Source of the DNA: Sipunculus nudus
Lineage: Eukaryota > Annelida > Sipuncula > Golfingiida > Sipunculidae
Assembly: GCA_026874595.1 (NCBI GenBank)
Contig: CM049321.1
Span: 20,554,979-20,618,978 of the forward strand
DNA length: 64,000 nucleotides
Direction of reading: 5' to 3'
Shown: positions 1 to 64,000 of the stretch, piece after piece
Numbering within the stretch: the first letter of the stretch is position 1
Layout of the letters: every line of letters begins with the position of its first letter
Program-made: the position numbers and the translations under genes
Notes under the pieces: model-generated
What the model was told of the DNA's origin: nothing
What the model saw: only the letters and a program-made list of their open reading frames with translations
The model's database searches: none

Positions 1-2137
1 TGCGTTCCGTGATCTTCTATATCTTTCAAACACCTTTTATTATTACATACTGGCCACCCGTATGAATAAAAAAAATATGAGCATTCTCCAGTATGAGGGT
101 TCGCGTGCTTTTGAATAAGCGTAAACACAGTTAAATCATGGTAAATATATTCTATAGAAATAATATTAATATATTAATTTTCGAAGTAACATATCATATT
201 ATAAGTATTGTTGTTCGTATCTATGAGAAACAACAGCATTTTAAAATTGTATATTCAACACCTTTGTTTTCGCATGTGAATCCTTCTACGTAAAGATCAC
301 ACGATGTTGCAAACACTGATGAACATCCGACTGCAGCACAAGACCGACGACCAAAGTTCCTTAGTACATTTTTACTAAATTGGATTTGCTATATTTGTGT
401 CCATTGCGTTTTAGAAAATAAAGGCAGTTTATAGAAGGACATGTTTTATTAGCTGTTACCTTTATTTTCCCATAAATAGAGAAAAAAAATATTCATATAT
501 GCATTTTTTCACGAATGGCAGCTCCAGTTAATATTCTTCCTGGAATAGTTCAAACATTTCACAAATAATAATTCTTTTTTTTTTGTTGTAATGAAAAAAC
601 TTTTCAATAGTAATGTACAAATCGTAAGTGAAAAGAAAACAAATGGTTATCATGTAAGAGATATGCCAAAATAACACCGACTTAAAAAAAAGAATTATAG
701 ATTAGTACACAAATGTCATTTTTCGCAAATCCATATAACTTTTCAAAATACTATATGCTAGGCAAAACCATATTGACCTGATGAAAAAATACTCAAAGTT
801 AACTTGAGACCGATCAATTAACCCACAGTGTTTGCTTGCGTCAAAGTTAAACGAATGACAGGTCATTTTGTTTTATAACCTTGATGCATAGTAAATGAAG
901 GTTTGTTATGCTGAAACGCTTGACAGGCGTCTTGATAATTACTTTCGTAACCATGCAAACTAGCCTGGCCTGAAACAGTAAACAAAACAAAATTGTTTTG
1001 GTCATTTTGGAATAAAGTACAAAGCAAGAAAATTTCCAGTCAAATTCTTCCATTGACGACGGAGCTCTAACAATTGAGTCAAGAACTTCACACTCTCATG
1101 ATTAACATATTCTGAAGACTAGATTCAGACTTCCTAAACCGTCGCACATTATTTAAAACATCCACATAAAAGTTTATCTGAATCGTTATATCCATAACGT
1201 CCACATGATTTAGACAGGTAAATGTCGACGTCAGTCCGTCTGATATACCTAACATTTCAGATTGTCAAAGTTCTAAATACAAATACTATCTTATGAATCC
1301 CAAAGGCTAACCGATATTTATGCCAATTGTATAACATGACTCAAACCTGCAACTGAGGTTCATGTAGCGCCACCTACATCCACCTAATTTTTTTCCAGGG
1401 ATAAAACTTTGATTATCTTAAGCAATGTGTGGATTTATCATTGTTTTTCTAAACTAGCCCAAGTAATATTGTTTTACGGGTTCGGCAATTCTGATATAAA
1501 GCAACCGTGATAAAATCATTTTAATTAAAAACTTATCGTGGTAATTGGAGGCAGTCAACAGGTTGGTACCCTGACCTGCTACGTAAGTGTCCTGATGTTT
1601 GGTCCATTTATTACTATATATAATATATTTGTTTTATTTTTTTTTCATCTAAAATTAGTACTCCCAGCTGGAAAAAGTATATTTTATAATCACCATTGCG
1701 CTGAAATAAAGGGAACCTAAAAATTACTTTAGGTGAGTGTTTTTGCTGTAATCATTTTATAAACTTTTCTATATGTGTTTTCTTTTTTAATTTTCCAGAA
1801 ACACGCAGAAAACATAGTGTTGTCGCAGTTTCGAATACATTTTTTTTACGTATAAACTTGAAATATTCCATTTAATCAAGTACTAATCCACAAAAAAGAT
1901 CGTATATTATAAATTGGTACCGAAAAGCATTAAATAACAATTTTAAAATTGGAACTGTGTGTACCGATTAGATTCAGTCAGAACATAGTCATGTATTCTA
2001 TGGATATATCATTTCACAGTATATGAAAAACAAAACACATAAGTATTAAAATTATGTAAAAGCTTACCTAACGTTAATGCTTTACTCTCGGGACACAGTA
2101 AAAAGGTGAACAACAGCCAGACAGATATGAACCCCAT
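1..2137 (-). pseudogene. Gene A': 5' part of a two-CTLD receptor gene, continues past the left edge
   Basis: Exons in transcript order: signal peptide 2137-2068, CTLD1a-like 969-863, CTLD1b about 360-264, start of CTLD2a about 55-1. CTLD1b is open and canonical (RRSCAAVGCSS, CDLYVEGFTCENK) with donor GTGTTG. CTLD1a begins normally (SLHGYESNYQDACQAF) but reaches a stop at 863-865 before the WLGL core. In CTLD2a the first cysteine reads Trp (WPVCNNKRCLKD) and the acceptor AG is lost. It is therefore probably a decayed copy, though the 5' exons alone look usable. Confidence 0.6.
2068..2137 (-). CDS. Signal-peptide exon of gene A'
   Basis: ATG at 2137-2135 opens MGFISVWLLFTFLLCPES, a typical secretory signal peptide with a hydrophobic core. 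The exon ends at 2068 in ...TTAG followed by donor GTAAGC, in phase 1. That phase matches the phase-1 entry of CTLD1a exons in the family. The same exon is preserved at 50560-50629, including the 5' flank, which supports this ATG as the start. Confidence 0.78.
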
Positions 2138-2699
2138 CTTGTCGTCTCCTTTTACTGTCAAGAAGGTGGTTTTGATATATTTCATGACACCGTGTTCTGA
2201 TGCCCGCACAAGCTTTATCCCTGGCACAAGGAGTAACTATTTGTTTCCCATAGTTTATATGGTTAAAAAGCATCGTTACAGTCATTGTGGTTATACAATT
2301 CCTGACACAAAACGTTATTGTTTATTTAGTATTTGCTATATAAATTTTATAAACATAACAGTGATTGTTTTATACGTCATTCATGTAACTCTAGTAGGTT
2401 TAATTGGTTAGAAGGGCCAAATAGGCTAATCGTATTTCTAACTGACCGTCTGCCGATTCCTTAGATCTGTATCAAACACTCGTGTTATTTAATTAAGAGT
2501 GCTTGCGCTATATGAATCAACAAAAAGTCGTTTTAAATATATAAAAAATATTACATGCTTAAACCAATTTCCTAAAGATAAGTTTTCTGTAATGCTGTTG
2601 TTTATAATATAATGCTGGCTATGAGGATCTAAACAAGTCCGATGCCCGTTGGTCTTAGAGAAGGTGTTTCTTATATACTGATCAACCATCCTCGCTCGC

Positions 2700-5600
2700 T
2701 ATGTGTCCGAATTACTGCACGGACGTATTTCTGTCACTCTGAGTATATTTCTAGATGACGACGCATTGATAGATTAAGATTATTGGTGAAAGGTTTCGGG
2801 ATGTCAGTCCTGGTATACAGTTATCAGGTCGTATCCCTATAACCATTCTGATTCTTTCCATGTGTTTCTGACGTGATATATTATATTTTACCCTTGTATT
2901 TTAAAACACATTTAAGTGTTGTAGGTGCTCTCAGTTATCATGAAGATTTTAAATTAAATTCTTTCTGTCATATTGTGATTTATATCATGCCGAGATTCAC
3001 TGGTAATACAGATCTCGAGAGAAGAATGTGTTGTTATATTTCACAATGTTATAAATGCTGCTATGGTCCCTTCTTTGCTATAATGTCTACTTATATATTT
3101 GCTACAAAGTTCACTGTAAGGTTGTGTTTTGTGTGGTGCAAGTTATATATTAGGATTACTTAGTGCAATTGCTACCATGCGTTATTTAGAGCGGCTCTCT
3201 TTTCCGTAGGTGTGAAGTCGTAATCTTGTATTTTGTAGAAGGTCAGGATAAATTATTCCTATTAATTTGATTACTGCTAGGGAGGAGGAACTTTTTTTTT
3301 TGAATCTAGATATCCTGTACTCCTACCACAGTATTCCTCGGGTCTGCATGGTTAAGACAAAACTAACTGTTGGTAAAAAACCTTGTGACTAATCCCAACA
3401 CTACCTCCACCTTAGTTTTCTTAATGCTTTGTTTAATCAACTCTAAAAAACGGGCTAGAAAATTTAGATCCCTTATACTTGAATCAAAGGAAAAGCATCA
3501 CACAAGTACATTTAGTGTAAACTGCCTTTTCATTTTGTTTACATAAAAGCCTCTATGTATTTCAGTTATCCTGTGCGGTGCATCGGTGAGTTGGTTTCTT
3601 AGTTTGTCATTTTAGATAGTCGATGGGCACCAACGGATTGATACGCACATATTACTTATAGTGATCGAGTTTAGACCTTGCCCAATACATGATCATATAC
3701 CTTTTATACCTATGGCGGATACATTATGTAAAGAGTTAAATAATTATTCAAAAACATTCAATTTAATCATAAACTGATTCAACAATTTTACGCATAAGTC
3801 TGCATGGTAGGGAGAAATCGAAGAGCCCTATGAAAACCATGGACTTTGTTTGGACCAATACAATTTGTTTTTATACCCACCCTTGGGATCAAACCTCGGC
3901 CGCCATCGCAGAGGGTCGAGCGTTTTACCCCTTGAATGCCCTGGCTCAATATAGTTACATGCAAGCATTTGGTATCGTTACCTGGTGATGGATGTTGATA
4001 CATGCATTTATATTAAGTAATATTAGCTTTTTAGGGTTTTCGTTTATCAGTGCACAATATCATTATTATTCACTTATATATACAGCCTCAATGAGATATA
4101 ATACTTACTATGTTCGGTAAATAGTAAGTGGACATATAAGTGTCTGACATTCATTGATTGCTATGTGGAGAAAATAATATATTGACATATGAGCGATGAG
4201 CAACGCTTCCTGGCTCTACTGCTCAAGTAGCAGTTTATGTGTGTTCTTAATTTGCAAATAGGGGATTCTTAATATTCCTCATGAATAATTAATCAGCTAG
4301 CGAAAGCGAGGCTTACTGGGAATAACAGGGAGCACGTGCTTACTCACCATGGCTATGTACAGCAACACAGACCTGTCAGTTGTTTCATTTATCCACTTCA
4401 AATTTGTGGATGCTTACAAACAAATTTTGTTAAAAGCATCTGGAAAGAAGTATAAATCCAAAGGAATCTGCCGCTATGAGCACAATTTGAACCCGACTTG
4501 TAAGGGAGGTACTTTCCAGTGACTCTTAAAATAATAAAGTTAAAGACCCTTGGGCTCACATCTGTTTGGCTCTACGGTCTATGCTAGCTATGAATCAAAC
4601 CACAGGATGCCATTAATTGCCCGAGGTCAATTAAAATATCAAGATATACAAGTGTCGGGCACAGGTGCTGACTGATACACATTCCAGACGGCACAGAATG
4701 AAGTGGTCTGTGCATGGTTCCTCTGGTTGTGTACATTAATACTAAGTTTCTTGTTTCATGTACAGTAAGCACCGAGAGACACACACACCAAAACACTTTC
4801 GGCAGTACGCTGCTTATACTGCCATTATGAAGTCATTAACTTAATAAAGACTAATAAAGCATAAATGAAACATGTCTGCCTCTGTGATTGTTAAAAGTGT
4901 TCTGAAATGAAATTATGAAATGTTTTCTATTGACAAGCCTATTAAAAATATAGATGTAGGTATGCTGTATCTGGCACCAATAGAAAATACACTGTATTTT
5001 TAGTGGCATAACCAACACATAGCTGTCAAGTGAAACACTATGTCACAGGTCATTTAAAAAATATATCGCTCCTCATTAGATAGTGATATGGTGAGTTCCT
5101 GGGCATGGCAAGGATTATATTAGTGCATGGGCAGAAACAGAATTTTACAAATGATACCTTTTTCCCCGCAAGACTACATAATTTGAGAAAAAAATATAAA
5201 AATATGTAAGGTATGAATTATGGAATAATATATTCATTTAAATTAATGCTCAACACTTCACCAGCTCCACATCTTTTAACTCAGGTTAGTTCCTTCAAAA
5301 ATTCTTTATAAATCGAATATGAAAAGTAATGTGTCATATACTAAAATTTCATATTTGTTATGAATAAGGAGTTAAAATATACTGACGGTGTGTCCTACAG
5401 CTGTGTGACATAAACTGCATTGACAAACAATGGAAACGGTGACACAAGAATTGCATGAGTTAAATATTCTTTAAATTGCAGTGGGTCTAGGCTGGTCATG
5501 TGGGGATATATCTATAATTGTTTCGCAATCATGTAATTTAAGGGCCTTAAAGCTATCCACAGATGCCATCTTAGAGGACCTCAAGTAAAAATGAGAAAAT

Positions 5601-6460
5601 GATGACATTAAGTTTTGGTAATATAAAATGTAAGCCCCTTCAACCAATTGAGACATACCAATGTATCTATTATCCATAAATCAGTAAGGGGATCAATGCT
5701 TGGCTGGTAAAAACTATATGCAGATCTTTGCTAAATTACACCATCAAGTTAAATATGTTGGTAGTCTTCTATCATTATTTATTTATGTTATTTATTTATT
5801 TTAATAAAGTACAATTAATTGCATGTGTATGGACACAGATTGTGTGAAACAGCACAGTATTTTAAAATATCTTGACACGTTCATATAAAAAGGTAAGGCA
5901 AAACCAAAGGAGGGCATGGACCATGTAAAAATGATATTTTAATATGTGCCTTTATAAATTGATACAGATCATTAAAAATCGTTGTTCTAAAATGGTTGTT
6001 CATTTACTTAGTTCTATAAACAAATATAACAAACAGCAGACCAAACCAGGAACATATGAACACACAATCACAAAGAGTCCCTCGTCCAGATGTATGAATT
6101 AATTAGTAATTTCCACTGTTTCTTTCTACCTGGATCACTTATGAAAACTAATGAAAAATCAAATCTGATGTCCAATTAGTAAATGAGTAGGATAAAGGAG
6201 CAGAATAGGCTGTTACACGACCTGCCTTGCTGAGCTTAACTGTATCAGCACATGTGTTACTGCTGTGACAAGTGAGCACGTGTCTTTGTTATTCCCCATG
6301 CCTCGCTTTGGCCTCTGGTATGTGTGGCATGCATAGAATTTAAGAGTCCCTTATGAAATAACGCAACAGTAATTTAGTATCATTTTGCTCAGAATGATTT
6401 ATCCATTAAGTAATGGTAATGTTTTAATAGCTGGTTTTAACATTATAATATAAATATATC
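2700..6460. other. No gene recognised
   Basis: AT-rich sequence inside unit X copy 1, mostly without a counterpart in copy 2 (about 3.7 kb against 0.9 kb). Short open frames have no family features. Matches to copy 2 resume near 4,020-4,260 (51,400-51,600). Confidence 0.6.
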
Positions 6461-6464
6461 TATT

Positions 6465-6466
<2 letters not shown>

Positions 6467-6510
<44 letters not shown>
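6467..6510. repeat. (TA)n microsatellite
   Basis: About 21 TA units in gene A 3' flank. Counterpart at 51.7 kb. Confidence 0.95.
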
Positions 6511-6511
<1 letters not shown>

Positions 6512-7206
6512 TGTGTAGACTATATTACCATGGAAAATAACCTCGCATTTCTTGGGAAGACCAAAACTAATAGTTTCCCCTATTATTTCTCACGATTGTG
6601 TCATAATAGAAGATATTAACGAAAATAAAATTAGTTATCATTTCTGATACAGGGCTAAAAACTCTACCTCTTAAGCACTTAGTTGTCTGTGGGTTATGGT
6701 TATATTTCAAGTGCTGTCCTGGGTCCATTTTGGCAAAAGCTTCCTACTTTACTGCAGATTGGACCCTCTTGGTATCATAATTATAAGTATTAGAAAAAAT
6801 ATTGAATCTGTTCTACTTAAGTTAAGGAAATATTACCATAGACCTAACCGTAATGTAACATCCTTTCAGAGAAAAAGGCTGTAGATTAGACATTATTACT
6901 AGGGATATTTCATTTGCCCACCCAATCCAACAATTTATGATGTCGACGAAAAAAATATGACACGGCTATTCTGAATCAACAGCAAACAACTTAAACCTGC
7001 ACCAAGTGAGGCATGGGGGGTCTCCTTACCTGTGCGCCCTCGCCCTTTTTACATCAGAGATGGCAAAGTATGATCTGACTTTAGCAATACCCAACTTTAA
7101 ATATGTCTTGACTTTTGATCCATATCTAATTATATGTTACCTATGTGTGGTTTTCTCTCAAAATAGAAGTATCGATGGAGGCTAAGAAAAATTATTATTC
7201 CTGCCA

Positions 7207-7620
7207 GACTTAGGCTTATGTACTAAATTCAGCCATTCAAGATGTATAAACTTGCCAAATTTCAGCCCGTCAAGTCAGCCCACTGCCGGGATATGTGTGC
7301 TTTTCATCCAAGATACAAGTATATAGGAACGCTTAACATGCGACAATATGGGCCGTTAGCGCTTGGAAGGCCGATATCTAAATTCACTCCTTGGATGTGT
7401 ACACAGACCTACGCTACCAAAACAAAATTGAAGGTGGCGCCACCAATCTTGGGTACGTGTAAGCTGATCCAAGATGTATGGAAATATAAAATACCTGGAT
7501 GATACGTCAGACTACCCCGATATATGTGCATTTATGTAAGCTATATATTGTAGATGGGGCCACCAGCTTTGCGTCCGAGAATGCTATTCAGGATGTATGG
7601 ACATGCAAACATTAAGGCAA
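7207..7620. repeat. Intronic block shared by genes A and D (copy 1)
   Basis: Matches 52,470-52,870. Internally it repeats 'aagatgtatggaaat/aggatgtatggacat' and 'ggtggcgccacc' style segments. Plus-strand frames are open but differ between copies, so it is not treated as coding. Confidence 0.6.
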
Positions 7621-8579
7621 ATACTAAACTTACCATGAAAACCCTAGTTTTGCAGTAGCGGTTTCATGGTACCACGTACCTTTCTAATCCTGGAATTAAT
7701 GATGAACTACATATAAATACTGATTAATATTGGGTTGTTATTTAACCTGAAAGGGTGTTGGCAATATGCCAAGGCTAATTCAAAACTTTTCAGGATTTTC
7801 AGTTTTTAACATTCTCCGTGTTGGTCAATATTAACTCGAGACTCCTTGTTCTAATATACTTGGTTTTATGTAATAAATATTGATGGATCTCTATCTGATA
7901 TTACAGCTTCACACAACTTACTTATAATGTAAATTAACTACGCCAAAATACCGCAAACTAAAACACCATTCCTGAGGAGCCATAACAGGCATAATTTTAG
8001 ATATTTTGATTATTTGCAAAAATAACATTACTTTCATGTAGAAAGATGTGTTTACAGGCAAACATCTTCTAACTTCTTCTAATGAAAAGAATGTGTTTAC
8101 CTGATATCTTTTGTTATCACCGTGCTTTGTTTAAATCGCAGCTGGCGAGTTAAAGCACAACACTTGGGTGACACATATTTAATTATGAAATGCACTCGTT
8201 GTCCTTAAATTACTTTTAAAAAAGGAATTCATGTTATGGTATTGGCAAACTTTGTTTGTCATAATACAATGTGTCACTGTGTTTCCGATGTAGCCGCATA
8301 TCATTTGAAATACATATAGTAAATTAAAAGCCAACATTTTTGCTTAATCTTGAAAGCTGGTTTGAACAAATAAAAATATATTTTGAAGAAGAAAGTATAT
8401 AACTGGCATTTTCTGGTTTAAAATATGATTTTTTATCAGCTAATCTTTTAATGAAATTATCTTTTTCTCTGTTATGGCCTTCAGCGAAGTGTCAGATTTA
8501 GCTGAGTTTTTTGTTTTTAATCCGCATAACCTTTTTATAATTTTAATTCGAATTTATTTGATACTCAAATATACTTATA

Positions 8580-8585
8580 TTATAT

Positions 8586-8638
<53 letters not shown>
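8580..8638. repeat. (TA)n microsatellite
   Basis: Directly abuts the broken CTLD2a exon of gene A, at the position of its missing donor. Confidence 0.95.
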
Positions 8639-8640
<2 letters not shown>

Positions 8641-9988
8641 CCATTTTTCGGAGTTTAAAAGTCCATAAAACCTTTTCGAAGACCAAACAAAACCTCTGAG
8701 CAGCCCATGTGGTGCATTTTCTTATTGCGGTTGATATACTTGAGACCGAGAGTATATTATTTTTCTTCTTTCACAAGTTGCAGGCGTTAAACCAATCGTT
8801 AGGTGTGACAATGCATTTTACAAGTACACATGTCTCTGGGGCAGGCGTTCCGTTTCGGTCTTTATCTTTCATACAGATCCCACTATTACAGTCTGAACAA
8901 CCTGAAATTTGTGAGAATTATATAAATAATCTATGTGCAAACCCTGTGTTTCGTATTTTTTTTACTCTTTGCTCTTGGTAAACCCCAGTATCAGTCAGTG
9001 GGCCGACAAACATGTACTAGTTTCAAGCAACTGGTTCTCTTTAGTATGAGATACATGAAATCAAAATGAGTTTTTTTAAGTCAACCAAGAATCAGGCAAT
9101 TTTACTCAGATGAAACCGCCAGTAACAAAGGTACCATATTCATAACTCTCTACCTTTATTTCACACGCAAACCTTTGAACTTCAGTCCAGCAGTCTGTTG
9201 CATACGCCGGGAGAGACTGGAATCTGAAAGCAGCGCAGGTTTGACGATCAGAGTCTCTGGTTACAGTCTAATACGGTTTCATTATTTTATTATCACGATC
9301 ACTTTTAAAGTACACACAGTTAATCAGTAACAGCCATGTTTCAAATAGTGGCCCCTTTATCACTTCTGCAAATTAAAATTTGAATTCCAAGATGTAGAAA
9401 AAGGTATTTCAGGAACGGATTATCAGCTTATTTACAGTATATATTATGATAAGAGCTTATGCATATACGAAAGACAACAAAATCACACAGGAATCCCTGC
9501 CATCAATTCATACCAACTGTCTGCATTAGTACTTCTTCATGCTGGTCATGGAGATGGAAAGGTAACGTAAATTGATTATCTTGACATGCCTTACGAGTAG
9601 AGTGATAATCTAAAGTCGAACCCCACAATAACGATCACCCAGGTGACTGAGCGAAGGGGTGGTCGTATTTGAGACTCTTATATCGGTCGCCGATGTTTAA
9701 TGTATATCAGGGTGTATTTATTGCATATCTTAAATGTGAATTATAACAAAGGTTTTACTCTGCGGAGGACCCTTATTATGAATGTTTTTGTGTGTAATTT
9801 AAAAGAAAACAAAATTGTTTTAAATATTTATTCATGATAAAAAAATAATTTACATGAACACATACGTAATGCTTGACGAAAAGAAACTACTGAATGTATA
9901 TTGACCATAATACGTGGCAGAATATATGTACGAAAGACATGTGAAATATTGAAAGCACTGTAAAAGAATATTAGTGTATCAGAATATA

Positions 9989-10690
9989 TTAATTCTTCAC
10001 GAATGAGTCCAAAGTATTTTGTCTTGAGGTCACACATGTAGAGCGCACGGCACAGGCGGTCAGTTCATCTTCCAGGGCACATATCTGTTCCATCAGCTTG
10101 GTGCAGTTCTGCTGCTGCAAGAATTCCTTTAAGTAAGAAGCCCACCGTAGTGCATCGGCGAATGTGGCAGCTTTTTTTCGGCGACGCATGAGGTGAGACG
10201 TCACCAGATGTCAGCACCTGGTTGTCCTGGTGTAACTGTAAGTTTCCCCGTCTTCTGCAATTCCCCGTCTTCAGAGTTAGAATCCGTGGTGCAGAGGTCC
10301 GCGTCGATACCGGTGTTTGCTTCGGGATCATTGATGACATCAGCACAGATATCACGTCCTTTGGCGATCTCCAGCAACCGGGAGAGGGGCACATCAACCT
10401 CGTCGTAACTAGCGTCGATCTCGTCATGACGGGTATCAGCATCAGCTGGGACAATGATGCCAAGGTGAGGAAAGCAACTCTCAACGATAGACATCCTGGG
10501 CAGCGCCGGCAATTCAGCGACAAGCATCCAAAAGATTTATACTACGGGCGATCTCTTCAGCCTGCTAGCGGTATCTATCTTGCTGTGTACACGGTTCATA
10601 AGGCGCTTCCGGTGCTAAATCTTGATGTTCTGGATGATGCCTTGGTCTAGCATTTCTTGTATTGACGTGGTCTGGCAGGCACTAATGTTT
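9989..10690 (-). pseudogene. Tigger/pogo-family transposase, C-terminal half, broken
   Basis: The minus strand reads TTSIQEMLDQGIIQNIKI, a stop, then HRKRLMNRVHSKID, matching the conserved LQPLDQGII-nfK-YRkrL signature of Tigger (pogo-like, Tc1/mariner superfamily) DDE transposases. An acidic stretch follows (PEANTGIDADL, DSNSEDGEL). The C-terminus is ATFADALRWASYLKEF, then LEDELTACAV and RQNTLDSFVKN with the usual TLdsF ending, stop at 9989. At least one internal stop and one frameshift near 10,205 separate the pieces. The catalytic region is not present. It is a fossil of a cut-and-paste transposon. Confidence 0.78.
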
Positions 10691-10914
10691 TGGGACTAAT
10701 TGGCGAATTGAGTATGTCCTTCTTATTTAGTGTAACCTAAACTTTTATGGGAATAGGCAAGAACAATGAGACATAAATTACATCCATAAAATATAGGGAA
10801 AACGTTTTATGTTTGAACTAAACTAACCGTGCTGTGTGTACGGGCCCATCGTTATATGAGAATATCTCAAACTCATGACTTATTCTCATTTGAGTACACA
10901 TAGGTATGGCTTTA

Positions 10915-11060
10915 GCTAAGAACTGATAAAAATTTTGATGAGATCGCGAAAATGAAACCCTTGCTATACATTCAAAATGGAAACATCGCGAAATTTCAGC
11001 CTCGTGAATATGAAGCCAACCACAGTATATTCTTGGATCTTCGGAGGTTATATGGTTATA
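10915..11060 (-). repeat. Related 'atcgcgaaatttcagcctcg' repeat, inverted orientation
   Basis: gatcgcgaaaatgaaaccc ... ttcaaaatggaaac atcgcgaaatttcagcc is the reverse complement pattern of 58,690-58,800 (gaggctgaaatttcgcgat ... ttcattttcgctac). A dispersed repeat in two orientations. Confidence 0.6.
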
Positions 11061-11652
11061 CCAAAAAACTGTTCTGTGACGGTGCTCATGCAAACACGCT
11101 TACCATGATGTTGTTACTCTGATAGCATGAGTTTATTTTGGATCACGAGACCAAATGTGGTATTATATGTCTTTTGACCATTTATGTTCAACTTTAGAGC
11201 AATGGAGACATATATCATGTTTTTATCAAGAACTTAATAAATTACAGAAAATAAGTGACAAACAAATTTGCAATGACATAATATGTCATTTGCTGTTGGT
11301 TTGTTGGTCTGTCCATGCTCTGGAATTCTCAGGAATTTAATTAGTCTCGATTGGGATAATTGGATGGAAGGATTTATAAAGTATCGGTGTCAGGAGGTAA
11401 ATCAAAATAAATTTACATATTTTAAAGGAAACTGGAATGTTTTAATCCCCAAACATCCGCGCTTTAGACGAGCTAATTTTAACAAGAAACACTCACAAAT
11501 CAACCCAAAAAAATAATTATTTAATTTTCCCCCACTCCATTGAAGCATCAACTTGAAGTAAAATTCGAGAAACATTTAGTCCTAAACGGAAACATGCAAG
11601 TAAATATATAAATATTGCTCTCTTGTACATTTCTCTTACATTCTTTACATTA

Positions 11653-11820
11653 AGAGAAATCTAAATTAAAAACGGATGATGTGCTATTTGTGTAATAATT
11701 TAACGTTCATGTGCTTTAAATATATAATATGATAGATAGAGAAATCTAAATTAAAAACGGATGGTGTGCTATTTGTGTAATAATTTGACGTTCATGTGCT
11801 TTAAATATATAATACGATAG
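11653..11820. repeat. 85-bp tandem duplication
   Basis: agagaaatctaaattaaaaa... to ...tttaaatatataata occurs twice back to back (starts 11,653 and 11,738) with three or four mismatches. Confidence 0.9.
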
Positions 11821-12055
11821 GATCACGCATTTGATGCATCCGTCAAAGGTAAAAACAAAACTAGTTACAGAAGATAAAAATTGATGTTAGTGTGATAAGT
11901 TAAAACCATCCGTTTGTTTCTTTTGTTTAATACAAAAAGTAATTATGTTTTTCTTCTTCTATTTTGTAACAAATTTAGGTAAAATCATTTATTTTAACTT
12001 TATTTCAGTTTTCTCTAATGAAAAAAAAATATCGATTATAAAAATATTAATACTG

Positions 12056-12056
<1 letters not shown>

Positions 12057-12120
<64 letters not shown>

Positions 12121-12122
12121 TA
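12057..12122. repeat. (TA)n microsatellite
   Basis: About 32 units, no gene adjacent. Confidence 0.95.
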
Positions 12123-12799
12123 GCTATATGTAAACGAGGTTCTTCATCTCTCAGGGTCAAGTAAAATAAAAAACAGACAATATTCAACCAAAGTTAGAGA
12201 CACTGGATCTTTTCATGAAATGTATTTAACCCATTGGCATGTTTGATCGAAACAATATAAATCAAACAACTTTTATACACCTTACAGACTGGCAGGGAAT
12301 TCGTCTCGATGTATGCAATATGGAATAGCCAGAGAGAGTAGACGATGAACTCCGGGTGGGCTCAATACTTAAGGAAACTTTATTTGCTTGGTTTACTGGG
12401 ACCCCAGCATATTTTAAGGTATATCAGTATCATTATTTAAACCAAAATCCTTCAGACAATAATGAATCGTCACAATGTTGATTTTTTAAATATTACATTA
12501 TCAGGACTAGTATTCGTCTAAGACAAACTTTAATTTTTTATCATGCAGTTATTATTCAATAACTGTAATCATATAATCATGTATTCAGTTATTTACAAAA
12601 CACCCATGAAATGGACTTCGTTTGGATATCAGGTCATACTTACTGGAAACAAAGGTTGTGACTTATTTGTTAGCAGCAGGATTTAAACAAATAATAACCA
12701 GGCTGGTTGCTTAAAGTATATTAACAGCTAGAAAGTATACGCAAATATTGTGGAAATGTTTCGATATTGTATATATGTGTAACTACTTGCATTACATAG

Positions 12800-12930
12800 A
12801 ATATAAAACAACCATATTTCCAAGATATCGTTCACGGTCATGTATGAGGCGTATTTTATCTGAGCAAAATTACAACCCATGTACATCCAAAAGCAGTCAT
12901 AGTGGGTTGCGGCTGTCTCATGCTGAAAAT
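12800..12930 (-). pseudogene. Decayed copy of the F/G upstream exon
   Basis: The minus-strand sequence aligns with 56940-56800, including the acceptor attttcag, the ACCCAC/ATGGGTTG core and the segment encoding SYMTVNDILEI (F: RYITVNDVLKI). Stops and frame changes break the rest. No TM exon was seen downstream. Confidence 0.5.
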
Positions 12931-13074
12931 GTAAGAGAAAAATAAAAAGAGCTCACAAACTTTATTCAATGAGTACTCTAATAAGGAAAATAAAAATTGA
13001 ATGCGCACTGTAACATTATTTTTTTGCAGGTAAAAGTGGTTAATAGCATCTCACTCAACATTTACCGAGGGGTA

Positions 13075-13432
13075 ACATGCGCGCGGCAGAAACTGTCAAA
13101 CGTGTCAAACGCATTCGTTTGCCGCGCGGCCAGTCCTTTTCCATTTGAGCGTTTTTATGCGTTTTCCGCGCGGCAATCGCATGCCTTTCTCACATTGCTG
13201 AACAAACTCAAAGATGCGCTGATACGGGGAAACCCCACATGTGACGCCATTTGAATTTGAATTCCCATGCGTTTACCGCGCACTGCTGGTTTCCAAAACT
13301 GACGCGTGCGTTTGCCACGCGGCAATCGCATACTTGGAAATAGCAAATGACTTTTTAACTGGTTGGATTTTCGCAGCGCGGCAGTCGCGCGGCAAACGCT
13401 TGCAAAATGCGTACAAGGAAAAACACCCTTAG
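13075..13432. mobile_element. CpG-rich element with repeated GCGCGGCAAACGC motifs
   Basis: A compact GC-rich island in AT-rich surroundings. The motif gcgttt(g/a)ccgcgcg and its complement (gcgcggcaaacgc) occur about six times in both orientations, the pattern of subterminal transposase-binding repeats in MITEs. Clear terminal repeats were not defined. Confidence 0.5.
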
Positions 13433-13499
13433 GGGCGGCAAGTTTGTTTTGTGCATCCCCTCTGGATCTGAAAAAAAAGTTTTATATCTGTATTATACT

Positions 13500-13860
13500 A
13501 TCATAGGTGTGACTAATTTCATAATTCCAAGACCAGACAATGTCATGATAGCGTATGGTAATGTATAAATATCGGCTGACAGTATAAATGTTATAAGTAT
13601 GTTCCTAGTTTGTTTCTATATATATTATAGCATGAATAAAAACATATTTCAAATAAATAATTGTCGTCAGTATCGAATAAATAGTACAACTAATCAGAAT
13701 ATCAGTATATATATTTGTATAGAAATATTTGTTGTTGGTGTTGATAGAATAACACATTTGAGGCTTATTTTTTATTATCAGCCAGATGGTATTATCTGTA
13801 TTGCAAACATGACAAAAACAATTGAATAATGGTTTCACTGAAATCCCGTTATTTCATCCA
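13500..13860. repeat. Third copy of the B/C 3' flank
   Basis: atcataggtgtgactaat... and ...aacacatttgaggcttatt match 25,040-25,270 and 38,520-38,800, the sequence just downstream of the B and C stop codons. No tail exon follows here, so it is an orphan fragment of the gene unit. Confidence 0.6.
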
Positions 13861-13959
13861 TTATATGGTATATAGTGTTGAAAACAGGACAAAAACGGTT
13901 GTATAATAGTTTTACTGAAATCCCATTATTTTATCCATTATATGGTATTTAGTCGACAC

Positions 13960-14960
13960 GTGACACTATGATTATAATGATTTACACTTTTAATGATTTT
14001 ACATTCAACATTCCGATAGTTATTATATATAAGAATCATTTATCTTCACGTAGCTTAACACCAGCCAAATAAAAATGTGTTACATTATAGTGTATCGAGT
14101 CAGTATTTGCGTCTTATCAATGGAATGTGTTTTTATATACAATTAATGGCAACCTAGTTTGCTGGAAACTTTGTATGATCTTCCAAGGACGATAAACATG
14201 GCAATATATGCTTATTGTGTGACTATTCACCTTGCTATCACCTTACTCATGCTGTTCTAGAGTTTAACTAGTTAGATATGATTTGTACAATAGGCACCCT
14301 GATGACAGATAAAAACACTTATCTATGTACACCTATTACACAGATAAAATACAGGACGAACTACAACACATCCAATGAATAGGGCTCAGATAAGGTATAG
14401 TTTGTGATGGAAATATCTTGAAACATCTTGGATAGAAGAGCGATCAACCGAGCACCGTCCTTTTAATATAAAATACCACGAGATATTCTTCATCAATAAA
14501 TATGTACAGCTTATATATGCAGCTTTATGTATATTATATACATTTTTAAACAGAATATTTACAGAAATACATTTAAAATATAAAAACGGGTTTCCTGCAC
14601 TTGAAATATGGGCATCAAACAGATTGTTTGCCTGCCAACTTGGCTATCTGATATAAGTCATTATAGCTATGCACTAACCATGGTGCCTTTACTTAGGGAT
14701 TTTTTATGAAGTGATATCAGTTTGTCTCGAGCATAACAAGTGACATACATTAAAAAAAAAACAATTTCACTTAAAACTAATGTCCCAGAAAGGTTGAGAC
14801 CACTCTGATATCTATCTTATTCAGATCCTAGTAGTTCCAATTATTGAAATATGATTATTTAAATATGTGTTCCATTTACCATTATTTGAACCGATAAGTT
14901 TGATATCACAAACATACAATTTTCAAAATGCTTTCATATTGTGACCCGGTTATATATCTA
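13960..14960. repeat. Intergenic block shared four times (copy 1)
   Basis: Matches 59,520-60,560, and more distantly 31,480-32,360 and 46,190-47,170. Markers are atctTCACgtAgCTTAACACcagc, a paired tcgagtcagtat segment, and gtttgtctcgagcataacaag. No coding potential seen. Probably intergenic sequence carried along with the receptor genes. Confidence 0.7.
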
Positions 14961-15019
14961 TTTTACTTATAATACTATGGTGGTATATAATACAAATGTG
15001 ATAATATATAGTAAGAACT

Positions 15020-15270
15020 ACAGTTTATTTTTATACGCACGTCTTATGACCAGAGTATTATGGTATACCCTGCATCTGTCCGTGCGTCCGCTAAGTTTAA
15101 GTGTCGCCGTGATAACTTACCGGGGCTTAGTCGGATTTAAACGAAACACCATAAACTCAACAGATTATCTCGCTCGATTTCGATTATCGGCAGCATCCAG
15201 GCATATTTCATAAAGTCAGGGGTTACTTGCCTTCTTTGTGGTGTCGCCACGATAACTTATGAAGAATATG
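15020..15270. repeat. Dispersed repeat with 'cgtccgtgcgtccg' segment
   Basis: acgtcttatgaccagagtattatggtataccctgcatctgtccgtgcgtccg resembles the abundant 'gtccgtccg' dispersed repeats of molluscs and other invertebrates. gtgtcgcc(g/a)cgataactta occurs twice (about 15,100 and 15,244). Confidence 0.5.
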
Positions 15271-15279
15271 ATGATTTTT

Positions 15280-17940
15280 TTTTATAAAACTCATAAATTT
15301 TAATTTAATAAAATGTCTCGCCTACGTTTGATTTCCAGCTAGATCCATGATTATTTAATGACCGCAATTTGGAGGCACCTTGGTGACTAACCAAAAATCC
15401 ATGGATATTCATGAAACTTATTATACATATTTACCAATAGAGTTTCTTACCTGAATTACCTTCTCATCAAAATACACGCATATTAAATGAAGTCAGATGT
15501 CAGCAGATACACGACTGGCGTATTATGCACGTTTGCGGTGGTCCTCTTTTAAAAATGGCATTGGATAGAGAATGATCCTTCTTGACCCCATATTTGGATT
15601 AATGCTCCTGCGGATTCATTATGAGAAAATTATTTCCATTTACAAAATAATAAGGGACCTTATTTGCTCTTTGACTGACAGGAACCCTTTACTACATTTG
15701 GAAAATGTTATTAATGAACGTGTGAGATTGAAGCAAAAATTCTAAGCTATGTCCATAATACCAAATGGAAATGTATGATATATTCATAGTAAATATTAAT
15801 TATTTACGATTCTTGATTTATTATTGGTTTTACGTATTAGTGTTGGTCATCATTTAACATGAAAGGAATCACTTCGTGTGATTCTCCGAGGCAGAGATCT
15901 GTGTTTTCACACGTAAATTAAATATGGAAAATTGATATATGGGCAGTAGCCTAACATAAAAACCTCTAGAACGTGTTTTTATTTTTTACCTTAACCGGCA
16001 TAATCAAAGTCATGTTCCCGTTAGATTAGTATATCAAGCCTTAAATGATGAAACACGATGGTATGACGATATAATTATTGCTTTTTTGTCCTAATTAAAA
16101 AGAAAATAGGAAAATTCCATAACTATTGTTGCTTTAATCAGATATTTAACAATATATTTTAAACTATAATATTTAGATAAAGAAATTACTTAACAGTTTA
16201 TCATATAAAAAGTGTGGTTGTTGTGTACAGCTGTTCATGCAGAGGTTGATATCTGAATCAGTCATTAATACTTCTGTGATCCCTTATTTGCATCAACGCT
16301 TACTTACGTATCAATAGCTTATTACATCAGCATGTTCGCATTATGCTGGTAAGCATTTATATGATATATCTAACAGAGGTATATGTGCCTTGCACATAAA
16401 ATGGCCTATTTCATGTCATTACATGTGATCGTCAAACTTCCTTTATGAATTGGTAATAGGATGTTATATTGAAACCTGTGGGGAGGTTGAAATATGATAT
16501 AGTAATATGCAAACATTATATGTAACCCGGCTGCTTAGTGTGCTTGTTTTGTTTTAGTTTTTATATTAACAGTGTTTTAATCCTGACCGTTTTTTTCCTC
16601 TATTCTTAGAATCTGAATCGTGAAGCTCGTGTTCCCGTAAAATCGAGCGTGGTTATTCACACCCTGTTCACAACCTTCTTTTTCGAATCAGGCCTCAAGT
16701 AGGTAGCAACGTGTGAGTGCTTTGGCACACGATACTTCCCGAATAATTATGAAAAAAAAGTTACATTCGGTAAACAGACAAATGTTAGAAAAAGCAGTTA
16801 CTCATAAATTGGGCGTCGGGTTTTCAGCTGTAGCGGATAAACTATGGTGTTTATTATACTGCAGGTTGTTTTTCCATGGTTATCAATAATTATAACATGT
16901 CGACAATTTTATTTGATCAGTTATTATCGGTTAAAGGTGATGACTTTTATTGCTCAGACAAAGGACGCGGTCTCTTCCAAACGTACTGTACTAATTTTCA
17001 CATCATAAATGCTCCAGTTCTATTTCTTTAGAATCAGGTAACTTGGATTTGCATGTATCTTAAAATAATATCGTTCATAAACACAGCGTCATATCGACCC
17101 TCTGGCAATACCACCAGATAACTGACCCCAGAGTGTCTTTACATCTTAACTTGGAGGAACGCATAATAAGGCCTTATGAAGATGTAAATAATTTCGTTAT
17201 TTCTGACAACACTTAACAATTAACATAACCAGACAACCTTATCGTTAGCATTTTTGTGTACTATTTTATAATACCAAGCATGAGGGAGAAACGTTCCGTT
17301 TTAATCAAGCACCTTGGTAAACCCCTATGCATGTTTGTTGAATTTATGACCGCATGAACTCAAGCAGGTTACATGACGCAGACAACTTGCAGGCGATACA
17401 GGAAATGACCCGTGTCCATGGAGACGGTGTTTCATTTTGGGTTGCGATTTCACATGTATACTATTGTGTTAATTCATTATTCTTAGCATAATATAAAGAT
17501 TATGGACCGTTTACCATAATATGAATGCAACTTGATGCAAGACCACTGCGATACATTCCTCCATATTACTTGTGTCACGAGTCGAGGAGGCTTACAAGCC
17601 CAATTATCCGATTGCCTACTGTGTTACCATAAACATTATCCTCGTCTGTTGTGTTCCGGTCCAGTGAGTCAGCATATGGCTTTTGTAGAATGAAACCATA
17701 TGAATGTCCGATAATCCCAAACAATACTCACTTTTAAAAAAGATAGACGCTTTATTCAATTTAAAACTTTATATGTACAATATAATCACAGGTTATCGAT
17801 ATTCTGGACCTGAACACCGAAGTATCAGTAGGGGCCAAACGATGTCGCGAAAGTCGCGGAAAAAGTTTAATAATTCCAACCATGATATCCATGTGGGTAA
17901 TGTAAAAAAGTATAACACGCAATAGAAGTACACACGACTT
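15280..17940. other. No gene recognised
   Basis: AT-rich, no splice-bounded open segment, no repeat with a second copy in this window that I could see. Confidence 0.55.
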
Positions 17941-17949
17941 ATTATTTCA

Positions 17950-18540
17950 CAGAACATATCTGTTTAAGGGCAAACCTGACACTTTACTAGCGCCCCCTAT
18001 TGATAACAATGCGAATTAAAACAATCTAGTGGAATAATATTGTTTGAAATTTGTAATTTTTGTCATTACCACCTATATGACAAAACGTGTGAAATAATAA
18101 TACCTAAATATGACCCCTTCAGGCCCGGCCAGCTCATTCAACGCACTACTTCCCCACAAAGTCGAAAACGTATGACGCCGCATAGACTGACGTCATTAAC
18201 TGGAATTGCTATATTTCTGTTCACCAATCATAAAGAACTGTTTGCCATATTTTGGATAATTTCTCTCATACGAATTAAATGTCAGTTAAGACATTATTAT
18301 TCACTCGGTAGGCGGAAGAATGGCTCCTGCAGCCTTTGGCAAAGAACTTTTTATACTGTCTCCTGGCTCACACTACCAGTGATCTGTTTGGGAGAGTCGC
18401 ATAAATTATATAAATTTTGCGCTTGCCGGATGATTGACTGTTCACATTTCCAACAGGATTTTGATTGGTTGCTGACAACGCTCTTCTCATGACTATTCAT
18501 TGAATGCCATGCGATTTATGTCACATAGTGTTGATGGATA
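17950..18540 (+). other. 150-codon open stretch without recognisable features
   Basis: An open frame at 18,040-18,492 (MFEICNFCHYHLYDK...) is longer than expected by chance in this AT-rich DNA but has no domain, repeat or flanking splice logic that I recognise. The DNA is less AT-rich than its surroundings. It may be part of a mobile element next to the tract at 18.6 kb. Confidence 0.25.
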
Positions 18541-18624
18541 GGTCAGTAGCATGTCTTTGAAATATCAAGCAAGTATGTTAATAAAAGATACTTACTGAAA
18601 CACCATTTATACCAGATTAAAAAA

Positions 18625-18900
18625 ACACGGTCTCAATGCGAAAACTAATTGCGTAGTTTTCAAAAATCACTCCCGGCGCCGTGTGGATACGGACTACGCA
18701 TGCGGACAACGCATACAGATAACGGTGGTTTTCGCATTTGCATAAATTGAAACGAAAACGCATAAATTGAAACGACCTAGGTAAAAATCTGAAAAAGCGA
18801 TATTTGTGGACTCCCGATACGGAATACGCAATAACGTAAAAAATACCTTTAGTGCGTAGAACGTTTCGATTAATCCTTATGCGTAGTCCTCATGCTTCTA
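18625..18900. mobile_element. CpG-rich tract with 'atgcg' repeats, MITE-like
   Basis: Repeated gcgtagt, cggactacgcatgcggac and acgcataaattgaaacga (twice, back to back) distinguish it from its surroundings. It may belong to the same class as the TTAA element 250 bp downstream, but no ends were found. Confidence 0.4.
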
Positions 18901-19154
18901 CCCGATATATATATTGGATTCACCATTGACATATACTACAAAGTTGTTTATATATACTTTTCACCAATAAAGTGTTCTTAAATCGTTTTCTTCTTCCTGT
19001 ATACAAAAAGAAATAAGTAATTTCAACGGCAAGCCCAGTGGCGAAAAGCAAAATAGTGCGCCATATGTTTCTTCCAACATATTTCATCTCCTGTTCCCGT
19101 TCTGGGTATGGTAAATAGGCTCACGTGGTTTGTGTTTAATCAGACACAGAGCGA

Positions 19155-19453
19155 TTAAGCCGCGTTTTCACTTGTACGGATACGGTGTGTGTATGGTGTG
19201 GATACGTTTGCGGATATTGTGTGTGTGTGTGTGTCCATTAGATACGTTTCTCAGTGCGTTTTAAGGTCCTTAACTCTCTTTCACCCCTACAAAATGGCAC
19301 GTTTTCGCATGCGATTCCCTACCCGTGGCTACATGGTCCGGTTTGAAAATATACGTACCCGTAATCCACTCCGCACCGCATAATTGGATACAGTTCTTTT
19401 TTTTCCATATGCGGCATTACAGACGCATCCGCATAAGTTGACACGCAGCTTAA
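19155..19453. mobile_element. 299-bp MITE flanked by TTAA
   Basis: Starts TTAAGCCGCGTTTTCACTTG and ends ...ACACGCAGCTTAA. The right end reverse-complements to TTAAGCTGCGTGTCAACTTA, so imperfect inverted termini of about 30 bp begin with TTAA. TTAA targets are characteristic of piggyBac-type elements. The interior is CpG-rich with repeated gcggatacg-like motifs. No coding capacity. Confidence 0.7.
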
Positions 19454-19559
19454 GAGTGTGTATAAACCAGGTGAGTTTAAGGTTGTAATTTGGGGCAGGG
19501 ATGGTTTTCCTGGAAACTTTCGGATTTAACCAAAATGAACTATTTGGTGAAATAATACA

Positions 19560-21680
19560 CACATTATTGCAAATAATTATGTACGTTTCAAATGGGATTG
19601 CACTTTGTCTCTAGCATGCGCAATGTGCGCAAAATTGGTCTGCTGTTATCTGGTCTCATTAGCCAGCATCGGAGGTTTTATAAAGTAAACTAAGTCCACA
19701 CCATGGACGCAGACGGTATCCTCACCGGTAAATATTGGAGAGGCTTATTTTGTTTCATCATTTGGGGTTAAAAATATAGGTTCTTTCTTGAGATCTGTCG
19801 GATCAGTATATTGTACCATTCGCGGGTGTCGCTAGTGTGTTGAAAGGGTCTGCTAGATGCATTTCATTTTATACGTGTTTGCGAAGGGGCAATACTATTG
19901 TATATACGTATATTCGATGGGGAAGTAATATTAATTGACATTCATTCTCATCGAAACCATCGGGAACAATCCCCTCATCTTCCCGCCCGAATAAAAAAAC
20001 GCCAAAAACAACACTTAAATAATAAAGATAGAGACTCGTGACTGAAATCAATTTAAACTAACACAGCTCTACTGAAATAGCCTCGAATTAATAAAACGGA
20101 ATATGAGATCTAACATAACAACTTGTGTATGATAAATATGTGTAACTATTTACTTGACTTTTTCTCTGTTTGTTCATTTGGATATTATAATATGAAGATA
20201 CATCTGGTAAACCCACAGCTCCAGTGCCAGGGGTTTATCTCATCTAGAGTTAACTTTGTTAAATTATGTAAAATGACATCAATTTTATTTTTTTGCTTTC
20301 ATTAAGGAGCGGTTTTCTGTATTTGTCATGTAATGTGTTGTAATTGGGATTGACATCAGTTTAAAGTGTTGTTATGTTAAATTTCAGGTTAGAACGCCTT
20401 ATTCCTAGGTCAGGTCAAGTTAAGTAAGGTCAGTCAATTTTGTGGTATGGAAGTTTAATGGGAGAGGGTAAACACATTAATTATAGCAGGCTGGTGATAG
20501 TAAAAATTTAATAAATAAAAAAATGGAGTGTTTGCCATTTTTTGTTAATGTAGGAGGTGATTGAAAGAAATGGGTTTTCCTGTGAAAATGCTTCACAGGT
20601 GACGACATCTGTTGCCAGTTTGAGAAGTTGCCATATTATACGGGGGGGGGGGGGGGGATGAGATCCACGACCTATGTCTTTTTTCCCGCCAGTTGAGCTT
20701 GAACTTGAGATGGATGTAAAACATGATGTAAAAAATTATGTAAAACGCTCGATAGACAACACTATTTATTGGGGGGGGGGGGGGGTTAGGTGGGGGATGG
20801 ATATCTAAAATATAAAATATATGGAGCCTGGAAAAATCGTCTCTCCTGTCTTTAATAGCGAAGTAAAGTCCCGCTTGACAAGTCGCGAAACTTTGCGATA
20901 AAGAGGACACGGGTACTTCCGGTGGCCGTCTAATTTTCGCATACAAAAAGTCATCATGGTTTGGTTTAGTGAAATCAGACACAAACCAGAAGCATGCATA
21001 AACAGAATGCTCTGTGCCTGAAAATAATAATTACTTTGTACTGTTTGAGATTTGGCTTAATTTGACCTTTCTCTGTCATAGTGGCAGGCCCGAACTTCCA
21101 GTGTCACTAGTCACCGACAGGCTTCTCTTATGTGGTTGGAAAAGTTCTGTATTAGCTTTGTTTATGTTTGAAAATCCCTGTTTACAAGTTTAAAATGAGC
21201 GACATCTTGTGGAAATATCAAGAAGTCATGATTTTGATGAAACATCTTAAAGATATATTTGATTTATATTTTGCATGATGCTACATTCAACTGTTTAAGA
21301 GTCCCTCTTTGCAAATGAGCTTTCAAACAAACACCAGAGTTCAAATATTTTACATTCATATAAAAGTGTCTCTAACATTAGTTTCAGTAATTATTATGTT
21401 AATTTATTCATTTTTATTTTCGTACTACAAATGCTGTTAACCATTATAGTAATAAAGGTAACAGTACTTAGGGCGCCTCAGCTATTTGTCATTTCATTTG
21501 CATGAGCTAAACAAGTTATCAATTTGTTCTAGATAAATTTAGTCATTTTTATTTTCATTTTGGTTAAAATATATATATGTTCTATATTGCAAATACAGAT
21601 TTAAGAATAACTACCTGTGATCCTAATAATTATATCAAGACTAATATCTCCGTAATTGTACATTTTGCAAAAACAGTCGA
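19560..21680. other. No gene recognised; two long G runs
   Basis: Contains G16 at 20,642 and G15 at 20,771. Proline-rich frames on the minus strand come only from these runs. Confidence 0.55.
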
Positions 21681-21689
21681 TTACTCATT

Positions 21690-22110
21690 TTTAGCTCAGC
21701 TGACTTAAAATCTTCTGAGCTATAGGGGTCACTCTTTGTCCTTATACTTTGTCAAATACTGATGGCGCAGCCTGCAATCTTTTTTTATGTAATATGAATG
21801 TAACAACCCATATCTCAGGATTGGTTCAACTTATTAGCTGAAATTGTGCATGTCCATAGATCTATTATCTCACAGCCTCGTACCAGATACTTGTAGCACA
21901 ATCTACAATAATTTTGCGTGGTGTCCATATAGGCTCATGTATTAGGCTGAAAATGTGCATGCCTATAGACCTTGAATATCTCCATCTCGTACTCACGACA
22001 GATGGCGCCGTCTACAATCTTCTTTGTGTGGCGTCCATCCATCCATTTATTTTCGGTGAAAATTGCTCATATCTCATATATCCATATATTTATACAGCAA
22101 TAGAATATAT
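21690..22110. repeat. Dispersed 'agctcagctgac...gagctataggggtcac' repeat
   Basis: agctcagctgacttaaaatcttctgagctataggggtcactctttgtcc, followed by three diverged roughly 100-bp tandem segments ending in 'tttgtgtggcgtccat'. The style is typical of molluscan interspersed repeats. Confidence 0.55.
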
Positions 22111-22439
22111 TATATCAGACTACTACTCGGCCGAGTATGTGGAATCCTCGTGAGGATATTCAAATTTTTTCAATTTGTAGATATAGTAAAAAAACGAAAC
22201 TTAACAATTCGGGGAACCATTAGGATATTACATGTAAACATAGGGTAGAAATTGTTGTTTATTTCAAATTTGTCACAATTAAAATGCAGAAACAACTATC
22301 ATTCTTAAATTAGAATTCGCCAGTCAACCAGAAAAGGACGCTTTCAGGGAGCTTTTCATTGAACAGAACCACAAAGATTGCGGTCAAATACTACTGTTTA
22401 ATTGGCGCCGTGAAGGGAGAGCATTACATAGAGATCAGC

Positions 22440-22890
22440 CAATCAGATTACAGACATGCTCAAAGTCCAATATGGCTGCCACAAAACATACGCTAATTTT
22501 CCTTCTAGAGCAATATTTCAGAGAGTATGTAGATATTTGACGGGGATTAACGGAGATCTTTGGTGCTTGTGAGGACTATATTTATATCGATTTACAGACC
22601 TGCCTGATAACCGAGATGGCTGTCAGAGGACAATCACTAGTTTTCTCTTATGAATATTTTACAGCACATTGACTACCTTGAGGGAAATTTTGCTTTCAAA
22701 TTTCAGACTCCCGTTAAATCCAATATGGGTGCCAGGCAAATATGTGTTTAATTATTTCGCAGTAACCTCTCAGATAATGCTTTGATTTTTCTGGAAAAAT
22801 TGTCTCTGTTAATTGTGGTTTTAAATTTCAGACCAATCTGACATCCAATATGGCTCAGGGCTGCCATTGGGAAGGATGTCGGTCGCGGGG
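22440..22890. repeat. Diverged tandem segments with 'tccaatatggctgcc' motifs
   Basis: The motif occurs at 22,467, 22,609 (gagatggctgtc), 22,719 and 22,844, each followed by a 'ttttcttctagagcaatattt/ttaattatttcgcagtaac'-like stretch. The last two are duplicated at 34,567-34,730. Confidence 0.6.
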
Positions 22891-24376
22891 CATTAATTTA
22901 GGACCTTTACGGTTCCAAACCTCTAGTTCACTCATGTTTATGAGGCTTTTGAATAAGTTTTTGTTTACAGGGATGCAGGCTGATCTTTTCTAAAGCCAGT
23001 AGGTACAGTTGATGAAGAAACGGACTGATGGGCTTGGCCCACTGCTGAGGGTGTGAATGCAGGTAAATGACTTTCTTAGCCCCCCCCCCCCCCGCCACTA
23101 CCAGTGAACTGACTTTACTGTGTATTCATGTTCCATTTATGTTGTATATAAATCGAACTAGCTTGGATATTCATACATCCCTCTCTATATATATCTAATA
23201 TATATGTGTGTGCCTGTTTTCATTACCATTATTATACATGGATGTGTCTTTGTGTTGCCAGACTCTTTAGTAGAACGGTAGCCTTGTGAATGAGAATTTT
23301 GAGATAAGTAACAGGAACTCTTTTATCCGGTTGGGATGAGGATATTAAATGATAACCTGACATGAAAGATAAATCTCTATCTTAAGTCATCAAAATATAA
23401 CTACAGAAATAAGTTAAGTGTATACATAAAGAAATTTATGTACAAGGACAGCACCATAAGTTTCAAATGTTCCCAACCAAGCGTGTATCTTTTATCAGAC
23501 ACGCAAAGCATAACCAGTATCATTTCCCACGGAGAATGTTTCCGTCAATTACAGTAGATTATTGCTGAAATTAATATTACAATATAATATTAAAAATAAC
23601 CGTTTCTTTGTAACCTTGCTTTGCCCCGATAAAAAAATGAACATATTCATATCATGGTGATATCAAAACCATTGCTGTTGTAATGGTTACTTATAATTCG
23701 GGTAACGGCATTATCGACAGTTAATTGTAATCCAAATGGCTGATCAACTGGACAGCTATAAAGTGATTATCGAATTAGATGGTTATGTTTAAATATGTCC
23801 CATGTACTTCTGTGGTCCCATATTTGCCATAACCCCTACTAACTTATTAGTAACTAATGATATCAGCAGGATTTCATTATTCTGGTAGCAAGTTATATAA
23901 TAAACTTAATTATGTGTTATGAGTAACCGGATTATGTGAATATAAATAACTTATTTAATGTCAGCATTAGTGAACATTTAATATGCGTTTATGTGAGTAA
24001 GGATTGTTCCGAGTTGTGACGGAGTTGAATAAGAGATATTTAGATATTTTAAAGGAATCTTGATGATTTCTTCTGACATCACAGCTTTTGATTAGCTAAA
24101 CGGAGAACCCATCGATAGGAAAAACTAACAATGCCAACCACTAATTGGGTAATTGTTAAAACATCCTCCTTTCTAGAGGAGATAAGTACAAATACGTTTC
24201 ACTTATTTTAAGCATACATTTGAAGGGCATATCGTTTGAAGAATTAACTCTTGCAATGTAATGTGCAAGCACTTTGGGTAGTCCAGCAGCCTATGGTGAA
24301 TGAGCGTTAATATTATATAATTAGGCCCCGTGGGATTTTGTATTCTTTTTACCAAAATCGCAAAGATCTTGTTATA

Positions 24377-24454
24377 ATGAACACGTGCCTGTTTATGTAC
24401 ACTATGCTACTTCTTCCAATTCTGTTCACTAGTCGTTCTTTCCTTGCCATGAAG
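24377..24454 (+). CDS. Candidate plus-strand signal-peptide exon (copy 1)
   Basis: ATG opens MNTCLFMYTMLLLPILFTS then RSFLAMK, followed directly by donor GTAGGT. The hydrophobic run resembles a secretory signal. A copy with the same frame and donor lies at 36318-36395. No downstream exon of a plus-strand gene was recognised, so this may be chance in a conserved duplication. Confidence 0.3.
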
Positions 24455-25303
24455 GTAGGTAGAAAACAATTATAATATGGCTCACGTATAACCCATCCCA
24501 TCTCGGCCGATTTCAGTACATCATCAATAGGTAAAACCTGCTTCAGATTTTATTGAATCAATGTTCTATGGAATGATAGAACATGCACCAAAGTTATAGC
24601 ATATTTGGTACACACATGTAAGTAGAAAAAACAGGCGTTTTTAATTGCGTTTGTAATCGCCAAGTGATCACTGGAAGCACCCCTCCCCTATGCCTGCAAC
24701 TAAAAAACGTAATGGACCGTTTATGGAGGATACGCCCCTTGGAATATGGTCAAGATTAAAAAAAAACACATTACCTGTATATGCATTATGTGTATTTGTT
24801 ACCTATAACTAATATAATGACCAAAGTTATATGTTCAGGATGATTCCTGAAGTGTTTTCTTCGTTGTATTATTATTGTTTTTGCCAACATTTTGATCTAA
24901 AACATTCTAAATACTCATGTACACGAGTTGAAATAAGCGTGTATCGGGCGCGATCAGTGGTTCAAAACAAGAACATAGAGTCAACCCGGTTTCCCTACTG
25001 TGCAACCTCGCATATCGAGGTTTTCTAAGCTTGTGTTTTATACCACCATAGGTGTACCTACATGTAATTCCATAATTCCAAGGACAATCCTTTCGTTTCA
25101 GCTTACAGCAATTTACAAATATCAGCTGGCAGTATAAATGAAATAAATATGTCGACTAAAAAGTAATATAAATTCGAATATATAATGTATACCTCTCCCT
25201 GTGTTGACAGAATAAGAATAACATTTGAGGCTTATTTGTTTATAATTAGCCATATTGTTAGTTAACCTTTGTAAACATGACATAAACATGACATTAACTT
25301 TAT

Positions 25304-25304
25304 G

Positions 25305-25391
<87 letters not shown>
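25304..25391. repeat. (TA)n microsatellite
   Basis: About 43 units with one TATTATA interruption, 160 bp downstream of the gene B stop. Only about 8 units remain at the matching site 38,820. Confidence 0.95.
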
Positions 25392-25394
<3 letters not shown>

Positions 25395-25551
25395 CAGGTT
25401 TTATAGACGTTCCACCTAAAACATTTGCTTCGCATTTCCCATATCCGTAATCAGTTATTTATCGTCTTACACGTACAATTACAGGTTTGATCCATATGTC
25501 AGTTGATCAGAGCGATTATCACTAGATCATTTGCCTTCCAGTGTGAGCTTA

Positions 25552-25633
25552 CTACGGTCTGGAGCCAGAAAACGAAACACGCCCTGAACTGTATGTGGCA
25601 GCTTTGGTGGCTGTGAAACTACCGGAAGATTCC
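25552..25633 (-). CDS. Gene B terminal exon: cytoplasmic tail
   Basis: 82 nt, phase 2 in. It encodes 26 residues (ESSGSFTATKAATYSSG, then RVSFSGSRP) and ends in a double stop, TAG TAA. The tail is rich in Ser/Thr with one Tyr. No ITIM, ITAM or dileucine motif is evident. Acceptor gattacag. The same double stop closes the C copy at 38998. Confidence 0.82.
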
Positions 25634-26527
25634 CTGTAATCGTATAATAAAATTATTATAAAACATTCGTGCACCAAAGTACATCGATTTTCATCCTTTT
25701 CCCGTCATAATGTGTATCTATTTTTTTATATACTAGACTTGTATATCTTAAATAAATTTAATGGAAATTTAGAAAATTCCAAAACATAGTGTGCAGGTAT
25801 GGACTAAATTGTAAACGAATTAATAATAAGTTGTATTCACTATTACCTCTCAGATCCATCGCAGATGTCATATTTTAACGTAAGTGCCATATGTGTCATC
25901 CCGAAAATTAGCGACAAACAGGTGAAACCCCATAAAATTCTAACCAGAACCAACTGATTAGAACTGTTGTCAGTTTTATCTGAAATAAGAAATTTAAACT
26001 GTAATATTTAATATATATCATGATAAATGTATCTGCATAAACAGAGACAAGTGAACTTTCCAGCAGCAGTGTTCTTGGTTTACCGTTACATCTTTAAATC
26101 GTACAATAATAAAAATGTAGTTATCTAGGTTAAGGAAGTTTGGAATTAAAAGGCGAATGATGAATCGAAGGAAAAGTGAGGTTTGTATTAAATGTAAATG
26201 TATGTCACATAGCCCTCCGTTTAACATAAATCAAAGGCCTCATTCAACTGGTTATGAATACATCCTTACACAACAAATAACACCAACAGTCTTATACGTA
26301 CTCATTACAAAGGTTATCGGAAGTCACAAACACCGCCGAATGTCAAATATTTATTTACAAAATTCTAGAAATTAGGTAAATTACACGAGAATTGCTTTAT
26401 CAGGTCCTGTGTTTTGCAATTTATGTACATACCATGTGAAGGTGTTAAGCCGCTTAATTCCTTACTTCCAACAGTTGTTCCTTGGCAATCATATTTTCTT
26501 AGATTATCTGTATATATTTTAACACAC

Positions 26528-26604
<77 letters not shown>

Positions 26605-28716
26605 TTAACACACATGACTTGAAAAAAAAATACCACCTTAAACTTGTAATTCTTCAGCATAACTTAATTGGCAAGAAAACAAACATCTAGACGGATTAAG
26701 AACGGGTATTGTTAACGGACACAGACAGAGACACAGAAGTATGCTTACATGCAAAACAAATAAAATCATATTTGCTATTACAGCCAACAGATTTCCATGA
26801 GAGATTATTTCCTTGCATGAAAGCGACAGCGCATTTTCCTTTCGACCATCCATCCCACTTGCTGAAGCTCGGTGTTATGCTGCCTGAAAATGTGTCACTC
26901 TTATAATATTTGGGATAGTAAATGCGATAGATTTACGATGATGGTCAATATATAAAATATAAATAATCTTTGAATGTTCTTATTCAAATCACTTGATTAT
27001 ATTATAACCTATACAATAAATGTAATATGCCCGCCGTAACCGTTGATTATGGTGTATAGGCAACACTGTATTCTTTGCTTAAAATACTTTGAATGGGTTC
27101 ATACAGTTTGTTTTATATGACACCAATGCCGCTTCCTCTTGTAAAATAGTAGATTGGTATTGCTATTAATTTGATGATGCAATAATTACTGAACAATATT
27201 TTTATCCCACACAATATAGGAATTCAGGGAGTATTCACCGAAAAAATTGGATATCAGACAACTGGATACAACATTATCTTCTGTAAGGTTTACAAATGTT
27301 TATTAAAAGACTTGGCGTGCTAATTGTACTAAATGAACCTTCCTACAATTAGTACTTACACGTTAGCACAACAGCTTACCGTTGTTTGGGTGTTTAAAAA
27401 CCCAGGAACCTCTCTTAAGCCCAACCCACACTTCTGAACAGTTCTGGGTTTTCAATGCTTCTATCACTATGGTTGCACTGGATATGGAGAGCGTCTTATT
27501 CCTGACCTTGCACAAGTTGTAAGCGCTGAACCAGTCAGTTGGAATACAGTTTATGGTTAAGCATGACCCAGGTGTAGAGCTCAGATTCTTTCTGGTATCG
27601 TTTATACATATTCCATTATTACATCTTGCACATCCTGAAAACAGGAACAGCGAATATCTTTCGAGTATTTGATTTGATGAAGGCGGCGAAGCTTACACTT
27701 TTAGCAGAAATACAGGAAACCTCCACATATATCAGTATGAGAGTTCTTTACTTGAAGTTGTTATTTATGTAGATTAAGGAGATAGTTTGGTGTAATTATT
27801 TTTGTTATTTGTATTAATTTGGTTATAACATAACCTTTGTGTTCACATGCAAAACCTTTCAGTTGACCATAGCAGTCGGTTGCATAAACGGCGCCAGATC
27901 TCACAGAAGCGCAGACTTGACCACTTTGTTCTCTAATCACAGTTTCGTCTGTAATTATTTAATCATAATGACCCAACAAATACTACAAAGCTGATAAAGT
28001 GACTTGTTTAGACTTAAATAAATATCGCTATCTAATATTGCCTTTTAATATTCTCCTATTTCATTAGGTTTGTAATTCTGCTGACCCTTTGACTATCTCA
28101 AAGTGAATTGTTTCCGACACTATCTAACGGTTTCGTCATAACACATTACTTTTCCAAAGGTTTCATTAATCAAATGGTTCTTTTCGTTTACACGACAATG
28201 ACAAGATCATCCTCGTAAGTGGCCTGAATAACTTCTTACGCACTAAATTTGCAAGACTGACCACCCCTAACCGAGAATTCCATACTAATTAATCGATAAC
28301 TGGTGAAATGCATTTAATAGGCTATTTTCCCAGTAAGTGGGCTTTAATATAAAAACCAATCATTAAAAGAAGTTTACTCACATAAATCAGTATCTGTAGT
28401 GTTAGCTAGTTTTGAACGAGTTCGCCTGTACAATTGTCTACACGCGATTATTAGTTATTTCCAAATTTACACATCTTACATATCTAAGATAAAAGAAATC
28501 GCTCACTTGATTCCCGCCCATCAGTCCACTTCCAAGTGTCCATATTGATTAGTTCCAGGCCTAGCCATAGGGATGACAAATTGTATTGATGCATTGCCTC
28601 TATGATTACTTCTTCGTGTTGGCCATTTAGATGTATAGGTAACACAAGCCGTTTCTCCTGACATGCCATGCGAGCATGATGATAATCAGTTGTGTTTCCG
28701 TGAAACCATGCATCAC
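25552..28716 (-). CDS. Gene B: two-CTLD type I membrane receptor-like protein (5' end missing)
   Basis: Six exons on the minus strand, each with AG acceptor and GT donor and compatible phases: 28716-28507 (CTLD1a), 27948-27835 (CTLD1b), 27634-27380 (CTLD2a), 26883-26749 (CTLD2b), 25979-25847 (TM), 25633-25552 (tail and stop). Joined, they give about 308 residues with no stop. The order is CTLD1, CTLD2, a short linker, one hydrophobic helix and a 26-residue tail ending in TAG TAA. The expected topology is type I, with lectin-like domains outside the cell. Neither CTLD has an EPN, QPD or WND motif, so classical calcium-dependent sugar binding is not indicated; the ligand is unknown. The signal-peptide exon should lie upstream (above 28,716) but I could not place it. 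Paralogues A' and E have one. An endocytic or immune recognition role is only an inference from the family. Confidence 0.85.
25847..25979 (-). CDS. Gene B transmembrane exon
   Basis: 133 nt, phase 1 in and phase 2 out. A short linker (KTDNSSNQ) leads into a single hydrophobic helix, LVLVRILWGFTCLSLIFGM, followed by THMALTLKYDICDGSER. The C copy at 39315-39447 conserves length, both splice phases and the LIFGM core. The TM exons at 56548-56732 and 61237-61467 look like more distant relatives. Confidence 0.82.
26530..26601. repeat. (TA)n microsatellite
   Basis: In the gene B CTLD2b-TM intron; counterpart in gene C at 39,999. Confidence 0.95.
26749..26883 (-). CDS. Gene B exon CTLD2b
   Basis: 135 nt, phase 1/1. 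It encodes the second half of CTLD2: SFSKWDGWSKGKCAVAF, GNNLSWKSVGC and KYDFICFA, with the cysteine spacing of a CTLD C-terminus. The donor is GTAAGC after GCAT. Splicing straight to the TM exon restores TAT (Tyr) and keeps the frame open. Confidence 0.84.
27380..27634 (-). CDS. Gene B exon CTLD2a
   Basis: 255 nt, phase 1/1. It begins with a cysteine-rich hinge (CARCNNGICIND), then SCLTINC, DWFSAYNLCKVRNKTLS (the CTLD alpha-helix 1 region) and the core EVWVGLKRGSWVFKHPNN. NDT, NLS, NKT and NCS are possible N-glycosylation sites. Acceptor ttttcag, donor GTAAGC. Confidence 0.88.
27835..27948 (-). CDS. Gene B exon CTLD1b
   Basis: 114 nt, phase 1/1. It supplies the C-terminal cysteines of CTLD1: VCASVRSG, then YATDCYGQLKGFACEHK. 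Only about 14 residues separate WKWTDG (exon 1a) from the first cysteine here, so the long-loop region that binds calcium and sugar in canonical CTLDs is nearly absent. The donor GTTATG is weak but is used in the same phase as the stronger GTAAAG of gene C. Confidence 0.82.
28507..28716 (-). CDS. Gene B exon CTLD1a
   Basis: 210 nt, phase 1 in and phase 1 out. It encodes the first half of a C-type-lectin-like fold: WFHGN, a helix-like stretch beginning YHHARMACQEK, the core SLWLGLELI corresponding to the CTLD WIGL motif, and WKWTDG. The acceptor is ...tccag and the donor is GTGAGC. It is directly comparable to the C copy at 43418-43627. Confidence 0.88.
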
Positions 28717-30569
28717 CTGGACAAAACCATAAAGTATAAGTATAAATACCTGTTTATCCGACCCGTTTCAATGATAGTCACCTTATGTAGGAGCTGAAAG
28801 AAGCAATGTATAGCTGTATTATACCGTCACACATCGGCTCTGTACAGAGGGGAAAGCATTTCAGTGACAATCACATATAAATGTGAAGCGGTATTCAAAC
28901 AGGGTAACCACGGAAAAAAGAATAGTTTTAAGTAACAGTGGACATTTGGTAGTATGGCCCACTTTGGATGTTAGAAAACGTTATTTTGCATGATCCATCA
29001 CCGGTTCAATAGTAACAGGAGCCCTTCATTAACAATTAACATTTAAGTTAAAGGCTCGTCTCCCATCTGTTGGTAAAACACTAAACTCCAAACATCCTGT
29101 CGACATGAAAATGTCGTTTTTTTCCCTTGGAATGTTAAAACACGTGGGATTTTCAAGGTATACCGTAAAAAGACACTGTAAAATAAGAGAGTTTATATAA
29201 CCAGAGCTGAGAATGATCAAAGCCGTACCTGTTTTGATGCAGAGAGAATATCTCAGATCCTATCGTGAATTTCCATTTTGTCTTTGAGGTATGCCGAATA
29301 TACCTATGTCTCTCTGTTGCAATATATTTTGAAGAATATTTTGCAGTGTATATAAACAAAAGTTTCCCCGAGGACATTAAAATATGTGGAGGGGGATAAT
29401 CGTTCTGTTGAAATAGGGAAGAAGCAAGAAAGTTCACAAGTGTAAAGAGGCCGTCGAGTTGACTGTCAACTGCAAAATAGTTTAGGGCCAAAACAATGAC
29501 CAAAATTGACAGTGAGGTGATAAATGGATGTATGGACAAGTTTATAGACGAAGACAGAAAACAAAAGGGATATAGAAGGTGTTTGATGCAGAAGCCGCTA
29601 GACAACTGTTTTTGTTATTAATTTTTTGTCGCTCCCGTGTGTTGATCTCCCTTGACAGGTGGATCGATCACAGCCTCACTATTCTAGTATTCTGACTTCA
29701 AGTCACAGCTATTTGTCACTTGCTTGCATGGATTATACATCCTTGGTAATTTTTTTTGCTTACTGCCGGTGGTCGGAACTTAAATCTGTGTCTTTGTTTG
29801 AATGGGTTGACACATTACAAAAATGACGTTTTACACTTCTCTGCTTGGTATATCTGGGCGTTGTTGTTAGTCAGTCATGGTAATCACTGTGACTAAACCG
29901 ATTTTTGTGACTGATAAAGATGAAACTTTGTTATATGTACAGAATGAATGATGAACTGGTTTATGTTTTTTTCACATGCCAAACATCCGTCTGTGTCAGT
30001 GTTGACAACTGAGGAAACCCAGTTCCTGTCATGACCAATAATATATTCCCTAGAAAAGTATTCCCGGAATCTGTCTTTGGAAACCGTCATCTGTGGTTTA
30101 GGGATGGGAGGGCTAAAAGGCGGGAGAATATGAGTTTTTACCTAAGGTAAGCCTTCTGCAGTCTTCTTGTGAAGACTGTGCCCAACAGTCCTGTTTGATT
30201 CACAAAAGAGTAGGCCTTAAGGGGTTTCTCGGTTTTACAACCCAGTAATATTGATGATATACACCCAGGACTCGCAGGAATAGTACAAGGAGACTTGGTG
30301 ACGCCGGCATTGTAACGAGTAAGCGCTTGTCACGTAGTCCGAAAACTGAATAGAATTTGCAAATGTACATAGAAATCAGATACGCAAGCACATATATAAA
30401 TGGAGGCGGCTACGTCAACAATAAAAAATGAAAAAAATAACATGTTTCTAGGTCACAGCTGCGATGTATAACACGAGCTGTTTGAATGTAAGCAGTTGCA
30501 TTGACGTGAGGCTGTAGATGTCACAATGATGTCCGTTGAGGGTGTCATCCTGTGCCTCGCGAACTTTGT

Positions 30570-31030
30570 TAGTCGTCGTTGGTGAGGTGGTTATGTTCTT
30601 GGGTTCCACTGTTTTGGCTGTGAATTTTGGGGTGCCGTGACCTGGCCTGCTTAGTATCTGTATTTCTAGTACTCATGGCACCCTCGGTGTGAACTTGCAT
30701 GGTTACCGTTTCAGTTTCAACATTTTCTGGCACAGACGAATTTATATGTCTGTGTGTGATGGCCTTCACATCTGTAACATCTGGCTTGGTTACTGCACTC
30801 CCCGCTGTGATAGCCCAATCGGGAACACTTCCCACAAAATTGACCCCTCTGGTCTTAATGGATTGGTAGTTTGGTTCCTGCATTCTGGGCTGCTGTAGTA
30901 GTCTGGAGTAATTGAAGTAACTCAGCTGTAACGGTACTTTCATAGCGACAGGGAGTCTGTGTCTTGCCTGGCTCTCATGACTCATGTTTTCGGCCTTCCT
31001 TGAGTGTCAGGGACGACATAAAGTTTATCC
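30570..31030 (-). pseudogene. Retroelement gag-like zinc-knuckle region, copy 1
   Basis: The minus strand encodes FCGKCSRLGYHSGEC, then RCYRCEGHHTQTYKFVC, two CCHC-like knuckles, preceded by a basic segment, in a frame closed soon after by a stop. The same block recurs at 45,400-45,800 and 58,240-58,620. Zinc knuckles in this context usually belong to nucleic-acid-binding gag or ORF1 proteins of retroelements. The element class is not determined. Confidence 0.5.
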
Positions 31031-31479
31031 CTTGTCTTGGCTGCTCAATTCAATGTAAAATCTGTGAAAGTCAACTTAAATAACTTTTAAAGACGTATCA
31101 GGTATATTGAAGTGAATACCCTCAATGACGTAAATGACGTCTGGGGAACCGATAATTCCGATTGTATTGTAAACATTAACTCACGACTAAAATAATTTTG
31201 AGTGACGGATAAAAATTGTACGGCTTGATGAATGTTATCACTTTGGCACATGCCATTTTTCAGAGAAACATATGTGTGCATTATGTGCTTTTGTTTTGGG
31301 GGTGTATTAGGCATTTTTTTTTGTAAATGCTGGACCCCCTCAACGAATGATGTAATTACATTTTATGAACTGGTTTAGACGGTCCGGTATTAGGATGGGC
31401 CGAGCTACCTTACTAAGCTATTTAAAGTACCATACATACGACATCATATACGTTAAACTAAGTATTCGAATGAATATTA

Positions 31480-32360
31480 TTACAAAATGTTACTTGACAG
31501 TAGCATTAAGGACCCAATTATTTTCACAAAGCTTAACATCAGCCGAAAATATATGTTTCCCTTCATACTGTATCTAGTAGATATTCATGTTGTATCAGTG
31601 GGGTGCTTTTATATCCATTAAAGACAGCCTCGTTTGCATTCATCTTTGCGTAATTTTCCCAGGAGGAGGAACATGATAATATATATTTATTGTGCGTCTT
31701 CTTATATTGCAGTCTTATTAATCATTATGTGTAACTCCCCTTAATGGAAACTGATTAACTTATTTTTAGAATAGATGCTGGTCTTTTCCGTGGTTTTACT
31801 AATTGGATATATCTTTGTTATAATACAAAAACACTGTTGATGGATAATTAAAACCACTTATTTATGTACACGTTTTATTCATATAAGATTATCTAAACCA
31901 AATCCCACAAATAGGGGGCATCAATATATATAGACTGGGGGAGGGAAACATATCTGAAGCTTTTTTGGTAGAAATCAATCCTTTAATATATAATGACAGA
32001 AGGCATTTTTCATATATAAATATATAAAGCTTACATATGCCGCATGATTTACATTAAGAACATTTTGAAATAGAGATATTGCAAAATACAACCAAACACT
32101 TTCGGAAATGGGGTTCTTGCACCTATACCAATAGATTGTTCATCTACTAATCTGGTCTGTGATATTAGCCATTACGGCCATGCAGTAACTGTGGTACCTT
32201 AGGGCATTAGTATGATGTTAGTTTGTCTCGAACAGAACAAGTGTTCTACTTATTAAACATCCAATTCCACTTAATCAAATGTACCTGAACGATTGGGAAT
32301 ATTTTTTTTTGTTTCAAATTAGTTTCCCCGTACACATACATGCTTGATTTCACGACATCA
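31480..32360. repeat. Intergenic block shared four times (copy 2)
   Basis: Part of unit Y, matching 46,190-47,170 closely and 13,960-14,960 more loosely. No coding potential seen. Confidence 0.65.
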
Positions 32361-32588
32361 GTGTAACTTCCATGCAATTACCAATAAAATAATTGATCTG
32401 AGAGGTAATATCACCATTATTCTCGGTTCTGATCGTGTGGTTATGTGATTGTTCCGCTTTAGGACTACTGGTATTAAACATATAGCAGTACTTTCACAAA
32501 TATCAGGTACAAAACAGGCACTAAACGTGCTCATAAAGGCGACATCTTGCGAAAGACTGAAGGACCAAAGTGAGCCAAATAATAGAAA

Positions 32589-32589
<1 letters not shown>

Positions 32590-32643
<54 letters not shown>

Positions 32644-32662
32644 TATTTATATATATATATAT
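32590..32662. repeat. (TA)n microsatellite
   Basis: Compound TA tract with an ACATATATTTAT interruption; counterpart at 47,401 has about 10 units. Confidence 0.95.
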
Positions 32663-32953
32663 GATTGTTTTTACTTTCCAACACAATAGAATTGGAATTT
32701 AAACATCTTAACGTTTACATGTAGATAACACAAGTCAAATAGATAATAATGATCAATATATAATATTATAACATATAACTAATATTAGATAACGCATATG
32801 TTTTATCATTGTAAAAGATACTCTACATTGTACGAACAATAACACATATCTTAATACATCTTGGGTAATATAACATAGGCCAAATTGGTTGATTCAAAAC
32901 TGCTATATCAAAAAAGCGGTTTATATTAAAGATTATAAGTGATAATGACCCAT

Positions 32954-32954
32954 G

Positions 32955-33010
<56 letters not shown>
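32954..33010. repeat. (TA)n microsatellite
   Basis: Counterpart at 47,612. Confidence 0.95.
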
Positions 33011-33011
<1 letters not shown>

Positions 33012-33429
33012 TTCACCTCTGCCTAGTTTTTGATATGGAATATTGAAAACCCATATACATACCATGTGTTACTGAAAAGATGGCTTCATTATATATTGTG
33101 ACTCTGGTAAGAAGTTTTGTATTGATACAATTGTTGATCGGGAATAATAATATTCAAAGTAGTATGTAAAATTTAAAAACAAAAGCATATCATCAGTTTT
33201 ATGACCAACATGTCTGTAATTGTTGAAGAATTCCAATGTTGTTCTAATTTTAAATGTAAATATGCTAGGTTAAGTTATGCAAAGATATGTTTATGAGTTT
33301 TCAGAGAGCTTAAAAGCACATTATATTGATTACATAGAAAACGAAGACATTAATGGTTAGACAAAGCATACACATATAACTGTAAAATGATATTCGAGGT
33401 TACTGCACATGTGCATAATCATTTTCAAA

Positions 33430-34562
33430 ACAGAGAAAATTATATTTCCTGTCGCACTCCACAACCTTTTATGGGCGTTTCCTTTCTCGTCCAAAAACAA
33501 TGGCGCACTTTCCTTTCAAATTGCCTACTACTTCATAGAAGCTCGGCACCACTTTAATTATCAATCACTTTTTATTTGTATGTTGAATACAAATTTTATT
33601 TGAATTTACATATTCCAAAAATGTATGACTTTATTGTATCTGTAGTATAAAAAACACATTCACGTTAATAATTGTGTAAAATCCTAAAAATCATATCATG
33701 TATATCAAAGATACACAATGATAGTATATTTTGAGAAAAAGAAAAGTAAGGTGGATCAGGTGTATATGTAATAACCTATCGCATGTATACATATATCTAT
33801 GTTATGTATAATGACCTATGACACAGTTTCTACACAATATTACTATTGCAATTATACTGTTATCATAACAGTGTAATGAGTAAGGAATAAATGAATTATA
33901 AGCGGACTCATAATGACGGAATCAATTTTCATTAACAATTTTTAACTTAGTCGATAGATAAATAATACCTATAACGCGGATGATAACATTCCCAGGCTCT
34001 TTCTAAAGACCAACCCCTTCCACATCAGTATGCCTGTTTCATAGCATCTGTTATTTATGCTAAACTTGACTCTCCTGATTGTTTGCCTTTCACGGGTTTT
34101 GGGCCCTATACAAACCGGATGGAGTGCAATTTAAAGATACACAGGTTTCTGCATTAAGCGTTCCGTGATCGTCTATATCTATCATACATAATTTTTATTA
34201 CCATCTGAACAACCTAAAGTATAAAAATATGAGTACTCTTCAGTATGGGGGTTCGCGCGCCTTTCAACAGGCGTAAACACAGTTCAATCATTGTTAATAT
34301 ATTCTATAGCAATAATATTAATATATTCATACAACTTAAAGCATACACATATGGGTATTCTCCTGTATGATGGTACACGCGTTTTTTTTTTGCACAAGTG
34401 TAAACATCGTTCAATTATGGTTAATATATTCTTAAGCAATAATATCATCGAAGTAGCATATCATTTAATATCATCTTTTTGTATACCTATTGTTGTTCGT
34501 ATATTTGAGATGCATTAAAAAATGTATATTTTTCACCTTTGCTTTCAATTGTGAATTCATCT
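33430..34562 (-). pseudogene. Gene H: truncated CTLD receptor copy at the duplication junction
   Basis: Three recognisable pieces: CTLD2b-like at about 33565-33430 (PSFYEVVGNLKGKCAIVFG, then a stop, then ECDRKYNFLCF), CTLD2a start at about 34213-34050 (acceptor tttag, then CSDGNK with a cysteine lost and early frameshift), and the last part of CTLD1b at 34562-34500. The CTLD1b exon is cut at about 34,563, where sequence matching 22,717 onward begins. H is the counterpart of gene E in the duplicated unit. Confidence 0.62.
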
Positions 34563-34933
34563 AGATCTTTGAATCCAATATGGGTGGCAGGCAAATATTT
34601 GTTTAATTATTTCGCAGTAACCTCTTAGATAATGGTTTGAATTTTCTGAAAAATTGTCTCTGTTAATTATTTGTGGTTTTAAATTTCAGACCAATCTGAT
34701 ATCCAATATGGCTCAGGGCTGCCATTGGGAGGAATGTCGGCCGCGGGGCATTAATTTAGAACCTTTACGGTTCTAAACCTCTAGTTCACTCATGTTTATG
34801 AAGCTTTTGAATAATTGTTTGCTTACAGGGATTCAGGCTGATCTTCTCTAATGCCAATAGGTACAGTTGATAAAGAAACAGACTGATGGGCTTGGTCCAC
34901 TGCTGAGGATGTGAATGCAGGTAAATGCAGGTA

Positions 34934-34956
34934 CCCCCCCCCCCCCCCCCCCCCCC
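34934..34956. repeat. C23 homopolymer
   Basis: The matching site at 23,080-23,093 has 14 C. Other G runs: 20,642-20,657 (16), 20,771-20,785 (15), 45,273-45,287 (15). Confidence 0.95.
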
Positions 34957-36317
34957 ACTACCAGTGAACTGACTTTTCTGTCTATTCATGATCCATTCTT
35001 GTTATATATACATCGAACTAGCATGGCTATTCATACATCCCTTTATACATATATCTAATATATATTTGTGTGTTTGTGTGTGCCTGTTTTCATTACCATT
35101 ATTATACATGGATGTGTCTTTGTGTTGCCAGACTGTTTACTTGTACGGTAGCCATGGAATGAGAAGTTTGAGATTTGTTACAGGAACTCTTTTATCCGGT
35201 TGGGATGAAGAGTTGAAACGATAACCTGAAATGAAAGCGAAATCTCTATCTTAAGTCATCAAAATATAACTACTAAAACAAGTTAAGTAAACACAGTGAA
35301 AATAAAAAAATAAGATAATCCTTCATGCTTTTGTTTACATAATTAGACCGAAGCATCATTTCTGTTGAAAGGGCTCAAGGTGTGAGGAAATTGTCAAAGA
35401 CAATTTTGTTGGAAGGGTTTATTTCTATTATTTGTGTACTCTACGTGTTTCTCCTTAGCAGGATTGTATGTACAAGGACAGCACCATAAGTATCAAACGT
35501 TCCCAAACAAGCGTGTATCTTTTATTAGACACGCAAAGCATAACCAGTATCATTTCCCACGGAGAATGTATCCGTCAATTACAGTTGATTATTACTGAAA
35601 TTTATATTACAATGTAATATTAAAAATAACCGTTTCTTTGTAACCTTGCTTTGCTCCGATTAAAAAAATACCCCTATTCATATCATGGTGATACCAAAAC
35701 CATTGTTGTTGTAATGATTACTTAGAAGTCGGGTAACAGCATTATCGGGAGTTAATTGTAATCGAAATGGCTGTTCAACTGGACAGTTATTAAGTGATTG
35801 TCGAATTAGATGCTTATGTTATTCTGGTAGCAAGTTATATAATAAACTTAACTATGTGTTATGAGTAACCGGATTATGTGAATAAAAATAACTTATTTAA
35901 TGTCAGGATGTGTGAGCATTTATATTGCGCGTATGTGACTAAGGATTGATCCGAGTTGTGCGGAGTTGAATAAAAGATATTTAGATATTTTAAAGGAAAC
36001 GTGATGATTTCCTCTGACATCAGCGCTTTAGATTAGCAAAGCGGAGAACCCATTGATACGAAACACTAACAATGCCAACCACTAATTGGGTAATTGTTTA
36101 AACATCCTCCTTTCTAGAGGAGATAAATACAAATACGTTTCACTTATTTTAAGCATAAATTTCAAGGGCATATCGTTTGAAGTATTAACTATTGCCATGT
36201 AATGTCCAAGCACTATGGGTAGTCCAGCAGCCTATGGTGAATGGGTGTTTATATTATATAATTAGGCCCCATGAGATTTTGTATTCTTTTTACCAAAATC
36301 GCAAATATCTTGTTATT

Positions 36318-36395
36318 ATGAACACGTGCATGTTTATGTACACTATGCTCCTTCTTCCAAATCTGCTCACTAGTCGTTCTTTCCTTGTCATAAAG
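36318..36395 (+). CDS. Candidate plus-strand signal-peptide exon (copy 2)
   Basis: Same 26-codon frame as 24377-24454 (MNTCMFMYTMLLLPNLLTS), with six substitutions, no indel and donor GTAGGT. Preservation of frame across 78 nt is weak evidence because the surrounding duplication is also well conserved. Confidence 0.28.
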
Positions 36396-36711
36396 GTAGG
36401 TAGAATATATTAATAATATGGCTCACGTAAACCCCATCCAATCTACAGCCGTTTTCAGTACATCATCAAAAGGTGAAGCCTGCCTCAGATTTCACGGAAT
36501 CAATGTTCTATGGAATGATAGAACTTGCACCATAGTAATAGAATAATTGGTACACACATGTAAGTAGAAAAACCGGACGTTTTTAATCGCGTTTGTAATC
36601 GCCAAGTGATCACTGGAAGCACCTCCCCCTATGCCTGCAACTAAACAAAGGTAATGGACCGATTATGGAGGATAAGCCCCTGGGAATATGGTAAAGATAA
36701 AAAACACATTA

Positions 36712-38261
36712 CCGTATTTCCTTGAATAGACGCCCGGGCGTTTATTTTTTTCAAAACCTGCTTTGACCCGGCGTCGAAACAAGGCCGGCTTCTATTTAAG
36801 GCCAGCGGTTATTAAAAATTTACATAATCAGGCTCATCAGACACAATAAAAATAGAACAGGTCGAAACAATAAACGTACCGGTCACTACTTAAGAACAAA
36901 AGTGAAAACATCGCCGGTACACGGATTGTGTTTACGAAATGTCCTTAGATGCCATAAGAATATGGTACACGCGCAATCTCCACAATCACGCACCATAATA
37001 AGAATTAACGGGGAATCACAGCGAGAGATTGCAGTTGTCCACAAGAATCTGTCCGCGCGGGCCTCTCAAATCCATTAACCCAGGTGTTTCATGTGGCTGT
37101 TCCATCTATTTTACACTGCTTGTTGTTGGCAACATTGTTTCCCTTTTAACACGGGTAGCTCTTCCAGGAACTGTTCTCCGCGTACAACTGGTGACACTGG
37201 TTCCATCGAAATACGGGGGGTTGGTACTTGAAAAGACACAGCCTAATTCATTTCATGAAACTTTCTTCCAGTCAAATATTCAACTGATTCAGCTCAACAC
37301 AGCGTATTCAAGCGTTTCTGACCTGGTTTAAACTGAACTCGGGTGGCTCTTCCATTAACTGTGTTCCAAGGACGACTGGTAATTTTGGTTCCATCGTAAA
37401 ACGGGGGGCTGGTACGGATGACGGCACCTCGTAATTCGTTTTCATGACCGTTTTGGACCGATTCAGCTTGACACAGCGCATTGAAGCGTTTCCGACGTGG
37501 TGTATACCTGTATGTGACATTTACTGCCGGGAATATTTCTGAATATATTGTTGTGGACAAGAGTTAATACTATTTTCAACTTTAAAGTTTATCTTAGAAG
37601 CGTGGTTTTGGTAACATTTGGGACGCACTTAAAAGCGCTTAAAAAATGAACGCATGGAGCGTAATTTGGCTTGACAGTAGCTACAAATTGTACCGCTTGA
37701 CACCATTATTTAGTGTCTTCATGCTACACAAGTAATATGTGCCAAAACGTATTTGAACAGTTCTGTTTAACTATCCGTGAAGTATACTTTCACTGTACCA
37801 AGTTGAACTGCTTGTCACAGGCAGTACTATTTTTATCTAGCTTGAAAGCAGTGATAGTGTTAGCTTCCCGCTGCTGACGTGTTTCTGTAGCGTTTATTAG
37901 GATGGGGGAACGGCTTTAATCATAAATGACGAATCCTGAATATTTGGTGTGACTCATGCATGGAAACGAGCATTCACGCAAGATAAAAGAAATATTTACA
38001 AAAGAATTAAATATTTTATCAATAAAACACAAACCGAAATTCATACAACATTCTATGGTCAATTTGACCAGTAAATGCATCAAATTAAGGGGAAGAGATA
38101 AGACTTCTGGCGGCAAACATGGAAACTACTCTGAAACAAGCCCTTTGAACGAGACCGGCGTCTATTTAAGACCGGCGTTTATTTTTCTGGGACACTGTTT
38201 CGCCCCGGCGACTAAACATGGCAGGCAATTATTTAAGGCCCGGCGTCTGATCAAGATAATA
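36712..38261. mobile_element. 1.55-kb inverted-repeat insertion, only in the C unit
   Basis: The empty site is seen at about 24,772 (cattacctgtatatgcatt). Here it is split by sequence starting accgtatttccttgaatagacgcc and ending ggcgtctgatcaagataatactgta, imperfect inverted repeats of about 30 bp, with GC-rich subterminal 'ggcgtctatttaagaccggcg' blocks at both ends. Inside are two roughly 180-bp tandem segments (about 37,140-37,330 and 37,331-37,510). It resembles a non-autonomous DNA transposon; no transposase recognised. Confidence 0.78.
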
Positions 38262-39996
38262 CTGTATATGCATTATGTGTATTTGTTACCTATCACTAAT
38301 ATTATGACCAAAAGTATATGTTCAGGATGATTCCTGAAGTGTTTGCTTTGTTGTATTATTATTTATTTTGCCACTATTTTGATCTAAAACATTCTAATTA
38401 CTCCTGTACACGAGTTGAATAAACGTATATCGAGCGATCAGTGGTTCAAAACAAGAACATAGAGCGCACCAGGTTTCCTTACTGTGCAACCTCGCATTTC
38501 GAGGTGTTATAAGTTTTGTTCTATACCACCATAGGTGTAACTAATTCCATAATTCCAAGGACATACCGTTCGTTTCAGCTTAAAGCAATTTACAAATATC
38601 AGTTGGCAGTAAAAATTAAATAAATATGTTCCCAATTTGTTATACATATTCTTGATGTTAAAAAACACTTCTTCTTGAAAACCCAACAGAATTTTCGACT
38701 AAAAAGTAAAACTAATTCGAATATATAATATATACCTCTCCCTTGTGTTAATAGAATAAGAATAATATTTGAGGCTTATTTGTTTATAATTAGCCATATT
38801 GTTAGTAGTTATAGTTGTTAATATATATATATATAATTCAGATTTCATAGACGTCACACAGAAAACAATTGTTTCCCATTTCCCATATCCGAAAATAAGT
38901 TATTTTATCGTCTCACACGTACGATTAGAGGTTTGATCCATATGCCAGATGGTCTGGGCGATTATCACCAGATCATTTGCCCTCCAGTGTGAGCTTACTA
39001 CGGTCTGGTGCCAGAACACGAAACACGCCCTGAACTGTATGTTGCAACTCCGGTGGCTGACAAATTACCGGAAGATTCCCTGTAATCGTAGTATCATATT
39101 ATTATAGAATATTCGTGCACTTAACTACATGGAGTTTCATCCTTTTCACGCTATAATGTGTATCTGTCTTTTTTTTTCATTTACCAGACCTTTATATCTT
39201 AACTATATCTCCACGGACTCAGTAATAACGGAATGTTAGAAAAAATCCAAGACATAGTTTGCAGGTGAGGATTAAATTGTAATCGACTTAATAATCATTT
39301 GTAACGACTGTTACCTCTCAGATCCATCACAGATGTGATATTTAAACGTCAGTGCCAACTGACTCATCCCGAAAATAAGCAACATACATGTTGCAACCCA
39401 TACAATTTTAAACAAAATCGACTGATAAGAACTGGTGTCAATCTTATCTGAAATTTAAAAAAAATATTTTAGTAAATATTAAGATAAATGTATTTACATT
39501 GAAAGAGACAAGTGAAATTTCCAGCAGCAGTATTCTGCGTTTACCATTACATCTTTAACTCGTACAATAATAAAAGTAGTAAGCTAAGGTAGCTTGGAAT
39601 GAAAAAGCGAATGATTAAACAAAGGAAATATTCGGTATGTATTAATTGTAAACATCGTATGTGGCATACCCCACCGATTTAACCATAGGCCTCATTCAAC
39701 TGGCTAACAATGTAACATGTGCACTCAATTAGAACCATTCCACAACAAATGACACCAACAGCCTTCTACATACTTATTACAAATGTTATCGGAAGTGAAG
39801 AATACCGCCGATTGTCGATCTCTTCACGAAATTCTAGTACAGATTAAGAAATTACTCGACAATAGCTCTTCAGATCCTGTGTTTTGTACACGGTGGATTT
39901 TATGTACATACCATGTGTAGGTGTTAAGCCGCTTAGTTCTTTACTTCCAACAGTTGTTCCTTGGCAATTATATTGTTCCTAAGTATCTGTATATAT

Positions 39997-39998
<2 letters not shown>

Positions 39999-40069
<71 letters not shown>
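39999..40069. repeat. (TA)n microsatellite
   Basis: In the gene C CTLD2b-TM intron. Confidence 0.95.
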
Positions 40070-40072
<3 letters not shown>

Positions 40073-40823
40073 TATTAAACACACAGTACTTTAAAAGTAC
40101 CACCATAAACGTGTAGTCCTCTCAGCATGACTTCATTGGTAAGTAAACTAACAAATAGACGGTTAGGTCCGGATATTGTTAATGGACACAGACAGAGACA
40201 CAAGAGTATGCTTACATGCAAAACAAACAAAATCGTATGTGCTATTACAGCCAATAGATTTCCATGAGAGATGTTTTCCTTGAATGGAAGCGACAGCGCA
40301 TTTTCCTTCGGACGTACCATTCCATTTGCTGAAGCTCGGTCTAATGCTGCCTGAAAAGGTGTTACTCTTATATTGGTTACAGATAATAACTACGAGAGAT
40401 TTTCAATCATGGTCAATATATAAAATATGAATTATTTTAGAATTTTGCCTATTCAAATCGCTTGATTATCTTATAAACTATACAATAAATGTATATGCCC
40501 TCCGTAACTTGTAATTGTGGTATATAGGCAACACTGAAATCTTTGCTTAAAATACTGTGAATGGGTTCATACAGTTTGTTATATATGACACAAATGGTGC
40601 TTCATGTTGTAAAATAATATATTGGTATTGTTATCAATTTGTTGATGCAATAATTACTGAACAAAATCTTAATCCCACAAAATAAATGAATCAAGGGAGT
40701 ATTTTCCAAATAGATTTGATTTCATACAAATGCAACTGAATACGACATCATCTTCCGATTTTTTTATTATAAAAGTGAGCAGGTGCCTAGAATTAGTATT
40801 TACACGTGAGCACAACAGCTTAC

Positions 40824-41077
40824 CGTTGTTCGGGTGCTTAAAAACCCAGGAACCTCTCTTAAGCCCAACCCACACCTCTGAACAGTTCTCGGTTTTCATC
40901 ACATCTGTTACTGCGGTTGAATTGGATACGGAGAGCGTCTTATTTCTGACCTTGCACAAGTTGTAAGCGGTGAACCCGTCAGTTCGGATACAGTTTATAG
41001 TCAAACATGACCTAGACGCTGACGTCAGCTTTTTACTAGTATCATTTATACATATTCCATAATGCATCTTGCACATC
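40824..41077 (-). pseudogene. Gene C exon CTLD2a with -1 frameshift
   Basis: The rest of the exon is open and highly similar to B (GICINDT, SCLTINC, YNLCKVRNKTLS, EVWVGLKRGSWVFKHPNN). One nucleotide is missing between the acceptor and GICIND, so the phase-1 entry no longer reaches the CTLD frame. An alternative acceptor could rescue it but none is obvious. Confidence 0.75.
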
Positions 41078-41257
41078 CTGAAGTACAACATGAAGAGCGA
41101 ATAACTTTTGAGTATCTGATTTCATGCGGGCACGGCGGACACTTTAAGTAGAAATACAGCGAACCTCCAAAATGATCAATTTACGAGTTAGTTTACTTTG
41201 ACATATTTTCATGTAAGTGGATTAAGTTGATTATTTGGTGTTATTTTATAACTTTAC

Positions 41258-41372
41258 CTTTGTTGTCACATGCAAAGCCTTCGACTTGAACATCACATTC
41301 GGTTGCATACACGTGTCCATTCCTCACAACAGCGCAGTCATGACGATAATTTTTTTCTAACGACAGACTCTT
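41258..41372 (-). pseudogene. Gene C exon CTLD1b with +1 frameshift
   Basis: Compared with B, one extra base lies in the run of seven A. With a base removed the exon reads RKNYRHDCAVV, then YATECDVQVEGFACDNK, a normal CTLD1b; as written it meets TGA nine codons in. Its first 41 nt (41332-41372) are copied four more times upstream in the intron. Confidence 0.78.
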
Positions 41373-42716
41373 CTGGAATTATTTTATCAAAATAAACCAA
41401 TGATGACCACTAGGCGGATAGAGGGCCTTGTTTAGACTTAAACATTACAAATACCGCCATCCAGTATTGCAATTTTATAATACTCTTTTTACTTTTTCAG
41501 AGATTTGTTAATATAAATGTTCCTTTCCACGATAATAATACAACCATGATCGTAGGTACCCGGAATAGAATCGTCGGCACTGGAGACAGAGTATCCTTAT
41601 CATGACTTTCATTAGCGCAGTCATGACGACATTTTTACTCTAACGACGGACTCTTCTGGAATTATTTTATCAAAATGACCTAATAAAGACCATCAGGCGG
41701 ATAGAGGGCCTTGTTTAGACTTAAACATTACAAATACCGCTATCCAATATTGCCATTTGATATTACTGTCTTTACTTTTTCAAATGTTTGTAAATTTAAA
41801 GGTTCCTTTCCACGATAATGACAAAACCATAATCGTAGGTACCCTGAATAGAATCTTCGGTAAAAAAGACAGAGTATCCTTATCATGACTTTCATCAGCG
41901 CAGTCATGACGATTTTTTTACTCTAAGAACAGACTCTTCCGGAATTATTTAATGAAAATGACCTAATACAGACCTCCAGGCGGAAAAAGGGACTTGTTTA
42001 GACTTAAACATTACAAATACAGCTATCCAATATTGCCATCTGATATTACTGTCTTTACTTTTTCAAAGGTTTGTTGATTTAAAAGGTTCCTTTCCACGAT
42101 AATGACAAAACCATAATCGTAGGTACCCTGAATAGAATCTTCGGTAAAAAAGACAGAGTATCCTTATCATGACTTTCATCAGCGCAGTCATGACAATTTT
42201 TTTACTCTAAGAACAGACTCTTCCGGAATTATTTAATGAAAATGACCTAATACAGACCTCCAGGCGGATAAAGGGACTTGTTTAGACTTAAACATTACAA
42301 ATACAGCTATCCAATATTGCCATCTGATATTACTGTCTTTACTTTTTCAAAGGTTTGTTGATTTAAAAGGTTCCTTTCCACGATAATGACAAAACCATAA
42401 TCGTAGGTACCCTGAATAGAATCTTCGTTATAAAAGACAGAGTATCCTTATCATGACTTTCATCAGCGCAGTCATGACGATTTTTTTTACTCTAACGACA
42501 GACTCTTCTGGAATTATTTTATCAAAATGACCTAATGAAGACCTCAAGGCGGATAAAGGGACTTTTTTAGACTTAAACATTACAAATACAGCTATCCAAT
42601 ATTGTCATTTCGTATTACTGTCTTTAATTTTTCAAAGGTTTGTTAATTTAAAGGTTCCTTTCCACGATAATGACAAAACCATAATTGTAGGTATCCTGAA
42701 TAGAATCTTTGGCATC
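41332..42716 (-). repeat. 284-bp intronic tandem array (about 4.9 copies) carrying a splice acceptor and exon start
   Basis: Units begin at gcgcagtcatgac at 41,332, 41,615, 41,898, 42,182 and 42,466 (period 283-284). Each contains the CTLD1b acceptor (ttccag on the minus strand) and the first roughly 41 nt of that exon followed by intron. Units 3 and 4 are nearly identical. In gene B the same intron has a single copy. Confidence 0.9.
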
Positions 42717-43016
42717 TTTGTTGATTGATTATTCATTGCTCAACATGATGAACTCAATTCTTTGAGTTATTTATGTGTCAGCCCCTTTAAGTGAAGTTTT
42801 AACAGTTTGGAGCATAACATGACCCATGGCCCTGACACGAGCCTGAATACGATGCGTCGGGGTCAATCACAAGGGACGCAGAATCATCTTTTTTTAAATC
42901 GTCTTCATTTACTTTGCCAACGCGAAGATTGTTAACAAAAGCAAGCTTAAGAAATGATAAGAGGTATCAGAAATGTACGATTCTTTCAAGATTAGGAAAG
43001 ACTGAGTTCCATGGCG

Positions 43017-43018
<2 letters not shown>

Positions 43019-43090
<72 letters not shown>
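43019..43090. repeat. (TA)n microsatellite left of the palindrome
   Basis: TA tract in the gene C CTLD1 intron region, interrupted by ACATATA. Confidence 0.95.
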
Positions 43091-43123
43091 GATGTATGAG
43101 TAGCCATGCTGGTTCATTGTTTT

Positions 43124-43299
43124 ATAGATGGAAAGGGTATACACAGAAAAGTGGTTCACTGCCAGTAGGATTCGAACCAACAATCTTCCGATTTCCGGTG
43201 CGGCTGCCAAGTGGACTAAGACAGCCGCACCGGAAATCGGAAGATCGTGGGTTCGAATCCCACTGTTAGTGAACCACTTTTCTGTGTATACCCTTTCCA

Positions 43300-43304
<5 letters not shown>
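43124..43304. mobile_element. 181-bp palindrome of a tRNA-like element inside (TA)n
   Basis: Left arm 43,124-43,206 and right arm 43,222-43,304 are nearly perfect reverse complements around a 15-nt spacer. Each arm has a pol III B-box-like core (ggttcgaatcc). The centre plus right arm reads GCCAAGTGGACTAAG ... GTGGGTTCGAATCCCAC, like the D and T arms of a tRNA-Leu/Ser, without acceptor-stem pairing. Both sides abut (TA)n tracts. Confidence 0.82.

Positions 43305-43351
<47 letters not shown>
43302..43351. repeat. (TA)n microsatellite right of the palindrome
   Basis: TA tract beginning at the last base of the inverted arm. Confidence 0.95.
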
Positions 43352-43355
<4 letters not shown>

Positions 43356-45399
43356 GGTAATTAAATAAGTATGGCCCAGTCAATTCATTTCCATGTAAGA
43401 TAAAAGAAACAGCTCACCTGAATCCCTGCCATCAATCCACTTCCAAGTGTCCGTATTGATTAATTCCAGTGCAAGCCAGAGAGATGACAGATTGTATTGA
43501 TTCATTGCCTCGGTGATTACTTGTTCGTGTTGGTCATTGAGATGTATAGGTAAAACAAGTTGTTTCTGCTGGCATGCAATGCGAGCATGGTGATAATCAG
43601 ATTTATTTCCATGAAACATTGGATCCCCTGGGCGAAAATATAACGTATATGCATAAATACCTTTTTACCCTTTCCGTTTTAATTATAAACCCTGCATGTA
43701 GGAGCTGAAAGAAGCAATGTACAACTGTATTCTACAATCAACCGTCGGCCATTTAGATATAGGGGGCTTTTCAATTAGATTCATATGTAAACGTTAAGCA
43801 ATGGTTGAACAATTACACCCGCCTTCCATGAACAGTCTAAATCAGGCTAAAGGCTCGCCTCCAAAATATTTGTTTATTATTAATAAGTTTATAATAGTTG
43901 CCCATGCACAAGAATATTAACTCTATTTGGTCACAAAACATACGAATGGAGTCGGCATTCCTTATTTTTTTTTGTATATTCACAACATAAGCTTTTGTTT
44001 ATTTTTGCCTGGAATAAATATTAATAGTGCATTGTATCAAGATATTTAATGGATTTTTGAAATTTATGCACGAATATATTATTCCCACAAGGGTTTCCGA
44101 ATTCAAATATAGTATCAGTCACTTTTTACATCATATGTCTAATACATCTGGAATCCATCAGCATCTTCAATTGGCTATCTTTTACTCTCAAGTAAAAAAA
44201 AGTTTTAAAAGAGTTTTGAATATCAAAATCAGCTAAAAAATGTAATAAACTTGTTGAACTCATGCATCACCATATTACAACAGCGGGAATATACAACCTC
44301 AGATCAGAGTATAAGGTTTTACATCCGATGCCCATTACACTTGGCAGAATGTGTTATTGTCCCATGATTCGTAAAGCCTTTTTTATTGATACAAGAGCAT
44401 ATTTTATGAATTGTATTTGCATTTGCTTTAAAAATCAAATGTTTCATACTCTGCATTTAACTACAAAAGCTTCTGTTAGCGCTGCATTAAAAACGAAATG
44501 CAAATGCAACATTTTCAAATGTAAATTCATTTCAACCGAACCTTCATGCCAACCGTAATTTTTATTGTCACTCCCGTGTGTTGAGCTTTGCTTGACAAGT
44601 GGATCGATTTCAGTTGCTCTGACTTCATGTCACAGCTTCTTGTAACTTGTGTAATCTTGCCTCAGATTGCAACGTCATGTTGATTGCCCGCTTGAATATT
44701 TCATGGATTAAAGCTGCAGGGTGATGTTTTTGGCTGATTACAGGGTTGAAACTATACTTTAATGGCATTTTACACGCAGGGGTTCATTTATATGGGCTTT
44801 GTCGTTAGTCATTCGTGTTAATCATTGTGACTCGACCGATTATTGAGACTTTTTACGTTTATTATTATACTCCATTCTTATATTTTGTCCACAGGTAAAG
44901 TTGTAACCTTCTTTTCTGTAGAGACTTTGTTAAGTTATTTCTTTCTCCCGTACCGAACATCGATTGCCTGAATCGATGGTGTCGATGTTGAAACTAAAGG
45001 ACATACGTTTCATGTCATGGTCTAAATTATATTTTTTTTTAGAAACCGCCTTCTGTGGTTTTTATAGGTGGAAGAGCTCATAGGCGTTATATTATGGGTT
45101 TAAACCTTGGCAGATGAGCGGTAAGATGTTTTGCGCGCGGCCCCCACCCAAGGTGATCCCTCTGAAGGCCTATCATGGGAACTGTGCCCAAATGTTGTAC
45201 ACGGGGCTTAGTAAGCAATCGCATGACTTGAGGTTATTGGTTTCAGCACTGATGTCCGTAGGGGGTGGGGGTGGGGGGGGGGGGGGGATGGGATTTCGCA
45301 TATTTTGTGCCTTGCGGGCTTTGTTAGTCGCCGTTGGTGAGTCGACCATGTTTATGAGTTCCAATCTCTGTGATATGAATTGTGGGGTAGCCATCATCT

Positions 45400-45800
45400 G
45401 GCTGGCTTGGTATCTGTAATTTCTGTACTCATGGCATTCCCGGTGTGACCTTGAGTGGTCACTTTTTCAGTTTCAACATTTTCTGGCACTGGCGAATATA
45501 TTTTCTGATTGTGTGCTATGGGCCTGCTTGGATACTGCACTCTCAGCTGTGATGCCTCAATCGGAAACACTTGCCACATTATTAGTACCTCTGGTCTTTA
45601 TGGATTGATAGTTTGGTTCCTGCATTCCGGGCTGCTGTAGTCAATGGTAGTCTGGAGTAATTAAAGTAAATCTCTTGTAACGGTACTTTCATAGCGACAG
45701 GGGTTCCGTGTCTTGCCTGGCTCTCATGGCACTTGTGCTCGGCCTTCAGTGAGTATTAGGGAAGACGTAAAGTTATCCCTGGTCTTGGCTGCTCTATTCT
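45400..45800 (-). pseudogene. Retroelement gag-like zinc-knuckle region, copy 2
   Basis: Nucleotide-level copy of 30,570-31,030 within the large duplication, more decayed: the knuckle region is shortened and out of frame, although the flanks (cggtactttcatagcgacag) are conserved. Confidence 0.45.
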
Positions 45801-46189
45801 TTTAAATAATTTTTAAAGACGTATTTGTCGTTTAAGTATATTGGGGTGAATACCCTAAATGACGTAAATGACTCTGGGGAACTCATAGATGTGATTCTGT
45901 TGTGAACATTAACTTACGACTGTAATACATGTGTGAGTGACGGATAACATTTGTACGGCTTGATGAAGGTAATCACTTTGAAGAGGAATATATGTGTGCA
46001 TTTTGTGATTTTGTCTTGGGGCTTATTATGCATTTATTTTGTAAATGGATGATGTTATTATATTTTTATGAACTTGGCTGGACGGTCCAGTATTAGGATG
46101 GGTCGAGCCATCGTGTGATCCTGTTTAAAATACCATACATGCGATACCATATACTTTAAACTAAGTATTCGAATCAGTATTATTGCAAA

Positions 46190-47170
46190 ATCTTACTTGA
46201 CAGATTCACTGAAGACTCAATTATCTTCATGAAGCTTAACACCAGCAAAATATATATGTTTCCCTTCACACCCTATCGAGTCAGTATTTTTGTTGTATCA
46301 GCGGGGGTGCTTTTATATACATTAATGGCATCCTGGTTCGGTTTCATCATTATTGTTGTGCGTCTGGGTTGAGTATTTTATTTTTTTCCTGGTCTATCCC
46401 ACACTCTTATATTGTAGTCTTATCGATCAGTGTGTGTAACTCGGACCCTAAACGGGCAGAGATTAACTAATTTTATAGGATAAATACTGAACAACAAGCC
46501 TGAGGAGACGATTGATTAGTATGCTGTTTCGCAGAGTGGATGTGGGTCTGGGTTGAGTGTTTTATTTTTCTCCTGGTCTATCCCACACTTTAACTGGCCG
46601 GATATCAATTGTACAATAGAAACCCTGTTGATGGATATTTTAAGCCACTTATTTATGTACATATGTTACACTGATATAATATAATACGACCTAAATCAGA
46701 TCCGATGAAGAGGGGGCATCAAACATATAGACTCAGAAAGGGAAACATATCTGAAGTTTCTTTGATAGAAATCAATCATTTTAATATATAATGATACGAG
46801 ACATTCTTCAAATATAAATATATAAAGCTAACATATGCCGCATGGTGTATATTAAGTCATTTTGGAACAGAGACTTTACAAAAATACAACAAGAATATAA
46901 AAAAAATTGTGATCCTGCACTTAAAACCACAGATTGTTTAAACTGCTAATCTGTCTCCATAATATTTGCCATTACGGCTATGCAGTAACTGTGGTACCTT
47001 AGGGCGTTAGAACGATGATAGTTTGTCATGAACACAGCAAGTGCTCCTCTTATTAAAAATACTATTTTTCTTAATCAAATGTACCTAAACGATTGGGAAT
47101 AGTAATTCTATGTTGAAAATATGCTCCCCTTATACAAGTTCATACATGCTTGTTTTCAAAAGATCAGTGT
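46190..47170. repeat. Intergenic block shared four times (copy 3)
   Basis: Unit Y copy 2 counterpart. Contains a local duplication of a 'ggtctgggttgagt...tcctggtctatcccacact' segment at about 46,360 and 46,548. Confidence 0.65.
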
Positions 47171-47400
47171 AGCTTCCATGCAATTGCCAATAAAATATTT
47201 TTTAAAAGTAAATCAACATTATTCTCGGTTCTGAATTGCGGTCCTGTGCTTGTTCCTCTTTGGAACTACGGGTAGAAAACACATATCAGTACTTTTATAG
47301 ATATCAGGTAAAAAAAAAAACAGGAACTAAACATGCTCATAAAGGTGGCGGCGACATCCTGCGAAAGACTGATGGACTAAAGAGAGCTTAATAATAGAAA

Positions 47401-47421
47401 GTATATATATATATATATATA
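47401..47421. repeat. (TA)n microsatellite
   Basis: Short counterpart of the 32,590 tract. Confidence 0.9.
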
Positions 47422-47609
47422 CTTGTTGTATAATATATTATTGTTCCTATTTTCCAACACAATTGATTTTGAATTAAAAAGCTTGACCGTTACATATATA
47501 AAACACAAAAATATATAAAAGTCAATAATATTACATCGGTAAAATTGCTAGATTCGAAACTGCTATATCCGAACAGCTGTTAATATAATTGGCTAAAAGT
47601 GAAAACGAC

Positions 47610-47611
<2 letters not shown>

Positions 47612-47668
<57 letters not shown>
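47612..47668. repeat. (TA)n microsatellite
   Basis: Counterpart of 32,954. Confidence 0.95.
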
Positions 47669-47994
47669 TATATAAATTGATATAAATTGCTCTATCGAGA
47701 AGGAATCATCTTCAGCTCTGCCTATTTCTGCCTATTGTTTTTTCGGTTCATATGATCTTCCTGCTTGCCTTCTGAATATTTTTTAGGTTTTATTTTTCAC
47801 TAAAGATATCTTTACCTTTCATAGTGCCTGGGTTTTAGTTTTCAGTCCCCGGAAGATTTCTCCTTTTGGAGCTGATGATAATATATTTTCAGACAGACAC
47901 TCTTAACCAATCCGAACCAAGGTATGCATGAGAGCAATCAATGATCCAAATTTGAATGAAATCAAATAATATTTAGGAAAGTTATCGCACGAGA

Positions 47995-48115
47995 ACGAAA
48001 AGCTGACGGACGGACAGACAGAGAGACAGACATAAAGACGGACAGACAGGGAACAGTTAAACGGACAGAGAGACAAAGCCAGTCAACGTACCCCCGTTCA
48101 GCGGAAGCGGGGCAA
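47995..48115. repeat. Dispersed 'gacggacagac' repeat end
   Basis: agctgacggacggacagacagag... ending acgtacccccgttcagcggaagcggggc. Simple-sequence core with a short GC-rich palindromic tail, common in molluscan repeats. Lies in the C unit and is absent from the matching place in unit Y copy 1. Confidence 0.55.
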
Positions 48116-48584
48116 AATAACAGTGAATACATTTATTAGGATGAAATTGTCCTGCAATTTGTCCTGTGATTTGGAATATTGAAAAAAGATCATATATATA
48201 CCATGTGTAATTGAAAAGATGGATTCATTATATATTGCGTCACTAGTAAGAGGTTTTGTATAGACACCACTTGATGATTTTGAATAATTATATTAAGGGT
48301 TTTCTGTAAAATTGCAAAACAAATAACAACAGTTTTATGACTAACGTGTCGGTAATTGTTAAAGAATCCCTTTTTTTGTTCTAAATTTAAATGTAAATAT
48401 GCAAGGTTAAGTAATGCAAAGATATGTTTATGAGTTTTCAGAGAGCATAAATGCACAGTATATTCATGGCTTGAATATACAGTCTACACTTAAAACGAAG
48501 ACATTAATGGTAACACAAAGCATACGAATATAGCTTTAAAATATATATGAGGTTTCTGCACATGTGCATACTCATATTCAACAC

Positions 48585-50629
48585 AGAGAATTATATTTTC
48601 TGTCGCACTCCATAACCTTTCATGAGATTTAGCTTTCTCGTTTAAAAGCAATGGCACACCTACCTTTCAAATGGCCTTCCAGTTTGTAGAAGCTCAGCAT
48701 CAGTTTTATGATCAATCAATTTATTATTTGTATGTTGAATGCAAATTTTATTTCAATTGAGATATTCTAAAAATGCCCGACTTTATAATATTTGTAATAT
48801 ATAATTACATTCACGTTAATAAGTGTGAATAGTCCTTAATATCATATCATGTATATCAAAGATATACAAGGATAGTGTATTTTGAGAAAAACAAAAGTAA
48901 GTTCGATTAGGTGTATATGTTATACCCTATCGCATGTATACATGCATCTTTGTTTTTTTTTTTTTTTATATAATGACATATGTCGCAGTTTCTACACACT
49001 ATTACGATTGCAATAATGCTATTATCATAACAGTGTAATGAGTTAGGAGTAAATGAATTATATAAGGACACATAAAGACGAAATCAATTTTGTTTCCAAT
49101 GAGCTGACCATTTCATTAACAACTTTCAACTTAGTCGATAGATAAGTAATACCTATAAATGAGCTGACCATCACGCAGATGATCAAATGCAAAGGCTCTT
49201 TTTGAGGACCAACCCCTCCCACTTTAATATGCCTGTTTCATAGCAACTCTTATTTATGCTAAACTCGACTTGTCTGATTGTTGGCCTTACAATAGTTGTT
49301 GACGCTATACCATGCGCATGGAGTGCAGTTTAAAGATACACCATTTTCTGCATTCGGCGTTCCGTGATCTTCTATATCTTTCAAACACCTTTCAGTAATA
49401 CATACTGAACAATCTTAAATATAAAAAAATGAGTATTCTCGAGTATAAGGGTTTGCTCGCTTTTGGATCAGCGTCAACACAGTATCATTTTCTGATAAGG
49501 TCATTGTTACTCGTATATGTGAGAAACAAAAGCATTTTAAAACTGTATATTCAACACCATTGCTTTCACATATGAAGCCTTCTACATAAAGATGACACTA
49601 TGTTAAAAACACTGATGAACGCCCGACTGCAGCACAAGCCCTACGACTAAAGTTTCTTAGCACATTTTTTACCAAAATGGTTTAGCTACAATTGTGTCCA
49701 TTGCGTTCTAGAAAATAAAATCAGTTTATACAAGGCCGTGTTTTATTAGCTGTCTCCTGTATTTCCCATAATGAGAGAAAATTAATTATTTATATATGCT
49801 CTTTTTCACGATTCGTAGTTCAAGTTAATATCCTTCCTGCATTAGGTTAAACATTTCACATATAATATTTCTTTAATGACTTTTTTCTGGCAAAAAAAGC
49901 TTTTTAATAGTAATGCAAAAATACTTAGTGAAAACAAAACAAGTGGTTATCATGTGAGTGAAATGCCGATATAACACCAATTAAAAACAGAAAAAAATAT
50001 AGTTTAGCATACAAATCCATTTAAGCAGATTTCTTTTCAAAATACTATATGATAGGTAAAATCATATTGATCTGACGATAAAAGAACTCAAAGTCAATTA
50101 GTCCAAGCAAAACGAATGACAGCTTATTTTGTTTTATAACCCTAATAATTATCTCGATGCATAGTTATGTACGTTTGTTGAGCTGACACGCTTGACAGGC
50201 GTCTTGATAATTGATTGCGTAACCATGAACACTGGCCTGGCTTGAAAAAGTAACCAAACCAATTTTTTGCCATTTTGGTATAAAGTACACAGCAAGAAAA
50301 ATTCCAGTCCCATTTGTTCCTATGCCGACAGAGCTCTAACCGTTGTAACTTCACACTATCTCGTTAAACACATTCTGAAGACTAGTTTGAGACTTCCTAA
50401 ACCGTCGCACATAATCTTAAAACATGCATCATTATTGGAGTATTGGAACTTTGTATACCAATTAGATTTAGTCAAAACAAAGTCGTATTCTATGGATATA
50501 TCATTGCACAGGATATGAAAAACAAAATAAATAAGTAATAAAATAATGTTAAAGTTTACCTAACATAAATGCTTCACTCTCTGGGCACTGCAAAAAGGTG
50601 AACAGCAGCCAGACAGATATGAACCCCAT
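48585..50629 (-). pseudogene. Gene E: decayed two-CTLD receptor
   Basis: Exons: signal 50629-50560, CTLD1a-like 50239-50165, CTLD1b 49655-49558, CTLD2a about 49413-49260, CTLD2b about 48715-48585. The lesions are several. The CTLD1a acceptor cag of A' reads caa here, so any AG shifts by one base. CTLD1b has an in-frame TAG (49598-49600) where A' has a serine codon. CTLD2a starts well (CSVCITERCLKDIEDHGT, WYSVNNYCKANNQT) but hits TAG at 49259-49261. CTLD2b has a stop in place of the middle region (LKGRCAIAFKRES then stop). Order and orientation match gene B, so this is a pseudogene of the same architecture. Confidence 0.68.
50560..50629 (-). CDS. Signal-peptide exon of gene E
   Basis: 70 nt, identical in structure to the A' exon: MGFISVWLLFTFLQCPESE, phase-1 donor GTAAAC. 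The leucine-to-glutamine change next to the cysteine falls at the end of the hydrophobic core. About 100 bp of 5' flank upstream of the ATG is nearly identical to that of A', including cctttactgtcaagaaggtgg on the plus strand. Confidence 0.75.
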
Positions 50630-51699
50630 CTTGTCGTCTCCTTTTACTGTCAAGAAGGTGGTTTTGATATATTTCATGACACCGTGTTCTGATTCCCGCA
50701 CAAGCTATATTTCTTGCAAAAGGAGTTACTGTTTATTTCCTTCTTTTTTTATATGGTTAACTAAGATAGTTATAGTCATAATGGTTATACGATTCCTGAC
50801 AAAGGCGTAATTGTTTGTTTAGTATTTGCTTATATAAATTTAATAAACATAACAGTGGTTGTTTTATATGTCATTTATGTAATTCTAGTAGGTGTTTTAG
50901 GTGAGGAGGTTATAGATGGACAAAGGGATAATAGGCTGACCGTATTTCTAACTGACTGTCCGCCTATCCCGTAGATCTGTATACCACACGAGTATTATCT
51001 AATTTAGAGTGCTAACGTTCTATGAATCAACAAAAAGTCGATTCAAATACATTTAAAATATTACATGCTAAAACCATTTTTCTAAAGACAAGTTTTCTGT
51101 TGTTTATAGTATAATGCTGGCTATTAGAATCCAAACAAGGCAGATGACTGTCAATGGTAGAGGTGTCCTTAATAGCCTCCCTCGCTCGCTATGTGTCTGA
51201 ATTAATGCATATTCATAAACCTTTATACGTTTGAATGATTGGCGGATTAAACAATTTTGCGCATCAGTCTGCGTTGTGAGTAGAAATCGGTTAGCCGATC
51301 GGAGGCCCAAAATATTTATATGCAAGTGCTTGGTACTGTTACTTGGAAATGGGTGTTGATACGTGCAATCATAAAAAATTATTAAGCTTGAATGTAGGGG
51401 TTTTCGTTTATCAGTGCACAATGGCAATTTCATTCACTTGTATACAGCCTCAATGAGATTTAATACTTGCTATATTCAGTAAATAGTAAATGGACATGTA
51501 AGCGTCTGAGATTAATCGATTGCTATGTGGAATAAATATGAGCAATGATCCACGATTTCTGGCTGCACTGCTAAAGTATCAGTATTTGTGTGTCCTTTAT
51601 TTACAGATAAAATAACTGAACAGTAATTTAGTATCAATTTGCTCAGAATGATTTATCAATCAAGTACTGTTAATGTTTTAATAGCTGGTTTTAACATCG

Positions 51700-51767
51700 C
51701 TATATATATATATTATATATATACATATATATATATGTATATATATATATATAAATATATATATTCT
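51700..51767. repeat. (TA)n microsatellite, interrupted
   Basis: Counterpart of 6,467 with several interruptions. Confidence 0.9.
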
Positions 51768-51921
51768 GTATATCCTATATTCTCATTGAAAATAACCGCG
51801 CATTTCTTTGTAAGACAAAACCAATATTTTCCCCTATTATTTCTCATCGTTGTGTCATATTAGAAAATATTAACGTAAACAAAAGTAGTTTTCATTACAG
51901 ATAGAGGTCTTGAAACTTTAC

Positions 51922-54065
51922 CTCTTAAGCAATCAGCTGTCTGTGGTTTATGGTTATATTTCAAATGCTGCCCTGGGTATATATTAGCAATAAAGTTTCC
52001 TTCTTTGCTGCAAATTGGACCCGCGTGATATTATTATTATTATTATGAGTGTTAGAAAAATATTGAATCACTTTTACTTATGTGATGGTGATATAAACAC
52101 AAACTTAACCGTAATGCAACATTATCTTAAGAATTAGGCTGTAGATAAGAAATTATTTCTAGGGATTTTTCATTTTCCCACCTTATCCAACATTTATGAT
52201 GTCGACGACCAAAAAAATTACACGGCCTTCCTTAAACACCAACTGACAATTTAAACCTGCACTAATTGAGGCATGGAGTGTCTCCTGACGTGTGCGACCT
52301 CGCCCATTTTACATCAGAGTTGGCAAAGCATTATCTGACTTTAGCAATACCCAACTTTTAATGTCTCGACTTTTGATCCCTGTCTAATTATATGTTATCA
52401 ATGTGTGGTTTTCATTCAAAATAGAAATATCGATCGAGGCCAAGAAAAATTATTACTCCTGCCAGACCAAGCCTTGTGTGCCAAATACAGCCATTCAAGA
52501 TGTATAAACTTGTCAAATTTCTGCCCGACAGGTCATCCCACTCTTGGGATATGTGTGCTTTACATAAAAAAATACAAGTATATATAAAGGCTGAGCATAA
52601 CATGCGACACTTCTGGTCGTTTCCACTTGTGAGGCTGATATCTCAATTCACTCCTGGGATGTATACACAGACCTACGCTGCCAAAACAAAGTTGGAGGTG
52701 GCGCCAACAGTCTTGAGTACATATAAGCTGATCCGAGATGTATGGATGGAAATACAAAATACCTGAATGTTACGTCAGACAACTCCCGATATATGTGCAC
52801 TTATGTAAGCTATACATTGTACAAGGGGCCACCAGTTTTGCATCCGAGATAGATATCCAGGATGTATAAAGTTCAGAAAAATACTTAACTAACCATGAAA
52901 ACCCTAATTGTGCAGCAGCGGTTTTATGGTACAACGTCCCTTTCTAACCCTGGCATACATGTGGAACTACATGTAAATGCTGAATAATATTGGACTGTTA
53001 TTTAACCTGGAAAAGGGTTTGCATTATGCCAAGGCTATTTCAAATACATTTAAGGATTTTCTATTTTAACATTCACCGTGTTGGTCAATATAAACTCGAG
53101 ACACCTTGTTCTAATATACTTTGTATATTAAATAAGACACCCTTTTGAAGACCAAACCGCACCTCTGAGCAGCCCATGTGGTGCAAAGCTCTTCTGTGTT
53201 TGATAAACCTGAGACCAAGAGTGTTTTACTTTTCTTCTTGCACAATTTGTTGGCGTTGAACCATTCGTTAGGGGTGGCAGTGAAGTTTACAATTTCACAT
53301 GTCTCTGAGGCAGGCGTTTCGTGTTGGTCTTTATCTTTCATACAAATCCTACTATTACAATCTGAACAACCTGAAATTTGTGAGAACTAAATAAATAATC
53401 TATGTGCGATCCTCGTGTTTTTTTTTTTGTTTTTTTTTTACTTTTTACTCTTGGTAAACATCAAAATCAGTCAAAGTGCCGACAAACTTGTACTAGTTTC
53501 AAGAAATGGGTTCTCTTTGGTAAGAGATACATGAACTCAATTTTTTTTTTTAAAGGAAAGGGTGTGGCCTTTTACTCAGATGTAACAGTCATTAACAAAG
53601 GTTGCGTATTTATTTTCACACACAAACCCTTCCACGTCAGTCCTGCAGTCTGTTGCATTCGCCGAGAGGGACTGGAATCTCAAAGCAGAGCAGATTCATT
53701 ATTTGGTTATCAAGATCACAAAAATACACAAAGTTAATCATTATTTAAAGCCAAGTTTCAAACAGAAGCCCCTATGTCACTTTTGTAAATTAAAACTTGA
53801 ATTCAAAGATGCAGAAAATATACTTCAGAGACGGATTATATTTTACAGTATGTATTATGATAAGAGCTTATGCACATACGTTCAATAACACAAACACACT
53901 GGATTCTCTGCCATTAATTCAAGTGTCTGCATTAGTAATTTCCAGCCAAAGCCATTTAAATGACATATTGTACCTGTGCATTGCCTCCGCAAGAATTACT
54001 TCATGTTGGTCTTTGAGATGGAAAGGTAACTAAGTTGATTATCTTGACATGTCTGACGAGTAGAG
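51922..54065 (-). pseudogene. Gene D: decayed two-CTLD receptor, duplicate of A
   Basis: CTLD1a about 54065-53905 retains family residues (LPFHLKDQHEV, LAEAMHRYNM) after a frameshift and has a stop replacing the WKW tryptophan. CTLD1b about 53700-53612 keeps ICSALRFQSLSANATDC but lacks an open entry. CTLD2a 53370 to about 53140 is open longer than in A (CSDCNSRICMKDKD, WFNANKLCKKKSKTLL) then shifts frame before GCSEVRFGLQKG. A candidate tail exon at 52007-51922 is open (KEGNFIANIYPGQHLKY) with a phase-2 entry, as in the B tail exon. TM and CTLD2b exons were not found. Confidence 0.7.
52470..52870. repeat. Intronic block shared by genes A and D (copy 2)
   Basis: Counterpart of 7,207-7,620; the plus-strand frame differs between copies. 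Confidence 0.6.
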
Positions 54066-54121
54066 TGATAATACATTCGTAACCGGGAACACTTGTATTG
54101 AAGGGAAGTACAAATGTACAC

Positions 54122-54123
<2 letters not shown>

Positions 54124-54174
<51 letters not shown>
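54124..54174. repeat. (TA)n microsatellite
   Basis: Marks the right end of unit X copy 2; the sequence beyond it is unrelated to unit X. Confidence 0.95.
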
Positions 54175-54176
<2 letters not shown>

Positions 54177-54275
54177 CTTACAGCTACGATGCGGAGCTCA
54201 GACCGATGTTGCGGGAAGCGACCACTCTCCGAACCTCTCACGGACAAATAAGGACAAATGGCGATAAAAGAGGTG

Positions 54276-54321
54276 AGGACCCTGAGGCCTTGATCGTTGT
54301 GCAATTGTACGCATGCGTTAA
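54276..54321. repeat. 45-bp direct repeat flanking the gypsy fragment (left)
   Basis: gaccctgaggccttgatc(g/t)ttgtgcaattgtacgcatgcgtta occurs here and at about 55,154-55,200, one mismatch. Between them lie the gypsy integrase fragment and a doubled 'cagagtatagtgaaacgtg' segment (54,361 and 54,619). Confidence 0.75.
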
Positions 54322-54840
54322 ATGGCGATAAATCTTTTAATGGTCCTGATGAAAACAGACCAGAGTATAGTGAAACGTGAGGCTTCTACAAAGTCCATAT
54401 ATTACATATTACATATATTTCATATAAGCGATACAGAGTTAAAACACAGAAACTCATAGAAAACAACTTAAACCTTAAACCTTCCGATGAAGGCATTATG
54501 TACTATTTTTACAAAACACTAAAATATGACTTTGCGAGTAACTGGATGAAATATAGGAAGAAAAGGAAATGAATGACTGAAAATAGCAAGAATGAAACCA
54601 TTTCTCACCTGATGAATACAGAACAGAGTATAGTGAAACGTGTGGTTTCTACAAAGTCCTATGGCAGAGTGACGGCTGAACGGACTTCTGGTTCGGCGTT
54701 TCCGCCACTCTGCACACTGTCAGGTGTTAGTTTGTTATTGAAGGTTTTTTTAAATAATTTAAATAACATAGGCCGGACTTAGCAACAAACAAGGGGTCGA
54801 AGACGACTTGAGCATTTTGGTCTTGTGTTAAAACAACCAC

Positions 54841-55152
54841 TCATTTTAGCAACCAGTTCTCGCTGTCTTGTCCTTCTTTACCCCATTTATCTGTCAGTTT
54901 ATTTCGACAAATGAGACTAAGATTACGGACGAGCACTTTATCGTCCACGGCTAAAACAGTTCCGCGACAATGGCGATCAAAGAGTTTCTTGTGACGTTGT
55001 TTGTTTGCTTCTGAAGCTCGTTGAGCTGTGTCATATGCGAATCTTAGCTCTTTTTGGAGATCTGAAACATACGTTTTATATGTCTTCCCTTGAATTTGAT
55101 TATCCACTTCAATGATTGGAGTTTAGGATGTCGCCCAAACATCAAGAAAAAA
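54841..55152 (-). pseudogene. Ty3/gypsy retrotransposon integrase C-terminal fragment
   Basis: Reads FLMFGRHPKL (the FGRxPrLP motif downstream of the integrase core), then after a frameshift TYVSDLQKELRFAYDTAQR, NKQRHKKLFDRHCRG, VDDKVLVRN and NKLTDKWG. This is the standard order of the Ty3/gypsy integrase C-terminal domain. It ends at a stop at 54841. The catalytic core, reverse transcriptase and LTRs are not seen. A 45-bp direct repeat (about 54,276 and 55,154) flanks the block. Confidence 0.82.
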
Positions 55153-55153
55153 G

Positions 55154-55200
55154 GTGAGGACCCTGAGGCCTTGATCTTTGTGCAATTGTACGCATGCGTT
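55154..55200. repeat. 45-bp direct repeat flanking the gypsy fragment (right)
   Basis: Second copy of the 54,276 repeat. Confidence 0.75.
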
Positions 55201-55430
55201 AACGAACCTACATATGATTTCTAATCTTTCTTTTGTTCGCATTCAAGGTTTCCCAGCGCTGACCAGTTCAATTAGTCGGGCGCTGGACAGAATGTATGTA
55301 AGGGGATTTTTATCTGTGAAAACTGTTAATTTTAAACCGTAGAGGTATTCTTTAAATTTAACTGTAACACACCATTTTAAGCCAAGAAACACTTTTGTCC
55401 CGGCGTTGTAAGAAACAAATACCCGTTACA

Positions 55431-55433
<3 letters not shown>

Positions 55434-55518
<85 letters not shown>
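55434..55518. repeat. (TA)n microsatellite with TG end
   Basis: Compound tract ending in tgtgtgtg, next to the cctaggcg cluster. Confidence 0.95.
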
Positions 55519-55525
<7 letters not shown>

Positions 55526-55527
55526 CA

Positions 55528-55682
55528 GAGACGAGATTGAAATCCAGGCGGATTTTAAATTCGCCCAGACGAGATTGCGATTGTGATCTCGCCTAGGCGA
55601 GATTCTGATTGTAAACTTGGCTAGACGGATTTTAAACTGATATGACTTAGGCGATTTTAAAATCTGCCTAGGCGAGATTAAA
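55528..55682. repeat. Cluster of 'cgcctaggcgagatt' motifs
   Basis: Variants of gcctaggcgagatt and ggcggattttaaa recur about eight times in both orientations. The unit contains a perfect palindrome, ctcgcctaggcgag. Directly follows a (TA)n tract. Confidence 0.65.
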
Positions 55683-55812
55683 ATAGTGAACTGATTTATT
55701 TCCGAATAAATTATGCATTGTAATTGACATATGAAAGATGTTTTCAGTCAGATTTTCAATATTGTAACACTGACCGGTTAGGTATAGATTACAAGTAATA
55801 TATTTATTAGTT

Positions 55813-55997
55813 GATGAGGCATTTTATTCCCGAGGGTTTCATGTTCGGGATTTTTTCACATTCGCGAATACCGCGAAATAAAATCCCACGTGAATAAAAA
55901 GGCAACCACAGTATATTGAAGGGAATACCCTAAATGATGTGGCAAATCGCTGAACCCAGAGTTGTGATTGTATCGTGAACGTTAACTGGCGACTGAC
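55813..55997. repeat. Dispersed 'ttcgcgaatatcgcgaa' repeat, copy 1
   Basis: gatgaggcattttattcccgag through to the cgaaccgcgaaataaaatccc core and gtgattgtatcgtgaac. Near-identical to 59,061-59,243. The end (accctaaatgacgt) is shared with 31,110 and 45,845. Confidence 0.8.
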
Positions 55998-56547
55998 GTC
56001 AGACTGAGGGACTCTAAGTGCCACAGTTCGCTGCCCTCTTCCGGTGTTGTTACATGGCTCTGTCGCTGGTCAGCGAAACATATGCTGCAATATAGATAGC
56101 AACCAAGTTGGCAGACAGGTCATCGGGAGTATCCCTAAAATTGCAATTTTTTTTTCATTTAAATTATAAAACCACTGATATTTTCATTTGTTACCTAACA
56201 ATATAATATTGTTATTATACATATTACTATTCTTCTTACTTTCCCGTACAATAGCTTTCGAATTCAATAATGGTTTCTCCTTTACATAAAGATATCTAAG
56301 GCAAATATATGATAATGATAGGTTGTGTTAGGAAATTTTATTGGAACATGAAGGTTTGGGTTAAAATGAACACCAATATTAGTAAACCCATATTGCATCA
56401 TTGTGAGAAAAAATACGCTACTCTGTACGGGTAGTATCAGATAACACCTGGAGGAATATTACATAGGTACAGCTGGTGGATTCAAAACTGCTATATCCGG
56501 ATTTTGGTTTATATAATTGAACAAAAGAATAAATGATCCATATACAT

Positions 56548-56940
56548 TTAGCTAGTAGAAAACATCTTTAAAGCTATCCTTCTTCTCCTATCAGCTTCTG
56601 CTTCTGAGCAAATATGACATATCGATGTCATAAACATTAACCCAAAAACTAGTAAGATGGTGGCACCAAATGAGATCATGAACATGAGCAACCGGTGCCG
56701 GTTGTGGTCTCGTGTTTTATTTTTTTCTTCTTCTGAAATATAAAATTTAGGATCAATATTCATATTACCTTAAACGCTGAAGTGATTGTCAAAATATATT
56801 TGCAGAGGTTTGACTGTGGTTCTGCATATTTTCAAGACATCGTTCACGGTAATGTATCTAGGAAATTTGTTAAGAACATCCATTTGCAACCCACGTGCAC
56901 CTAATAGCATGCACTGTGGGTAGCGGCTCTCTGATGGATT
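56548..56940 (-). CDS. Locus F: transmembrane/tail exon and upstream exon of a receptor-like gene (fragment)
   Basis: The TM exon is 56732-56548 with acceptor atatttcag and phase-1 entry. It reads EEKNKTRDHNRHR, a strongly hydrophobic helix (LLMFMISFGATILLVFGLMF) and a basic tail (EADRRRRIALKMFSTS, stop), consistent with a type I membrane anchor with a stop-transfer cluster. Immediately upstream, 56940-56770 is a second open segment with acceptor ccatcag (RYPQCMLLGARGLQMDVL, RYITVNDVLKIC) of unknown fold. The gap between the two is only about 40 nt, so their joining is uncertain. The helix aligns loosely with gene B's TM exon (FG-M core), suggesting the 3' end of another family member. Confidence 0.6.
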
Positions 56941-57002
56941 TGGAAAACACAAAAGAAAAATTTATTTCACAACCTTTATTCACGGAGGGAGATACTTTAA
57001 TA

Positions 57003-57026
57003 ATAATTATATAATAATAATAATAA

Positions 57027-57083
<57 letters not shown>
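57003..57083. repeat. (TAA)n/(TA)n microsatellite
   Basis: End of the recent duplication copy 1. Confidence 0.95.
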
Positions 57084-57086
<3 letters not shown>

Positions 57087-57605
57087 TATTAATTCCCATT
57101 TGACTAAATTTATTGAGGTTAATTACATCTAACTAAACATTGATAAAGGTGTAACTTGGCATTTCCAGTTAGGTTGTTAGGTTTCTGTAAATACAAAGGC
57201 TGTATAGGGGTATTTATTACAGAATAATAATAAGAACAAGAAAAACGAGATAAAAATGATAACTTAATACTCATGGTTAATTTACTATAATACTATTTAA
57301 TTAAAAAGCATTAGATTGTTCTATGCAAAGGAAAAACTGAAACACAGTCAGGTCAGGCGGGAGGACCAGTCCTCCTACATGAATAAGAGTTCATAGAGGC
57401 TTACAAAAGTGCAGTTCATGGCAGGTCCGCTGAAGGATAATATCATTAAGTCCACATTTTTCCTGTCGGGAGGAACACACGACAGCCAACCAGGATCCAG
57501 GGTAAAAAATAAGAGACTCCTTGACGAGTTTCGCGTGTTAGCCCTTTTTATAGGGCGGTAAAAGTACCTGCGCCAGTCTTGTGCTGTGGTAAGCGTTTTG
57601 TGTTT

Positions 57606-57926
57606 TCATGTGGTGTCCTCTGTCCAGCACAAAGAGATTGGCAATGCTCGCTCGCATAAACAATGACCACCGGGATCTTGCGAGGACGTCCAACCCCACA
57701 GGGCGAGATCCACGCGGGGGACATCAATCCAGGCCGAACATCGATCGTTTGTGTCGATGTTGAAATTGAAGAGAGCCCGGTTCATGTCATGGCCTAGAAC
57801 ATATTTCCCGGAATCTTTCTTGAGAAACTGGCGTCCGTGGTTTAAGGTAGGAATGGCTGAAAGGCGGGAGATTATGGGTTTGTACCTGAGCAGCTGAGCG
57901 CTGAGATGATTTATGGGTGACCCCAA
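57606..57926 (-). pseudogene. Downstream part of the zinc-knuckle retroelement copy
   Basis: Open segment with KKDSGKYVLGHDMNRALF and NFNIDTNDRCSAW. Related but decayed sequence occurs at 29,893-30,090 and about 44,950-45,060, in the same relative position to the zinc-knuckle blocks, so all three belong to one repeat family. Function unknown. Confidence 0.4.
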
Positions 57927-58239
57927 CCCAGGGTGAGGCCTCTGCGGCCTTATTTTGGAAACTATGTTTGACTCACTAACGAGTTGGTTTAAGGGAGTTC
58001 CTTTATGTTACGACCCAGTTATGTTAATGAACCCCTGACCGCAAAGGTGGTACACTGATAAGCAGTCCCATTAACTTGAGGCTGCTTGTGTCAACACTGA
58101 TGTCTGTTGAGGGGGAGCTGGCTCATTCTGTGCCTCATAGGCTTGTTTAATCGTATTTGGTGAGTTTGCTATGCCCATCAGTTCCAATGCCTTACCTCTA
58201 AATGGTTGGGTTACCATCATCTAACTGACTTGGTTTCTG

Positions 58240-58620
58240 TATTTTTTTGTACTCATTGCACCCTCTTGAGAACCTGAGTGGTCACCGTTTTCGTTTCTAC
58301 ATTTTCTGGCACAGTCGGATATATGTCTGGTTGTGTGTAATGGTCCATCACATCTGTAACATCTGGCTTGATTACTGCAATCTCAGATGTGATAGCCCAA
58401 TCCGAGACACTTCCCACAAAATTGATCCCTCTTGTCTTAATGAATTGGGGGTTTGGTTGCTGTATTCTGGGCTGCTGTAGTCACTGGTAGTCTAGAGTAA
58501 TGAAGTAATTGAAGTAACGGTACTTCCTTTCATACCGATGAAGCGTCTGTGTCTTGCTTGGCTCCAATTGCTCTTGTTCTCGGCCTTCCGTGAGTATCAG
58601 GAAAGACATGAAATTTATCC
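58240..58620 (-). pseudogene. Retroelement gag-like zinc-knuckle region, copy 3
   Basis: The best-preserved copy. Minus strand: FHVFPDTHGRPRTR, LLHYSRLPVTTAAQNTATK, then FCGKCLGLGYHI, stop, DCSNQARCYRC and RHISDCARKC. Two in-frame stops remain. About 60-70% of positions agree with the other two copies. Confidence 0.5.
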
Positions 58621-58689
58621 CTGGTCTTGGCTGTACTATCCAATGTAAAATCTGTGAAACTAAAAATACCTTTTAAAGACGTATTTGGT

Positions 58690-58810
58690 GTTCAATACTT
58701 TGGTATACTTTATATCTGCGAGGCTGAAATTTCGCGATATCTTCATTTTGAGGTTTTCCGGAAGGTTTCATTTTCGCTACTATACCAGAACCTATATAAA
58801 CTTATAGTAT
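58690..58810 (+). repeat. Related 'gaggctgaaatttcgcgat' repeat
   Basis: Plus-orientation counterpart of 10,915-11,060. Confidence 0.6.
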
Positions 58811-59060
58811 TTGCATTGGTTTAAATTAAGAATACATCCTACAATGCCTTATTCATTTCTGGTTCAGTCATACACTTATGACCTGTGCCATAGTTGATAT
58901 ATCTCATGTAATTACTACGTGTATTACAATAATTAGTGCTTGTATGCATGGGCCAGTTCTCTTACCACACAATACTTAGATTGCTGATTATCTTGTTTCC
59001 AGGGCTGTAATATATAATATGTTTTTACGGATGCATCACCCCCTTATATTCATCTTTGTT

Positions 59061-59243
59061 GATGAGGCATTTTATTCCCGAGGGTTTCATATTCGGGATT
59101 ATTTCATATTCGCGAATATCGCGAAATAAAATCCCACGTGAATAAAAAGGCAACCATAGTATATTAAAGGGAATACCCTAAATGATGTGGCAAATCGACA
59201 AACCCAGAGTTGTGATTGTATCGTGAATGTTAACTCGCGACTG
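59061..59243. repeat. Dispersed 'ttcgcgaatatcgcgaa' repeat, copy 2
   Basis: Copy of 55,813-55,997 with an intact palindromic core, ttcgcgaatatcgcgaa. Confidence 0.8.
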
Positions 59244-59519
59244 TTACCATTTCTGCATTGACTGATAAACATTGTATGGCTTGATAAAGATATCATCCTT
59301 GATGCATGGGTATTGTACAAGGGTATATATATATGCATCTTGTAATTTTGTTTCAAAGGGAATATTATGCATTTTTTTATGCTAGACCCCTTCAACGATA
59401 TGCAGTATTAATATTTTGTAAACGTATCGCGGTTCATGTATAGGATTGGTCGAGTCATCTTACTATCTGGTTTAAAATAAATTGCATACAGTACCATGTC
59501 TAAGTATTCGGATCAAAAT

Positions 59520-60560
59520 TGTTGCAAAATCTCACCTGACAGAAGCAATGAAGAATCATTTATCTTCACGTAGACTAATACCAGCCAAATTAAAATGTTT
59601 TCCTTCATATTGTATCGATTCAGTATTCGTGTTTTATCAGTGGAGTGTTTTTAAATACAATTAACGGCAGCCTAGTTTGTTGGCAATTTTGTATAATTTT
59701 TCCACGAAGAGAAACATGCAAATATATGATTATTGTATATTAATTTACCTTGCTACCACATTAATCATGTTGTATAGTTAGTTCCTAAATATCCCCCTTG
59801 GTGGAGGGTGATTTATAATTGTATGTTTTTATATATTTATTTATGACTGTACAATAAGCCTGAGGAGCGGTTTGTTTGGTTTGTTGTCTAGCTGGGTGGG
59901 CGTGTTTCTGTATGGAGTGTTTTCCCGAGCTGTCCCAAAGTTTAACTAGTTAGATATAATTTATACAATAGGAACCCTGATGACGGATAAAAACACTTAT
60001 CGATGTACACCTATTACACAGATATAATATAAGACGAACTACAACACATCCAATGAATAGAGCGTAGGAAAGGTATAGATTAAGACGGAAATATCTTGAA
60101 ACATCTTGGATAAGAAAACCTCCGCTGAGCACCATCCTTTTAATATATATGATAGTACGAGATTTTCGTCATTAATTAATATATAGAGTTTAAATATGCA
60201 ACTTCATGTATATTATATATATTTTAAAACAGAACATTTACGGAAATACATTTAAATTATAAAAATGGGTTTCCTGCACTTAAAAGTAGGGCATCACACA
60301 GCTTGTTTGCCTGCCAACCTGGCTATCTGATATAAGTCATTGCAGCTATGCACTAACCATGGTGTCTTTAATTTAAGGTTGTATTATGAAATGATGTATG
60401 TTTGTCTCGAGCATAACAAGTGACATTCTCATAAAAAAAAAACAATTTTACTCAAAAAAGTGTCCCAGAAAGGCTGAGAATTGTTATTATTTATTCGAAA
60501 TTAGTTTCCCGTATTCAAGTACATACATGTTTGATTTAATAACATTACTGTACCTCCACG
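59520..60560. repeat. Intergenic block shared four times (copy 4)
   Basis: Closest match to 13,960-14,960, including the tail gtttgtctcgagcataacaa. No gene recognised inside. Confidence 0.7.
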
Positions 60561-61236
60561 CAATTACCATCAATGTTATTTATATGGGAGGTCAATATTA
60601 CCGTTAGTCTCTATTCGGACTGTGTTTATGTATCTTGTTCGTCTTTCGAAGAACGAGTAGAGAACACGAGTCAGCATTTTTTATAAATAGCAGGCATAAG
60701 GCAGGCAGTACACATGCTCATCATCGTGGCTGAGACATCTGGCGACAGACTGAGGGACTCTAAGTGCCACAGTTCGCTGCCCTCTTCCAGTGTTGTTACA
60801 TGGCTCTGTCGCTGGTCAGCGAAACATATGCTGCAATGTAGATAGCAACCAAGTTGGCAGACAGGTCATCGGGAGTATCCCTAAAATTGCAATTTTTTTT
60901 TCATTTAAATTATAAAACCACTGATATTTTCATTTGTTACCCGACAATATAATATTGTTATTATACATATAACTATTCTTCTTACTTTCCCGTACAATAG
61001 CTTTCGAATTCAATAATGGTTTCTCCTTTACATAAAGATATCTAAGGCAAATATATGATAATGATAGGTTGTGTTAGGAAATTTTATTGGAACATGAAGG
61101 TTTGGGTTAAAATGAACACCAATATTAGTAAACCCATATTGCATTATTGTGAGAAAAAATACGCTACTCTGTACGGGTAGTATCAGATAACAGCTGGAGG
61201 AATATTACATAGGTCCAGCTAGTGGAATCAAAACTG

Positions 61237-61665
61237 CTATATCCAGATTTCAGTTAATATAATTGAATAAAAGAATAAATGATCCATATACATTAATCTA
61301 GTAGAACACATCTTAAAAGCTATCCTTCTTCTCCTATCAGCTTCTGCTTCCAAACATATCAATGTCATAAACATAAGCCCGAAACCTAGTAAAATGGTGG
61401 CACCAAATAAGATCATGAACATAAGCAACCGGTGCCGGTTGTGGTCTCGTATTTTATTTTTTCTCTTCTGAAATATATAATTTAGGATCAATATTCATAT
61501 TACATTAAACGCTGAAGTGATTGTCAAAATATATTTGCAGAGGTTTGACCGTGGTTCTGCATATTTTCAAGACATCGTTCACGCTAATGTATCTAGGAAA
61601 ATTGTTAATAATATCCATTTGCAACCCACGTGCACCTAATAGCATGCACTGTGGGTAGCGGCTCT
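61237..61665 (-). pseudogene. Locus G: damaged duplicate of F
   Basis: Near-identical copy of F inside a 1.06-kb duplication. Relative to F the TM exon (61467-61237) has lost 2 nt right after the acceptor, which shifts the frame. It also has a 9-nt in-frame loss after the helix, and the F stop TAGCTAA is mutated so that the frame runs on about 20 residues. The upstream segment 61665-61505 remains open (MDIINNFPRYISVNDVLKIC). Confidence 0.62.
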
Positions 61666-61734
61666 CTGATGGATGTGTAAAACACAAAAGAAAAATTTAT
61701 TTCACAACCTTTATTCACGGAGGGAGATACTTTA

Positions 61735-61756
61735 ATAATAATTATATAATAATAAT

Positions 61757-61804
<48 letters not shown>
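61735..61804. repeat. (TAA)n/(TA)n microsatellite
   Basis: End of the recent duplication copy 2, different length. Confidence 0.95.
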
Positions 61805-61806
<2 letters not shown>

Positions 61807-64000
61807 ATTCCCACTTGACTGAATTTATTGAGGTTAATAACATCTTACTTGCTTGGCTCGGCTTGTTTTAGGCGTCTTGTCTTGGATGTCTTGGCTGTGT
61901 TCAGGGCTATCAGTCTTGACTTGGGGCTTGTCTTGTCAGCAGCGGATCTAAAGTTGTCTGTCTATCCGTTGTGAGTGCATTAAGTCCTGAAAAGGACTGT
62001 TTGGGTTGGTCCTTAAAGTACCGTCGGGGGTAGTCCTAAGAAGGACTTCCTGGGGGTCTTAATTGTCTTATCCGTCTAGGCTGTCCCGGTGTTGGTCTTG
62101 GATAACGTCCTGGTAGGTGCTATCAGTTGGTGTGAGATATGCGCTAGCTTTATTGTCCTCTCTCAACTCCTTTTGTGGAACTTGAGTGTGGCTGCAATGG
62201 ACTTTCGGGTAGAGGTCTTGGCTGTTGGTCATGCACGTCGGTAGTTGTCAACTGTGGGTCTGTGTCTGGGTCGATTAGTTGTCCTGGTAATTGGGGTCCC
62301 GCAAACACGCATAAATTTTATAAGTATCACATTGATATTTTAAAAATATATTTAAGATCATTTATTTTTAATGAAATACTTGTTAGAAGTATTCTTATAT
62401 TGAATAATAACTGGATTTGGAGGGGGAGGCTAGTGGGGGCATCTGTTTCCATCCTCTGTGTCTGCTGAGGGCCGGCTTCGGGTTCCTTGCCACTAGCAGT
62501 GTCGGGAGAAAACTATAAAAATATCTTACATATGAGTCGGATGACCTGTATTTTACAGCTATATCGCAAAAATACAAAAATAAAAAATAAAAACCCGGCA
62601 ATTTTTTTTAAAATGTAGTGCAGAAAAAGATCTACTTTCTCTAATATGTGCGGGGGTTTCAGTACGTGGAGGTTAGTAGTATGATTATTATTGAAGGAAG
62701 TCGGCGAGGAGAAGGTGATGTTATTGTCCTGTGTTTTTATTTGTTGGTCATTTTTGTATTTTATGTATTTAATATCCCTGATTTTTTTCAAAAGAGGAAC
62801 AACAGTTACCATTGTGTGGGCCGTGCACTGAGGCCTTCCCATGTCTGATATATTGGGGCCTACTGTGTGAATGATCGTCGGTCCCGTAATGTTTTTGGTT
62901 CGTTTGAACAGATACTTTTGGTGGCGGATCCTTTACTCCTATCCAGGAACAATAGGAACTAACCCTGAATCTGTGTGATTTTTTTTTTAATTTTTAGTGT
63001 TCTGTTTTGTTTGTTCAGACTTTCGAGAAACATTGACATTGCTAGTGGTCGGATTGATCCTAGGGCTGTGTGTTGCTTGTACGTGTGGCAGGGTATTGTG
63101 GTGTTTTTGTTAAAACTGAGATACAATAGTGGCGGATCCAACTCCCCTAGCCAGGAAAGAACTCGCCTATATCTGGAGTGAAATTTTATATTAGAATGAG
63201 ATTTGTATTTTGGTTGAATTAATGTTATCATTTTATTGTTTTGTTTTTATTATGTTGAATTGGTGTGGTTTTGGTTTTCTTTTTATTTTATTTTTTTAGA
63301 GTTTTCGCCAGTGAGATTGCATTATAAAGATATTATACTTTATAAAATGCCTATTATTTGTGTGTCCAGTGTGGTATTTTCTTTATATGTTGTCTATATT
63401 TATGTTTAATTTTTGAAAGTGGACGGTTTTGAAATTTGCCGCCCGTATCTGTTTTAGCTGCTCAAATAAAAACGACTTTTTTTAGAATTTCTGCCGGATG
63501 AATTGTGGTCTGGGGTATCAGATTTTGGTTCAAACAGGGAAAAACGATACAATTTGTAACTTTACAGATCTCATTTTAGTTTTCGGGTCTGCTTTTGATA
63601 GTTTCGTTTAGCTGAGCTGGAAAGATGGCCTGTATTTTTATCTTATTATTAGGATATTTAGACATTTGTTTATAGTTTCCATTCCAAAAGGCAAATTTTC
63701 TCATTTTTCATTATTATTTAAGATATGATAATTTAAAGTTCGTTTTGTGTTCGCTTTTCTGGCCGTGTTCACAGACGGCGGCAGTTGTGCAGGTGCATTT
63801 TAACTGTCAAGGTCTGCGAGTAGAAACGAGACGTTTTTAATTTATTTCAGAGTAGTTACGATTTCTTTGTTTGGTCTAATTATTTTGACTATGTTTTGAA
63901 TTTCGTCAGGTTGGTGCATTGTTGTAGAATATTGCTTTTTCAGAGTTTTCAGAGATTTGTCAGTGCCAAGGCGTCAATGAGTTTCGGGAATATTAAGGAA
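61805..64000. other. T/G-rich right end, repeat-like, no gene recognised
   Basis: 61,850-62,260 is rich in 'cttg/ggtcttgg' phrases. A 'tggcggatcc...ccaggaa' segment occurs at about 62,921 and 63,130. Strand composition bias (T and G on plus) persists to the edge. It could be the non-coding end of a retroelement lying beyond the window; nothing supports a specific family. Confidence 0.35.

Follow-up and report, generated by a model that had tools for sequence, protein, structure and literature searches.

The cluster of lectin-like exons examined here raises two questions: does its open copy form a real gene, and what kind of protein would that gene encode? The stretch analysed (the window) covers 64,000 nucleotides, C16:20554979-20618978, of a 1.43-Gb animal genome, in which a search for C1q gave 41 matches at E <=1e-10. 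A first-pass annotation had read a gene with two lectin domains (CTLDs) through six exons; we refer to this gene as copy A. As detailed below, copy A is best explained as a seven-exon gene of a tandem family, encoding a type I glycoprotein with two CTLDs that is probably a calcium-independent recognition receptor.

Gene model of copy A

All six exons were recovered at the positions given in the first-pass annotation (E1-E6, Table 1). AG precedes each of E1-E6 and GT follows each of E1-E5; the joined exons contain no internal stop and end with TAG TAA, the first stop lying at 25554-25552. The exon phases read earlier, 1-1-1-1-1-2, are correct if the series starts with a signal exon. That exon had been expected 5' of position 28,716, and it was found there (E0, Table 1). 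Copy A therewith comprises 7 exons on the minus strand and 1005 nt including both stops, and encodes a type I protein of 333 residues. A TATA-like word is present at 48-50 nt before the start in all six copies checked.

The search for E0 took two steps. Nine members of the family were scanned for ATG frames that lie 5' of E1, contain a hydrophobic stretch and end at a phase-1 donor. The scan returned one exon common to the members M1, M3 and M4, about 2.8 kb upstream of E1, and an individual candidate for each of G7, L059 and L058; none was listed for A or B. Alignment of the upstream regions placed the exon of M1, M3 and M4 in copy A. The phase-1 donor of E0 is GTAACA in copy A and GTAAGA in M1, M3, M4 and B, so that copy A has lost the G at +5; this probably explains why its E0 was absent from the scan. 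A signal-peptide-like frame near 30309, picked out by eye, was rejected, as it was not listed by the scan. Frames near 30.6-31.0 kb, which recur beside other copies, were likewise rejected as part of the gene: they look like a retroelement, with a zinc-knuckle-like pattern visible by eye.

Table 1. Features of copy A and of the other family copies, in window coordinates
Feature	Position	Strand	Basis or remark
TATA-like box of copy A, ATATAAAA	31607..31614	-	41-48 nt 5' of ATG
E0, signal peptide MKGNIYFRLMLSFVKIIGSLMLLS	31566-31494	-	by alignment; conserved with M1, M3, M4
E1, first part of CTLD1, WLGL motif	28716-28507	-	exon join and Pfam
E2, second part of CTLD1	27948-27835	-	exon join and Pfam
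E3, cysteine hinge and first part of CTLD2	27634-27380	-	exon join and Pfam
E4, second part of CTLD2	26883-26749	-	exon join and Pfam
E5, transmembrane helix	25979-25847	-	residues 272-290 of 333, mean hydropathy 2.04
E6, last 26 tail residues, then TAG TAA	25633-25549	-	exon join
Copy B	38995..46269	-	7/7 exons recognisable, broken
Copy C	53136..59608	-	E0-E3 recognisable, broken in E1
TM-exon relics of copy C	56593-56727 and 61339-61458	-	
Copy D	48581..50224	-	E1-E4 with stops
Copy E	33424..34191	-	relic of E3-E4
Copy F	8654..14079	-	E0-E3 recognisable, broken
Copy G	266..967	-	relic of E1-E2 at window edge

Domains, cysteines and tail of the predicted protein

The joined protein was compared with Pfam profiles. 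Both halves matched Lectin_C (PF00059) above the cut-off of 22.6 bits (CTLD1, 34.3 bits; CTLD2, 26.9 bits), the profile by which they had been proposed for checking, and no other Pfam domain in the protein exceeded the cut-off. With the signal exon first, two CTLDs following and one helix near the C-terminus, the single-pass type I layout claimed earlier is supported.

Each CTLD contains the four canonical cysteines, and the cysteines of the hinge and of the CTLDs are all invariant in four members; which CTLD cysteines pair as disulphides is taken from the CTLD fold. The motifs EPN, QPD and WND, already reported missing from copy A, are absent from all five members checked. Copy A has 10 N-glycosylation sequons, compared with a mean of 3.7 in shuffled sequences.

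The tail is short and serine-rich. It had been described as 26 residues long; E6 does contribute 26, but about ten further residues come from E5. The tails of A, M3 and G7 are free of ITIM, YxxPhi and acidic dileucine patterns, and any signal would therefore have to pass through a partner. Close to the outer end of the helix lies a basic residue, which is Arg in A and M3 and Lys in B and M7; it may fit such partner signalling or may simply sit at the membrane edge. The tail of A also contains RVSF (exon at window 25555-25633), which is kept in M3, reads RVSC in B and is absent from G7. RVSF has the form of a PP1-docking motif, but four residues may arise by chance.

Copies within the window and along contig C16

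The window contains at least seven copies (A-G, Table 1), the number that the first-pass annotation had given as a minimum. No open copy other than A was found in it, the rest being broken, stop-bearing or partial. In copy B, for example, GTG stands in place of ATG, the frame is broken at E2, and E3 carries a 1-nt deletion. Copy B also includes a tandem array (window 41330-42709; 4.9 copies of a 284-bp unit), and the unit includes the 5' end of exon 2 and its acceptor region. The same copy also carries an inverted repeat (window 43123-43305) in the intron that separates E1 from E2, with 84-nt arms that are 94% complementary and sequence that looks tRNA-like by eye.

The window sits inside an array of about 480 kb on C16. 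Searching the genome with the joined protein gave at least 128 matches; at least 20 of these, located between 20.50 and 20.99 Mb, include E3. We modelled 12 members (A, B, M1-M7, G7, L058 and L059); the models omit E0 of M2, M5 and M7, E6 of M7 and the 3' end of M6. An intact frame running from the ATG to the stop was found in three of the 12, namely A, M3 and G7. The earlier claim that no member of the cluster but A is open holds within the window but not cluster-wide, as M3 and G7 are open outside it. A and M3 differ at 26 of 1005 nt, and A and G7 share 43% identity in each CTLD. The CTLD exons of G7 have the same lengths as those of A (E1-E4, 210/114/255/135 nt); G7 differs in having an additional stem exon and in the GC donor that follows its E4.

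The remaining members are less complete. M1 and M4 are open through E0-E4 with a damaged TM exon, and the same damage is common to M2 and M5. For L058, E0-E4 are open and no TM exon was identified; a hydropathy scan beyond E4 gave unconfirmed candidate frames. M6 is open through E1-E4 and has no ATG at the aligned start. B, M2, M5 and M7 are broken. For L059, the start of E2 was not found and the model consists of E1 only.

Open copies with a damaged TM exon raise the possibility that the family consists mainly of soluble lectins and that the membrane form is one variant. The exon structure would allow this, since the boundaries of E1-E4 are all of the same phase and exon skipping therefore keeps the frame. 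The TM exon and the tail are nevertheless kept in both complete relatives of A, the close M3 and the distant G7, and we consider a mainly soluble family unlikely.

A second, diverged cluster is located at C16:1180547-1252990, with matches of 34-36% identity about 8.1 kb apart. One locus in it (L072, C16:1.19 Mb) matches E1-E4 in an unchanged order, the E2 match being interrupted by a stop.

Constraint between clades and gene conversion

A chance join of unrelated frames was rejected as an explanation for copy A because G7, at 43% identity, keeps the CTLD exon lengths and because Ka/Ks is below 1. Over E1-E4, Ka/Ks was 0.41 for A-M6 and 0.33 for A-G7. Per-exon values ranged from 0.21 to 0.54; the bootstrap intervals reached or passed 1 for E2 in all four pairs, for E4 in four of six and for E1 in one of six, and never for E3. 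For the youngest pair, A-M3, Ka/Ks was 0.79 over E1-E4 and 0.74 over the full CDS, and exon divergence was about equal to intron divergence. At the level of substitutions, the family is thus constrained between clades, and the pair A-M3 shows little constraint.

Copy A could, then, be a duplicate that died or fell silent not long ago, while a gene such as M3 stayed live, and it would read open only on account of its youth. The weaker donor of its signal exon, the A-M3 ratio of 0.79 with exons diverging like introns, and the many broken copies nearby would all agree with such a fate. Set against them are the seven exons of copy A, which carry neither a stop nor a frame shift, and the constraint on the family overall. 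We regard a dead duplicate as possible but doubtful, and prefer to read copy A as a protein-coding gene.

In E3, A and M3 differ at 15 positions. Eleven of these fall at nucleotides 157-203; among the close copies only M3 has them, and M7 matches it at all 11. Exon 3 of M3 (C16:20730123-20729869, outside the window) thus carries a gene-conversion-like tract, and part of the A-M3 divergence is due to gene conversion in this exon.

Relationship to known C-type lectins

We compared profiles of the two CTLDs with PDB sequences. The CTLD1 profile matched 50 sequences at E <=0.01, with the yolk-sac IgY receptor first, followed by KLRB1, PLA2R and KLRF1 chains; the CTLD2 profile matched 9 sequences, with CD69 first. 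KLRB1, KLRF1 and CD69, which are among the best matches, resemble copy A in having a CTLD without the classical calcium site. NK-type C-type-lectin-like receptors are type II proteins of vertebrates with one CTLD, whereas copy A encodes a type I protein with two. Their likeness to copy A is probably convergent, and we read the profile matches as pointing to CTLDs that lost the calcium site rather than to kinship with NK receptors.

The mannose receptor family (MRC1, PLA2R, IgY receptor) is likewise type I with several CTLDs, and two of its members, PLA2R and the IgY receptor, appear among the CTLD1 matches. As these are long multi-CTLD receptors, the exons of copy A might be a fragment of a longer gene of the mannose-receptor type. 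We rejected this highly improbable explanation, because the signal exon, together with the TATA-like box, lies directly 5' of the CTLD exons and G7 has the same two-CTLD layout. In the description of PMC12321717, mannose receptors possess a cysteine-rich domain, an FNII domain and eight CTLDs; copy A differs in having two CTLDs and, by Pfam, nothing else above the cut-off.

The first-pass annotation had found no named receptor with the architecture of copy A. Such an architecture is, however, on record: transcripts for C-type lectins with two CTLDs and one TM segment are described from the sea slug Elysia, annotated as homologues of C-type mannose receptor 2 or versican (PMC7663992). Going by that published description, to which the likeness is confined, copy A is a further example of a layout already known from sea slugs. 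Bivalves are described as having large lineage-specific repertoires of C-type lectins (PMC10140915), and those with a C-terminal TM segment and those with degenerate motifs are covered in a review (PMC12842671). Among the lectins it lists, ScCTL-1 and CgCLec-HTM share a C-terminal membrane anchor with copy A, and degenerate calcium motifs are found among bivalve C-type lectins; unlike the two-CTLD copy A, ScCTL-1 is listed there with four CRDs and CgCLec-HTM as single-domain. No published ortholog of copy A was found in the open-access literature searched.

Two-CTLD genes on herpesvirus-like elements

A genome search with Lectin_C gave at least 151 matches, including at least 57 long intronless frames (329-441 aa; chosen by frame length) on many chromosomes. 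In a 7-kb locus with 43-55% G+C (L073, C5:66536000-66543000), a frame with two CARD stretches accompanies two CTLD frames, one with two Lectin_C stretches and the other with one above the threshold; a FLYWCH/MULE transposase frame is also present.

The herpesvirus terminase PF02499 matched the genome 60 times, 53 times at E <1e-20. Of the 57 listed CTLD frames, 49 are followed on the same strand by a PF02499 match at a distance of 90-125 kb, in 29 of the 49 at 108-110 kb; the other 8 have no such partner. Conversely, 47 of the 60 PF02499 matches have a CTLD-frame partner, compared with a mean of 0.06 and a maximum of 1 for shuffled positions. Pairing at such a spacing indicates that the CTLD frames belong to herpesvirus-like elements; the genome carries about 50 such terminase-bearing copies, of which one 7-kb piece (L073) was read. 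Fish provide a known case of herpesvirus-transposon fusion, Teratorn (PMC5601938, PMC10175614), and a malacoherpesvirus-like integration is described from lancelets (PMC12373286).

Models built from the host family were used to compare the two element proteins of L073 with 30 other host lectin loci. The CTLD2 model scored the element proteins at 37.9 and 29.1 bits and the best host locus at 14.6. With the CTLD1 model one element protein scored 20.8 bits against 14.8 for the best host locus, and the other was not among the best 30 matches. The 30 control loci are the top Lectin_C matches and are largely single-domain lectins, so that the control falls short of all two-CTLD genes. Compared directly, an element CTLD protein and copy A are weakly similar (23% identity, E 5e-6), and a genome search with the element protein gave only element-type long frames among the 109 matches listed.

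A speculative and rather unlikely reading is an arms race. The elements would have captured an intronless gene of such a receptor, which would now lie next to a CARD gene and might act as a decoy or mimic of the host receptor; in response, the host cluster would diversify by duplication and gene conversion.

Probable function of copy A

We propose that the product of copy A would run from a signal peptide through CTLD1, the cysteine hinge, CTLD2 and one TM helix to the serine-rich tail. If expressed, it would most likely stand on the cell surface, and its CTLDs, which have no classical calcium site, would bind a protein or a glycan there. Duplication has enlarged the tandem family, and many of its copies are decaying.

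Such a receptor may serve in immunity, as the first-pass annotation had supposed. It may instead be a membrane receptor with another task, such as recognition of gametes, symbionts or food particles, or matrix assembly. CTLDs serve many roles, and nothing here ties copy A to immunity or to a ligand; a non-immune task is accordingly a real possibility. Copy turnover, the gene-conversion tract and the relatives on herpesvirus-like elements are more usual for defence genes, which argues weakly against it.

For this receptor family, in which calcium motifs are absent from both lectin domains, copy A provides a clean gene model, signal exon included. Despite the absence of these motifs from both CTLDs, the family is constrained between clades. 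Should the two-CTLD genes on the elements prove to be linked to it, the host family and the elements would offer a directly testable host-virus receptor pair.
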